Shown: one piece after another, positions 1 through 64,000 of the stretch
How positions within the stretch are numbered: the stretch's first letter is position 1
Layout: each line of letters starts with the position of its first letter
NCBI RefSeq assembly: GCF_026210795.1
Contig: NC_089448.1
Span: forward strand, 310,001 to 374,000
Source: Rhizophagus irregularis
Taxonomy: Eukaryota > Glomeromycota > Glomeromycetes > Glomerales > Glomeraceae
Reading direction: 5' to 3'
DNA length: 64,000 nucleotides
The notes under the pieces: model-generated
Told to the model about the DNA's origin: nothing
Databases searched by the model: none
Seen by the model: the letters and a program-made list of their open reading frames with translations, nothing else
Made by a program: the position numbers and the translations under genes

Positions 1-36
1 AATTTTAGAAAAAATCAAAAAGAAGAAAATTTTTAT

Positions 37-378
37 TTAATCAACTTCTTCAATACTAGGATCAAAAGTAGAAATGTTTGACAAAATTATATTACATTCC
101 TCAAAAAGCGCTTGTTTCGCTTCTTCAAATGCTGCTTCAGCATGACCTTTGCTACTTTCCAACCTCATATTATGTGCAATTAATTGACATACTCCCTCTT
201 CAAGACCTTCTATCGTTCATCACTGATCAATGATTAATTTTTGGGCTTCCCATAATTTTTGTTATTCTTCAGCCCAGATTTTATTATGGAACTCAGTATC
301 GAGATTCTTATGAGTCCCCATTTCAAGGAAGCCTTCAAATTTCTCTTGAAGATCTTCATTTTCTTTCTTAGCTTTCAT
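37..378 (-). pseudogene. Decayed charged coiled-coil gene fragment
   Basis: On the minus strand a single frame runs from an ATG at 376-378 to a TAA at 37-39. It encodes a highly charged, helical peptide (Lys/Glu-rich, ending in SIEEVD). The frame is broken by one in-frame TAA and a tandem TGA-TGA but otherwise keeps coherent coding character, so this is a decayed gene rather than noise. It may be the 3' end of a longer protein. I do not recognise the family. Confidence 0.5.
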
Positions 379-524
379 AAGGTTCTCTATTAGAAATAAA
401 AATGGAGATTTATGGTCACTCCAAGTTAGTTAAAAACTAAGTGAATAAGGTCAATAGTACAAAAAAGTTCTATAGGTAAAGGCCTTTCAAGACTTAAATA
501 TCCTAGAAGTACAAGTACCCTGTC

Positions 525-1746
525 TAGTGTTTCGATCCGGGCAGAAACCGTCATCCGGATAAATTAAAAAAAATATCCGGTTTCTATCCGGATTATCCGA
601 CTCGGATAAAAATCCGGATATATCCGGGTAGAAACCGAAATCCAGATAAAATTATTTAAATTTTTTTTACTGTAGATCATTTTTAATAAATAAAATTCGT
701 GGCATTCATTTAATTTAATGTGGCATTTAATTAATTAAATATATGGCATTTAATTAACTACTAAATTTGTGGCATTTATTAAATTTATGACAATTAAATT
801 TCGTGGGATTGATATAAAAATTTATTTATAGCATTTATTTTTTTATTTATAAATTTAAGTACAGTTAGTTAATGTAGTCCTAAGCCCTAACCAAAATAAA
901 TAAATACTGTAATCATTTTCTTGGATTTTTTTGTAATTTCACTTGAAACATATTTTTGAATAGTGGAAAATAATTCATAAAATTATGGAAAACAGTAACG
1001 TTCAAGATTATATTACTCTAAGTGAAAATGAAGAGTCCAGTGATGAAGTTACAGAAATTACTCTAATACTAAAAAGAGGATGACCTAAAAAATTATCTAG
1101 GACACTTGGAAAATAAAGGATGATAAGTGCTAGTAAAATAAGTTAACTATACTTGAATTAACAAGTCAAATATCAAATAATCCAAATCCCTTTAAACTAA
1201 CTACTACAATGACTAAACCACAAACAAAAGTGAGTTGGGTATGGGAATATTTTGTTAGAAAACAAAGTGAAAATGGAGAAATACGTGCATATTGTCAGTT
1301 TATATCAGATAATGGAGAAAATGTACAAAAAGTTATAAATATGATGGATCTGTTGTTAAGCATGGAATAACACCACCCACAGAACACATTATATCTGAAA
1401 ACAAATCAATAATAAATGCCGCGAATTTAATATATTAAATTCAAATTATGTGACAAATCTTGTGACATAACTTAAAATTTTTCCTTGTGGTTAACGAATA
1501 ATTAAAACAATAAAAAAAAATATTTAAAGTAATCATATATAATATTTTAACTCATCTGAAAATATATGAAATGTTATGATTTAAATTTTTTTAAAATTTT
1601 TTTTTATTTTTTATCCGGATTCCGGGTCAATCCGACCATTTTTTATCCGGATATTTATCCGGGTAAAAACCGTAATTATCCGGATACCTAAAAAAAAAAA
1701 TTATCCGGGTTTATCCGGTTGAACCCGGCAACGGATCGAAACACTA
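525..1746. mobile_element. hAT-type DNA transposon, decayed, 1222 bp
   Basis: The ends are 15-bp perfect terminal inverted repeats (TAGTGTTTCGATCCG and its complement). They are flanked by a perfect 8-bp direct repeat, ACCCTGTC, at 517-524 and 1747-1754; 8-bp target duplications are typical of hAT elements. Many TATCCGG-type repeats in both orientations fill about 100 bases inside each end and probably served as subterminal transposase sites. The interior keeps only a broken BED-finger-like segment, so the copy cannot be autonomous. Confidence 0.85.
1209..1430 (+). pseudogene. BED-type zinc-finger remnant of hAT transposase
   Basis: Inside the hAT element a reading frame starts at 1209 and gives the aromatic spacing of a BED finger (SWVWEYFVRK, then AYCQF). 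The second Cys of the usual CxxC is missing (CQF), and the frame stops at 1368-1370. A shift resumes sequence like GSVVKHGITPPTEH. BED fingers bind DNA at the N-terminus of many hAT transposases. The catalytic RNase H-like domain is absent, which fits an internally deleted copy. Upstream, from 985, a short acidic frame with stops may be its original N-terminus. Confidence 0.6.
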
Positions 1747-1754
1747 ACCCTGTC

Positions 1755-2166
1755 TACAAGCTGCGCAAAAATCAACTTTTCAAGAACTGGATATAAGGCT
1801 GAAACCCTGTCTACAGGCAATCATACCATTCAAGAGACATCTTAAGAATCTTGCGTACAATACCCACCTTTAAGTTGATGAACTTTCATTTTGTGTGCTT
1901 CTTTAAATCTTTGAAATCTTGCTCGAGATTTCTGACGTGAGGTATTAGATTGATGACAGGTCATGATAGATAGATTGGTAAATAGATAGATAGGTTGACA
2001 AAGAAAATTTTGGAAAAATTTTGGGATAATATCAAAGATTTTATGTGAAGATAAGGGGAAAAATTTAGATCTTATATAAGAAATAGGCATGACGCGAAAA
2101 CACGTTAAGATCAGGCACAACAAAATATCACGAAAAATCATGATGCGAAAAATCATGAAAAATGTG
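1755..2166. other. No supported gene
   Basis: A 104-codon minus-strand frame (1842-2156) begins with hydrophobic low-complexity sequence and ends in a basic stretch. It has no recognisable domain and looks accidental. Nothing else is seen. Confidence 0.4.
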
Positions 2167-2646
2167 TACGTGTAAGATGCTATAACCTGTAAAAAGTGGT
2201 AACCTGTGAAATTGGGATAATCATGTTATCGGATAAATAAAGGACTGAATGGAACATGGATAAACATTTAGCCGATGGAAGAATATTTAACTGAGATAAT
2301 TAGAGAACATGATGTTATTATTATATAATATTTATTTATAAATATTTATTTATAGTTTAGTTATTTATAGTTATTTATATTTAGATTAGTTATATTTAGT
2401 TTAGTTATTATTAGTTTGGTTATAAATAGTTTAGTGTGACTCAAAGATTAGATGGAAATAGATGGAATCAGATGGAAAGATGATAATCTATGAGTCATAA
2501 TTATTCAAGTTGAGTCATAGATTAAAGATAATATTAGAAATGATTTTCTTAAAATGTATAAATACAAGTGGAATTCAGAAGGAATTCCGCAGTCTCGATT
2601 TTGTGTCTTGACTCAGGATGAAATTGATATTAATAAAGAGTTATCA
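2167..2646 (+). repeat. LTR-like segment (candidate)
   Basis: The segment has a possible TATA box (TGTATAAATACA near 2557) and an AATAAAG signal near 2632. It ends at TTATCA just before a short hairpin (CATAGTG-GTTT-CACTATG) at a position where a primer-binding site could lie. A gag-like decayed frame follows in the same orientation at 3201. I found no matching second LTR in the window and no clear 5-bp duplication, so this is tentative. Confidence 0.25.
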
Positions 2647-3200
2647 TAGTGGTTTCACTATGAACAACGATTAATAATTAATGATTCCAATATGAAAATA
2701 TCAGTCCAGAGTGAAATTAAAGTTATTATGTGAAGTTTATTTAATGTAAGGAGAAACTATTGTAGTTTGTAAGTTAAGATTATGAATTTATAAAGGAATG
2801 AAGCATTATACATGAAAAAGAATATAACAGAAAGAAAGTAAAGGAATTATAAAATCTTAAACCAAGCATAATAAAGTGAATATAAGAAATTGTGTTTACT
2901 CACAGGTGGCAGACATGGGTGACAACATGCAAAAATCACTTTTGAAAATATTTCTGGAAAGTTCTAGAGAAAAATGTGAAGATATTTTTAGAACAAGGAA
3001 AATAATCTTAAAATAGAAAAACGTGGTTAAATAATTTAAGCGTTAAAAATAATTGATGGATATGGTGAAACATAACCAGTAATACAAAAATCTCATCAGA
3101 AATAAACAAAAATCTAATCAGCCAAATGATCTACAGAAATTTAAAATATATATATAGATGTGGATAAGTTGACAAAAGAGTTTAAACCGCTTGAAGAAAA

Positions 3201-3614
3201 ATGGATTTTTCAGAAATACTAGAAGATATTCAACAAACTACTTCAGAAGAAATTAATTATCCACCGCCACCCTACATGGAAGAAGAAGATTTCCAAGTTA
3301 AATTTTCTGTAACTCTAAGAAGTGTAACGAAGTCAATATGACTAAAAGACACACAATTGGCGATGATTAACTCTTTCTATTTAGGATAACTCCTAGACTA
3401 ACTATCAACTCCTAGTGAACGATTGAAATACAAGCATAAGATGTCACTACATTATGCAACAATTGTAGAGAAAACTTTTGATATTTTTGAGTTTTTTCCA
3501 GAACAAATCTTAAGGATGATGAAACTAGACGTCCAGGTTATTAGAAAAATTATTAGACCTCAAATAAGGAGACTTAGAAATAATTTATTGATATTCGCAG
3601 GAGCTGCAAATTAA
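3201..3614 (+). pseudogene. gag-like retroelement ORF remnant
   Basis: A single frame runs from ATG at 3201 to TAA at 3612-3614 and is broken by in-frame TGA, TAA and TAA codons near 3340-3405. The N-terminus has a short acidic start and a proline-rich PPPPYMEEED segment. The last 63 codons stay open and are basic (IRPQIRRLRNN). The proline motif followed by a basic helical region suits a decayed gag-like protein, and the LTR-like segment upstream is on the same strand. The family assignment is an inference. Confidence 0.4.
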
Positions 3615-3689
3615 GAGGAGGAACCTGTTACTCCTAGTCATGTGTAGAGTTACAACTTACTACACCAGAAGATCATGTGGAAAATTAGG

Positions 3690-4130
3690 ATCTACTGTAC
3701 CCAACTGTGCTAAGCCAACCTAGCCGCAGCCTATTTGCTTAGCCTATTATTTCTATTATATTTATTATATTAATTATAATTTATATAATCAATATAATTA
3801 TTTTATTTATTATATTTATTATATTAGTTATATTTATTATATTAATTATATTTCTTATATCTACTATATTTATTATATCTTTATATGTAGTAACTTTTAT
3901 ATAAATAACGTTGGTATTTTCCTTCATTATAAGTGAAGTTCCTTCAGTTTATCTTAGTTTCTTTAGTTCTTATTCTTGTAATTATAAAGTTTTATAATAA
4001 AGTATAACCTTTTACACTATAAACGAACTCCCTATTTTAAGCGTGTCTTGTTTGATTGGATTTCAGTCATAGTTAAATGTACTTAAACTTTCTGACTGCA
4101 AATCATAGTTAATCTATTCAATGTACTAAA
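3690..4130 (+). other. AT repeats and a promoter/LTR-like stretch, no gene
   Basis: A run of TATTATATTAATTATAT-type repeats (3740-3890) precedes a TATA-like TTTATATAAATA near 3897 and AATAAAG-type signals near 3997. The arrangement resembles the U3-R part of an LTR. No partner copy was found. Confidence 0.25.
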
Positions 4131-4143
4131 TCGGTTAACAACG

Positions 4144-4435
4144 TTTTGTTAAAAAAAAGAAAAATAATAAAATCAGAACATTAGCTAATATTCTGATTAA
4201 AAAGGATGAAAAAAATTATTTTCAAAACGTTAAAAATGTTTTGTTAAAAAATGAAATAAAAATGTAAATCAGAACATTAGCCAATGTTCTGATTAAAAAA
4301 AAATAAAAAAATTATTTCAAAATGTTAAAAAATGTTTAATTAATAATTTTAATGAAAAATCAGAATATTGGCCAATGTTCTGATTGAAAAAATATGAAAA
4401 AAATAATTTTCAAAACATTTTTTGACATTTTGTTA
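4144..4435. repeat. Three tandem ~95-bp units each holding a near-perfect hairpin
   Basis: Hairpins of 28 bases lie at 4171-4198, 4267-4294 and 4358-4385. Each reads AATCAGAACATT-(3-4 nt)-AATGTTCTGATT, with one or two changes. They are embedded in A-rich spacer containing AAAACGTT/AAATGTTTTGTTAAA-like sequence. The unit spacing is about 96 and 91 bases. Purine-rich GAAAGGGAAA sequence follows to 4545. Confidence 0.75.
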
Positions 4436-4547
4436 AAGAAAGTGAAAGGGGAAAGTGAAAGGAAAAAGTAAAAGGGAAAAATAAGACGAAAGGGTAATGG
4501 AAAAATGAAAGGGAAGGGGAGAATGAAAGGAAAAGATAATATTTCAT

Positions 4548-4695
4548 TTTTTCTGTAAAAGGCTCATATCTTCAGAATCAATAACCTTATATTACAAAAT
4601 TTATCAAATTCTTTACATTTTCCATGAATGGATCCGGAAAAGGCTCATTTTTACAGAGTTTTTACAGAAATAATAGATAAAACTTTGAAAGGAAA
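4548..4695. repeat. Divergent relative of the MITE at 62081-62223
   Basis: It shares the blocks AAAGGCTCATAT, then AAAGGCTCATTTTTACAGAG, then TTTTTACAGAAATAA in the same order as the element at 62081-62223, with an extra ~35 bases in the middle. The CCCTATAAA-type ends have decayed. The overlapping 88-codon plus frame (4628-4894) is Lys/Arg-rich low-complexity sequence and not a gene. Confidence 0.5.
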
Positions 4696-4802
4696 TGGGA
4701 GAAAGAGAAATGAAATGAAAGGGAAGGGAAGAACAAAAGGTAATAGGAAAACAAAAGGAAGGAGAAGGAAGAGGCGAACAAAAGGAGAACGAAAGAGGAA
4801 AA

Positions 4803-4851
4803 AGCAAAAAAAAATTAAGCTTTGCCAGAAAAAGCTTAATTTTTTTTTGCT
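4803..4851. repeat. Perfect 20-bp inverted repeat (hairpin)
   Basis: Arms at 4803-4822 and 4832-4851 (AGCAAAAAAAAATTAAGCTT and its complement) are separated by 9 bases. It could be a very short foldback element or a transcript-end hairpin. No coding gene is nearby. Confidence 0.6.
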
Positions 4852-4869
4852 ATATTGCAGCCACAGTGG

Positions 4870-5857
4870 TAATTATTACTCCAGTATCACATGATACACG
4901 TGATATAGAATACATTACGCAATACTTAGTATTGCCAAAATAATTTTTTTTTTAAATATTAATTTTAATATATATAAATATATACTTAAATTAAATAGTA
5001 CAGTTGTTAGATCATGAGATAATTAATAGTGTAAGTTTTGAGGTGTTTGGTTCAGTTCCTAAAGTGAGTAAAAATAAATATAATTTTAATTTAATTAAAA
5101 TATATATAGTATGTATTAATATATGGCATTGAACAACAATGCATAATATGTTGAACTACACATAAGAGTTAAATGATGTGTATATTAACATTATGCGTTG
5201 ATATACTCCAGTATATGGTGTTGATTAATATTGTAAATCACATTGAACAACTAGCTAGTGTTGATCAACATGTATACTAGTATCAATTAACACTTTTAAA
5301 ACTTGCTGATGAACCAGTTACTGATATTTTGTAATAATTGATCTACATTCTGGTTTGTTTGACATATATGCAATGATGCAATGCTTGCACTTGTGATCAC
5401 TATTTTTGCACATAATGTATTTTGCATAAATATTGTTACCATATTTATTTATATTACACCCACTTTATTACTTTTAAATAGGTAAAGATCAATTTTTATT
5501 GTATATTAGATATGAAATTACTTTGATATTTTTTATTAGATGACATAAAGAGACATGAGGTATAATGTAACGATACAAATTTCTTCTAATAAAGGTACTC
5601 AATAATAAAAAAAAAGAAAAAAAGATATTTACTTTATCTTTTCCGATTAGAGATAATTTTGATATAGTAATGGACCAACATATTAAAGGTATGCCAAACA
5701 AGCTGAAATTAGTGAAATATTAAGTTTTTGTTTATAACAATTCATGTTTAATATTTTATATAACAACTAATTATATTCTTAATTTAAATAACTAGATTGT
5801 AAGTAATGTGCATATAATTTATAGTAATTACTTTTATATTATCTTTATATCTAACTA
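4870..5857. other. No supported gene
   Basis: AT-rich sequence. Short minus frames such as 5489-5701 have no domain. Local repeats of the TTGATCAACA type occur at about 5150-5300. Confidence 0.4.
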
Positions 5858-7567
5858 TGGGCCGGTGCAAAAAGATTGGTATCTCGCCCAAAAGGAAAAG
5901 ATTTGTGCCAAGAAAAATGATGTGTAACCAAAACAAAATGGGCTGAAAAAAAAATATGTATTAAAATGACTTCGAATTAACATTTTTTATTAATATTTTT
6001 TTATTCTACCATGGATAGTTCCTCCACAAAATGAAGTGGCGCACCACTAACCACTAACGAAAAGTTGATGATAATTAGCGTTTACAATTATTTTTCAGGG
6101 GATAACTTTAAAAAGGAGGATCATCCAAATGTTACACTACGCAAGCGTGTTGCTGAGGCGTTGGGCATAGGGAAAGTACAATTGGGAGGGTAATTTCAGA
6201 CTGCAAGAGCTGCGGAGATGATACTTTTACACCACACAAAATGCTCGGACGTCTTAAATTACAACTTGATGAAGTCATTTCAGAACTTTTACGTACAAAA
6301 ATCTTAAATGCTAATAAAGCAGCCGAGCTTCTTTCTACACATACCTTACAACAGTTTCTTGCTGAAAAGGGGTATAACTTTTCTAAATGGAAACTTCTTC
6401 GGGTGTTACATAAATTGGGCTTTTATTATGGTCAAGGAGAACGGAGAAATATTCTTCATGAGTTACCTAACAATGTTGCATTCCATAGTCACTACCTACG
6501 TTTTTGTTTTGCAAATTTAGAAGGCCAAAATGATGTTCCACGCCATCCAGAAGTTTTTCTTGATGAGTCCTACTGTCATTTACACCATAATGCTCGCAAT
6601 ACTTGGGTTCCTCATCTGCTCATCATGGTGTTGTTTTAATGCCTGGGCATGGTCTGTTAGTAGTGATTTTTGGAGCAATTATTGTATTCCGAAATGCGTC
6701 TTCTAACAAGATAAGTGGTGAGCTTGTTCCTAATTCTATTCACATCTGGGATCCAACAATTAAACCTCCAGGAAATAGAAGGAGAAAAAGGAATAATGCA
6801 GAAGAATGGGACGATATTCCCAATGTAGTTAAAGAAGCAAATATTGTTCCTAACCAAGTAGATTATCATGGGAATTTTACTGCAGAAATTTTTGAGGACC
6901 TTTTTTCAACTCTTTGCGAAACACTTTATGAAAAATATGGGTCCGTATGTATTCACATGGATGGAGCAAGCTATCACAAACGATGGGTTGAAAGTATTCC
7001 AACTTCAAGCACAAAAAAGCAAGAAATTATTGAATGGTTAAATGCACATGATATTGCTTTTTCTGATGAATTAAGAAAACCAGAACTTTTGGAGCTGGTT
7101 AAAATAAATAAAGAAAAGGTTCCATTTTCTTGTGTTAAAATTGCAGAACAATATGGACATGAAGTTAATTTTACCCCTCCTTACCATTGCGAACTCCAGC
7201 CTATTGAAGGTGTTTGGTCAGTTGTAAAGGGTGAAGTTGTGCGCTCAGGACCACACCCAAACCTTTTATCTATTAGGAATACACTTCTAAATGCATTTAA
7301 AGAAAAAATTTCTTCAAAGGTTATTGTAGGACTTTGGAGAAGAGCTCTTAAAAATGCTAAGGAATAATTTGAGTCCAATGAAAATATACAATTATTCGAA
7401 GATGCTTATAGCAGTTCCGATGAGGATCACATGACATGACGTAATATTTATATCATATCTTTCCTAATACATACAGATAATATTTAAATAATAAAAAAAA
7501 TATTTATAAAATAAAATTTTTTTTATCGATGCAATATTTGAGGTACCAATCTTTTTGCACCGGCCCA
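5858..7567. mobile_element. IS630/Tc1/mariner-like DNA transposon, 1710 bp
   Basis: The terminal inverted repeat TGGGCCGGTGCAAAAAGATT continues to about 27 bp with one mismatch. It is flanked by TA on both sides (5856-5857, 7568-7569), the target duplication of this superfamily. The single transposase frame is frameshifted, so the copy is probably inactive. The ends are well preserved, which suggests recent activity or cross-mobilisation by an intact relative. Confidence 0.85.
6100..7367 (+). pseudogene. Frameshifted IS630-like DDE transposase
   Basis: The enzyme would cut and join transposon ends. The frame enters after an acceptor-like TTTTCAG near 6099 with a helix-turn-helix-like start (RKRVAEALGI). 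A shift near 6185 then leads to the frame containing ISDCKSCGDD, and a second shift near 6600-6605 falls just after FLDESYCHLHHN. Visible catalytic motifs are the first Asp in FLDES, the second in CIHMDGASYHKR near 6950, and the Glu in PYHCELQPIEGVWS near 7185-7215. This is the usual DDE layout of IS630/Tc1 enzymes. The two longest open pieces are 6241-6639 and 6603-7367. With two shifts it is best called a pseudogene, although sequencing errors could mimic this. Confidence 0.8.
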
Positions 7568-7589
7568 TAATTAATAATTAATAATACTA

Positions 7590-9085
7590 CAGGGTGTAAG
7601 TTATATGATATCTATATTTATATTATTTGTACAATTCAATCTAACTAAATTTCTTTATTTGTTTAAAAAATTATTTCATAGATGGTAAGTTATTTATTTA
7701 ATTCTATTATTACTTATTGTTATGATATTTACATATAATTTAAACTATCTAATTTCTTTATTTAAAAAATTATTAAATAATATAGGGAGTAAGTATTTAT
7801 TTAATTCTATATTACTTATTGTTATAATATTTCATATAATTTAAACTATGAAATTTCTTTATGTAAAAATTATTAAATAATATAGGGAGTAAGTTATTTA
7901 TTTAATTCTATTATTACTTATTGTTATAATATTTACATATAATTTAAACTATCCAATTTCTTTATTTAAAAAATTATTAAATAATATAGGGTACTGTAAG
8001 TTATTTATTTAATTCTATTATTACTTATTGTTATAATATTTACATATAATTTAAACTAACTAATTTCTTTATTTAAAAAATTATTAGTTCGTAAGTTATT
8101 TATTTAATTCTATTATTACTTTATATTGTTATAATATTTTCATATTATTTAAACTATCTAATTTCTTTATTTAAAAAATTATTAAATAATATAGGGAGTA
8201 AGTTATTTATTTAATTTTATTATTACTTACTGTTGTAATAGTTAGGCCACTCCAATTTAATAGTTTGTTTAACGTACCCCACCCCCCTCATTTTTGAAAA
8301 ATTTTTAAAAATAAACAAACATATGTTATATCACGTGACTTATAATAACATCACCGATCTGTATAATATTTAAAAGAATTTCTTTCCAGTATAATTGAAT
8401 CTACCAAAGAAAATGGTATAATTAATAAAAGTAATATATGTAAACTTATTAATTGCATTATCTGTAATAAATTAAGATGTATTTTTAGTAAAAATGCATT
8501 GAGTGATAAAGAAAAAACTATGTTTATTTTTAAATGTTTACTTAATTTGACCCCCTCCCCCCCCTCAATTTTTATATAAAGTTAGGACGTTAAACAAACT
8601 ATTAAATTGGAGCAGCCTTACATATAATTTAAACTAACTAATTTCTTAATTTAAAAAATTATTAAATAATATAGGGTGTAAGTTATTTATTTAATTCTAT
8701 TATTACTTATTGTTATAATATTTACATATAATTTAAACTATCTAATTACTTTATTTAAAAATTATTAAATAATATAGGGTGTAAGTTATTTATTTAATTC
8801 TATTATTACTTATTGTTATAATATTTACATATAATTTAAACTATTTAATATCTTTATTTAAAACATTATTAAATAATATAGGTGGTAAGTTATTTATTTA
8901 ATTCTATATTACTTATTTACATATAATTTAAACTATCTAATTTCTTTATTTAAAAAATTATTTCATAGATGGTAAGTTATTTATTTAATTCTATTATTAC
9001 TTATTGTTATAATATTTACATATAATTTAATCTAACTAATTTCTTTATATAAAAAATTATTTATTATTTAGCCTGTAAGTATCTC
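7590..9085. repeat. ~104-bp AT-rich satellite, about 12 copies
   Basis: The unit begins near GTAAGTTATTTATTTAATTC, passes through TTATTGTTATAATATTTAC and ATAATTTAAACTATCTAAT, and ends in ATTATTAAATAATATAGGG. Copies start near 7594, 7681, 7784, 7887, 7995, 8088, 8195, then after an inserted MITE near 8676, 8775, 8880, 8968 and 9073. The array ends about 220 bases before a kinase exon that begins after a TTATAG acceptor at 9309. Every unit begins with a donor-like GTAAGT, so the array may lie in, or derive from, the intron in front of that exon. Confidence 0.8.
8245..8617. mobile_element. TTA-flanked MITE (PIF/Harbinger-like), 373 bp
   Basis: Inverted ends GGCCACTCCAATTTAATAGT and its near-complement continue for about 30 bp. 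TTA occurs on both sides (8242-8244, 8618-8620). The surrounding satellite consensus supplies the empty site. A second member is at 41102-41278. The interior has C-runs and no coding capacity. A 3-bp TWA duplication is typical of the Harbinger superfamily; that family assignment is an inference. Confidence 0.8.
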
Positions 9086-9309
9086 TATTGTTATACTGTA
9101 TATTTTATATATTTATTTGTTAATTTAATTCTTTCATTTAAAAAATATCTATTACTTTAGTTGGTAAGTTGTAAATTATAGATTATTAATGTATTTATCC
9201 AAAAACTAAGACTTGTATTACATTAAATTCCTATTTAAATTTTAGAGTAAGTAATAATTTATTTTGTATAAATTATAATACAACATACATTAATTATTTA
9301 AATTTATAG

Positions 9310-10626
9310 ATTTGGGAAAAGTGGAAATGCAATTATAGATGATCTTATTCTTGAAAAAAAATTAAAATGGATTCCTTATAACAAATTTAAAAATGTTGAA
9401 TATCTTGATGAAGCAGGATTTGTTACTATATACAAAGCTACTTGGTTAAAGGATAATGGAGATAAAGAAGTAATTCTTAAATGTCCCAAGAATTTAAATG
9501 ATAATTTAAATGAAAATTTAAATGAATTTTTAAAAGAAATATGATAGTATATTATTTTCTATTATTAATTTAAATTAAAATTTTTTTATATTTAATAATA
9601 ATTATTATTTTTTATAGTGGATATGTCATACAAGTGTTTTGACTTCAAATGATATTATAGATGTTTATGGATTCACAGAAGATCCAAATACTTCAAAATA
9701 TAAGGTAGTAATGGAGTATGCAAATAAAGGTAATTTAAGAGAAAATTTAACAAGAATAGTCAAAAATAATTGGAATCAAAAGTTATTTATGTTATATGAA
9801 ATTATTTCTGGACTTAGTGAAATACATGGAGAAAATCTTATTCATTGTGATTTTCATGATGGTAATATTTTAAATCATAATGATAAGGATAAGGATAAAA
9901 TTTATATTAGTGATTTAGGATTATGTCAACCTGTAAAATCGTTTTTGAAAAAATATGATATTTATGGTGTTATACCATTTATGGCACCTGAAGTTTTAAG
10001 AGGCAAATCTTATACTCCAGCTAGTGATATATATAGTTTTCTATGATTATGTGGGAATTTACATCTGGGATACCACCATTTAATAATAGAGCACATGATC
10101 TTCAACTTAGTTTAAATATTTGTAAAGGTGAACGACCTGAAATTATTGAAAATACTCCACAATGTTATGTAAATTTAGTAAAAAAGTGTTGGAATGAAGA
10201 TCCATTAAAAAGGCCATCTACTTCAGAAGTGAAAGATGTTATTGATGATTGGATTTTCCGTCCTGATGAAATTAATGAAGAATTAAAAAGCAACATTATG
10301 GAATTTATAAATGCATCAATTGGGCGTAACAATCTTGCTACTAAATCTCATCCTAATGCATGTTATACAAGTCGCTTACTTGATTTTACTAGTAAAAAAT
10401 TGAATGAAATTCTTGAAAGTGAAAATTTGAATGATTGTGCAATTAAAGATTTGAGAACATTAGGTAGTATATACTGTACTATAATATATAAAATTTTAAT
10501 CTTGCAAATTATTTATATGAAATTAACTAATTTACTTAATTATTAAAGCAGTTGAGAATACTGATAAGTTGGATGAAATTCTTGAAAGTGAAGATTCACA
10601 AGCAGCAAATGAAATACTAGTAAGTG
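9310..10626 (+). pseudogene. TKL-type protein kinase gene with frameshift and broken donor
   Basis: Exon A (9310-9538) carries the N-lobe: a degenerate glycine loop (LDEAGFVTIYKATW) and the ATP-lysine motif VILK. Exon B starts after TTTTATAG at 9618 and carries the C-lobe: LIHCDFHDGNIL as the catalytic loop (HCD in place of HRD), ISDLGL in place of DFG, and MAPEVLRGK. A one-base loss near 10039 moves the frame between SDIYSF and MIMWEFTSGIPPF; the second part then runs to RPSTSEV and an acidic tail. A likely last exon (10552-10626) follows an intron with a GTAGTA donor. The exon A donor reads ATATGATA, where a paralogue at 14329 has GTATGATA. The lost HRD and DFG residues suggest weak or no activity even before decay. 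Amplified kinases like this are common in Rhizophagus. Confidence 0.8.
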
Positions 10627-12131
10627 AGTGATTATATAATTAAGGATTTGAAGTCATTAGGTATGTACAGTACTATGATATATAAATGAGTTAATCTTGC
10701 AAATTATTTATGTTAATTTTATTTAATATTTAATTATTAAAACAGATGAAAATTAATTAATCATTGTTTGTTTTTAAAAAATTTATGGTTTTTTTTAAGT
10801 GATATTTGATATTACGCATTCAAAAGAAATTGTTCTTTATTTTATTCTTTTTAGATTTATTTAAACACTAAGGCTAGTGTAGTAAAATATTTTACAAGTT
10901 TCTTAGTTTGTAATTTAAATAATTCATTTTTTTTTTAGCTTTTCACTTTTTTTATTATACTTAGAATTATTTAAACACTAAGACTAGAGTAGTAAATTTT
11001 TTACAAGTTTCTTAGTTTGTAATTTAAATAAATCATTTTTATAACTTTTCCAATTACTATGAGATATAAATTATCAAAATAATAATATAAGGCTATTATT
11101 ATTTGGCGACCTTGTCACCATGGTGACCCACCTCATTTCATATGATTTTTAATTTTTCCTATACTTTATTTTTTCAATATTTATTATTTTAATTAGTATT
11201 CTTAATACTTTTTTTTTTATGTGTAAAAAATTGAGAAATCATTAATAATAAACAAACAAATCAATGAATAAAGAAATAAATGAGCAAACAATAAACGAAT
11301 GATAAATAAATGAATAAAAGCAATAGAAGCATGAATAAAACAGACAAAACTATTAAAATATAAGAAATGATCACAATTTGTATACATTTTATTGAAAATT
11401 TAACGTGTATATGTTATAAATGACGTCATATATATATTGTATGAAATAATATATGGTCGCACTAAGTGATGATTAGGTGATAAAAATGAGAAGTATTTAT
11501 CGAGAAATATCTCAATATCACGTGATTCAATCGTTTTAGCTAAGAATATCATGTGAAATAAAAAAAATTGTCTAGCTATATTTATAATATTTCAAATTTA
11601 TATTAATTTGACAATAATATTCCTAAACTGTAAATAATTTATAATAAATTTCATGAAATTTTTAGCCGTAATATTATTCCATAAAGAATTGATTGAAAAG
11701 TTTTCATATGATCATTAATTTATTATTTATTTTTATTTTTATTTTTATTTTTTGCAGTAAAATCAAGTATTTTTGCAAATCATTTTTGTAATTTGATTTC
11801 GGGAAATTGTCATGTCGAGAAATTACCAGAAAAGGTTAGGAAGATGGATGTTGAAAAAATCGTGCCGTAACCCAATCCTGGACTTAATTTCAAGGAAAAA
11901 AGCTTTATTGAATAATTGAAGGATGGTGTTAAAAGTTCATAAACCATAACCATACCGTTTATTAAGTAAAAAATTTCTAACGATATAAACTTATGATCAT
12001 TTCTATTTATTACAAAATGTTTTTTATTAAATACTTTAAAATGAAATACATTACTATAAAATAATTATTTTTGATAAAATATTTAATTAACAATTAAAAT
12101 GTTAACATTGTAAATTGTGGTAACATAGTAT
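10627..12131. other. Intergenic, with a duplicated ~115-bp block and one possible pseudo-exon
   Basis: Two direct copies of a block containing TTATTTAAACACTAAG and ACAAGTTTCTTAGTTTGTAA lie at about 10857-10930 and 10972-11045. At 11757 a TTTTTTGCAG acceptor precedes an open stretch (frame KSSIFANHF to MDVEKIVP) ending at a TAA near 11869. It may be a stranded kinase-family exon but is unidentified. No other gene is seen. Confidence 0.35.
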
Positions 12132-13625
12132 TCATATTTTAAAGTTAATTTTTACTATATTTACTGCATTTTTATAAGATTCGTGTCTAAAATCTTTAAT
12201 TACTCCATCATTTTTATATTTATTAATCAATTTCACATAATTTTCTGCTTTATAAGCAGGGTTAGTAATTGTAAGTATAGAAAGTGCATGACCTTTCCAT
12301 TTTCCTAAGAATTTTTCCAAGACTTCCAAAGAAAAATTAAAATCATAAAGAAATACAATTTCTCTTAGATTAGTTGGTGTTGATTTAATTAATATTTTTA
12401 ATAATTCTTCTCCATTATTTAAAAGTTTTCCTTCAGTTTCTATTTCATTCATAATTTTATATATTAATAATGTCTTCAAATTTTGACAAACTTTCAGTAA
12501 TTTTTCAATTTCAATGAAATGATCCATTGATGGATAATATGGAAGACACAAGTACTCAATTGAAGAACAATTTTTATAAATTTTACGAATAAGAATGAGA
12601 GAGTACTCTTCAAAGTTATCATGATGGAATCTATGATTATAATTTTGGTCGATATAAATTTTCTTTAGATGTTCTCCACTATTTTCAATTATAATAGAAG
12701 CTGCTTTTAATTCATAATGATTTATATATAAAATCTCAAGATCACGATAAACACACATTCTTAATTGATCCTCATTAAAATCATTAAAACGGTTGATTAT
12801 CAACGTTTTTAATTTATGAAAATTTGGAAATACCTTTTGCAATGTACAATCAGGATACATGAAGAATAATTTTAGGTGGTTGATATTATCTGCCTTTTTT
12901 CCTAATGCAAGAAGAATTTCTTTATAAGGATTTTTTCTAACATTAGAATTGGTAGAGATATCGTTCCATTCAAAATACTTTAAATTTTTCTGAACTTCAA
13001 TTAATTTAGTAATTCCAAAATCAACTTTTGAAAATATATTATTATCAATGATGAGTCTCTGTATATATTGAGAAAAATGTGCTAAGCCATAAAAGAATGA
13101 AGATTCTGTTGACGTGTCACATTTTAATTCGCAAAGTGATTCAAAACGAAATCTACTAGCCTCTGGAAAATAAAATATTTGATGTTTAATAGATTTCAAA
13201 TCCAAATACTTTAATTCTAGAAATTTCTTCGTAAAGAGATCATAAAATTCTCGTTGTAAAAGAAACTGATTATAGGTTAAAGGTGATCCAATACAAATTA
13301 TAGTATTTATAGTATTTATATTAATACTTCTACAAAAAGATAAATAATCAAATAAAAGTGATTGATATGAAAATGATGGTAATTGAATTCCTAGCTTTGA
13401 TATGGATTCTTTAATATTATCAGGTAAATAGGATGCAATAATTATAAATAAATAATTTTTATTATTATAATTAATATCGTTATAGCACCAAGGATTCTTC
13501 CATAAAATTGGAATCGCATTTTCACACCAAAGTCTATTGACCATTAGACATGAAAAGAGAGATTTTGGATCATCTTGTAATTCTTCAAATATTAAAAAAA
13601 GAATATCTTTATTGAGTTTGGACAT
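12132..13625 (-). CDS. F-box/LRR-like protein 1 (497 aa)
   Basis: An intact intronless frame. Residues about 3-46 form an F-box (LNKDILFLIFEELQDD, then CLMVNRLWCENAIPILWKNP), the module that binds Skp1 in SCF ubiquitin ligases. The remaining ~450 residues are irregular leucine/asparagine-rich repeats of LRR type (LKYFEW, IIIENSGEHLKKI, CQNLKTLLI), probably the substrate-binding face. It is the most divergent of the six minus-strand paralogues in this window, with its own loop sequences around residues 180-260. A dyad motif lies about 140 bases upstream. SCF function is inferred from the family; the substrate is unknown. Confidence 0.85.
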   Translation of the reverse strand: MSKLNKDILFLIFEELQDDPKSLFSCLMVNRLWCENAIPILWKNPWCYNDINYNNKNYLFIIIASYLPDNIKESISKLGIQLPSFSYQSLLFDYLSFCRSININTINTIICIGSPLTYNQFLLQREFYDLFTKKFLELKYLDLKSIKHQIFYFPEASRFRFESLCELKCDTSTESSFFYGLAHFSQYIQRLIIDNNIFSKVDFGITKLIEVQKNLKYFEWNDISTNSNVRKNPYKEILLALGKKADNINHLKLFFMYPDCTLQKVFPNFHKLKTLIINRFNDFNEDQLRMCVYRDLEILYINHYELKAASIIIENSGEHLKKIYIDQNYNHRFHHDNFEEYSLILIRKIYKNCSSIEYLCLPYYPSMDHFIEIEKLLKVCQNLKTLLIYKIMNEIETEGKLLNNGEELLKILIKSTPTNLREIVFLYDFNFSLEVLEKFLGKWKGHALSILTITNPAYKAENYVKLINKYKNDGVIKDFRHESYKNAVNIVKINFKI

Positions 13626-13761
13626 TCTTTGTTAAAACAATTTCTTATGGCTTAAAGATTATTCTTAAAATATTTGATTGCGCACAAATTTAAAAAAGCA
13701 ATGAATTTGTGTAATGAAATGACGGAATGATGCTCAAGTAATGTTTCACAAAAACAAACAA

Positions 13762-13783
13762 TATTACGCCAAACATTTGATTT
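13762..13783 (-). promoter_or_regulatory. Upstream dyad motif of F-box gene 1
   Basis: GCCAAACATTTGATTTGGC is a near-perfect inverted repeat about 140 bases upstream of the start. The corresponding motif occurs upstream of the other minus-strand F-box paralogues. A second palindromic block (CATGTGATATGGCACATG region) follows. A transcription-factor site is an inference. Confidence 0.5.
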
Positions 13784-13799
13784 GGCGAAATTTCATCAC

Positions 13800-14090
13800 G
13801 TCATGTGATATGGCACATGATGCCGCAGTCTTTTAATTACGAAATTTCATGTGACTGTTTAAGCACCGTAACTGGTAATTTCGTAGTTTTGAATTAATTT
13901 AATAAAATTACAGACATTCAGAATTAGATTAGCATCTTTGATTAATTAGCATTAATGTTACTAATAGAATCATCTCACCGACATCTATAGTATATTTTTT
14001 TAGAGATGAATCAGTTTGGTTCCAGTCTGGGATTACTACTTGTTAGTTGATCGTGCGTGCATTCCTTTCTTTTTCTGGCGATCAAATTTG
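13800..14090. other. Region between F-box gene 1 and a kinase relic
   Basis: A 5' fragment ending GATCAAATTTG before GTAAGT at 14091 resembles the exon that precedes the kinase N-lobe exon in this family. No coding frame can be supported. Confidence 0.3.
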
Positions 14091-14480
14091 GTAAGTATTT
14101 GTATTATTTTTTTAAAAAAAATTTTAATATAAGATTTATATAAACTTTATTCTGGTTTTATTTATTTAAATTTGTAGATTTGGAAGAAATGGAAGATAAA
14201 TTTATTTTTTTAAAAAAAAAAATTAAAATGGATTTCTTTTAATAAATTAAAAATGTTGAATATCTTGATAATGGAAGATTTAGTACTATATATAATGCAT
14301 AAGTCAATGAATTATTAAATGAAGTATGATATGTTTATTTTTTTCAATTTAAGTTATATTTTATTCATACCAATATATTATTAATTCTCTATAGTGGGAA
14401 TATCAAAAAGCTTTTTAAAATCATTTAATATTATTAATTTTTATGGAATTACTAAAATCCGGATTTGTATTATGTGATGT
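14091..14480 (+). pseudogene. Heavily decayed kinase N-lobe relic
   Basis: An intron with GTAAGT at 14091 and TTTGTAG ending at 14177 is followed by sequence colinear with exon A of the kinase at 9310: ATTTGGAAGAAATGG, AAATGTTGAATATCTTGAT, then ACTATATATAATGC. It has many stops and a ~100-base deletion. A second intron with an intact donor GTATGATA (14329) and CTATAG acceptor follows, and the next exon TGGGAATATCAAAAAGC is lost after about 14480. It is a useful comparison for the mutated donor at 9539. Confidence 0.6.
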
Positions 14481-14834
14481 TCAGGTCTAATATCTCAAAA
14501 AAAAAAAAGAAATTGTTAATAAAATACTAAAAAAAAATCATTTTATTAATAAAAGAAAATTTAGTTTATCTGCTTGCTTTAATATAGGGTTGAATTATAA
14601 TTAAAAATTGGCTTACTGGATTTAAGCCCACAAATTTCCTTTACCATCTGTTTTAACTAAAAAAAGGATTATTTTTTTTAAATAAAATTTTTTAAAAAAA
14701 ATATTATGGATTGTTTTAGATTATGTTTTTTATTGATAAATGTTTCTTAACCTGACTTAGTTTAGTTAACCAAAGGTCTTTTAAAATGTAATTATAATTA
14801 TTATTATTATTTTATGCTATAATTAAGATTTTAT
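14481..14834. other. No gene seen
   Basis: AT-rich sequence with A/T runs. It is the 3' flank of F-box gene 2. Confidence 0.4.
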
Positions 14835-16319
14835 TCATAATTTAAAATCCATATCTATTACATTCTCATAAGATTCGCGTCTAAAATCTTTGATTACTTT
14901 ACTGTCTTTATATTTATTAATCAGTTTTTTATAATCTTCTCCTTCACAAGTATCATTGGATATAAGTATGGAAAGTGTACTACCTTCCCATCTTTCTAAG
15001 AATTCCTCTAAGGTTTCCAAAGAGAATTCAAAATTACCACAAAATCTAAGTTCCTTTAAATTGATTGGTGTTGAAATAATTAGTACTTCCAATAAATTTT
15101 CTCCATAATCTAAAATTTCCTTACGAGATAATACTCCATAAGGCATACTAAATAATAGCAATGACTTCAAATTATGACAAGTTTTCAATAATTTTTCAAG
15201 TTCAGCAAAATACATATCCAACGGGAAAAATATAAGAGATAAAAATTCAATTAAAGGACAAAATTTATGAATATTACGTATGAAATCAAAAGAATTTTTA
15301 CTGAAGCTATCTATAAACTCTATAAGTTCATAAGGTTCTATCAAGATTTTCTTTAAATGTCCTCCACTATTTTCAATTATAATAGAAGCTGCTTTTAAAT
15401 TGCAATTATTCATTTTAAATATCTCAAGATCACGATATGTACACAATTTTAATTGTTCTTCATCATAGGAATCAAAACTGGTCATCAATGTTTTCAGTCT
15501 ATAAAATTTTGGGAATACCTTTAGTGATGAATAAATAATAAATATAAAGTAAAAATTTAAATGGGTAATATTATTTGAATTTTTTTCTAGTGCAAAAAGA
15601 ACCTCATTATAAAAATCTTGATCTGGACCAGAAGCATGTACTATATCAAACATACTATGATCATCCTTCCATTCAAAATACTTTAAATTTTTCTGAACTT
15701 CAATTAATTTAACAACCCCATGAAGATTAGTTGGATCAACATTAATAATGATGAGTTCCTGTATATATTGACATAGCTGTGCCAATCCATAAAAATATGA
15801 AGAATCTATTGACGTATCACATTTTAATTCACAAAGTGATTCAAAACGAAGGCTAGCTTCTGGAAAATAAAATATTTGATGTCTTATTGATCTCATATCT
15901 AAATACTTTAATTCTGGAAATTTCTTCATAAAGAGATAATAAAATTCTTGCTGTAATAGAAATTGATCATGAGCTAAAAAAGATCCAATAAAAGTTATAA
16001 TTCTTATAGTATATACATTAATACTTCTACAAAAAGATAAATAATCAAATAAGAGTGATTGATGTGTAAATGATGGTAATTGGATTCCTAGTTTTGCTAT
16101 GGATTTTTTAATATCATCAGATAAATAAGAAGCAATAACTATAAATAAATAACTTTTATTACTATAATTAATATCATAACACCAAGGATTTCTCCATAAA
16201 ATTGGTATTACAATTTCACACCAAAGTCTATTGACCATTAGACATGAAAAGAGGGATTTTGAATCATCTTGTAATTCTTCAAATATTAAGAAAAGAATAT
16301 CTTTATTGAGTTGGGACAT
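14835..16319 (-). CDS. F-box/LRR-like protein 2 (494 aa)
   Basis: An intact intronless frame with the F-box at residues 3-45 (LNKDILFLIFEELQDDSKSL, CEIVIPILWRNPW). LRR-like repeats follow, including LKYLDMRSIRHQIFYFPEA, ENSGGHLKKILIEPYE and GENLLEVLIISTP. It is closer to copies 3-6 than to copy 1 over residues 100-200 (YFYGLAQLCQYIQ). Its middle segment, residues about 215-260, differs from all the others, which may mark the variable recognition surface. The upstream dyad is at 16485-16506. Ubiquitin-ligase adaptor function is inferred. Confidence 0.85.
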   Translation of the reverse strand: MSQLNKDILFLIFEELQDDSKSLFSCLMVNRLWCEIVIPILWRNPWCYDINYSNKSYLFIVIASYLSDDIKKSIAKLGIQLPSFTHQSLLFDYLSFCRSINVYTIRIITFIGSFLAHDQFLLQQEFYYLFMKKFPELKYLDMRSIRHQIFYFPEASLRFESLCELKCDTSIDSSYFYGLAQLCQYIQELIIINVDPTNLHGVVKLIEVQKNLKYFEWKDDHSMFDIVHASGPDQDFYNEVLFALEKNSNNITHLNFYFIFIIYSSLKVFPKFYRLKTLMTSFDSYDEEQLKLCTYRDLEIFKMNNCNLKAASIIIENSGGHLKKILIEPYELIEFIDSFSKNSFDFIRNIHKFCPLIEFLSLIFFPLDMYFAELEKLLKTCHNLKSLLLFSMPYGVLSRKEILDYGENLLEVLIISTPINLKELRFCGNFEFSLETLEEFLERWEGSTLSILISNDTCEGEDYKKLINKYKDSKVIKDFRRESYENVIDMDFKL

Positions 16320-16484
16320 TCTTTATAAGAATAATTTTTTATAATTGGTTTGTATGATTGTATCTTCAATTATAATTTTCGTAATATTGGAAATATTTAG
16401 TTGTAAGAAAAAAAAATTTTTTGGTTTGACAAAATTACATTCTAAATAAATGTGAATGACAAGTAACGTTTCACAATAAGCAAA

Positions 16485-16506
16485 TTTTACGCCAAATACT
16501 TGATTT
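16485..16506 (-). promoter_or_regulatory. Upstream dyad motif of F-box gene 2
   Basis: TTTTACGCCAAATACTTG is followed by ATTTAGC about 165-190 bases before the ATG. This is the GCCAAAT-N5-ATTTGGC type with one change in the right arm. It is followed by ATCATGTGCTAC and TAGCACATGACAT, a second inverted pair. Confidence 0.5.
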
Positions 16507-16759
16507 AGCTAATGTTTGTATCATCTGCATCATGTGCTACCGACATGCTATAGCACATGACATTGTTAGTACTAGATAGTGGAATTATATTTATGCACTT
16601 ATTTGGCTGTAATACAGTATTAGCGTTAATTGAAGGAAATTTTCTTAGGTCTGAAAAATTATTTTGAAAAATATTATTGATATTAGAAGCATGATAAAAT
16701 AAATCATTGTCTGAAGTTTTATTTGCATATTTTTGCAGGATTTTTAATATCAGGTGTCA

Positions 16760-16888
16760 ATTATGCGTATAATAAGAAAATTTTTCACAATCTGATCCCA
16801 ATATTTCAGACCAAAATCTATTGACTTTTAGACGTGAAAAGAGGTTGTTTTATAATTCTTTAAAGAATATCTTTATTGAGTTGGACAT
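16760..16888 (-). pseudogene. F-box 5'-end relic A
   Basis: Starting at an ATG (16886-16888) the minus strand reads SNSIKI...FKEL, a stop, then FSRLKVNRFWSEI. This is recognisably the first ~40 codons of an F-box paralogue, after which homology stops. The same relic with the same downstream sequence recurs at about 41470-41578 and 45000-45126, so it is part of a duplicated segment. Confidence 0.65.
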
Positions 16889-17481
16889 TCTTTAATAATG
16901 AACTACTTTAATATTAATCTTCATAATTATAATAATAGGATATTTTATATTTCATTTGATATTTTTTTTTAAAAAAAAAAGAAAAAAACAATTTGCTTAT
17001 ATAATAAACGACGGAACCAAACTCTGATTTAATTAAATTATTCTGTGCAATCATAGTAATGGTTGAATAATGTTTGTGCTTATTAATAATACCGGCCTAA
17101 ATTTCGTTAATTAAAATTGTCAAATGTAACATCACATTTATATAATATAATAGTACTTTAACTTAAAGGTAAAAATATAAACTTGTTAATTATCTTTACA
17201 AATTTATTAATAATTTTTTATCCAACTCCATTATTCAATTAGGATCTCCATTTGAAATTGATATATTTTTTTTATTATGATAAAGTGATTAAAAATAAAA
17301 GAGCGAAAATGATTCTGCTAAGTGGTGAGCTTAAATACAAGAACTTTAAACCAACAAAGTGTAATGTACGTTTATCAAGTAAAATTTTTAAGGTTAAATT
17401 CATTTATTAATTCTTAGACTTAATATAGTGTTTATATATACAAAAATATATTAATTCTAAAATGTTGACACTATTAAGATG
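16889..17481. other. Conserved 3' flank of the F-box duplication unit
   Basis: It holds GGAACCAAACTC, a stretch with ATTAAATTATT and TGGTTGAATAATGTTTGTG, then AAGAACTTTAAACC. The same order occurs before F-box gene 6 (about 45670-45900) and partly before gene 4 (about 39020-39220). No gene is present. Confidence 0.45.
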
Positions 17482-18963
17482 TCATTCATATCTTAAGGTC
17501 CTTACTACATTTGTATAAGTATCACTTCTAAAATCTTTGATCACTCCATTATTTTTATATTTATCAATCAATTTTACGTAATCACCTTCTTCATAAATAG
17601 GTTCGGTTGTAAGTATGGAAATTGCACAACCTTTCCATGTTTCTAAGAATTTCTCCAAAGTTCCCAAAGGGAATTCAAAATGGTCACCACAAAATCTAAA
17701 TTCCCTTATATTGATCGGCGTAGAACTAATTAAAATTTTTAATAAATTTTCTCCATTTTCTAAAATTTCCTCATGAGTTAATTCTTCATAGTCTGTATAA
17801 AACATAATTAATAATAATGATTTCAAATTATGACAAGTTTTTAGTAATTTTTCAAGTTCAGCTAGATGTTCATTCGATGGTGGAAATATAAGTGATAAAC
17901 ATTCAATTGAAGGACAAAATTTAGGAATATTACGTATAAAAGTAAGAGAATCTTCATTGAAGTTATCTTCAAAATATTCAATTTCATAAGGTTCTAACAA
18001 GATTTTCTTTAAATGTCCTCCACTATTTTCAATTATAATAGAAGCTGCTACTAAATTACCATAATCTATCATAAATATTTCAAGATCACGATATACACAC
18101 TTTTTTAATTGTTCTTTATCAAAGGACTCAAAATTTGCTATCAATGATTTTATTTTATGAAATTTTGGGAATACCTTTGGTGATGAGCGACTAATAAATT
18201 CAAAGAAAATATTTAAATGAATGATAGTATTTGCACTTTTTTCTAATGAAAAAAGAATCTCTTTGTAATGGTCCGTTCCAGGAGTATATGAATAATACCC
18301 AACATCTCTCCATTCAAAATACTTTAAATTTTTCTGAACTCCAATTAGTTCAACAATCCCATGATAATCGCTTACTTTTACATTAGCAATTATGAGTTTC
18401 TGTATATATTGACATAGCTGTGCTAATCCATAAAAATATGAAGAATCTATTGATGTGTCACATTTTAATTCACAAAGTGATTCAAAACGAAGCATAGCAT
18501 CTGGATAATGAAATATTTGATGTCTAATTGATTTCATATCCAAATATTTTAGCTCTGGAAATTTTTTCATAAAGAGATAATAAAATTCGTGTTCCAAAAG
18601 ATATTGCCCATGAGCTAAAGATGTTCCAATAGAAGTTATAGATTTCGTAGTATCTGTATTAATACTTCTACAGAATGATAAATAATCAAACAAAAGTGTT
18701 TGGTATGAAAATGGCGGCAGTCGGATTCCTTGTCTCATTAGAGATTCTTTAACATCATAAGATAAATAGGAAGCAACGATTGTAAATAAATAATTTTTAT
18801 TATTATAATTAATATCGTTATAACTCCAAGGATTTTTCCATAATATTGGAATCGCATTTTCACACCAAAGTCTATTGACCATTAAACATGAAAAGAGGGA
18901 TTTTGAGTCATCTTGTAATTCTTCAAATATTAAGAAAAGAATGTCTTTATTGAGTTTGGACAT
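17482..18963 (-). CDS. F-box/LRR-like protein 3 (493 aa)
   Basis: An intact intronless frame with the F-box at residues 3-46 (NKDILFLIFEELQDDSKSL, then NAIPILWKNPWSYND). LRR-like repeats include YFYGLAQLCQYIQKLI, FPKFHKIKSLI, NSGGHLKKILLEPYEIE and TCHNLKSLLL. It is very similar to genes 4 and 6 over long stretches, for example PSIECLSLIFPPSNEHL, indicating recent duplication or gene conversion. Its upstream region is cut about 120 bases before the ATG by an 18.2-kb nested insertion (LINE relic plus KDZ element). The dyad motif that its relatives have at that distance now lies at 37284-37305, so expression may be altered although the frame is intact. Confidence 0.87.
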   Translation of the reverse strand: MSKLNKDILFLIFEELQDDSKSLFSCLMVNRLWCENAIPILWKNPWSYNDINYNNKNYLFTIVASYLSYDVKESLMRQGIRLPPFSYQTLLFDYLSFCRSINTDTTKSITSIGTSLAHGQYLLEHEFYYLFMKKFPELKYLDMKSIRHQIFHYPDAMLRFESLCELKCDTSIDSSYFYGLAQLCQYIQKLIIANVKVSDYHGIVELIGVQKNLKYFEWRDVGYYSYTPGTDHYKEILFSLEKSANTIIHLNIFFEFISRSSPKVFPKFHKIKSLIANFESFDKEQLKKCVYRDLEIFMIDYGNLVAASIIIENSGGHLKKILLEPYEIEYFEDNFNEDSLTFIRNIPKFCPSIECLSLIFPPSNEHLAELEKLLKTCHNLKSLLLIMFYTDYEELTHEEILENGENLLKILISSTPINIREFRFCGDHFEFPLGTLEKFLETWKGCAISILTTEPIYEEGDYVKLIDKYKNNGVIKDFRSDTYTNVVRTLRYE

Positions 18964-19083
18964 TCTTTATTAAAATAATCTTATATAATTAGTTTGTATC
19001 TTCAATTATAATTTTACGCAATATTGAAATATTTAATTGTAAAAAAAAAAAAATTTTTTCTTTAAAATAAATGTGAAAGTAAT

Positions 19084-19094
19084 GTTTCAAATTT
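19084..19094. repeat. 11-bp target duplication of LINE-like relic, left copy
   Basis: GTTTCAAATTT here and at 37276-37286. The right copy directly follows an A-rich tail and is continued by the F-box upstream sequence TTACGCCAAATAC, as expected for a poly(A) retroelement insertion. Confidence 0.65.
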
Positions 19095-19187
19095 GTCAAA
19101 CAAAGAAAAATAATTCTTTAAGTAAAAGGCGTAAAAATCGGATACACAAAAAAAAAAACTACCCAAATGGGAAGATCAACGAAATTC
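19095..19187 (+). pseudogene. Non-LTR retroelement relic, 5' part
   Basis: The 93 bases between the 11-bp duplication and the KDZ element. The plus-strand frame at its right end reads NYPNGKINE and continues at 36236 as IPIDVTNPMKW when the KDZ element and one 6-bp duplication are removed. Together with 36236-37275 this makes a relic of about 1.1 kb. Confidence 0.6.
19182..19187. repeat. 6-bp target duplication of KDZ element, left copy
   Basis: AAATTC lies immediately outside the left terminal repeat and is repeated at 36230-36235 immediately outside the right one. Confidence 0.75.
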
Positions 19188-19370
19188 CCACCCCATTCGC
19201 CTGATCGGCAAAGGATATAACCTTATCCATCGTGTCTCAAATGCATAGGTTATATCCTCCATGGAAACCACGGTTTTTATTGGCCAATACTAAGCAGTGA
19301 TCATGTGACCTTATAAGTGTAGACATTTTATCCTCGTAACTTAAGGACATAATTGTCTTAATAAATTTTG
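19188..19370 (+). repeat. Left terminal inverted repeat of KDZ element
   Basis: Contains TGATCGGCAAA at 19202-19212 and an internal inverted pair, GGATATAACCTTATCC and GGTTATATCC. It matches the reverse complement of 36047-36229 almost base for base and leads directly into the minisatellite at TAATAAATTTTGAGG. Confidence 0.85.
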
Positions 19371-21020
19371 AGGACATGTTTGTCCTTGTAATGTTGAGGA
19401 CATTTTTGTCCTCGTAATAATCTTGAGGACATTTCTGTCCTTGTAAATTTTGAGGACATGTTTGTCCTTGTAATCTTGAGGATATTGCTGTCCTTGTAAA
19501 TTTTGAGGACATTGCTGTTTTTGTAAATTTTGAGGACATGTTTGTCCTCATAATCTTGAAGGACATTGTTGTCCTTGTAAATTTTGAGGACATGTTTGTC
19601 CTTGTAATCTTGAGGATATTGCTGTCCTTGTAAATTTTGAGGACATTGCTGTTTTTGTAAATTTTGAGGACATGTTTGTCCTTGTAAATTGTAATGTTGA
19701 GGACATTTTTGTCCTCGTAATAATCTTGAGGACATTTCTGTCCTTGTAAATTTTGAGGACATGTTTGTCCTCATAATCTTGAAGGACATTGTTGTCCTTG
19801 TAAATTTTGAGGACATGTTTGTCCTTGTAATCTTGAGGACATTGTTGTCCTTGTAAATTTTGAGGACATGTTTGTCCTTGTAATCTTGAGGACATTGCTG
19901 TCCTTGTAGATTTTGAGGACATGTTTGTCCTTGTAATCTTGAAGACATTGCTGTCCTTGTAAATTTTGAGGACATGTTTGTCCTTGTAATGTTGAGGGCA
20001 TTGTTGTCCTTGTAAATTTTGAGGACATGTTTGTCCTTGTAATCTTGAGGACATTGCTGTCCTTGTAGATTTTGAGGACATGTTTGTCCTTGTAATCTTG
20101 AGGACATTGCTGTCCTTGTAGATTTTGAGGACATGTTTGTCCTTGTAATCTTGAGGACATTGCTGTCCTTGTAGATTTTGAGGACATTGTTGTCCTTGTA
20201 AATTTTGAGGACATGTTTGTCCTTGTAATCTTGAGGACATTGTTATTCTTGTAAATTTTGAGAAATTTTGAAATTGTGATTCTCGTAATTTTGATGATAT
20301 TGCTATTCTCATAATTTTGATTGTTCTTGTAAATTTTGAGGACACTATATCCTTATAAATTTGAGGACATTTTTGTCCTTATAATTTGAAAACATTTTTG
20401 TTCTTGTAATTTGAGAACATTATTGTCCCTATAATTTGAGAATATTTTTGTCCTCATAATTTCGAGGACATTTTTGACCTCATAGTTTGATGATATTGTT
20501 ATACTTGTAATTTGAGCTTGTAAATTTGAGACCATTTTTGTTCTTGTAATTTTAATTATATTGCTGTCCTCATAATTTGAGGACATTTTTGTCCTCATAA
20601 TTTTGATGATATTGTTGCCCTCGTAAATTTAAGGATATTATTGTCCTTATAATTTTACAGACATTTTTGTACTCGTAATTTTGATGGTATTGCTGTCCTC
20701 ATAAGTTGAGGACATTTTTGTCCTCGTAATTTTAATGATATTGTTATCCTCATAATTTGAGGACATTATTGTCCTTGTAGTCTTGCCCTATAAAAAAATT
20801 TTGTGCTTTATTTGTGCCAAATGGGTTAATCATATGATATTTATTTAGAATTTGTTTGAATTTTATATAATTTTTAGTACAAATTTCGAATAAATATTGC
20901 ATGATTAGCCCATTTGGCACAAATTTAGCACAAACCTTTTTTATAGGGCTGATGACATTGTTGTCCTTGTAAATTTTAGGACATTAGTAAATTTGAGACA
21001 TTTTTTTATGTCCTCATGAT
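19371..21020 (-). repeat. Left minisatellite arm (26-27-bp dyad units)
   Basis: More than 50 units of about 26-27 bp. The most regular are GAGGACATGTTTGTCC, TTGTAATCTT, GAGGACATTGCTGTCC and TTGTAAATTTT. Many units carry the inverted repeat GAGGACA-N4-TGTCCTC or a close form. Units near the end (19371-20240) are homogeneous; those further in are degenerate. All three minus frames stay open for 100-265 codons because the doublet is not a multiple of three, so the reading cycles through peptides such as SSKFTRTAM, PQNLQGQQC and LKIYKDNNV. These are not considered genes. A MITE interrupts the inner part. Confidence 0.85.
20786..20948. mobile_element. CCCTATAAA-type MITE inside the left arm, 163 bp
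   Basis: Inverted ends CCCTATAAAAAAATTTTGTG and partner match for about 48 bases with few differences and include the shared block TTTGTGCCAAATGGG. The flanks are TTG and CTG, a probable 3-bp duplication with one change. It interrupts a minisatellite unit. Confidence 0.75.
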
Positions 21021-21098
21021 TCATATTTTTTGTATAGTGGTAATTTAAAATTAACTTTTATTTCATTATTTAAAATGTTAAAATGTATTAATATTATT

Positions 21099-21249
21099 CC
21101 CAGTAAATAGTTTTTGTATTAATTTGTACCAAATGGGCTCATCCATATATAATTTGGCTTAAATTTGGATTATTTTTTGCATAAATTTGAGCTAATTTCG
21201 AGCCAATGAGCCCGTTTGGTATAAATTTATACAAAAACTATTTACTGGG
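21099..21249. mobile_element. CCCAGTAAATAG-type MITE, 151 bp
   Basis: Inverted ends CCCAGTAAATAGTTTTTGTA match for about 44 bases, with the subterminal block TACCAAATGGGCTCAT shared with the element at 20786. Both sides carry ATT (21096-21098, 21250-21252). It has no coding capacity. Confidence 0.75.
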
Positions 21250-21581
21250 ATTTAATGGACATATCACATATATATACACATATATATATGAAAAGCTCTA
21301 AATATTACATAAAATAAGACTTTATAAATGCAAAAAAATTTGTTCTTATAAACAACCTGTAATGTAAGAAATGCGGAAATCAATTTTATGATTATTTAAT
21401 CAATCTTTAAGATTATTATTTCTTTTCATCTGTTTATTAATGAAAAATTAATTAATTCAAATGTATTGATTAAATTATAATATAGCAACAGATTTGATTA
21501 CATGAATTAAACTTGTTGAGTATTTTATTTATTATTGATTAATATTATTATTCTTATTGCACTAATTAGTTCACCAATATC

Positions 21582-23115
21582 CTATTCATTTTGTTCAAAT
21601 CTAATGTTATAAAGTGAATCCAGAACTTTAATTCTTTCTTCTTCTTTAAGATTAGAATAATCCTGAAATTCAACATCTAATGGCCATCCTATAACTTTAT
21701 ATGAAGTTTGTGTTTTCCATCTTTTATATGGTATATTATTACCTTTTACATCTTGTTCTATAATATAATTACAGTAAATGTTATTTTTAAATTAAACTTG
21801 AATTAAAATTAATTGAATACTTACCAAACTTTTGCCGCAAAATAAATCTTACTTTATTTCTTGTTTCAATGCTATTAGGTTTTGAAATATTGATAGCAGA
21901 TAGATTAAAAGTATGTCCAGTTTCAGATTCATCTGGCAAAATTTCAGATGACTTAGTTTCAGCAACAGATTTGATTACTCCTTCATTTTCTTATATACAG
22001 AATAAATACATACAGGTTGTTGTTAAAAAATCAAATGTAATATATAATAATATATGAACATTATATACCTTTTTTTTTTAAAATAGAGAAACAACGAAAT
22101 GGAATGATTGCATCACTTAAGTTGCTATAAGTCTGATAAAATTCTTCACCAATATTTGATCCAAACCAATGACTTCTAAGCTCATCATAATTGGATACAG
22201 CCAATGTAATAAACTCCATGCCACAAGTAACATGTAAAGTTCGAAACTACAAGTTGTAATTTATTATTATTACAAAATTAGATAGATACTACCAAGATAA
22301 TATTAATTTACCATTTTTCGGATATCTTGAATTCCATTATTTAGTTGTGTTTTTCGTGATTTTGCATTTGTAATAAATGAGTTTTGCTCTTTAACACGTA
22401 AATTTGCAGCATTTTTAGCTTCTTCTTCATAATATTTACGTGTATCATTATTTAATGCATTCCATGCATCTGCACAGAGTTTTTGGGACCCTTTATCTTT
22501 AATATTTAAGCCTTTAAAATAAAGTAAAATTGTTAAAACATTGAAATTTAAATTTTAAGTAATATAAATCAGTTTATATATACACACCTTTTCCATGTGT
22601 TGCCCACCAATTAGATTGCCAAATATTAAATCCACTGATTTTTCTTTGTTTTCTAATAGCAGGTTCTCTATAATCTTTCATTACACTCTAATATAAAATG
22701 AGCATTTTAAATATCAAATTTTTAAGGATTAAACATTATTAAGTTTGCCTACCTTTATAAAATATGAATGCACATTAAGTTCATTAGCTAATAATTCAAT
22801 TTCAGAATCATGCTGTTGCTGCAAATTTTTAATTTTTGCAAATGCTTCTACATTTAATTCTGAAACTATAAATTGTTAAATTATTAGTATTTATTCCTTT
22901 TTTAAAAAAAATTACTAAATAAAATATTTTATTAAATTAAATTTATAAAATTTGCATTTAATAAAATCTAGTATATCAACCCATTATACTGTTTAGCCAA
23001 AAATATATTTTAGTTTTTTTATTCTATTTTTCTATTCTTTGTTAGCATATATTCTTGTATTTTATAAATATTTACCACTTAAGTCAGAATCTAAGTCAAA
23101 GTTATTATTTTCCAT
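21582..23115 (-). CDS. HMG-box protein of the KDZ element (~410 aa, 7 exons)
   Basis: ATG at 23113-23115, stop TAG at 21582-21584. Seven exons join in phase through GT-AG introns of about 55-110 bases. For example, exon 5 ends in AAAAAAAAG before GTATAT and exon 6 restores the frame as ENEGVIKS. An HMG-box-like region spans residues about 65-125: GFNIWQSNWWATHGK, then LCADAWNALNNDTRKYYEEE, with the Trp and Tyr spacing of the fold that bends DNA in the minor groove. The start is acidic (ENNNFDLDSDLS). The C-terminal 200 residues are unrecognised. The motif TTTGCCGATCA and a TATATATAT box lie 55-75 bases upstream. It could help assemble the transposition complex or act in host chromatin; this role is an inference. 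Confidence 0.75.
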
Positions 23116-23174
23116 CTCAATGAACGAAGCCAAGAATAACGCGTAACAATGCGTCATAATATAACATATATATA

Positions 23175-23185
23175 TTTGCCGATCA
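23175..23185 (-). promoter_or_regulatory. TTTGCCGATCA motif upstream of the HMG-box gene
   Basis: The exact 11-mer is also found in both terminal repeats and at 33386-33396. In gene orientation it directly precedes the TATA box (AAATATATATATG) of the HMG-box gene. A shared transposase or regulator site is an inference. Confidence 0.5.
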
Positions 23186-23369
23186 GTCAGGTGATAAAAC
23201 GTTATTTCAAAAAATTATATATCTTAATGTAAATTTACAATCTAAACAAATTTATTGTATTATCTCATAGTAAATCCACCAAATTTTATTGATTTTATTT
23301 AATAACAAGATAGAATAAAACAAAAAGAGAAAGTACATGTAAAAAAGTAAATAATAATGTCTAACTACT

Positions 23370-25274
23370 TTAATTTGCAACATTGCTTTCGTTACTTTCA
23401 CTATCTTCCGTATCTAGATCCATATTATCTTGCATATTAGGATTTTGAAATAAATTTTTGATCGTTCCTAGTTTTAAATCAGTCAAAAATATATCGTAAT
23501 AATAATCTGTAACTTCAAAATTTGAAATGTTAAGACCAGTATTTACTAACTGATCAAGCGTAATCCCAATATTAATTAATTTATATATTCTAAAAGCACT
23601 TTTCTTTTGTCGCCGTTCAGTTCTAGTATGAATACCTAATTGGGTGCACATAAAGTTTCGTTCAAATCTTCTTTGTTCTCTCTCATCATTTGGATGTTTT
23701 TCCACTGAAATGATATGTAAATCATTGTAAATATAAACAAGTGACATTCGATGATAAAGCTTATAAGCTTTAGTAGCAAGCTCAACTTGTTTAGAATGAT
23801 TTTTTTGATCGACCCATTGCGTAATTCTTTCCTTAGCAGACTCTTCATCTGTAATTTGAATTGGTTCTGAAGTCATAACTTTTAAAGCCTGGTTAAAATT
23901 TGTGCGAATTTGGTAGTCTTTAATTTCTACTAAAGTCTTGTTCTCAATGGTTTTTACTACCAAACTATTTAGACTTTTTCCAAAATTAGAATATTTTTTT
24001 TTCTTTTCACTTTCTTGTGATTCTGTTATTTAATTTAAAAAATTCAATCAAATTATAAAAATTAAAATAAATTTAGAATTATCAATATTTTAATGTCATT
24101 TACCTTTGCTAGCAATAACTTTTTTCTCAAAATTTTCAACTACCATATTACGACCTTTTTTAATATAAGAATATAGATTGATTAATTATGGTAAATTTAT
24201 AATATCAATATATTTTAATAAAACAAATAAATTAATATAAGCCATATAAATAAATATTATTGCTACTTGAAATTCTTACCTTCTTCCTTTTTTTCATAAG
24301 AGTTATATTAACTTTATTAATCCAAAGTTCAACAAGTAAATAATATTGATTAAATTTATCCCAAATTGTATAAGAAGGTAATGTTTTTTCTGCCCATCGT
24401 AATTCTTCTATATCAGTTGATTCTTTAATAAGTTCTTCAAAACCAAATTTTTCATGACAACGTTTATTTAGTGACTCCCAAACATCATCTGGATTGCTTT
24501 CTATCGTAAATCCCATTTGATGTAAATCATTTACAAGTATATTAATATGGTCATTATTTCTTTGTAGTGAAGTATTATCCTCATCTTCACTATCTGAACT
24601 AGAAACTATTGTTGAAGAGCTTTTTGACATATTAATTTGGTCGGATTTTCTTCTGAACTTATTGATTTTTTTCTATTTGCAATTAAGAATTTCATTAAAT
24701 TGAATTAATCTTTAAAACGTAAAAACTAAATCTAATATGCATTTACATTTACCTCAAGATTATGATTATAAATTTGCAATGAATTTAACTCATCATTAAG
24801 TTGCTTATTTTTTATTTTTAATTTTTCATAAGTTTTTTCGGCAATTAGCAACTTTTCCTAATATAAAATTAAATTATAAAGATAAGCTGCTTAAATTAAC
24901 GTTAATAAACAAGGTTTATTATATATGTAAACCTTACTTGCAATTGATCTATTTTCTTTACATGCTCAACATCGCAATTTTTTTCAGAATCCTAGAAGTT
25001 AAATTATTAAAATGATTACCATTTAATACTTTTATTAAAAAATTACAATATATATAATTAAAATATTAATTATATGAACCTGATCGGTTATAATATAATT
25101 GGAATCTTCAAGGTTAACTGTTATCCTGTCAATACGTTTACCATAAGAAATATTTGCAATATTATCTGTTATAGTAACATTACGTAACCGATATTTAGTT
25201 CTTCTCCAAATTAGTGATAATGCCTTGCTAATTTGAGTTATGTCATCTTCACTTAAGGTAAATATTTCTGCCAT
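23370..25274 (-). CDS. Coiled-coil/acidic protein of the KDZ element, function unknown (~490 aa, 6 exons)
   Basis: ATG at 25272-25274, stop TAA at 23370-23372. Exon 1 (MAEIFTLSEDDITQISK, 65 residues) is followed by two exons forming a coiled coil (VKKIDQLQEKLL, KIKNKQLNDELNSLQ). A Ser/Asp-rich patch (SSSTIVSSSDSEDEDN) and a Trp-containing helical region come next. The last exon has the basic block FERNFMCTQLGIHTRTERRQ and an acidic end (DLDTEDSESNESN). All junctions are GT-AG. At the exon 4-5 junction the strongest donor (GTAAGA) breaks the frame, while a weaker GTAGCA donor 17 bases downstream keeps it, so this structure needs transcript data. I do not recognise the family. Its place between the transposase and HMG genes on the same strand suggests an accessory transposition or regulatory role. 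Confidence 0.65.
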
Positions 25275-25431
25275 ATTTTTGTTATCAATAATACAGACTT
25301 GCTTATAATACTCTTAAGAAAAAATAAGGTCATAGTATTTCCTTTTAAAAATTTTTGGTTTTATGTATATAATGCATATCCACAATACAAAATATAAAGC
25401 TTACCAGTTTAGCTTTTATTTTGAACTTTTA

Positions 25432-25555
25432 ATCAAATAGAGCATAGAGCAAAAAAAATAGACGTGATGTTTATGGTCAAATAGAGCAAAAAAAAATAGA
25501 CGTGATGTTTATGGTCAAATAGAGCAAAAAAAAATAGACGTGATGTTTATTTTAT
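25432..25555. repeat. Three ~39-bp tandem repeats upstream of the coiled-coil gene
   Basis: The unit is AAATAGAGCAAAAAAAAATA then GACGTGATGTTTATGGTC, repeated at about 25434, 25478 and 25517. It contains TGACGT-like CRE half sites (GACGTGATG). Confidence 0.7.
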
Positions 25556-25612
25556 ATTCTTAAATGTTTCACAAAATGATACATATTCTGAAGCATTACG
25601 CACCTGTGATAA

Positions 25613-26150
25613 AAATAGTTTGCTATTTTTAGTATTGAAAAACGCGTTTAACTCAATAAACATTTAAGATAATACTAAAAATAGTTTACTATTTTAGTAT
25701 TGTAAAAACGCGTTTAACTCAATAAACGTTTACTATTTTAGTATTGAAAAACGCGTTTAACTCAATAAACATTTAAGATAATACTAAAAATAGTTTACTA
25801 TTTTAATATTGAAAAACGCGTTTAACTCAATAAACGTTTGAGATAATACTAAAAATAGTTTACTATTTTAGTATTGAAAAACGCGTTTAACTCAATAAAC
25901 ATTTAAGATACTACTAAAAATAGTTTACTATTTTAATATTGAAAAAACGCGTTTAATTCAATAATGAGATAATACTAAAAACAGTTTACTATTTTAATAT
26001 TGAAAAACGCGTTTAACTCAATAAACATTTGAGACTATTTTTATATTTTTAGTATTGAAAAAACATGTTTAATTAGATATCAGACAATAAACTTGTCCCA
26101 GATTTATTAGATTTATTTGAGATGATACTAAAATTAGTAAACTATTTTTA
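25613..26150. repeat. Seven ~65-bp units with AACGCGTT and a long hairpin
   Basis: AACGCGTT palindromes lie at about 25641, 25708, 25750, 25815, 25880, 25946 and 26007. Each is followed by TAACTCAATAAAC. Between them lies an inverted pair, AATACTAAAAATAGT and ACTATTTTAGTATT, separated by two bases. ACGCGT is the core of the yeast MluI cell-cycle box, but no function is shown here. Confidence 0.8.
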
Positions 26151-29100
26151 TTACAGGTGTAAAATTATTTACTCCATATTCCAATCTGCAAACATGGTAA
26201 ATTTTTTGTAGACATTTGTACAGCTTTTTAAATGATTATTTTAACAAAATATTGCTAATGTTTCTTTTTTTCTAGATTTTAGGTATTTCTTTAGAAGCAA
26301 TATTGACATTTTGAAAGAATTTAGACTAAAATATTTTTTTTTGTTGCTTCTTTTAATAGAATGTCAAATAACATTTTATTTTATATTTGAACATTTCTAT
26401 ATATGTATTTCTACATTTAAAAGGTATATACCAAAATGTTTTTTTGTTTTTGAATGAAAAGTTAGCTAATGTTTGTAGGACTACAGAATTTAAGCATGTG
26501 AATTTTATTGTTCTTTTACCTTTTAGACATAATTACTTTTTAATCTTGTTATTTTTTATCTTTGGAATGTGATTTTTGTTGTTCTTCATCTTTGGGAGTA
26601 ATCATTTTTTTTTTTAATATTACATTAAAAAAATATAATTTGACCAGTACTCTAAATTATCTCTAAATAAATGTTTATCAAAATGTAAATGCATGAATGA
26701 ATTACTGAAATAGCTATAATATTAGTGTCTATATCATTGATTTACCTTATCACTATTTTCGCATTTTTTATTAATTAAAATATTTTTATTTTTAATAAAA
26801 TTTCGCTCAAAAACATATAAAAAATTTTAACACAAAAAAATTTTTTTCTGGGGTCTGAAGACCCCCCAGACCCCCTCCTTAGGCCTTTTTTTTTTTATCA
26901 TTTATTAATTTTTTTCTCAAATTTATTATTATTATTTTTAATTTTTTATTATTTATTTACATTTCTTATTCATTGTAAAACGTGAAAGCTACAATAAAAT
27001 AAAAATAAGTAATAATATTATTAGTATAGTAATATTATTCATATATACAGTTCTTAAAAAAAGTAATCAGAACTATAAAAAATGCAAAAAATAAAGAATC
27101 ATAATTAGAATACCTTTAAATTTTGCAAATTTGTTAAAATTTTAAAAAATACTTAAATACTTACTTAAATATTGTCAATCTGCCTATATTTTTATTAAAA
27201 AAACTATAAACATAAAGGGTTAATTTATTGAAAAATTTGTTTTGCTAGTTTTTTATTAAATTAAAATTAAAATTGACTCAAAATTTAAATTTTTAAAATT
27301 AAGATAAATTTAAATATATTAAACTTAAATTAATATTTTTTTTATTTATTTATTTTGAAAATTATTGATTAAAACTAAATATAAATGTTGATCATCATGA
27401 TTAATTTTAATATATTAAACTTAAATTAATAATTTTTTTTTTATTTATTTTGAAAATTATTGATTAAAACTAAATATAAATGTTGATCATCATGATATTT
27501 TCAATAACTATCAAATAATAAAGTGTTAAACTTTTTTTAATAAAATTGATAGTATAAATCAAAATTTTAATTATTCAATTTTTAATAAACTGGCAAATTG
27601 AATGCTTTATAAAAATTTAATATTTTTCATAGCTTAAATTTTTAACAAATTTTTTTTCAAGATAGAAGGTTGAAATTTTATACACATAAAGTTTGTAACT
27701 TTGTATATTTAATAACAAATTTATAAAATTTGAAGAAGCCCTAATCACCAGTTTTTTATTTTTTTGCATTTTTTTTTGTAATTCTAATTTCTAAATACTT
27801 TTTTTGAGGAATGTAAATAGGTTTTTGTTAATTGTATATTTATAAAATGTATTGCATATTATTATACATTACTGTACATCATCATACATTGGTCACTATA
27901 TAATGCATATTTTCTTTATGCTTAAAATAGACAACATTAATACTAATGCATATGATTATAAGTTTTCTAGTCAATCCTTTTTAAAAAATTTTAACCAGGC
28001 TTTTATTTTTTTTAATAAGTATTAGGGTAGTATGGTTTTGTTTAATAAATTTGTTAGAGAATTTTTTTAAGAATTATTTCATTGGAATTTTTTTAGGAAT
28101 TTGTTTTACTAATAGTTCTTTTGTCAGAAGATAAATTTTATAATTTGAATAAATTTATAATTTTAATTATTGTTTTAATAAATATTAAAAAATAAATTAC
28201 TAATATGTGAAAAAATCAAAAAAAGGATACAAATTTAAAAACAGTTTGTAATGAGTAAAAAAAATGCTTTTTATAGCAATTATTGTTATACTTCTAATCT
28301 TTTTAAAGGTTTCTGCTATCTATTTTGTAATTGATATCTTTATATACCACAATAAAAAAAGCAAAGACAAATTGTCTATTGTCCATATAGCTTATTTATT
28401 AGAATTCTATTTTAGCTTAAATTCTTTTAATTTTATCTTTAGTTAATCTGTTATGTAATTTAATTTTATTTTCATTATCTATTTCAGATTTTTTTTAATT
28501 TTATTTCATAATAATATTTTTTAATTTATCTTTAATTAATTATTAATAACCTTTTTTGTATTATTTAGTTTCAGATTTTTTTTAATTTTACTAATTTTAT
28601 TATATTTGTAATTTATTATTTTCTTAAATTTATAGTTAATTTACCTGAATAATTCTTTTAAATTATTTTAGCATTTTTATTTTTATTTTTATGACACTTT
28701 TATTTTATTTTTTTAACTCCATTTATTTAATTTTATTTAATTAAATTTATTTACTGTTTAATAATTTTAAAAATACTAATATCTTCATAATAAAAAAATC
28801 AACATTAAAGGAAAAAAAATTAGTATTTTAAATTTGAATATTAGGAATTTAAATGCATATTATTTAGTGTGTTAAAAGCATATTTTTCATACAATAATTA
28901 CTAGTAATTTAATCAGTTGATAATTATTATTTAATAAATAGATAAAAGTTTATTAAATATATCTAAATTTGAGTTTTATAGCAAGTTTACTTTTTTTGTT
29001 ATCTAAAATATGGCTGCTTTAGCTTGGATGCAAAAGTATTGATCTTGACCAATCAGATGGTATTTTCTTGACACATCAAGGAATTTCTTATAATTCCTAG

Positions 29101-29531
29101 TACCCATTAAAATTTAAAACCTTGATCTTTTATTTTTATTAATTAAAAAAGGCATTTGAATGCCATCATTTAAAAAAATAAATTATACAGATATATCATT
29201 AAATAAATTTTTTTCTAAGTATTTTTTAACAAATAATAATTAATAACAATGAGTTCACATAATAATAATCATTATTGAAATTTTTTTAATTTTTTTTTCT
29301 AATAGTATAAACTGGTATGCAAGAAAAATTCATACAAAATTTTCTTTTTTTATAATATATAATACAATAATATGTATAAATTTATTGTTGTGTATACTAT
29401 GCTAAATATTCAAATAAATCACAAAATGAAAAAGTAAAAATGTCCAACTGAGGTAAAAGTTCTGGTATCCACCTCTTTCAATATTTTTATAATCATTATA
29501 TTATTACTTCTTTCTGTTCTTTAATTTTATC
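26151..29531. other. AT-rich spacer inside the KDZ element, no gene supported
   Basis: Short plus frames at 26387-26572 and 28264-28446 have no domain, conserved start context or splice structure. Two direct copies of a ~95-bp block containing ATGTTGATCATCATGAT lie at about 27302-27397 and 27398-27495. A compact dyad, GGGGTCTGAAGACCCC, is at 26850-26865 in the only G+C-rich spot. A decayed fourth gene or a recombination spacer are both possible. Confidence 0.4.
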
Positions 29532-32500
29532 TTAATCTTCATTTTCCTCTTCTTTATTTTCTTTTTCTTCACTCTCCTCTTCTTCACTCTCCTCTTCTTC
29601 ATTTTCTTCTTCCTTATCCTCTACTTCCTCATTCTCTTCTTCATATCTTTCTTCTTCATCTTCCTCAATAAAGTTAAAATCCTCATCATAAATAATATTT
29701 TGATTATTATCATCGTCTCCAAAAATCTTATTTTTCATATTTTTAGCTATTTCTAAATTTAATGATATCTTATCTAACTCTTTCATTAAATTGCAATATA
29801 TTCCATCCTAAAATAATAAAATTTATTAATTTATTAATAAAGTAATTCAATCATATAAATTTATTTACCTTTTTTTCCTGAAATTTAATAGCTTTTTCAA
29901 TGAGTTCCTTTTGTTCTAACCAAAAAATAACAAGTCTTGTAATTTCAGATTTGACAAGTTCTTGCTCTTCTTTACTTCTATTAAGGTTATTGAAATTTTG
30001 TATTGCATTGTACATAATAATTCGTGGTATATTGCAATTTTCATCTAAAATAATATCTAGTGATATCCAAAAATTAGATTGATTATCTAAAACATTCTTG
30101 ATTGATGCTGTTAGATATTTTTTCTTTTGTGTAGACGATAAAAATTCTCTTGTTTGATTATAATTTTCAATTGTCTTATTTATATTGGTTAATGCATTAG
30201 CATTCAAATTTTTAATTTTTGATGCTAACTTTTGACCTTTTAAAAATAATATTATAATTAATATATAATTAACAATTTATACATTACATATAAAAAAATT
30301 TTATTACCTTTGTGAAATTCATTATATAAATAAGATGAATTGAATAAATATTCATTTCTTTCTTTTCTCAATCCATCAATAAATTTAGATAGTTGATTAA
30401 TACAATAAAATTCAAGATATGCACTATATTTTGAATCCATAGGATCCCACCGATGTGTTTTAGGTATACTTAATGATATTTCATAATTTTCAATTTTTTT
30501 AAGTATATTATCATGTTTTTTTCTTAAAAGTTCTTTCTTCTTTATATTATTAATCTTTGTAGTTTCAATGCTAATAGTAGAATTATAAAATTTTAGTATT
30601 CTATTAATAATTGCAAATTATTACAATATATAATGCAATACACTAACTTAATACTTCTTAATTCCATTAATAATTCAAAGTATGCATGTTCTCCTTCTAA
30701 ATGATGCTTAAATGCTAATGGTAAAAAAATATTAGTTATATACAATCTAACATATTTTAATAATAATATTTATACTGTACCATATTCAGAAGTCTTTTGT
30801 TTTTCTATTGTTTCTTCAATTAACTTGAAATCTATATTATGTTGTTGATTTAGAAGACTTAATTTTTCTAATGATTCATGTTCTACTTTTTTTGCATTTT
30901 TGTATCTCTTGAACAGATTATTTGCTATAATAAATAAATAATAATTAGTAATTTACTTTTAGAAAATAATTATAATCGATAATATACATTTCAAACCTAA
31001 TTTTTCTACAGATTTTTGATAATGAAATTCAAGTGCTGTTCCTATAATATCCAATCTATGACCAAATTTCATATATTTAGTAGTTTTGGCAAATTTGCCA
31101 AGGTAAGACCACAATCTCTCCAGTGATTCACCATCAGTAAGACCTACTGATTTAATTACCCTTGGATGGTATTTTTGTTGGCATTTTGATGTATGGGCAT
31201 ATGCATGAAATATAGAAACTGCCCATGTAAATCTTTCATGATAAGGGTAAAGGATATTGTTTGGATTGGCAATATGAGCATCAAGAAAACAAGCAATATC
31301 ATATAAAAATATAAATTTCTGATTTGATTTTGAAAATTGCTGTTGAAAATGATCAATTAAACATTCTGCTAGAACATATCTAATTAAATTATTTAATAAT
31401 TATTAAATTAATATGAATAATAATATTATAATAGTCAAATTTATTTATTACCTTTCACCCATATTACGCAAATTTAAAAATTTTAAGGGAATTCCATGCC
31501 GACATGTACTTCCAAATATTCCTGTATCATCTAAATGTTTAAATTTTTGAAGAGATTTTATTTGGTTAGTGGCCTTAAAATTGGATTCACATGATGTTGG
31601 CCCGGTCTATTTTTTTAAAATAAATAAATAAATAAATAAATAAAAATTAAAAATCTTATATATGTTAATAAATATATTAACAACTTATATAGCTTATAAA
31701 TAAATTAATATTTACCTCGGATTTATTGTTATTATTCATTAAGTGAATATTAGTAGTTGAAGCTTGATTATTTGATAACAACCAACATCTAAAATTATCT
31801 TCAGAAATAATAAATCTATCATTAACTAATCGATTTTCAACATCATTTCCCGCACTTTTTAATCTTTTTAGCTGAAAGTTTCCATCAAATGCTATAATAG
31901 TATTTGAATTTTCTTCATTTGGCTAAATAAAAGTTGTAAAAATATTATAGTTAGCTTTTATTAATTATATTGATTAATGTTTTAATAAAATATTGGTCTA
32001 AAGAATGAATATAATATTTTTATACTATAAATATGAATTATTTATTTTGTTATAAATAAGTAAAAATAAAAATATACTTGTGGACATGCAGGACATCCAA
32101 ACTCATTATCATTATTTTTATAAGCTTTTCTAAAATTAGTCTGAATTCTTGATTTCAATCCAAGATATTGATGAAATGAAGAAATAAATGAATGATATAT
32201 ATTCTACAAATTATATAAAATTAGAATTATTACAATAAAATTTTAATATATAAAGCTGAAAAACTTACTTGTGTTATAATTTGTTTACTTTGTAATGCTT
32301 CTAAAACTTTGCAAAATGCCAAATATGGCACATGTGCTTCAAAAAGTAATTTATAATAAAGTTCAAATACTTCAAAATCAAAAGCAAGTGAAGGGTTGCA
32401 AGGTGTTGCAGGAAATAATCCATTTTTGATTAATGAATTTACATTTCCATCACATGCTGGAAGCTGAATATAAAACCATCCTAAAATATAAACAATTAGA

Positions 32501-33318
32501 ATTATAAATTATTAAATAACTGAAGTTTAGAAAAATTAAAGTTACTTTAGTTACCTTTTAATGTAATTGTTAAAATTCTAATTATAGAATGCTCACAATT
32601 TCCTTCACATAATTGTGGCAATTTTACATCATTTGATTGAATTTGAAAATTTTCAAATATAAGAGTACGATGAAATAAATTGACCTTGTGATGAAAAATA
32701 TTAAAACATGAATTACAATAAAATATTTTTGTTCCACAATCCAAGCACCTTAATACAGCCAAATTATTACAATTAATGCAAGTTGCATTGCTTGGAATTG
32801 CTTCATTTTCTAACATAATATTATAAATATCATCCATCCCCATTTTCCAATTTGTTGAAAGTGTAATTTGTCTTTGTTGATAACTAATATTTTTGTGATT
32901 GGAATTATTATCAGCAAATTCTATTTCACCAGTATTTTCATATTCATCATTCTTTGCTTCTAAAATTTGCTTAACTTGAAGTTTTGTATAACTGGATGCT
33001 TTATACTTATTTATTCCTTTAGAAAATTTATTGTTTATAACTCTTCCAGCATCTTTATTATTAAAGGAAACTCTATAAGGTCTATAAAATTTTGGTCCTT
33101 TAAATGTAAAATAAAGCGGAAAATTGTTATTACATCTTAAAAAATTTAAACTTTAATTATATTGACTGACCTTTTTTTGTTTTAGTATTAAGAGTATTTT
33201 TCTCAAAATTCATAGAATTTATCTCTTTAACCTTAAATTTAATAAATAAAGATGTTTATATTAGTATTCATAAATTATTTTTAACATTATTAAAACATAC
33301 TTTGTTGAAATCTGACAT
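29532..33318 (-). CDS. KDZ-type DDE transposase with CxC-like zinc cluster (~950 aa, 13 exons)
   Basis: It cuts and rejoins the element's ends. ATG 33316-33318, stop TAA 29532-29534. Thirteen exons join in frame through short GT-AG introns. Residues about 133-170 form a Cys/His cluster (CINC, CLDCG, CNSC, FHHK, FHR) of the kind that precedes KDZ domains. The region LFPATPCNPSLAFD at 229-242 is typical of the family. CPAC is at 315-318. The RNase H-like core follows: Asp in AFDGNFQLKRL (about 333), CRHGIPL (423-429), GER, Asp in LYDIACFLD (about 467), FHAYAHTSKCQQKYHPR (about 498) and the Glu in TDGESLERLW (about 524). RWDPMDSKY lies near 688. The C-terminus is almost pure Glu/Asp. The length suits the family and no stop or shift was found. 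A TATA-like CATATAAAG and TTTGCCGATCA lie 55-80 bases upstream. Confidence 0.88.
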
Positions 33319-33385
33319 TTTATTAATTAAAAAAAATCGAAAAAGATCAATTATTAAGATAATCTCTTTATATGATATTAATGAA

Positions 33386-33396
33386 TGATCGGCAAA
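33386..33396 (-). promoter_or_regulatory. TTTGCCGATCA motif upstream of the KDZ transposase
   Basis: The exact 11-mer, also present in both terminal repeats, sits about 70 bases before the transposase ATG and just upstream of its TATA-like box. It would allow the transposase to repress or activate its own promoter; this is an inference. Confidence 0.5.
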
Positions 33397-33559
33397 CAAA
33401 AATGCAAATCCAACTGTTACCTACGTAAATGATCATAAGATTAATATGAATTATGGAAAATGATATATGAATGTAGTCTATTTAATTAAGATACAACATA
33501 TAGATAAAAATAATCTCTAATAATTAAATCCAAAAATGTGAGGCAACTCAAGTAATGAA

Positions 33560-36046
33560 GACAAAATGTTTTTAAAATTATGAAAACACAAGTTACAAGG
33601 ATACAATATCTTCAAATTATTACAAGGATAAAAATATCCTCAAAATTATGAGGATAGCAATATCATTAAAATTACAAGGACAAAAATGGCCTCAAATTTA
33701 CAAGTACAGCAATGTATATTCTCAAAATCTACAAGTACAACAATGTTCTCAAAATTATAAGGATAGCAATATTATCAAAATTATAAAGACAAAAATGTCC
33801 TCAATATTATGAGGACAGCAATATCATCAAAATTATGAGAACAATAATATATATTATCAAAATTATGAGGACTAAAATGTTCTCATTACAAGGACATCAA
33901 ATTTATAAGGACAACAATGTCTCAAAATTATGGGGACAGCAATATCATTAAAATTATAAGAACAAAAACATCCTCAAATTACAAGGATAAAAATGTCCTC
34001 AAATTATGAGAATAGCAATAACATTAATATTATGAGGACAATAATATCATCAAAATTATGAGGACAAAAATGTCCTCAAAATTATAAGGACAAAAATGTC
34101 CTCAAAATTATAAAGACAAAAATGTCCTCAAAATTATGAGGATAGCAATATCATCAAAATTATGAGAACAATAATATATATTATTAAAATTATGAGGACT
34201 AAAATGTCCTTAAATTGCAAGGACATCAAATTTATAAGGACAGCAATGTATGTTCTAAATCTACAAAAACAACAATGTCTCAAAATTATGGGGACAGCAA
34301 TATCATTAAAATTATAAGGACAACAACATCCTCAAATTACAAGGACAAAAATGTCCTCAAATTATGAGAACAGCAATAACATTAATATTATGAGGACAAT
34401 AATATCATCAAAATTATGAGGACAAAAATGTCCTCAAAATTATGAGGATAGCAATATCATCAAAATTATGAGAACAAAAATGTCCTCAAAATTATGAGGA
34501 TAGCAATATCATCAAAATTATGAGGACAAAAATGTCCTCAAAATTATGAGGATAGCAATATCATCAAAATTATGAGAACAATAATATATATTATCAAAAT
34601 TATGAGGACTAAAATGTCCTTAAATTGCAAGGACATCAAATTTATAAGGACAACAATGTATGTTCTAAATCTACAAAAACAACAATGTCTCAAAATTATG
34701 GGGACAGCAATATCATTAAAATTATAAGGACAACAACATCCTCAAATTACAAGGACAAAAATGTCCTCAAATTATGAGAACAGCAATAACATTAATATTA
34801 TGAGGACAATAATATCATCAAAATTATGAGGACAAAAATGTCCTAAAAATTATGAGGATAGCAATATCATCAAAATTATGAGGACAAAAATGTCCTCAAA
34901 ATTATGAGGATAGCAATATCATCAAAATTATGAGGACAAAAATGTCCTCAAAATTATGAGGATAGCAATATCATCAAAATTATGAGGACAAAAATGTCCT
35001 CAAAATTATGAGGATAGCAATATCATCAAAATTATGAGAACAATAATATATATTATCAAAATTATGAGGACTAAAATGTCCTTAAATTGCAAGGACATCA
35101 AATTTATAAGGACAACAATGTATGTTCTAAATCTACAAAAACAACAATGTCTCAAAATTATGGGGACAGCAATATCATTAAAATTATATGGACAACAACA
35201 TCCTCAAATTACAAGGACAAAAATGTCCTCAAATTATGAGAACAGCAATAACATTAATATTATGAGGAAAATAATATCATCAAAATTATGAGGACAAAAA
35301 TGTCCTCAAAATTATGAGGACAACAATATCATCCAAATTATGAGGACAAAAATATCATCAAAATTATGAGGACAAAATATCATGAGAACAAAAATGTTCT
35401 CAAATTTACAAGGACAACAATGTATGTATGTTCTCAAAATTTACAAGGACAACAATGTTCTCAAAATTATAAGAATAGCAATATTATCAAAATTACAAGG
35501 ACAAAAATGTCCTCAAACTTATAAGAACAGTAGAGGACAGCAATATCATTAAAATTACGAGAACAATAATATTATCAAAATTATGAGGACAAATATGTCA
35601 GGACATCAAATTTATAAGGACAACAATGCATGTTCTCAAAATCCACAAAGACAACAATGTCCTGAGGACAGCAAAATCTTCAAAATTATAAGGACAAGAA
35701 TGTCCTCAAATTACAAGAACAAAAATGTCCTCAAATTTACAAGGGCAATGGTATTCTCAAAATTTACAAGGACAACAGTGTCCTCAATATTTACAAGGAC
35801 AACGATGTCCTCAATATTATGAGGTCAAACATGTCCTCAACTTACAAGGACAACAATGTCCTCAAGATTATGAGGACAAACATGTCCTCAAAATTTACAA
35901 GGACAGCAATGTCCTCAAGATTACGAGGACAAAAATGTCCTCAAAATTTACAAGGACAGCAATGTCCTCAAGATTATGAGGACAAAAATCTCTTCAAAAT
36001 TTACAAGGACAACAATGCCCTCAAAATTATGAGGACAAAAATGTCC
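33560..36046 (+). repeat. Right minisatellite arm with higher-order repeats
   Basis: The units are the mirror image of the left arm (GAGGACAAAAATGTCCTC, AAAATTAT or AAAATTTACAA). Units near the end (35720-36046) are homogeneous and the inner part is diverged. The inner part is organised in longer blocks recurring near 33841, 34168, 34578 and 35039, each beginning ACAATAATATATATTATCAA, with spacing of 327, 410 and 461 bases. The arm is longer than the left one by about 0.8 kb. The plus-strand frames here (for example 35725-35979) are repeat artefacts. Confidence 0.85.
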
Positions 36047-36229
36047 TCAAATTTATTAAGACAATAATGTCCTTAAGTTACGAGGATAAAATGTCTACAC
36101 TTATAAGGTCACATGATCACTGCTTAGTATTGGCCAATAAAAACCGTGGTTTCCATGGAGGATATAACCTATGCATTTGAGACACGATGGATAAGGTTAT
36201 ATCCTTTGCCGATCAGGCGAATGGGGTGG
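36047..36229 (-). repeat. Right terminal inverted repeat of KDZ element
   Basis: Reverse complement of 19188-19370, ending ATGGGGTGG. It contains TTTGCCGATCA at 36205-36215 and is followed by AAATTC (36230-36235). Confidence 0.85.
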
Positions 36230-36235
36230 AAATTC
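36230..36235. repeat. 6-bp target duplication of KDZ element, right copy
   Basis: AAATTC is identical to 19182-19187. Confidence 0.75.
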
Positions 36236-37275
36236 CGATTGACGTAACAAATCCGATGAAATGGCCGGAATGTAATTATGCCGCAGCATCACGTTGGGTT
36301 ACATTTTACGATTTTCCTTGGTATTGGAAATATAAGATCAAATTAAGAAGTGTAGGTCACGTGGAGAAAATGAGCATCAAACGAAGTTATAAATACAAGA
36401 CGGTCAAGGCTAAACTTTGATTCACAATAATCTATGAAGAAATTTATAAGCGAGGAGGGGCCAAGATAACAATTAATAAGAACGATCATCAATATTTCTT
36501 CAGAATGTTTGATTTTAAGTTAACACCACGGGAGATAAATAAAAAATTTTGTTGGCAAGCGTGCAAGCAAATTTCTATAAGAAATAAGACAACGGATGGT
36601 AAATTGTGAAAGAATATAATATAAAATACGTAGACTTTTTCGGTAAAGTTATTAGGATTAACAAAATGAATATATCTTAATATACTTTAACAACGAAAAT
36701 GATATGACGAACGCGATATATAAATGATAAATCAGGGACGGAAGATGAGTTAGGAAAAGGATTACAATTAAAAAGTCAAGATGAACTTATAGGAAAGGAC
36801 GGTACTTTCAGGTTTCGGAGGATCCACAAGACGAAGCCAAACAACGGGATGTCGGACAAGTTCAAAGACGAACAAATTCACGATACAAGGAATAGTCTAC
36901 GGAATCAGAAGGAACTTGGAAATGACAAGATTGCAACTTTTAACAATTTGAACGAGGTTTTTAGTGGTAGAATTGATAGAATTAATGAAATTAACGACAA
37001 TCACAGGGTGTCAACGGGTAAGGTATCAAAATAAAAGAAAGATGGAGGGATTGTAAATGAAAACAATAATCGTGTAGCGTTAGATCAGGTGACTAGCGGA
37101 TTGTGAGGATGATAACGAATAAAGATTTTAACACTGTAAATTTTAGTACTATATTAGACGAGTTTCAAATTAGCTTTAGTATAGATTCAAATTTTGTATT
37201 AGATAGATACTTTATTAACACAATGTATTGATTACTTTTGTAATTTTCTTCAAAACTAAATAAAGAAAAAAAAAA
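36236..37275 (+). pseudogene. Non-LTR (LINE-like) retroelement relic, 3' part
   Basis: The first frame continues from 19187 as IPIDVTNPMKWPECNYA, passes an aromatic stretch (YDFPWYWKYKIKL) and stops at 36420. Further open pieces (for example MSDKFKDEQIHD at 36849) are separated by many stops. The segment is less AT-rich than its surroundings. It ends in AAATAAAGAAAAAAAAAA, an A-rich tail, directly before the 11-bp duplication at 37276. Tail plus long duplication indicate target-primed insertion. No reverse transcriptase motif remains, so the clade is unknown. Confidence 0.6.
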
Positions 37276-37286
37276 GTTTCAAATTT
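37276..37286. repeat. 11-bp target duplication of LINE-like relic, right copy
   Basis: GTTTCAAATTT, matching 19084-19094. Confidence 0.65.
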
Positions 37287-37305
37287 TACGCCAAATACTT
37301 GATTT
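37284..37305 (-). promoter_or_regulatory. Displaced upstream dyad of F-box gene 3
   Basis: A perfect GCCAAATACTTGATTTGGC dyad just right of the nested insertion. Closing the insertion puts it about 120-140 bases upstream of F-box gene 3, the same spacing as in the paralogues. Confidence 0.6.
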
Positions 37306-37359
37306 GGCTAGTTTTTTGACTATTCTGCAATTTTGAATTACTAAATAAAATGATATAAA

Positions 37360-37700
37360 ATAGAGCAATTTTATATATACAGTAAGTAAAGATAAACGTC
37401 AGTTGTATTATTTATTAATCAGTTATGTAATAATTCTAATAATTCTAAAATTGGAAATAAAATCATAGATATAATATTTGTAAAAATACTTTTACAAAAC
37501 AATTGTTATTAAATTGAAACGAATTGATTTAGTTTTCTTAACTCCAGTCTGTAAAGTCTAGTTTATTGATTTGAACCAGACGAAACATATTGCGAAAAAA
37601 AAAATTCTGACGAAATTTATAAAAAATTTCATTGAAAAATTTTATATTTGTTAATAAAAATTATCACTATATCTAAGTTAAATTCATACTCACATACTGA
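37360..37700. repeat. Segmental duplicate of 48700-48985
   Basis: Shared blocks include ATATATAC.GT.AGTAAAGATAAACGTCA, GAATTGATTTAGTTTT, TTAACTCCAGTCTGTAAA and TTTGAACCAG.CGAAAC in the same order. It forms the outer flank of both F-box subarrays. Confidence 0.55.
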
Positions 37701-37957
37701 CAACTGAAACAATTGTATAAAAGTTCCATTTTTAAACTACATTATATTATCAGTTATACTTTTTTTCAAAATACAACCCAAATATTTTAATCAAATAATA
37801 ACTGGAAGTTCAATCTCTTCTCTATGTATTCGATCTCAAGCCAATGATAATTAGCAGGATTAATATGAACCAGAAAAGTTTAAAATAGATGAATTTAATT
37901 TAAAAAAACTTTTAATTTACTTATTTAAATACAGTTGAATTTTTTAAAGTATTCGCT

Positions 37958-38260
37958 TTGAATAAGTTTATATTTATCATTATAAACAATTATGGAAGTT
38001 TTGAATTTTTTAATAAATGGAATGATCAGGATTGGAATAATTGGATTGAAGCAACTATTTCTAAAAAAATAAAACTTAATATTATAAGTTTGAAAATTTT
38101 TGTAAGCTTTGGAAAAGTTTATCATGCGAATTCTCACAAAAATCATGCATTAAAATATTTTTTTTTTGATTTCAACGATGTCACAGTTGAATCAATTGTC
38201 CGTGAAGTAATTAATGCATCAAACATGTTTCATTTATATAATAACTATGAATTTTTTTAA
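37958..38260 (+). pseudogene. Kinase N-lobe relic
   Basis: The 100-codon frame reads KWNDQDWNNWIEATISKK, then VSFGKVYHANSHKNHALKYF, then DFNDVTVESIVREVIN. These match the start of the amplified Rhizophagus kinase family: the glycine-loop remnant FGKVY, the ATP-lysine in ALKYF and the alpha-C Glu. The loop glycine pattern is damaged and the homology ends after INASNM. There is no C-lobe. Confidence 0.65.
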
Positions 38261-38710
38261 CGCTTAAAGTATGTTAAGTTCTAATTTTATTCTACAATTT
38301 ACAGAATATTTTCTGGACAATTTCAAGAACGTCGAGTATATAAGCTGTTTTTTCTCTTAGATCGCAATTTGGTTTATCCTTAGGACAGAAAAATTACCAA
38401 ACTTGCCATTTCACCGAAAATTTATATCTTTACTGCGCCTTAATTCCAAATTATTTGATCGTGAATTCGTGATAATCGCTCTCTTGATTTTTTTAGGGTA
38501 AACTTCTTATAACATACTTTTGTAATTATGACTAATAAAGAAAAAATTTACAGTTTCTAAAAAATTGTAGGCTAATTTACTTTCAAAATGCAATAATAAA
38601 ATTAATAAACCAATAGGCTCAGAACATCAAAATTGATGGTTTATTATCATTTAAGGATCATTTAGAGGATTCGGTAAAAAAAAATTTTTTTATGAAGCTG
38701 TAAGCTTGCT
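38261..38710. other. No gene seen
   Basis: AT-rich flank between the kinase relic and a MITE. Nothing supported. Confidence 0.4.
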
Positions 38711-39008
38711 AGAGGTCTGCATTAACCCCTATTTTACAACTCGGCCTGGCCTGCACTTGGAAATTAACCTAAAATGCCCGGCCCGAACCGTACCAAAACT
38801 ATTATTTTGTAATACAAAAAAAAATCGGTCAACTTAATTTTGGCCAACTTAATATTGACCAGTTTAATTTGGGTCAGAATTACGAAAATCCGGTTTAACG
38901 GAAAATTATATGCGTGAATTTTGAAAGAAAACTTGCCGGCCTTATCCCGAATCCGGGTCCAGGCCGGGTTTCCGGGTTTCCGGGTTCCGGGTCCCGTTTG
39001 CAGACCTT
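38711..39008. mobile_element. hAT-like MITE with CCGGGT subterminal repeats, ~298 bp
   Basis: The ends are AGGTCTGCA and TGCAGACCT. The inside is rich in CCCGG/CCGGGTTTCCGGGT runs, a style shared with the hAT element at 525-1746. Outside the ends TTGCT occurs on both sides, but a clean 8-bp duplication is not seen. Confidence 0.45.
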
Positions 39009-39228
39009 TGCTCCGATCTAATTAAATTGTTTTGTGCAACAATAATAATGGTTGAATAATAAAATACAAAAACTTTAAACCTACAAAGTGTATGTAATGT
39101 GCTGTATATCAAGTGAAATTTTGAAGGTTAAATTCATTTATTAAATTCTTAGATTTAATAGTGTTTATATATTGTGTTTCTAAAAAAAATACAATAATTC
39201 TAAAATGTTGACATTATTAAGATGTCAT

Positions 39229-40752
39229 TCATATCTTATGGTTCATATTTACTACATTTATAAAAGAATCAATTCTAAAATCTTTGATCACTCCATTATT
39301 TTTATATTTATTGATCAATTTTACGTAATCATCTCCTTCATAAATAGATTCGGATGTAAATATGGAAAGTGTACAGCCTTTCCATGTTTCTAAGAATTTC
39401 TCTAAAGTTTCCAAAGGAAAATCAAAATCACCACAAAATCTAAATTCCTTTATATTGATCGGCGCAGAGCTAATTAATATTTCTAATAAATTTTCTCCAT
39501 TTTCTAATAAGTTTTCTCTATTTTCTAATAAGTTTTCTCCATTTTCTAAAAAGTTTTCTTCAGTTAAGTCTTCATAGCTTGTATCAACCATAATTAATAA
39601 TAATGATTTCAAATTATGACAAATTTTTAGCAATATTTTAAGTTCAGTCAGATGCTCATTCAATGGTGGAAATATAAGTGATAAACATTCAATTGAAGGA
39701 CAAAATTTATGAATACTACGTATAAAAGTAAGAGAATCTTCATTGAAGTTAACTCCAAACTCTTCAATTTCATAAGGTTCTAACAAGATTTTCTTTAGAT
39801 GTCCTCCACTATTTTCAATTATAATAGAAGCTGCTCCTAAATTATAATGATCTATCATAAATATCTCAAGATCACGATATACACACTTTTTTAATTGTTC
39901 TTTACTAAAGGAATCAAAATATGTTATCAATGATTTTAGTTTATGAAATTTTGGGAATACCTTTGGTGATGAGAGACAAATATATTGAAAGACAATATTT
40001 AAATGAATGATATTATTTGCACTTTTTTCTAATGAAAAAAGAATCTTTTTGTAATGGTCCAATCCAGGAATATATGAATGATACCCAACATCTCTCCATT
40101 CAAAATACTTTAAATTTTTCTGAACTCCAATTAGTTCAACAATCCCATGATAATCGTTTACTACGTTTACATTAGCAATTATGAGTTTCTGTATATATTG
40201 ACATAGCTGTGCTAATCCATAAAAATATGAAGAATCTATTGATGTGTCACATTTTAATTCGCAAAGTGATTCAAAACGAAGCATAGCATCTGGATAATGA
40301 AATATTTGATGTCTAATTGATTTCATATCCAAATATTTTAGCTCTGGAAATTTCTTCATAAAGAGATAATAAAATTCGTGTTCCAAAAGATATTGCTCAT
40401 GAGCTAAAGATATTCCAATAGAAGTTATAGATTTCGTAGTATCTGTATTAATACTTCTACAGAATGATAAATAATCAAACAAAAGTGTTTGGTATGAAAA
40501 TGATGGCAGTCGGATTCCGTATCTCATTAGAGATTCTTTAACATCATAAGATAAATAAGAAGCAATGATTGTAAATAAATAATTTTTATTTTTATAATTA
40601 ATATCGTTATAACTCCAAGGATTTTTCCATAAAATTGGAATCGCATTTTCACACCAAAGTCTGTTGACCATTAGACATGAAAAGAGGGATTTTGAATCAT
40701 CTTGTAGTTCTTCAAATATTAAGAAAAGAATATCTTTATTGAGTTTGGACAT
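39229..40752 (-). CDS. F-box/LRR-like protein 4 (507 aa) with internal heptad expansion
   Basis: An intact intronless frame with the F-box at residues 3-46 (NKDILFLIFEELQDDSKSL). The LRR-like body is almost the same as in gene 3, for example YFYGLAQLCQYIQKLI and SGGHLKKILLEPYEIE. It is longer than its relatives because a 21-base unit is repeated in frame near 39490-39555, giving ENGENLL, ENRENLL, ENGENLL where the paralogues have one copy. Such slippage changes the length of one repeat loop without breaking the frame. The upstream dyad is at 40855-40876. SCF adaptor role inferred. Confidence 0.87.
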   Translation of the reverse strand: MSKLNKDILFLIFEELQDDSKSLFSCLMVNRLWCENAIPILWKNPWSYNDINYKNKNYLFTIIASYLSYDVKESLMRYGIRLPSFSYQTLLFDYLSFCRSINTDTTKSITSIGISLAHEQYLLEHEFYYLFMKKFPELKYLDMKSIRHQIFHYPDAMLRFESLCELKCDTSIDSSYFYGLAQLCQYIQKLIIANVNVVNDYHGIVELIGVQKNLKYFEWRDVGYHSYIPGLDHYKKILFSLEKSANNIIHLNIVFQYICLSSPKVFPKFHKLKSLITYFDSFSKEQLKKCVYRDLEIFMIDHYNLGAASIIIENSGGHLKKILLEPYEIEEFGVNFNEDSLTFIRSIHKFCPSIECLSLIFPPLNEHLTELKILLKICHNLKSLLLIMVDTSYEDLTEENFLENGENLLENRENLLENGENLLEILISSAPINIKEFRFCGDFDFPLETLEKFLETWKGCTLSIFTSESIYEGDDYVKLINKYKNNGVIKDFRIDSFINVVNMNHKI

Positions 40753-40854
40753 TCTTCATCAAAATAATATTTTATAATTTGTTTGTATATTTAATTATAA
40801 TTTTTCGTAATATTGAAATGTAAAAAAAAAAGTTTTTTTAACACAATGAGTAAA

Positions 40855-40876
40855 TTTTACGCCAAATACTTGATTT
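40855..40876 (-). promoter_or_regulatory. Upstream dyad motif of F-box gene 4
   Basis: ACGCCAAATACTTGATTT, with a decayed right arm (ATTTATCC), about 105-125 bases before the ATG. CATCATGTG follows. Confidence 0.4.
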
Positions 40877-41101
40877 ATCCTAGTGTTTGTATCACCTGCA
40901 TCATGTGTTGACAGTCATGACACTGTAATTTTCACAAGGAAGGGATTTATTCTATTAATAAGACGCAGGAATATATATGTAGGAGCAGGTATACAGATGA
41001 ATCATCATCAGATTGGAATTAGTAAGGTTTTGATTTAAAATTTTTTCGTCTATAGATAGTTAGGCCATCAGGTTATGTATTTTTTATCAAAATTTTGCTT
41101 A

Positions 41102-41278
41102 AACCGCTCCAATTTAATTATTTGTTTAACATACCTCTATTTTTAGGATTCTATTAAATATATACTAATAAATATGTTTAATACCCCCCTCTAAATTTAA
41201 ATTTTGATTTTCCAGAATTTTCCGAATTTGTTTTTTATTGTAGACTCAAACTCTGGACGTTAAACAATTGGAGCGGCC
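41102..41278. mobile_element. TTA-flanked MITE (PIF/Harbinger-like), 177 bp
   Basis: Ends AACCGCTCCAATTTAATTAT and TTAAACAATTGGAGCGGCC, flanked by TTA on both sides (41099-41101, 41279-41281). It is a shorter relative of 8245-8617. The duplicated segment at 44740-44830 lacks it and shows the empty site. Confidence 0.8.
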
Positions 41279-41469
41279 TTAGTTGACCTAAATTTTGCTA
41301 ATCATATATACATTTATATCTAATGTACTTTTTTGGCCGATTGCATTGTAATATTTAGCGTTAATTGAAGAAAATTTTCTTAGCTTTGAAAAGGAAATTT
41401 TATTTGTATATTTTTGCAGGTTTTTCAATATCAGGTGTCAATTATGCATATAATAAAAATTTTTTTTGC

Positions 41470-41578
41470 CATCAGACCCCTATATTTCAGACCAAAATCT
41501 ATTGACCATTAAACATGAAAAAAGGGATTTTGTATTGTTCCGTAATTCTTTAAAGAATATCTTTATTGAGTTGGACAT
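41470..41578 (-). pseudogene. F-box 5'-end relic B
   Basis: The frame from ATG 41576-41578 reads SNSIKI, a broken F-box and FMFNGQ-like decay, the same as relics A and C. The upstream (left) sequence GTGTCAATTATGCATATAATA is shared among all three. Confidence 0.6.
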
Positions 41579-41825
41579 TATTTAATAAAAAGTAATGAAA
41601 CTGTTTTAAAATTAATCTTTATAATGTAATGGGTATTTTTATATTGTATTTAATTTTTTTTTTAAAAAAAGAAAGAAACTAATAAGCAATAGAAATGTAC
41701 TGCAAATATATCAAGTAAAATTTTGAAGGCTAAAATCATTTATTAAATTCTTAGATTTAATACAGTGTTTATATATTGTGTTTCTAAAAAAAAATACTTT
41801 AATTCTAAAATGTTGACACTATTAT

Positions 41826-43310
41826 TCATATCATATGCTCCATATTTACTACATTTATATAAGAACCACATTTAAAATCTTTGATCACTCCATTATTTTT
41901 ATATCTATTAATCAATTTTACGTAATCATCTCCTTTATAAGTAGATTCGGATGTAAGTATCATGGAAAGTGCACAACCTTTCCGTGTTTCTAAGAACTTC
42001 TCTAAAGCTTCCAAAGGAAATACAAAATCACCACAAAATCTAAATTCCTTTATATTGATCGGTGTAGAACTAATTAATATTTCTAATAAATATTCTCCAT
42101 TTTCTAACATCCCCTCATGAGTTAATTCATCAAAGTTTGTATCAAGCATAATTAATAATAATGATTTCAAATTATGACAAATTTTTAGTATTTTTTCAAG
42201 TTCAGTCAGATGCTCATTCGATGGTGGAAATATAAGCGATAGACATTCAATTGAAGGACAAAATTTATGAATATTACGCATAAAAATAAGAGAATCTTCA
42301 TCGAAGTAATTTTCATACTCTTCAATTTCATAAGATTCTAACAAGATTCTCTTTATATTTTCTCCACTATTTTCGATTATAATAGAAGCGGCTTTTAAAT
42401 TATAATGATCTATCATAAATATCTCAAGATCACGATATACACACATTTTTAATTGTTCTTCACTATAGGAATCAAAATTGGCTATCAATGTTTTTAGTTT
42501 ATGAAATTTTGGGAATATACTTGGTGATAAGTCACTATGAAATAAAGAGAAAATTTTTAAATGAATGATAATATTTGCACTTTTTTCTAATGCAAAAAGA
42601 ATCTTTTCGTAACGTTCCAATCCAGGATTATGTGAAGGATGCCCATCATCTCTCCATTCAAAATACTTTAAATTTTTCTGAACTTCAATTAATTCAGTAA
42701 TCCCATGATAATCGTTTGCTTTTGCATCACCATTAACAATGAGTTTCTGTATATATTGACATAGCTGTGCTAATCCATAAAAATATGAAGAATCTACTGA
42801 CGTATCACATATTAATTCGCAAAGTGATTCAAAGCGAAGGCTAGCTTCTGGAAAATAAAATATTTGATGACTAATTGTTCTCATATCCAAATACTTTAAC
42901 TCTGAAAATTTCTTCATAAAGAAACGATAAAATTCTTGTTGCAAAAGAAATTGATCATAAACTAAAGAAGACCCAATAAAAGTTATATCGCTTATATTAT
43001 TTACATTAATACTACTGCAAAAAGACATATAATCAAACAAAAGAGTTTGGCATGAAACTAATGGTAATTGAATTCCTCGTCTCGTCAAGAATTCTTTAAT
43101 ATCATTAGGTAAATAAGAAGCAATAATTGCAAATAAATAACTTTTATTATCATAATTAATATCGTTATAGCTCCAAGGATTTCTCCATAAAATTGGAATC
43201 ACGGTTTCACACCAAAGTCTATTTACCATTAGACATGAAAAGAGGGATTTTGAATCATCTTGTAATTCTTCAAATATTAAGTAAAGAATATCTTTATTGA
43301 GTTTGGACAT
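41826..43310 (-). CDS. F-box/LRR-like protein 5 (494 aa)
   Basis: An intact intronless frame with the F-box at residues 3-46 (LNKDILYLIFEELQDD, then ETVIPILWRNPWSYND). The LRR-like body shares YFYGLAQLCQYIQKLI with its neighbours. It differs at the segment SGENIKRILLESYEIEEYE and around residues 215-260, where copies vary most. N-terminal residues 45-100 (RRGIQLPLVSCQTLLFDY) are nearly identical to gene 6, while the C-terminal half is more like gene 4. This mosaic pattern suggests gene conversion. Dyad at 43468-43489. Confidence 0.87.
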   Translation of the reverse strand: MSKLNKDILYLIFEELQDDSKSLFSCLMVNRLWCETVIPILWRNPWSYNDINYDNKSYLFAIIASYLPNDIKEFLTRRGIQLPLVSCQTLLFDYMSFCSSINVNNISDITFIGSSLVYDQFLLQQEFYRFFMKKFSELKYLDMRTISHQIFYFPEASLRFESLCELICDTSVDSSYFYGLAQLCQYIQKLIVNGDAKANDYHGITELIEVQKNLKYFEWRDDGHPSHNPGLERYEKILFALEKSANIIIHLKIFSLFHSDLSPSIFPKFHKLKTLIANFDSYSEEQLKMCVYRDLEIFMIDHYNLKAASIIIENSGENIKRILLESYEIEEYENYFDEDSLIFMRNIHKFCPSIECLSLIFPPSNEHLTELEKILKICHNLKSLLLIMLDTNFDELTHEGMLENGEYLLEILISSTPINIKEFRFCGDFVFPLEALEKFLETRKGCALSMILTSESTYKGDDYVKLINRYKNNGVIKDFKCGSYINVVNMEHMI

Positions 43311-43467
43311 TATTTATCAAAATAATATTTTATAATTAGTTTCTATCTTCAATTATAATTTTTCGTAATATTGGAATATTTAATTGTAAAAAAAAAAATT
43401 TTTTTTTTTTAACAAAATTATAAATGTGAACATTAAGTACATTAAGTAATGTTTCACAATGAGCAAA

Positions 43468-43489
43468 TTTTACGCCAAATACTTGATTT
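43468..43489 (-). promoter_or_regulatory. Upstream dyad motif of F-box gene 5
   Basis: ACGCCAAATACTTGATTT then AAC, about 160-180 bases before the ATG. It is followed by CATCATGTGTTACATGCTGT and AGCATATGA, the second inverted pair. Confidence 0.45.
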
Positions 43490-43539
43490 AACAGATGTTT
43501 GTATCACCTGCATCATGTGTTACATGCTGTAGCATATGA

Positions 43540-44280
43540 AAGTCATGACGTAATTTTTTCTTTTTTTTTTTTACAAGCGTAAACGCATTTCTTTATTAAA
43601 TAAAGTGCAATAACAAAGCAAATTGTATAAAAGATCTTTTAAGTGATGTTATTGTAAAAAAAAAAATGACTTCAATTTATAAATATTCAAATTGTTGATC
43701 TCTCCTTTATAAATAAGTTTCGTTAAAATAAAATTTTTTTTTAAATCCAGCTTTTTCTTAAATAAAATGAAGACTTTTTCTATTTATAATGAGTAAATTT
43801 AGTATAGAGAAATGGCAGATTTCGGTTTATTATAAGTTAAAATAGTAAAATAGCAAAAATTTAAGGGAATTGCTAAACGTGTCCTGGGCGGGGATTTTTT
43901 CCAAATATGTCACATGATGTACAATATATAGAGCAAAATTTATTAATCGGATCTTTTTAACTTAGCTAATTTTTGATCGGCTAAACTTAAGATTTTATCG
44001 CAAAAGATATTAAAAAAAAAAATTTTGCAAACATATTTATTCAAAATAATCTCATCTAATGAAATTTTATTTGCAAATATTAAAATTTGAGTTACACATT
44101 TACGATTTTAAAGAAAAAAATCATCATATTTTTAATAAAGTGTTACAAATAAAAGAAACAATAACAATAAATAAAAAGATAAGTAAATTACAATGATCAA
44201 GAAGAAAGATGCTAATAAAAAATGAAATAACAATGAAGTAATGGAAGGTAATAGAAGATGAAAGGGAGTAAAAAAGAGTA
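43540..44280. other. No gene seen
   Basis: AT-rich sequence with A and T runs between the F-box gene 5 upstream region and a purine minisatellite. Confidence 0.4.
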
Positions 44281-44289
44281 GTGAGAAGT

Positions 44290-44720
44290 GATAGGAGACA
44301 AAAAGAATAAATATGGCATGATGGTAGATGAAGAGGAGTGATGGGAGACGAAAAGGAGTGATGGAAGACGAAAAGGAGTGATGGAAGACGAAAAGGAGTG
44401 ATGGAAGACGAAAGGGAGTGATGGAAGACGAAAAGGAGTGATGGGAGACGAAAAGGAGTGATGTGAGACGAAAAGGAGTGATGGAAGACGAAAAGGAGTG
44501 ATAGGAGACGAAAGGAGTGATGAGAGACGAAAAGGAGTGATGGGAGACGAAAGGAGTGATGGGAAACGAAAAAAGTGATGAGAAGATGAAGAGGAGTAAT
44601 GGGAAGATGAAGAAGAATGATGGGAGATAATGGGAAGATGATGGAAAGATGAAAAGGAGTGATGGGATACGAAAAGGAGTGATGAGATGATGAAGAAGCG
44701 TGATGGAAAGATGAAGAGCA
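44290..44720. repeat. 20-bp purine-rich minisatellite, about 18-20 units
   Basis: The unit is GGAGTGATGGAAGACGAAAA with small changes (GGGAGACGAAAGG, GAAGATGAAGA), strongly purine on the plus strand. The 204-codon minus frame through it (FHHSFSSSITPFRLPSLLFV repeats) is a consequence of the repeat and not a gene. Confidence 0.85.
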
Positions 44721-44999
44721 GAGTGGAATAAAATTTTTTCGTCCATAGTTAGGCCATCAGGTTATGTATTTTTTATCAAAATTTTACTTTGTTGATTTAA
44801 ATTTTGATAATCATATTATTCATATATATATATATGTATTGTAATATATAGCGTTAATTGAAGGAAATTTTCTTAAATTATTTTGAAAAATATTATTGAT
44901 ATTAGAGAAGACATAATAAAATAAATCATTGTCTGAATTCTGAAATTTTATTTGCATATTTTTGCAGGATTTTCAATATCGGGTGTCAATTATACATAT

Positions 45000-45126
45000 A
45001 ATAAGAAAATTTTCACCATCTGACCCCTATATTTCGGACCAAAATCTATTGACCATTAGACATGAAAAAAGAGATTTTTGTATTGTTATGTAATTCTTTA
45101 AAGAATATCTTTATTGAGTTGGACAT
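45000..45126 (-). pseudogene. F-box 5'-end relic C
   Basis: ATG 45124-45126 with the same SNSIKI start. LMVNRFWSEI is partly readable across a stop and a shift. The sequence from 44735 to 45130 parallels 41035-41590 except for the MITE. Confidence 0.6.
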
Positions 45127-45212
45127 TCTTTAATAATGAACTATTTTATAATTAATCTTTATAATTGTAATGGGTATTTTTAGTTTGTTTTTTTAAAAAA
45201 AGAAAGAAACTA

Positions 45213-45645
45213 GCCCTATTCGATCGCATTTTTTAGTCGGTTGTGGTTTAATTTGATTGGCCGGAACTGCTTGCATTTGTTTGCGCGACCGATCTTTTAG
45301 ACCAATATTAGCCCTGTTCAATTCAAGATCGTATCGCTCAGATCGGAAAAAAAAATTAACCGATCAAACCGCAGTTACAATTGAGCACAATTTGTATAGC
45401 TCGATCGGATCATATCATAAAAAATAAATATTGTTGGTCGCTGGCACGCGTCACGTTAATCAAAATCGATGGATCGGTTTGACTGACCGCTGATTGTTTT
45501 TTGTAACCAATCATTTAGGGGCACATTTTGCAATCAATCCGGTCGATCTAGAATTGAACAGGGCTATTTTTTAGGTTTTTTGGATCGAACTTTTTCTACC
45601 AATAAGATTGCTTTATTCCTAATAACTGATGATTTTGAACAGGGT
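45213..45645. mobile_element. TA-flanked MITE, outer copy of a nested pair
   Basis: Ends GCCCTATTCGATCG and GAACAGGGT, with TA outside both (45211-45212, 45646-45647). It is interrupted by the younger copy at 45311-45564. It is less AT-rich than its surroundings and contains many GATCGG words in both orientations. Confidence 0.55.
45311..45564. mobile_element. TA-flanked MITE, inner copy, 254 bp
   Basis: Ends GCCCTGTTCAATTCAAGATC and GATCTAGAATTGAACAGGGC (one change in 20), flanked by TA on both sides. The ends resemble those of the outer copy, so one family inserted into itself. TA duplication fits the Tc1/mariner group. Confidence 0.75.
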
Positions 45646-45909
45646 TACTATTTCTTATATAATAAAGAACGGAACCAAACTCCAATCAAATTAAATTGTT
45701 TTGTGCGACTATAATAATGGTTGAATGATGTTTGTGTTTAATCAAATACAAGAACTTTAAACCTACAAATTGTAATGTACTGTATATCAAGTGAAATTTT
45801 GAAAGTTAAAATCATTTATTAAATTTTTAAACTCAATAAAGTGTTTACATATTGTGTTTCTAACAAAAAATACGTTAATTCTAAAATATTGACACTATTA
45901 AGATGTCAT

Positions 45910-47391
45910 TCATATCTTAAGGTCCATATTTACTATATTTGTATAGGAATCATATCTAAAATCTTTGATCACTCCATTATTTTTATATTTATTAATCAAT
46001 GTGACGTAATCATCTCCTTCATAAATAGATTCGGGTGTAAGTACTAAGGAAAGTGCACAACCTTTCCGTGTTTCTAAGAATTTCTCTAAAGTTTCCAAAG
46101 GGAAATCAAAATCACCACAAAATCTAAATTCCTTTATATTGATCGGCGTAGAACTAATTAATATTTCTAATAAATTTTCTCCATTTTCTAAAAAGATTTC
46201 TTGAGTTATGTCTTCATAGCTTATATCAACCATAATTAATATTAATAATTTCAAATTATGACAAATTTTTAGTAATTTTTTAAGTTCAGAAAGATGCTCA
46301 TTCGATGGTGGAAACATAAGTGATAAACATTCAATTGAAGGACAAAATTTATGAATACTACGTATAAAAGTAAGAGAATCTTCATTGAAGTTATCTTCAA
46401 AATCTTCAATTTCATAAGGTTCTAACAAGATTTTCTTTAAATGTCCTCCACTATTTTCAATTATAATAGAAGCTGCTCCTAAATTACCATAATCTATCAT
46501 AAATATTTCAAGATCACGATATACACACTTTTTTAATTGTTCTTTATCAAAGGACTCAAAATTTGCTATCAATGATTTTATTTTATGAAATTTTGGGAAT
46601 ACCTTTGGTGATGAACGACTAATAAATTGAAAGACAATATTTAAATGAATGATATTATTTGCACTTTTTTCTAATGCAAAAAGAATCTCTTTGTAACGGT
46701 CCGATCCAGAAGAATATAAAAGAGACCTATCATCTCTCAATTCAAAATACTTTAGATTTTTCTGAACTCCAATTAATTCGGAAATACCATTATAATTGTT
46801 TATTCTTACATTAGCAATAATGAGTTTCTGTATATATTGACATAGCTGTGCTAATCCATAAAAATATGAAGAATCTACTGACGTATCACATTTTAATTCA
46901 CAAAGTGATTCAAAACGAAGTGTAGCCTCCGGAAAATAAAATATTTGATGTCTAATTGATTTCATATCCAAATACTTTAACTCTGAAAATTTCTTCATAA
47001 AGAGACGATAAAATTCTTGTTGCAAAAGAAATTGATTATAAATTAAAGAAGACCCAATAGAAGTTATAGTGTTTATAGTATTTACATTAATACTACTACA
47101 AAAAGACAAATAATCAAACAAAAGAGTTTGGCATGAAACTAACGGTAATTGAATTCCTCGTCTCGTCAGGAATTCTTTAATATCATCAGATAAATAAGAA
47201 GCAATAATTGTAAATAAATAACTTTTATTATCATAATTAATATCGTTATAACTCCAAGGATTTCTCCATAAAATTGGAATCACGGTTTCACACCAAAGTC
47301 TATTTACCATTAGACATGAAAAGAGAGATTTAGGATCATCTTGTAATTCTTCGAATATTAAGAAAAGAATATGTTTATCGAGTTTGGACAT
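45910..47391 (-). CDS. F-box/LRR-like protein 6 (493 aa)
   Basis: An intact intronless frame. The F-box at residues 3-46 starts LDKHILFLIFEELQDDPKSL, the only copy with DKH here. The body has YFYGLAQLCQYIQKLI, FPKFHKIKSLI (as in gene 3) and FLENGENLLEILI (as in gene 4, with the heptad single). It is therefore mosaic between its neighbours. It is the last gene of the minus-strand array; a LINE-like relic lies just upstream at 47600. Dyad at 47519-47540. Confidence 0.87.
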   Translation of the reverse strand: MSKLDKHILFLIFEELQDDPKSLFSCLMVNRLWCETVIPILWRNPWSYNDINYDNKSYLFTIIASYLSDDIKEFLTRRGIQLPLVSCQTLLFDYLSFCSSINVNTINTITSIGSSLIYNQFLLQQEFYRLFMKKFSELKYLDMKSIRHQIFYFPEATLRFESLCELKCDTSVDSSYFYGLAQLCQYIQKLIIANVRINNYNGISELIGVQKNLKYFELRDDRSLLYSSGSDRYKEILFALEKSANNIIHLNIVFQFISRSSPKVFPKFHKIKSLIANFESFDKEQLKKCVYRDLEIFMIDYGNLGAASIIIENSGGHLKKILLEPYEIEDFEDNFNEDSLTFIRSIHKFCPSIECLSLMFPPSNEHLSELKKLLKICHNLKLLILIMVDISYEDITQEIFLENGENLLEILISSTPINIKEFRFCGDFDFPLETLEKFLETRKGCALSLVLTPESIYEGDDYVTLINKYKNNGVIKDFRYDSYTNIVNMDLKI

Positions 47392-47518
47392 TCTTTATCA
47401 AAATAATTAGTCTTTTATAATTAATTTGTATCCTCAATTATAATTTTTCGTAATATTGAAATATTTAATTGTAAAAAAAAAAAAAGTTTCTTTTTAGAAT
47501 AAATGTGAATGTTTCAAA

Positions 47519-47540
47519 TTTTACGCCAAAAACTTGATTT
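47519..47540 (-). promoter_or_regulatory. Upstream dyad motif of F-box gene 6
   Basis: GCCAAAAACTTGATTTGGC about 130-150 bases before the ATG, directly after GTTTCAAATT. It is followed by CATCATGTGCTAC and TGGTACATGACA. Confidence 0.5.
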
Positions 47541-47599
47541 GGCTAGTATTTATATCATCTACATCATGTGCTACATATTGTGGTACATGACACTGAATA

Positions 47600-48695
47600 G
47601 CATACAAAAAAAAAACTCGTCACTTTTATTAAAATTCCGCAGTAACATATATATTCGAAAACACAAAAATATTTTTTCGAGGAGAGAGGACCACGGGGTG
47701 GCCTCTGACGGGAAACACTCCACATTAACATCAAGACCTTAAGGAAAGATGAACACACCGCACCACTGGGTCCCTTCTCTAGAATATTTTCGAACAGAAG
47801 AGTTTCACTTTCTTGGTGACTTTCTTATTCACGACCCTCCGCCTTTTGAAAATTACTTACCAGGCACCGACACCTATAATGACTTATTACTTATCCACAA
47901 AGTTCACATAAACAACAAGCTCGACTAAACTATATTGGTTTACCAAAAAAGAGTAAAAGTAGTCTATATCGATACCTCCTGACCTTGACGGCTGGTTAGC
48001 TAACACGTTCGTTCATACCTTCGACAAACATCTTTGCACGCAGCATGGTCACGTGCACATCATGACAATCTACTTTTAACGGAAATCTACCATCGCTATT
48101 TGATCGACCTTGGGTTCAAGTAGAACCAATTGAATCACACGCTGACATTTTTGAAATCTCCCATTTAGGTAAAAATTTATACAACAAAAAGAATCTTCCA
48201 GAACGACAACCACGTGATAAATTTAAACTTACATACCACGAAAACCGATTCTGTGCGAATTGCGACACTGGCTTCGACTACTGCACTTACGACAATCCAA
48301 CCTGCAATATAACTACACACCCATCACAGAGTCCCTCGTGAAATATCGGCGGCTCTCGGCCTCCTTTTTTATTTCGTGATGGTAGTTATTATAAAATTTA
48401 TATAGTTATTTTACGCAATATAAATGATAGAAATTTGTTCTGCGTCCGGGTTTCAATTGTAGAGTTTTTTCATTTTTGTTCCTATAGTTATTTATTTTCT
48501 TGTAGCTTTTTTCTCTAGTGTGGGCGAGTCCTTTTCGGAGTGGTCCTCCATTGGTTCTTTAGTTTAGCACACCAGGGTGGGGCTGTCGATTTTGACGGTT
48601 TGGCTCACGGTTATTGTAAATTGCTTTTGGCTTACGCATAGTTTGTCCTTGTAATTTGTTCCGTGGCTTTGTTCACGTGGAATCTAAATATAAAT
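47600..48695 (+). mobile_element. LINE-like relic with G+C-richer body and A-rich tail
   Basis: Composition changes sharply to a more balanced one at about 47690 and back at about 48680. It holds a short ORF (47749-47928), a further decayed frame with Cys-rich residues (FCANCDTGFDYC, then NPTCNI near 48250-48310), a long untranslated-like stretch and a tail AAATATAAATATAAAAATAA. The overall order (ORF remnant, 3' region, A-rich tail) suits a non-LTR element with internal deletion. No reverse transcriptase motif is left. Confidence 0.5.
47749..47928 (+). pseudogene. Truncated ORF of the LINE-like relic (59 codons)
   Basis: The ATG at 47749 opens MNTPHHWVPSLEYFRTEE, continues through HDPPPFENYLPGTDTYND and stops at TAA 47926-47928. 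Downstream the frame remains readable as YIGLPKKSKSSLYRYLLT after the stop. The start pattern resembles a multi-copy Rhizophagus ORF as far as I recall. It is decayed. Confidence 0.5.
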
Positions 48696-48699
48696 ATAA

Positions 48700-48985
48700 A
48701 AATAAAAGCAATCTATATATACGGTGAGTAAAGATAAACGTCATAAAGATGAGAGCCATGGTTACACCAAAACAATTGCAGACGTAAGAAATTCAAAACT
48801 TTAATTCATTAATATTAATAAAAGTGAATTGATTTAGTTTTACTTAACTCCAGTCTGTAAAATTTGAACCAGGCGAAACCTATTGCGAAAAAAAAATTCT
48901 TTCGAAAAATTTATAAATAATTTCATTGAAATATTTTTACAATTGTTAATAATAAATTTAATGTCTATGTATAAGTTAAATTCAT
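48700..48985. repeat. Segmental duplicate of 37360-37700
   Basis: See the partner entry. Best block: TTAACTCCAGTCTGTAAA followed by TTTGAACCAGGCGAAACC. Confidence 0.55.
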
Positions 48986-48989
48986 AATT

Positions 48990-49745
48990 CCACAATGGAA
49001 ATTATTTATTTATGATACTTTGTAATTTTCGAATTAAATTTGCGAGACTATTTATTTCCAACATTAATATTTAAAATTATTATTAGTCTAATTAATGATG
49101 TTTGATCATATTCAATACTTAGGAATCCCCGCACTCTTGTACCAGGTTCGCCTATTATATTTCCCAAATGTTAATTTTTTGTCGCCAAATACTTTAATAA
49201 TTTTTTTCAAACATTTTCGCCAAAAATATATTAAATTGCAAATGATAAAATAATGGGCCATAGCGGAAAGTGAATGAAAGAATGAATGAAAATAAGGCAG
49301 AAGGAAATCAAATCTGATTAAAAATAGATATGTTAAAGTAAATTATAAGTTTGAAATTATATTTTTTAGCGCTTTTTTCATTTATACATTTACAAATTTC
49401 TTTTTATATTTATTAAAGAGATCGAAAAATATTTTCAATAAAATATTAATTACATATATTGACTTATAAATATCTTATCAAAAATTTTTGTTAAAAATAT
49501 TAAACTTTTAAATATTAAATCATAATCTGAAAATTAATATTTAATATCAAAGAGTTTTTATAGACCATTTTTTTATTATTCTTAAAATCCTAACTCAATT
49601 GCTATAATAATTTTAATTCGGCCATTGCTGCTGAAGAATATTTAGTAATCTTGTTCTTTCACAATTATTTATATCTTCTAATTGTTTGGTTCAATTATCC
49701 ATAATTTTAAGTGCAAATTATTCTAGTACTAATACATTCTAGAAT
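48990..49745. other. No gene seen
   Basis: AT-rich. It contains GTCGCCAAATACTTTAAT and TTCGCCAAAAATAT near 49180-49230, partial matches to the F-box dyad, but with no intact gene in the right orientation beside them. Confidence 0.35.
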
Positions 49746-49749
49746 GCAT

Positions 49750-50120
49750 GAATTTGACTTATTTTTATATTTATTAAATAATTTTGCATAATTTCCTCTT
49801 AATTAAGTACTGTCCATTGTAAATATTAAAAGTGGACAATCCTTCCATTTTTTTTAGGAACTCATCCAAAGCTTGCAAAAAGAATTTAAAACTATAAAGA
49901 AATCTGATCCTTTAATAATTTTTCCCCATTTTCTAAAATTAATTTCTTCAGTTAATAGTCTTTCCATTTTTCTTATGTCCAATTACTTCAAATCTGAACA
50001 TTTCCTCATAGGAAGACATATAGAATTTATGCCTTTTGCAAATTCTCTTCCTTCTTTTATAAGTAACGAGGCCTTTTTTCCTATCTTTTATAAGGTTTTT
50101 AATTTCAACTAATTTTTTCT
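49750..50120 (-). pseudogene. F-box/LRR C-terminal relic
   Basis: On the minus strand, pieces such as DIRKMERLLTEEINF, ENGE-like RKWGKIIKGSDFF and CKLWMSS/LDEFLKKMEGLSTFN line up with the C-terminal repeats of the intact paralogues (GENLLEILISST, then LEKFLETWKGCALS). Several shifts and stops are present. It lies outside the six-gene array and extends it to the right. Confidence 0.45.
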
Positions 50121-50184
50121 CTAAATTATCAATTAATTTGACGACTTCTTCATCACGTGGTTTTTTTGCGGGATCACCCTTTAA

Positions 50185-51520
50185 TCAAAATTCGACCCAT
50201 AGGGTTCTCTCAAAAGAAGTTAATTCAGATTCAATCTTATCATAACGTTCAGTAATTTCAGCAACATGATCATCATTACAAGTAAGACCATGTATACGTT
50301 CAGGTTCTTCAGTTTCATTTTCTGTATCAATCATATAGTAAGTTGGAGGAGAAATTAAACGTGCATAAAAATTTTCTAAATTATTTTTAACGATAACCCG
50401 ATCAAATTTTGAACCAGCAGAAGTAGGAGAATTTAGAGACGAAGGACTTGAATATGCGGCAATGTGAAGTTTATTTTCGATCAAAGCAACACGTATATTT
50501 TGAATTGTTAGTAGTAATTTAGCATGCTTTTGCTTTAAAGCTTTCGCAAGTGCGGAATCATCATTTAAAAGATCACTTTCAAATTCAGTTATTTGAGATT
50601 CAACATCTATAACATCACCCATGACCAAATCAGCATCATTATGTTCAATAAGTGTCTTCCTTATTTGAGTTATCTGATTACGCATACTTTCCATTGAACC
50701 GAGTAACTTTAATACACAGAATAACGATCAATAGTAATTTGTGATGAAAGTAGTTTAATACAATTATCCAATCTTGTAAGACGAACATTAAGATTTCTTA
50801 ATTGTTTTTTCATTAAATCAATAACTGTTTGATCTTCATTATCAGTTAAATCTTTTATTGTAGTAATAATTTCATTGGCTTTTTTATCGAGATCAATAAT
50901 TTTATAAGATTTGATCTTTTTTTGAGATTCTGGATAAATCGATTTATGTCATTTATTTTATCATCAATTATAGATGCAAGATTTTGTTCCTCATCGGTCC
51001 ATTCGCGTTTATTAATAAAATCAGGTACTTTTATTTGTTTCAATCGATTTAAAGTAACATTGATCGATTTATCAGCATAATTAGCGGCATCGAACCATCT
51101 TGCTATACGACGATCGTGAGTTAAAGCTTGTTTTTCGGAAGTGACATTACTTTTTAATTCAGGTACGACATTATTAATAATATTATTAATATGATCGAAT
51201 AAATCTTTTTGGGGAACGAAATCTTTCATGATAATGAAAACTTATAATTTCTTTAGAATATACATATTGAACCAATTCTTCAACTGCGACAATTTGGCAT
51301 ACCATTATCTAATAAAGATGATGAAATAACCACACCAGTACAGAAATGTCATTAATAATTCGATAACACCACTACCTAAAGGACTAGGATTGTCACCACC
51401 ACCATCATGTTTCTTTCTAGATATTTTAACACCTTCTAATATTGCTTCAACTTCTTTAATTTCAACTTAAACTTGTTCAACATTTGAAGATAATTCTATT
51501 ACCCATTTTTATTATATTTC
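50185..51520 (-). pseudogene. Decayed helical/coiled-coil cytoskeletal-type gene (possibly KAR9-like)
   Basis: Read on the minus strand the coding order is ELSSNVEQV with a stop, KEVEAILEGVKISRKKHDGG, then after a shift EELVQYVYSKEI. Next comes an open 124-codon piece (51229-50855: FDAANYADKSINVTLNRLK, REWTDEEQNLASIIDDKIND). A shift in an A-run near 50925 leads to IIDLDKKANEIITTIKDL. Another shift near 50710 leads to the 169-codon piece ending at 50185 (MESMRNQITQIRKTLIEH). The whole is helical and charged, like spectrin-type or KAR9-type microtubule-associated proteins. That identification is from general resemblance only. Confidence 0.5.
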
Positions 51521-51529
51521 GATTATTTT

Positions 51530-52305
51530 TGCCTTTTTCTTATGATGAAAAAGTGCCTCCTTAATTAATTTAAGATTGATAGAACGTATATGAAGGGAGA
51601 ATTTAGAAATTCGATTTTTAAATTTAGTTTATGATAGAATATTATAGCATGATATTATTGTATAGCATAGTTACTTTATTATTGAATAAAGAAATATTTT
51701 GTCAACGACTCAACGTGGTGATGACCCACACCACAGGGTTGAGCGTTACAGGTTGACTTTCATATGATGCATTATCATTCGGATAAATAAATTTGCAAAT
51801 AATAAAGAGAAAAAGACTGTTACATTATTAGCAAAAGCCAAATAAAAATGTTCTTTATAAGTAAAAAAATTTTTTTTTTTAAATAAAATAATGCATATAA
51901 AAAAATATATATTTAATATATTTATAATTATATTATACATAACCATTTTTTTTTTAAATTCGATTCCACTCTTGTTATGAAAGAATTTCTTGATTTTAAA
52001 TTGTGTACAAAAATGTTGTAATATAAAAAAAATAATTATGTTTAAATGTTCAAATTTTAATTACTTCTTTAAATATTGGCGATGTAAAATAAGGCATTGT
52101 GACATAAACATTATACTGTATATTATACTTGAATAACTTTATTAGAGAATATCATATAATTAAATACAAATAAGAAATCTCTTTTATACCTTTGAATTCT
52201 TTAAACTAAAAATAAATTAATTTAAATAAAATGCTTTTTTTTGTAAAAAAAAAAATTACATGACGCTCTATCAATTAGATCCTTCTGATTTTTTTGTACT
52301 GGTTG
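51530..52305. other. No gene seen
   Basis: AT-rich flank with a small G+C-richer spot near 51700 (AACGTGGTGATGACCCAC). The short minus frame 51746-51946 is hydrophobic low-complexity sequence. Confidence 0.4.
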
Positions 52306-52415
52306 CCCTATGAAAAATTTTATTCCGTGATTTCTGTAAGAATTCCGTGAATATGATATGATACATTTACGATGGAATAAAATAACACAGATTCACGGAA
52401 TAAATTTTTATAGGG
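52306..52415. mobile_element. CCCTATAAA-type MITE, 110 bp
   Basis: Ends CCCTATGAAAAATTTTATTC and partner, with CCGTG just inside. TTG occurs on both sides (52303-52305, 52416-52418), a clean 3-bp duplication. Same family style as 20786, 21099 and 62081. Confidence 0.75.
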
Positions 52416-52904
52416 TTGAATATTAAACTTGTCAACGAGTCTAGAGAAAAGAAATGTTTAATACTAATATAAAAGAAATATATGTGTGTATTGATATTTT
52501 ACTCATTTGTCTCATTGATGCAATTAGTTTCAATTCGTTAGAATAACGCTCCTTTCTGTGATACTTTTTTATATTCTTTTGACTTGTTACAATTTAAATA
52601 TATAACAATCCATTCATAACGACATTGCATTTCGGAAAATGAAAATTTTTGATATTAATAATTACGTCAAATTTTCAAATTTTCGTTGCTTTAAAATAAT
52701 ATGCGTTACCAAATTCTTTGAAACATGTGAATGAATTATAAGCAAAATGTCATAGTTAAGACATTGTAAATGATCTATTTTTTATTTATAAGTATCAGGA
52801 TTCTACAAGATACAACCCCTATTTAATATATACGTGATATCTAAAAACTAAAATTCTAAACAAATCTTAAGATAAATATTACGTAATATTATTTAGAAAC
52901 AGAT

Positions 52905-53260
52905 TAATTCGATTTCGATTTCAAACAACCATCTGCTTCACACATCGCATAATTCCACCATGAGAAAATGTAATATTATTAATAGGTATCATAATATTGT
53001 TATTGCAAGTATCTTTATTAGTACTCATAAGACATTGATTAATATTAGGAGCTCAATACAATCAGGTTTATTAAAAGATTCTTCATAACATTTTTCTGGA
53101 GTTGTATTTTCAATAGTTTCTATAGTATCCAGAGAAGAAAAGGCATGAATTTCGCCAGAAGTTTTAAATCCAGGATTCCCAGGTTGACAACAAGGAATCA
53201 CAGTTGGAGTTGGAGTTGGAGTTTTACACTTAAATTGATTCAGACATATTTATGCAATAT
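52905..53260 (-). pseudogene. Decayed Cys-rich protein gene
   Basis: The minus-strand frame reads FKCKTPTPTPTVIPCCQPG, then SSLDTIETIENTTPEKCYEE, then KPDCIE. After a one-base shift it reads NINQCLMSTNKDTCNNN, and after another SWWNYAMCEADGCLKSKSN with a stop. Eight or more cysteines and a Thr-Pro linker suggest a secreted or wall-associated protein. The N-terminus with any signal peptide is lost. Confidence 0.45.
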
Positions 53261-53423
53261 AGAATTCTGCTAATACTGGAGATACAAATATATTTACAGC
53301 TACTTTATATAGAAAAATATAATAAAACATAATTACCTACCCTTCTAGTTTGTACCATAATATTTTTCTGTATCTTTGGGAAAAGTATTTAAACAGAAAT
53401 TATAGTAAAATTCATCTTCTAAT

Positions 53424-54047
53424 TCAACTTTCTATATTTTTAAACTTTTCCTGAAGCACAATGCATTGTTCTAAGTCTCTAAAGACCCTAACCCTTCCCA
53501 TCACGTTTAAACCAATCACACCATGTAAGAAACTTAAAATACTCAGTTCATTAATCATTCCTCTTGCGTTTTGCGATTGAACTGGAAATTTGATGGGATC
53601 CAACAACTTTATTACGATATTGACGAGGGTAACTTTCGGTGGTGGTGGATTTCTTGGTGGAAGGTTTGTAATCGCATCCTTTCCCGGATAAATAACTTCT
53701 CTTCCTGGAACTTGTGTAAGAAGCATCTCCAAGAATCTGTTTTCTGCTTCCGTTAATGTCACAAGACCCGGTTCCTTAAAAATTAACAAGCTCGTCAAAC
53801 ATATACATGTACATGAGGTAGAATATAAATTAGTAGATTTACCATTAGATCCCAAGTTAGTAAGCTCATCTTTATAAAACAGCAAGATTTCTTCGTCTAT
53901 TTCGTACGGTCGTCCTTTCGCTTCCCACTTGGCTACTTCAGTCCAATTAACAGTGGCTTTCGACTCCTCTATCAATCTTTTCAATTCTTCATCTGATTCT
54001 TTAGACCACTTAACAGGCACCAATTTTTCTTCTGGTTTGTTAGACAT
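53424..54047 (-). CDS. Small acidic/Trp-motif protein with two possible C-termini
   Basis: The preferred start is the second ATG (54045-54047), giving MSNKPEEKLVPVKWSKESDEE; a first ATG lies 15 bases upstream. The first ~70 residues contain WSKESDEELKRLIEESK and VNWTEVAKWEAKG, weakly like a SANT/Myb repeat. A good GT-AG intron (53775-53842, 68 bases, GTAAAT to TTTTAAG) follows. Unspliced, the frame runs to 53424 (PGLVTLTEAENRFLEML, NPPPPKVTLVNIV, VFRDLEQCIVLQEKF). Spliced, a different frame runs to TAA at 53551 with a basic Ser/Lys/Arg tail ending SIAKRKRND, nuclear-signal-like. Which form is real cannot be settled from sequence. Confidence 0.55.
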   Translation of the reverse strand: MSNKPEEKLVPVKWSKESDEELKRLIEESKATVNWTEVAKWEAKGRPYEIDEEILLFYKDELTNLGSNGKSTNLYSTSCTCICLTSLLIFKEPGLVTLTEAENRFLEMLLTQVPGREVIYPGKDAITNLPPRNPPPPKVTLVNIVIKLLDPIKFPVQSQNARGMINELSILSFLHGVIGLNVMGRVRVFRDLEQCIVLQEKFKNIES

Positions 54048-54062
54048 TTTGATGAAGTTCAT

Positions 54063-54840
54063 GATTAATACAGTGAGAGAATTTTTGTGATTTATATGAC
54101 TTTACGTTACACAAATGACCAGCTTACTTACTCCACATGTATGACGTAATTACGAATAAATCTTTTACAGGAATTATATCTTCTAACAAAAATATTAATT
54201 TTTCGTTACTTATAAACTGGCGATTAGGTTTCAATAAAATTTTCTGTATTTAAGGAAAACTTTCAATTATTTTCGCCAGAAGAGATGAGATGGACGTATT
54301 TTTGTTGAAAAAGTAAATAAATACCCATTATTATATATCTTCTATGACGGAAGATCATTAATGATTACATCAATCATTAACATATAAGCGTAATTTCAAT
54401 TGATTCTACAAATAGAATATTAAGACACAAAATTAGTAAGTAAGTACGTTGCCGCAAAAACTTTCATATGTTGATATATTGCACGATAGTACAGCAAAGA
54501 ATCAGGTAAATAATACTTTGTTGCTTTATTGTTTAATTGTTAATCAATTTTTCGTATCATACTTATACCATTGTTTCTTTAATTTTAGTTTGTTGATCCA
54601 CTTAGTTTTGATGAGGAATGCTAATTGATTTCTATATACCTTTTTTTGATGCATCATTAGATTTGACAGCAACACAATCATGTAATGATTCATACGAAGG
54701 TTGATTATATTTTGATAAAATGGAGGCAGAAAATGAAATGTATAGCTTTTATTAATTTTTCATTAATACAATAAAGCTACTCTCAACTTAATGCGGAACA
54801 AGTTTTTACCCTTATATTTTATCAACCCCGATACCACTGA
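54063..54840. other. No gene seen
   Basis: Upstream region of the gene at 53424-54047 and AT-rich spacer. No supported frame. Confidence 0.4.
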
Positions 54841-54842
54841 AG

Positions 54843-55690
54843 ATTATAAATCTTCTTCGCTATTCTCAATTGCATTTTTAGAGAGATCATTTGGAAGTTG
54901 TTTTGATACTTCATCGTTCTCACTCTATACATACTTTTTTTATAGGCGGTTCAAGTTCCTTACCAAATAATTAACTCTAATAATTTCTCCCAATTCTTTC
55001 CTCAGCTTTGATAATTGCATTACACAATTCAGTAAAATTTCCTGGGGCTTTGGGTTGTGATTTTGAAACATTCTCAACAGAACTGGGTAATGTATTCAAC
55101 TCCTCAATAAGCTTTTCTCAGCATGGTATGGTGCGGCGCATCTATACTCATCAAATGAAAATTGGGTATTTTTAAACTTCAATAACTCATTAAAATTTTA
55201 TGTTAAACTGAAAAAGTAAACTGATACAATTATAGATTAAAGGATTCTCTTTCATTTTATCGGATTTAATTTCCTCTAACTTTTATAGATTAAAAGTTAT
55301 TAGCTTTTTAAGTTGGAGTATTTTTTATATAAGTCTATGTAAAATAGTGAAATTTCGGAATCAATTTTCCACGTGATTACGATTTGAGCCAATCAGGTAA
55401 ATCTAATTTAATAAATCACGCAATGATCAATGGGGATGTTACCAAATAAGGCTAAACTATTACTTAATTTGGTAAAGATCGGCCTAAAATAAATTTTTGG
55501 ACTGTTGATGAGTATAGATGCGCCGCACCATAGAATCCTGCAACGCGTCTTTCGACCCCTCCTTATTTGCTAGACGATTTCTTCGAGCGATTCGATAAAT
55601 GATTTTTCTGTGCATTATCATTCTTGGAACTTTCAAATTGCTGTTGGCACCGAGCAGAATTACTACTTCCTTTCCACCCACAACTTTTCT
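54843..55690 (-). pseudogene. Decayed gene split by a MITE
   Basis: To the right of the MITE the minus strand encodes SARCQQQFESSKNDNAQKNH and NRSKKSSSK, then a stop. To the left it continues EKLIEELNTLPSSVENV, SKSQPKAPGNFTELCNAIIK, AEERIGRN with stops, and the tail ENDEVSKQLPNDLSKN ending NSEEDL with TAA at about 54848. The polypeptide is hydrophilic and unrecognised. The MITE at 55129-55530 interrupts it. Confidence 0.45.
55129..55530. mobile_element. TA-flanked MITE, 402 bp
   Basis: Ends TGGTGCGGCGCATCTATACT and complement, perfect for about 26 bases, with TA outside both (55127-55128, 55531-55532). The interior is AT-rich and noncoding. Tc1/mariner-type duplication. Confidence 0.8.
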
Positions 55691-56560
55691 TAATAATATT
55701 ATTTAAAATCTGCAATTATCTTTTTAAGAAATTATATTATTAAGATGATATTATACATAATTATACATAATTAAATTTACCTTTACAATAAGTACTGACA
55801 GGTAGTCTAATGGTCAAATCATAAAATATTTTTTAGAACTTTTTGTTTACAGTATTTGTAAATTATTTCAGTAGTCATTTATGAATTTATTATGAATTTT
55901 CTTCTTCAGATCATATTAACATTTCTTAATAAAGATGCATATGGAAAATGTTAAGCATATCTAAGTTACAACAAAGTATTTAATTTTACATTTACTTATT
56001 CAATTCAGATAGAGGTTATCTTTGTCTCGTAAGCTAATTTTAAATAAATCTTAATAATCTTAACGCCTTCACATTTGATAATTGATTATGTAAAAAATAT
56101 TTGCACAAAATATGATTTTTTAATTATATTCAATAAAAAATTTTTATTATTAGTTGATTATATATACAAGTTTTCTGGAATAGTAAAATCCATAAAAATA
56201 ATCATTTATAAGACTTTTCTAGAAACAGGGATAAATATCTACATATATATATATATATTACAAATAATGTACCAACTAATAATAATAAAATAAAAATATT
56301 GATCTAACAAAAAAAATTTATTTTCTGGATATCTAGTAAATTGAAAATATTGTGAAGTATATAATTATAATAACTGAAGTAAAGAAAGCAATAAGTATTA
56401 AAGAACACCTGATTGCAAGAATTACTAGAACCAATCAAAATGATTTTATGATTTGAAACGTAAATTTATTTTAAGAAATAATTGATAACCGACAATTATT
56501 CATATTTTGGTTTTACTTAAGTTTTTTCAATTACATTTCCATCATTATGTTTTACTTTTA
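55691..56560. other. No gene seen
   Basis: AT-rich. The plus frame 56075-56293 is hydrophobic and low-complexity, unlikely to be real. Confidence 0.4.
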
Positions 56561-56565
56561 CATAG

Positions 56566-56665
56566 GTTCACAAGTGGATCTTCCGTTGCTGATAAACTTA
56601 CATCATCTTTACGCAATCTTTACAATAATTTAAATCAAACTACTGAAGTGTTGTTCCATACACAG
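56566..56665 (+). pseudogene. Possible stranded exon
   Basis: A 100-base open block (TSGSSVADKLTSSLRNLYNN, LNQTTEVLFHTQ) lies between TTTACATAG and GTAATC, a plausible acceptor and donor. No matching exons are seen on either side, so it may be the leftover of a lost gene or chance. Confidence 0.25.
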
Positions 56666-57865
56666 GTAATCTAATAACCAAACCATTTGAATTAAAATTT
56701 TTATTCAAAAATCTGGTGATTATTTAGAGAATTTTGGATATGGATTTGGTTATAATAGTCTATTATTAAATTAACAATTTCTTCAATTAATTAATTATAA
56801 AATATTGTAAAAATATTAATTTTTTTTTGATTTTAATGAATTTAAGAATCAAAACTATTTATCCGGCGTTCAAAATAATTGAAAATCTTAATCATCTTTC
56901 TACCAACGTCGGTCAATTTTCCTAATGTTATATTGATTTGTAAATATAATTATTTAATATAATATTTTATTTCTTTGTTTAATAATAAGAAAAAATTGAA
57001 AGAAAAAAAAAATTTGGGGGAAAGAAAAAGGATAAAGAAAGAAATTGGTTCAAAAAAGGGAAATTTCTGAAAAAAAAGGAATCTGAAAAAAAAATAAGTA
57101 CCGAAAAAAATTCCGAAAAAAAAGGACAATAATTCGGTCCAAAAAGAGTGAAAAAAAAACTTTTTTAAAAACAAATAACAATACAGTCTGAAAAAAAAGA
57201 TCGATAAAAAAAATTCGGTTTTAAAAGACCGAAATAATAGGATTATTTAATAAAAAAAAAACAAAAGGGAATGAGAAAAAACAAAATTTTCAGTTTGAAA
57301 AAAACTAAACCAAAAGAAGAAAGGGAGAAAAATTTTTTTCGGTTTGAAAAAAAAAATTAATCAAAAAAAAAATTTCATTAACTGAAATTGTATTAGTTGA
57401 TCGAAATGTACACGGATCGTCGGATCGAATAAATAGATCAGGTAGAGGCATGTTATGGGTATTAATTATATGGCATAAGATTTCAAGTTATTCAATTTAA
57501 ATTATTTTTCGGGACTAATCCAAATGTCAGACAAATTTTTTTAGTTATATAGATTTATCAAAAAATTTATTTAATTAAAAAATTATTAATATTGTTATTA
57601 ATATAAAAAGTTCTCACTAAATCATAAATTTCACGCAAATTTATTAGTCAGAAACAATATCATTGACTAAAAAAAAATTTCACTAAATATCGAAAAAGCC
57701 GTAGGACATAGTTCTAATCTGATTATAGTCTTGACCCAAACCAAAAAAGAATAAACAATATTTTTTGGGTTAAAAAAAAATTAATAAAAAAAGACTAAAA
57801 AGGTAGTTTCGGTTTTTACGATAAAAACTGAAAAATAAAAAAAAAATTATTATTGTCTATTTATC
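56666..57865. other. Low-complexity A-rich region, no gene
   Basis: From 56985 to 57380 and again to 57850 there are long A-runs with repeated AAATTCGGT and CCGAAAAA words on the plus strand. No frame is convincing. Confidence 0.45.
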
Positions 57866-58044
57866 GCCGTTTTCAAAATGATGTACGCAGTTAAATTTGA
57901 ATAAAAAAAAAGAAAACCGAAAACCGGACGAAAACCGGACGTAATATGGACAAAAAACGGATGAAAACCGGGCGAATATTGGTATTCGAATACTATTCGA
58001 ATATACAATCACAAATAAACTGCGTACACCATTTTGAAAACGGC
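57866..58044. mobile_element. MITE with GCCGTTTTCAAAATG ends, ~179 bp
   Basis: Ends GCCGTTTTCAAAATGATGTA (CGCAGTT follows) and complement, two changes in about 30. The interior has AAAACCGGACG repeats and the palindrome ATTCGAATACTATTCGAAT. Target duplication unclear. Confidence 0.6.
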
Positions 58045-58455
58045 AATAATAGAAATGGTTAGTTGTGGTAAAAAAAATTATTTTTTTTTTTGTTAGTAAT
58101 TAATCCATTAGAATAAATTAAAATTTTAATTAACTATGATGACATGTAAATACGAAATAGATTGGACGTAAGAATATCACACTTTTTATTGTTACACAAT
58201 TCAAATTATTTATACGGGATAATCTAAATATGACCCAATTTTTTTAGTTGTACAATTATTTTAATTTTTCAAGACTGCCACAAAAAAAAAAATCTTGTAA
58301 GTGCGGTTTATACAAATTATTTTAAAAGGTATTTAATTTGATTTAATAGCAAAAGGCTCCAAAATAATTAGATATTATAATCATTTCAGAGCCTGTGACC
58401 TTTGGTCGCCAAATAATATTTAAAGATATTCTAATTTTTTCTTATAATAAAACAC
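58045..58455. other. No gene seen
   Basis: AT-rich flank between the MITE and the next relic. Confidence 0.4.
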
Positions 58456-58461
58456 TAGTAG

Positions 58462-58862
58462 GTGAAAAGAAATACAAAATATTCATTCATTTATGATGAC
58501 GATATTAATCTATTTAATTTAGTTTTTAATTTGCAACAAGACTTTTTTGAACCAGTTGAGCAAAATACACAATACGAATTTGAAGAAACAAATGATCTAA
58601 ACATTAACCTGGGAACAGATGCTGTTAATGCTGAAAAAGAAGAAAAAAAATTTAAATTAATTTTATTAATGGACAATTGGACAATGCAAGATATATTCTT
58701 AGTATGAATGATGATAATTCAAATGCTTTAAAATGATAAAAAGTGTAAAATCCAATTGGAACGGAATAAAGAAAATGGTTAATGAAGTAGAATATTATCA
58801 TAATAAAACAATTTTTCAAGCGACATGGAATAGAAAAATAATGCATCCTGATTATAAATTGT
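58462..58862 (+). pseudogene. Unidentified transposon-like ORF remnant
   Basis: An 81-codon open stretch from 58462 (acidic, ETNDLNINLGTDAVNAEKEE) ends at TGA 58705-58707. Decayed coding-like sequence then continues (CKIQLERNKENG) to about 58862. It might be the start of a MULE/FAR1-like ORF, which is tentative. Confidence 0.3.
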
Positions 58863-59292
58863 AGATTATTGAATATATATTCAAAAAAAAATTTATGCAT
58901 ATTCATAATGATTTTTTCAATATGTTATTACTTAATGTTTTATTTTATTTTTATTTATATATATATTTTTTGTTATTTAGAAGTGTTTCCCCTCGATTTG
59001 CTCCTGATGGTTATGCAGCAAGATGATTATTTGTCAGTCATTGATTTATTTAGCAAACGTACGACAAGGAGATGACCAATTCTTTTCATTTTTGAAAACG
59101 AACTCACGCCCATATATTCTGACGCAAATCATTAAGTCACGTAACAGGACTTGCCTAATCTAGTTAATAGTAGATAATATTTTAAATCTATAATGGAAAT
59201 GATCACCCAGCAGTATCTAAAACAAACGTAATATTTGTCACACAATATGCTAAAATCACATAAAAAATTTTTTTTTCTCCAGGGAAAAAAAA
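58863..59292. other. Upstream region of F-box gene 7
   Basis: No gene. The dyad motif of the minus-strand F-box paralogues is not found here. Confidence 0.4.
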
Positions 59293-60759
59293 ATGTCTCT
59301 CAACGAAGACGTACTTTCTCAAATATTTAAAGAATTAAAAGATGATAAAAATTCTCTCTATTCATGTCTTTTAGTTAACAGACTTTGGTGCGCAATAACT
59401 GTACCAATTTTATGGAGAAATCCTAACCATCATTATTATTTTCTCCCTTCATCGTTAATTTATCATACCTTTAATTCCTTTTGTTATTACAGTAAACCGA
59501 GAAATTTATTTAATACAATACTTTTACATTTATCGGAAGAATCTAGAGATATTTTGAAGAATCAAGGAATTAATATTGATGAAAAATATAAGCATCCTTT
59601 ATTTAATTATATTAACTACTGGAAATATTTGAATTTCCTATTTATGAGAGATTTGATTTATGATAGTGGAATTGATAAATCCAAAGTATCTATTATAAAA
59701 AATGAGATATTAAAGTTATTCATAAACAAAAATACAAATTTTGTTCATCTTACTATTTTAAATCATTTAACTTGTGTTCCAATATATTTAGATTATCAAC
59801 CACATCTTATTTCAGGATTTGAATGTTGCTTTTCAAAACTTGAATCTATTCATTGTAATAATTATTTTAATCAGGATATTTTAAAGGAATTAGCGAAAAT
59901 ATGCAAATCAATTAAGGAATTGAAATTCGATATTATTTGCCAAAATACTACTAGTGGAATCATTGAATTAATTGAAGTACAAAAAAACTTAATTGATGTC
60001 AATTTCTCCAAATTTGTACGTTTCAATAATCGATTATTTATAAGATATCTTGAAGAATCATTGATTAAGCATGCAGATACTATTCAATGTTTGAAAATTA
60101 ATCGTATACCTATTTTGAAACTTAAAAAATTTCTTTCATATTTTGTAAGTTTATTAAGGTTAGAAATTGTATTTAACAAATTTTGGGACGATTCAGATAA
60201 AGAAAATTTAACATTACCTATTTTAAAAGCTTTAAAAGTTCGACTAGTTTCTCCTAATATTGTGATAAATATAATCGAAAACACAAAGGGACACCTTTCT
60301 GAAATTTGTTTAGATTATGATGATTATCATGATAATGGAATTGAAAAAATTATACAAGCAATATATCAAAATTGCTCAAATCTTCAATATCTTAAATTAT
60401 TATGTGAGATTGGATCACTTATTTCGGAATTGGAAAATTTATTGATTAATTGTCAATTTTTAAATGAATTGGTTATTGACGCACTCAATAATTTTGATAT
60501 GGATAAATTATTTATATTATTGACTAAATTTTCACCAATTACTTTATTTAAGTTTGAATTTATTGATTATAGGATTAATTCGGATGATATAAAATTATTT
60601 TTTGATAATTGGAAAGACAGAAATCCTATGTTACTAAAATTAATGTATCAACGGATTTCTATTAGTAATGAAATAGAGCAGCAATTAGAAGATTTAGTTG
60701 AAGAATATAAAGCAAAAGGAATAATTAAAAAATATTTCTTTGGTTGTTATAGCGTATAA
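59293..60759 (+). CDS. F-box/LRR-like protein 7 (488 aa), divergent, plus strand
   Basis: An intact intronless frame starting after an A-run. The F-box at residues 2-44 reads LNEDVLSQIFKELKDDKNSL, then CLLVNRLWCAITVPILWRNP. LRR-like sequence follows (LKELAKICKSIKELKF, NCSNLQYLKLL, NCQFLNELVIDAL, FFDNWKDRNPMLL). It shares the fold and the ends of the family but little detail with genes 1-6, so it belongs to an older branch. It is on the opposite strand. SCF adaptor function is inferred from the family. Confidence 0.85.
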   Translation: MSLNEDVLSQIFKELKDDKNSLYSCLLVNRLWCAITVPILWRNPNHHYYFLPSSLIYHTFNSFCYYSKPRNLFNTILLHLSEESRDILKNQGINIDEKYKHPLFNYINYWKYLNFLFMRDLIYDSGIDKSKVSIIKNEILKLFINKNTNFVHLTILNHLTCVPIYLDYQPHLISGFECCFSKLESIHCNNYFNQDILKELAKICKSIKELKFDIICQNTTSGIIELIEVQKNLIDVNFSKFVRFNNRLFIRYLEESLIKHADTIQCLKINRIPILKLKKFLSYFVSLLRLEIVFNKFWDDSDKENLTLPILKALKVRLVSPNIVINIIENTKGHLSEICLDYDDYHDNGIEKIIQAIYQNCSNLQYLKLLCEIGSLISELENLLINCQFLNELVIDALNNFDMDKLFILLTKFSPITLFKFEFIDYRINSDDIKLFFDNWKDRNPMLLKLMYQRISISNEIEQQLEDLVEEYKAKGIIKKYFFGCYSV

Positions 60760-61690
60760 AAATAAGTATTCTTTATTATTATGTATAGATAATGTTCTGT
60801 AAGAAGAAATTGAATTGATTACAATTGATTTTAAAAATATCTAAACAACAAGAAATTAATGTCAACTGTTGTAAAATTAATTTTATTCATGTATTTGATT
60901 GGTGGATTAGATTAAAAATTATTGTCCTAAAATTTTCTTTATATTTAAAATATCAAAGCAATTTTTTGTTTATGAGAATTCACAGAATTCACTCTTCCTT
61001 ATATTGTATTTCAATATATTCTTTAAATAAATACGTAAAATTTCCTTATAATTACAATATAATTTATTGAAAATAGATATATGTTAAATTAATTCATGAA
61101 AAATTTGTTTAATTAAAAATATAGTCGCATTTACCATCATCTGTATAAATAGATACACAGAGATATTGATTAATAAATCGTAAATTGATTTATTTTACAA
61201 TTGAATCACTTTAAATATTAACTAAATCCTAATTGTTAAAGTAATATTTGGATTACCCCATATCATAATATAAGCAGGTAAAGTATTATTTATGTCAATA
61301 TCACTAATCCGTGTTTATAAATTTTGTCTAAAAATATATTGCAATACATACTTTAATGTTTCACGTATTGTCGTTTCAGAAATCAGTCCATTTGCATAAT
61401 AATCTTAAAGAATATCTATCACCAAAAGTATAATTTTTCATATTAAATAAATCACAAAAAATTGTATGATGTATAACATAAATATATTATGTTGTGATGC
61501 TTTTCATTTCATTGACAGTTATTACAATTTTATTAGCTTATATTTTTAATCATTATAAAGTAGTTAACTTTTTAATTAAACTTGTAAGGAATCAGCTATT
61601 TTAGCAATTTCTTAATGGTAATAAATATTACATAGCATAATGAAAAGAATATATAAAAAATATATATATATATTTTTTTGTACATGACAT
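60760..61690. other. No gene seen
   Basis: The AT-rich 3' flank of F-box gene 7. The frame 60825-61070 lacks any domain. Confidence 0.4.
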
Positions 61691-61699
61691 AATCACCAT

Positions 61700-62080
61700 A
61701 ACTTTATTAAACAGTCCATAAAATAAAACCTAACTAGACATAGGACGTCATGCTTCTAAAGCATCAAAAAGTTTACATAACGGACCAATGAGTTTTTTTG
61801 GTCGTCCGGAAATAAATCTTACCTCAATCATTCCTTGGTGTCTTTTATAGATTTTCATCGCTGATTCCATACAATATTTTAAACTCTTCAAATAACATTT
61901 TGACCTTCTTTAAAATCTTCTCTAAATCTTTAATGTAAGGGTATTACAAGTAAAACTTCTAATTTGTTAAATGTATTGCTTCCTAGTTTATTTTTTAGCT
62001 TCTTATTGAATACTCCTATCCAATCCCTGTATTCATCATAATGTGCTACCGATAACACAATAAAATGTTTGATCAAAAAT
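61700..62080 (-). pseudogene. Decayed gene fragment
   Basis: The minus-strand order is HFIVLSVAHYDEYRDWIGVF, NKKLKNKLGSNTFNKLEV, a shift, LKDLEKILKKVKMLFEEFK, ILYGISDENL with a stop, then ISGRPKKLIGPLCKLFDALEA with a stop. It is truncated on its upstream side by the MITE at 62081. The family is unrecognised. The RPKK segment is basic and could be a nuclear-signal or AT-hook-like piece. Confidence 0.45.
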
Positions 62081-62223
62081 CCCTGTAAAAAAAGTCTATC
62101 CGTTTTTTTTATTCCATCTTTTTCCGCAAAAGGCTCATATTTCCGGAATTAATAACTTTATATCATGAAAGGCTCATTTTTACAGAGTTTTTACAGAAAT
62201 AACGGACAAAATTTTTTATAGGG
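62081..62223. mobile_element. CCCTATAAA-type MITE, 143 bp
   Basis: Ends CCCTGTAAAAAAAGTCTATC (CGTT follows) and AACGGACAAAATTTTTTATA then GGG, imperfect complements over about 23 bases. AAT is on both sides (62078-62080, 62224-62226). It contains AAAGGCTCAT twice, shared with 4548-4695. Confidence 0.7.
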
Positions 62224-62229
62224 AATGGT

Positions 62230-62766
62230 TTGGCACGGATAGTCATGATACATTTCAGGTATCAATCTATATCTGATATGTGTCAGCTATCAATTGATGA
62301 CGTATAAAAGACTTTAGTCATAATATTCCAGTATAAAGTAACTTTATGTCAAAGTAAATTATAATATATAGTTCAATTTATAATAAATGTAAATTAGACT
62401 TATACATCTAATAGTAGACTATTTTATTTGAGTATATAGTATTTAGTTATGGTACTATATTATATGATAGGTAAGGTACGATTGATAAGATATAGGTACG
62501 ATACAAAATTATGCTAATCATACTGATCATACTGATATACAATGGAAAATTTCAAACCTCTAGGTATTGTTAATCAAATAATACCTGTACTCTTAGCTCT
62601 TATTCGATTTGTGAAACATTTCTGCAGATGTAGTACCAAAAATGATTAGATTTCTTAAATCTCGATAATGATTTTGCTGATTTAAACTTTTTCTTCTTCG
62701 TCCTTAATTTTTTCCCAACTTATTAACTTTATTATTTTTTATCATTTTTTCTAAATTTTTAATAAA
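62230..62766. other. Upstream region of the right-edge transposase relic
   Basis: AT-rich. GACGTATAAAAGAC near 62299 resembles a TATA box but lies far from the ATG at 62767. No gene. Confidence 0.3.
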
Positions 62767-64000
62767 ATGACTACACCATATGAATATATAAATTTAGATG
62801 AATTTGATGAGCCATTAAACTTTGATCCATTTGTAAGTTTAATTAATATTAAATTATCATTATATAAAAAAATTGTAATAGATGTAAATAATAAATACAT
62901 TTTATTTAGACATCAGAAACTAACTTAGATGCAGAAGATGATACAGAATCTGAAATAGCAGTATTTACAAGGGATACTAAAATCAAAGATGTTGGACACT
63001 CTTTAGTTCCAATTGAATATCCAAAACATCAGAAGAAGGAGTTGCGTATATAAGGGATTCTTGGAGTGGTATATGATTTTTATCAAAATACTCAAGAAAT
63101 AAAGAATTATATCCAAAAAATTAGTAAGTAAAAATGTTATTAATATATATATTATTTACTTTACACATAATATAAAATAATTTAATATATATTTTTAGGC
63201 TTTTTTAATAATGGTCATATAATGATTTTATGTATGACTAATGAACAAGCAGCAAAATGCATTGAATTTAAATAGTCGAAGTTGATCTTTCATTTAAACG
63301 TGTTTATGGTGACATTAATGAATTCGAGTTTAATACATATGAAGAAAAATCTAGGACTAGTAAGTTAACTTTTAATTTTTCAATTTGATTTATTAATAAT
63401 TCTTAATTAATTTAAATGCATTCTTTATAGTTTTAACATTTTGTAGAATTTTTACTAATATTGCAACTAAAGAGGCAAATAAATTATCTAATAAGCCTTC
63501 CCATTTTCGGCATATACATGGCGATGGTTGGGTTTGTGTTTTAGCTGATTTAGATCAAGCCCAAGCCCTTGGATTAGGAAAGGCTATGAAAAAGATGGAT
63601 CCTAGTCATCCTACACGAAAGCTAAAGAACATTTACAATATGTATTTAAATCATGTCGTATCCATTATAAAAGGTAAGATTTTTATATTTTTTAAATTAA
63701 TAATATAACTTTTGCTAATAATTTTATAATTTTATAGAAATGTTGACCATTACCCTTATTGTGCAGATACAAAACATGATATGCTTGAAATTCTTAAAGC
63801 AAATTCTTCTGAAGAAATTAATCAAATATTTGGACAAATTAAAATGCGTAATGAAGATGGTATACAAAGTAAGTATATATTGTTTTGCTTTATTAGATTA
63901 TTAATCATATTAATTATATTAATTTATGTCAATTTATTTTTTTTAGATTGGCTAGAATATTATCAGAAACCATGGGTTCTGGGTTCATTAACATATCATT
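62767..64000 (+). pseudogene. Decayed transposase-like gene (MULE-like, tentative), runs off the edge
   Basis: Starts at ATG 62767 (MTTPYEYINLDEFDEPLNFD) with an intron from 62833 (GTAAGT) to 62909. Later exons carry EVDLSFKRVYGDINEFEFN, ILTFCRIFTNIATKEANKL, SHFRHIHGDGWVCVLADLDQ, then AQALGLGKAM, VDHYPYCADTKHDM and DWLEYYQ-like NWLEYYQKPWVLGSL at the window end. A stop after KELRI, and a stop plus shift before EVDLSFKR, break it. The order resembles a large dispersed Rhizophagus transposase family that I believe to be Mutator-like. Introns of GT-AG type are still readable, so decay is recent. Confidence 0.55.

Follow-up and report, generated by a model that had tools for sequence, protein, structure and literature searches.

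The closest described systems are KDZ transposons of other fungi, among which KDZ1–KDZ3 of Cryptococcus are mobile and have inverted repeats of 139–241 bp with a target site duplication (TSD) of usually 8 bp (PMC12810828), the usual length in KDZ elements (PMC12730594, PMC12810828). Accessory genes in fungal KDZ elements are already known, and TET/JBP dioxygenases of KDZ elements have been proposed to counter silencing (PMC12730594). Giant KDZ elements of the brown alga Ectocarpus (to 30.3 kb) and of Chlamydomonas (31.7 kb, active) are cited in PMC12477816. In Rhizophagus irregularis about two thirds of transposable elements were unclassified, and the curated library limited elements with terminal inverted repeats to lengths of 1–17 kb (PMC11075540), a filter that the elements described here with lengths of 17.0–17.8 kb just exceed.

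The elements of R. irregularis share with the fungal KDZ elements (Cryptococcus KDZ1–KDZ3, PMC12810828; Zisupton-1_PGr, PMC12730594) a KDZ transposase, terminal inverted repeats, an 8-bp TSD and mobility; the cysteine-rich N-terminus of those transposases has a possible counterpart here. They differ in measuring 17–18.5 kb against the 9–11 kb of those elements, in carrying a conserved pair of accessory genes (one HMG/GTF2I-like, one coiled-coil) where the latter have none or TET/JBP, and in having kilobase arms filled with a conserved dyad. The giants are likewise very large, with extra genes and nested insertions, whereas the sections of PMC12477816 consulted mention neither the accessory pair nor dyad arms for them; the KDZ literature searched makes no mention of HMG. 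Of the combination that the earlier note had thought new, large size alone is already known in KDZ.

The window (the whole 64,000-nt stretch analyzed) contains a complete KDZ transposon, the contig C20 copy of what is here called family A, at 19189–36228 (17,040 bp; no strand assigned). Its boundaries, CACCCC...GGGGTG, were fixed by comparing the window copy with ten other elements, all of which have them in common. The terminal inverted repeats (left, 19189–19368, plus strand; right, 36049–36228, minus strand) are 180 bp long and identical at 179 of 180 positions when element bases 1–180 are compared with the reverse complement of the other end, much as the near-perfect ends of ~185 bp noticed earlier; a repeat search of the window returned an inverted pair of 189 nt with 98% identity. 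The element is flanked by the direct duplication GAAATTCC (19181–19188 and 36229–36236, plus strand); a target duplication had been proposed earlier and is present, but its length is 8 bp (GAAATTCC) and not 6 bp.

All three spliced minus-strand genes reported earlier are found, here with 13, 6 and 7 exons, although one of them is frameshifted in the window copy. The transposase gene (29532–33318, minus strand; 13 exons, all introns GT-AG) encodes 943 aa, and its assignment to KDZ is borne out by a match to the KDZ transposase domain PF18758 at aa 328–558 (Pfam E 2.7e-47). It contains the motifs DGN (333), YDIAC (467) and DGESLERLWS (523); these are retained between families A and B (DGN as DGN/DAN) and we take them to be the acidic catalytic positions of an RNase-H-like fold. 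A putative cysteine cluster before the transposase domain resembles CxC2 (E 7e-5) and a B-box (E 5.5e-6), both under the Pfam cut-off.

Accessory gene 1 (23370–25274, minus strand; 6 exons) encodes the coiled-coil protein, whose frame is broken in the window copy by a 1-nt frameshift, one base being missing from a homopolymeric A run in exon 4. A cryptic splice donor that would keep the frame was considered and rejected, as comparison with the other copies showed that a base is missing; the gene is intact (483 aa) in the C25 copy only. Exon 6 (23370–24022, minus strand) corresponds to a C-terminal domain that is predicted to consist entirely of helices (pLDDT 82), for which neither a convincing PDB fold match (best Foldseek E 1.0) nor a convincing Pfam or PDB sequence relative was found. 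Separate occurrence of the three genes elsewhere, which the earlier note had named as a point against a single element, was found in part, for the coiled-coil gene only: about 25 relatives lie in the genome away from KDZ transposases. The idea that this wider family belongs to Plavaka elements was rejected, there being no consistent neighborhood.

Accessory gene 2 (21582–23115, minus strand; 7 exons, 323 aa) is intact in the window copy. The HMG box ascribed to it earlier is a weak match (Pfam E 0.0015–0.06): all four family members match HMG_box_2 below the Pfam cut-off, with a best E of 0.0015 for the cut-out region, and PDB profile matches are mostly to HMGB1/SOX (best E 0.014). The same protein has a second, GTF2I-like domain, which the earlier note had no means of seeing. 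Its C-terminal 70 aa align over nearly the full GTF2I repeat PF02946 (E 6.9e-4; 20.3 bits vs a cut-off of 27), and all six PF02946 matches in the organism's own genome at E up to 1 fall on HMG-like genes. With an AF2 model of the last exon the top nine Foldseek matches in PDB are all GTF2I domains (E 0.4), while VIA-align gave no Z of 2 or more. The likeness of the C-terminal domain to the TFII-I/GTF2I repeat proteins of vertebrates is weak; unlike those proteins, the HMG-like protein has a single such domain, is fungal, and sits in a transposon. To our knowledge the GTF2I repeat is known only from animal TFII-I transcription factors. The gene retains its introns, and dN/dS, although the estimates are saturated, is 0.25–0.48, well below 1. 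As a source of the HMG-gene expansion of arbuscular mycorrhizal fungi the element was rejected, since none of 35 HMG_box_2 matches in a genome scan (E up to 0.001) lies in these elements.

Between the ends and the genes lie inverted arms of a dyad minisatellite, AGGACA-N4-TGTCCT. The left arm (19322–20780, plus strand) has a spacing of 26–27 bp, and the outermost 2 kb on this side contain 30 exact GGACA-N4-TGTCC; the right arm (33593–36095, minus strand) combines units of ~26 bp with a higher-order repeat of ~410 bp. The minisatellite of the window copy fills 1.60 kb inward from the left end, as claimed earlier, and 2.67 kb inward from the right end rather than the 2.5 kb claimed. No dyad occurs in 11.7 kb of element interior or in 46.8 kb of surrounding DNA, and in the 147-Mb genome there are 327 exact long dyads (vs 0 for the reversed control), at least 243 of them inside these elements. 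Every copy read retains AGGACA-N4-TGTCCT in its arms, non-coding relatives included, and family B has the same dyad although its inverted repeat differs and its units are 55 bp long. The arms are evidently unstable arrays, as their lengths vary by hundreds of bp among copies whose interiors are only ~0.1% apart, and this would suit minisatellites without function that arose when a single palindrome close to the ends was multiplied by replication slippage. We consider that origin improbable, however, as the 4-bp spacer is nearly constant among exact dyads and the core is kept across units of 26/27, 24/25 and 55 bp; under drift a 16-bp core would not stay the same as the surrounding unit changed.

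The earlier note had anticipated that a genuine element would occur in several full copies at differently flanked sites, with target duplications and all three genes, and this was found: family A comprises the window copy and three more, with interiors 99.8–99.9% identical (10–26 mismatches in 12.8 kb among the four). Nor do the ends occur only in the window, for besides these full copies seven relatives share them. Exact 8-bp duplications, each element having its own, flank 10 of the 11 elements (all four full copies and six of seven relatives); the remaining relative, C2, was not counted, its right end being too diverged for the test. The TSD of family B is also 8 bp. When the two flanks of the C17 copy are joined, they align along their whole length (~400 bp, 97–99% identity) with 13 unoccupied repeats, and the survival of this repeat without an insertion at 13 other loci shows true transposition; the joined flanks of the window copy match only themselves, so that the genome search yielded no empty site for that insertion. 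Copies have thus moved, and recent mobility, deemed plausible earlier, is probable. Near-identity of copies might also come from segmental duplication or misassembly, but the different flanks, the separate 8-bp duplication of each copy and the 13 empty sites leave this explanation a negligible probability, and on the sequence evidence we regard it as already refuted; likewise, the same inverted arms at four independent loci rule out that they are an assembly artefact.

The seven relatives range from 8.6 to 33 kb, and none has similarity to the three window proteins. The two relatives of 8.6 kb that were scanned showed no long open frames; those of 23 and 33 kb have open frames judged by eye to be of reverse-transcriptase/integrase type, which we read as probable nested retroelements.

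The genes themselves recur together. Each of the 11 loci where the transposase match is substantial (families A, four; B, five; C and D) also has both the coiled-coil and the HMG-like gene, at nearest distances of 2.7–17.5 kb, for which the chance is near 1% and 0.5% per locus; the accessory pair is thus present in at least three further KDZ families of the genome besides family A. Judged from these sequences, the two genes are not random cargo. No copy in the assembly has all three genes intact, and most breaks are single-base homopolymer indels that are possibly assembly errors. The same three genes in distant relatives, together with ends made of hundreds of copies of one short palindrome, give the element the look of a transposon that was active not long ago and depends on helper proteins, not of one with random passengers.

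In maize En/Spm the cutting is done by TNPD, while TNPA is the protein that binds subterminal repeats. We propose, with a probability of roughly three in four, that the element belongs to a multi-component lineage within the KDZ superfamily and has recently moved by cut and paste, organized by analogy like En/Spm with helpers on subterminal sites, though with unrelated proteins. The transposase (DDE/RNase-H-type) would cut at the inverted repeats and join the ends to the target over an 8-bp stagger, and an element-encoded protein would occupy the dyads as an array of binding sites and draw together ends that lie far apart, the likeliest candidates being the HMG/GTF2I-like protein, the coiled-coil protein or both. 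These proteins may also act in trans on the relatives that lack the three genes. The proposed likeness to En/Spm (CACTA, maize) and to the 20.5-kb Tgmt* of soybean (PMC2613891) lies in a transposase plus helper on many subterminal repeats and in non-autonomous elements moved in trans. Both have an unrelated transposase, CACTA ends and a 3-bp TSD, whereas the R. irregularis element has CACCCC ends, an 8-bp TSD and a KDZ transposase, and membership of CACTA/En-Spm (CACTA ends, 3-bp TSD, tnp2) was rejected on these grounds.

An unlikely competitor is that the transposase alone suffices, the accessory genes being cargo of long standing with an effect on silencing or host expression and the dyad arms being promoters or boundaries. 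HMG boxes and GTF2I repeats are indeed chromatin/DNA-binding types, and the proposed anti-silencing role of TET/JBP in other KDZ elements (PMC12730594) lends this some precedent; but the confinement of the dyad to the arms, its retention in relatives that lack the genes and its spread across families with different inverted repeats fit a cis requirement for movement better. The strongest version of the multi-component reading, in which all three proteins are needed for KDZ movement, the HMG/GTF2I-like helper reads the dyads, and the GTF2I repeat is an old transposon DNA-binding domain captured by or shared with animal factors, is improbable.

For work on this family the dyad is highly specific as a DNA tag and allows members, gene-bearing or gene-less, to be found in any strain. 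If real, the GTF2I-like domain would be an unexpected relative for a vertebrate transcription-factor fold. A multi-component KDZ system would sit in a fungus without easy genetics; if the multi-component reading is true, KDZ transposition could be tested as a system of several proteins and defined cis sites.

The borders of the KDZ transposon on contig C20 were fixed at window positions 19189 and 36228 by comparing its ends with other loci in the genome (146.7 Mb, assembled into 32 contigs, with the window at C20 bases 310001-374000). The element begins with CACCCCATTCGCC and finishes with its complement; 179 of the 180 outermost bases are identical between the inverted repeats, and the 8-bp target duplication GAAATTCC is present in both flanks. 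The transposon end occurs at 41 places in the genome, 27 of which align over more than 100 bp, and three further full copies have paired ends (C28:2055009-2072822, C25:3320462-3337897 and C17:3022352-3039473), each with its own 8-bp duplication (TGGTAATT, CATCTAAT and TACATAAA, respectively). The four full copies differ by 10-26 substitutions per pair over a 12.8-kb interior. When the four flank pairs were joined, with one target copy each, and used as empty-site queries, matches at their own loci were split into halves, and the joined flanks of the C17 copy matched 13 other loci unbroken over ~400 bp at 97-99% (query 1200-1600, junction 1400); the C17 copy was thus inserted in a repeat that is unoccupied elsewhere. 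At the level of sequence comparison, movement with an 8-bp duplication is established. The C28 copy also contains an 893-bp nested insertion at window position ~27871, with TA on both sides and ends ACAGTCGCGTCCGAAAG, which looks like a Tc1/mariner-type non-autonomous element.

The transposon splits a tandem array (12135-18966 and 39232-47394) made up of six or more similar ORFs, all on the minus strand and about 495 aa long; they are F-box-like, one of them matching the F-box Pfam profile at E 0.001, below the cut-off. Its left end lies ~220 bp upstream of ORF 17485-18966, possibly within the promoter of that gene. Farther out, the region 6157-7364 contains a match to a DDE_3 (Tc1/mariner-type) transposase at 6591-7364; the preceding open frame (6157-6636) may be the beginning of the same transposase in a different frame.

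Three genes with GT-AG introns lie on the minus strand in the order transposase (33318-29532; 13 exons, 943 aa), coiled-coil gene (25274-23370; 6 exons) and HMG-like gene (23115-21582; 7 exons, 323 aa). The transposase contains a KDZ domain (E 2.7e-47), with weaker B-box-like and CxC2-like matches N-terminal to it, and its frame is open in all four full copies, that on C17 lacking one splice acceptor. For the HMG-like gene, the C20 and C17 copies have an open frame, and those on C28 and C25 are shifted by a 1-nt homopolymer gap; the coiled-coil gene has an open frame in the C25 copy only. Because such single-base homopolymer gaps may be assembly errors, the statement that no copy is fully intact holds for this assembly. 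Upstream of the coiled-coil gene, on the side facing the transposase, is a tandem repeat (25618-26074, motif AAACGCGTTT) that may serve as a promoter or as another regulatory array.

Genome-wide searches with the individual proteins revealed this gene trio in three other, divergent KDZ families: B (five copies, on C2, C9 and C10 and two on C4, four of them with at most 4 differences in 3,333 bases), C (C10, 4.2 Mb) and D (C5, 0.49 Mb). Exon by exon, their transposases are about 32-72% identical to that of the window element's family, A, with most values at 40-60%. At each of the 11 loci where the transposase match is substantial, both partner genes lie no more than 17.5 kb away; three weak KDZ fragments (C15, C18 and C10:2.78 Mb) have neither close by. 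Gene order and strand vary from family to family, so the set has been kept despite rearrangement, as these comparisons show. The HMG-like proteins of families B-D are 37-60% identical to that of A, with introns at corresponding places, and their dN/dS of about 0.25-0.48 is to be read as below 1, no more, since dS is near saturation.

The HMG-like protein of every family matches HMG_box_2 weakly, and HMGB1 is the top PDB hit of a profile built from the four proteins (E 0.014). Conservation is highest in the protein's last 70 aa (IPYKxW...GWPxxVxFxxYxxL). The Pfam GTF2I profile is matched by families B (E 6.9e-4) and C (0.16), with no match for the A or D proteins; a GTF2I repeat ranked first in a PDB profile search (E 0.095), and hhalign gave 78% probability to the top-ranked GTF2I chain, as a pairwise test only. 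All six matches in a genome scan with PF02946 (E up to 1) fall at loci that the HMG-like protein search also detects. When the last exon was modeled by itself with AlphaFold2 (pLDDT 70), the nine best Foldseek hits of 350,542 chains were GTF2I domains, at E 0.4 and worse; VIA-align of this model gave no Z of 2 or above. A GTF2I-like C-terminal domain is likely, though unproven; these searches share sequence information and are not independent. Relatives of the HMG-like protein with no KDZ match close by lie at C3:1501363-1502406, C31:190412-190849, C23:1490588 and C11:187886, two of which also match the GTF2I profile; they are either decayed families or host genes. The C-terminal domain of the coiled-coil protein is confidently modeled as all-helical (pLDDT 82), and no known relatives of it were found. 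About 25 other loci, with no KDZ match close by, carry sequences related to its N-terminal as well as its C-terminal part, a dispersed, partly near-identical family (C28, C1, C13, C21, C26 and about 20 more loci).

Between the inverted repeats and the genes lie inverted minisatellite arms of 1.60 and 2.67 kb, built on the dyad AGGACA-N4-TGTCCT, with a spacer of 4 in nearly all exact cases. Family A dyads mostly recur every 26-27 bp, those of the relatives often every 24-25 bp; none occurs in 11.7 kb of element interior or in 46.8 kb of surrounding window, and a crude, pair-wise shuffled arm control gave a mean of 0.09. Family B has a different inverted repeat (CACCCCAGCCAAATG...) and 8-bp duplications (TATATATA at C10; TTTGACTG plus one additional C at C9), and the consensus of its arms (about 26 units of 55 bp) contains GAGGACA-ATAA-TGTCCTC. 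The genome contains 327 sites of the form GAGGACA-N4-TGTCCTC, versus 0 for the reversed control, and at least 243 of these sites lie inside elements or ends identified here, including all 41 on contig C2, which fall in two elements; by estimate the two C4 family B copies would hold most of the remainder. The arms of near-identical copies differ in length by as much as 475 bp. The arrays are thus unstable while their core is conserved, as expected of a protein-binding site; retention of the dyads is clear from the sequences compared. At the left arm's inner edge, two short hairpin-like sequences seen by eye (20786-20945, CCCTATAAAAAA...TTTTTTATAGGG; 21099-21251, CCCAGTAAATAG...CTATTTACTGGG) look like nested MITEs.

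Relatives without the three genes exist alongside the full element. Seven further elements of 8.6-33 kb, six with an exact 8-bp duplication, have ends ~86-94% alike to those of the window element and no similarity to any of its three proteins. In the two 8.6-kb relatives that were scanned, no open frame exceeds 106 aa; open frames in the 23- and 33-kb relatives, judged by eye, resemble one LTR and one non-LTR retroelement. A decayed relative at C25:2.34 Mb keeps one end with the HMG-like and coiled-coil genes, without a transposase match. Other paired ends, 2.7-5.7 kb apart (C9:1668380-1671037, C1:5406250-5411978 and others), have only ~70 bp (~80%) in common with the window inverted repeat and are probably another non-autonomous group.

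Active KDZ elements are known from Cryptococcus, where the inverted repeats measure 139-241 bp and the duplications 4-8 bp, most of them 8 bp (PMC12810828); TET/JBP-carrying ones are known from Basidiomycota and Ascomycota (PMC12730594), and algae have KDZ elements of 30 kb (PMC12477816). In the papers searched, KDZ of Glomeromycotina appears only as a search profile (PMC11075540) and KDZ with HMG or GTF2I domains not at all; Iyer et al. 2014, the basic KDZ paper, may describe more. The layout, not the descent, would be like that of En/Spm, in which TNPA binds subterminal repeats, TNPA and TNPD are both needed, and defective elements that retain the cis sites can be moved in trans (PMC2613891). 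By the mechanism proposed here, the KDZ enzyme would be a DDE-type, cut-and-paste transposase, a helper protein on the dyads would pair the element ends, and the element's proteins may act in trans on its gene-less relatives.
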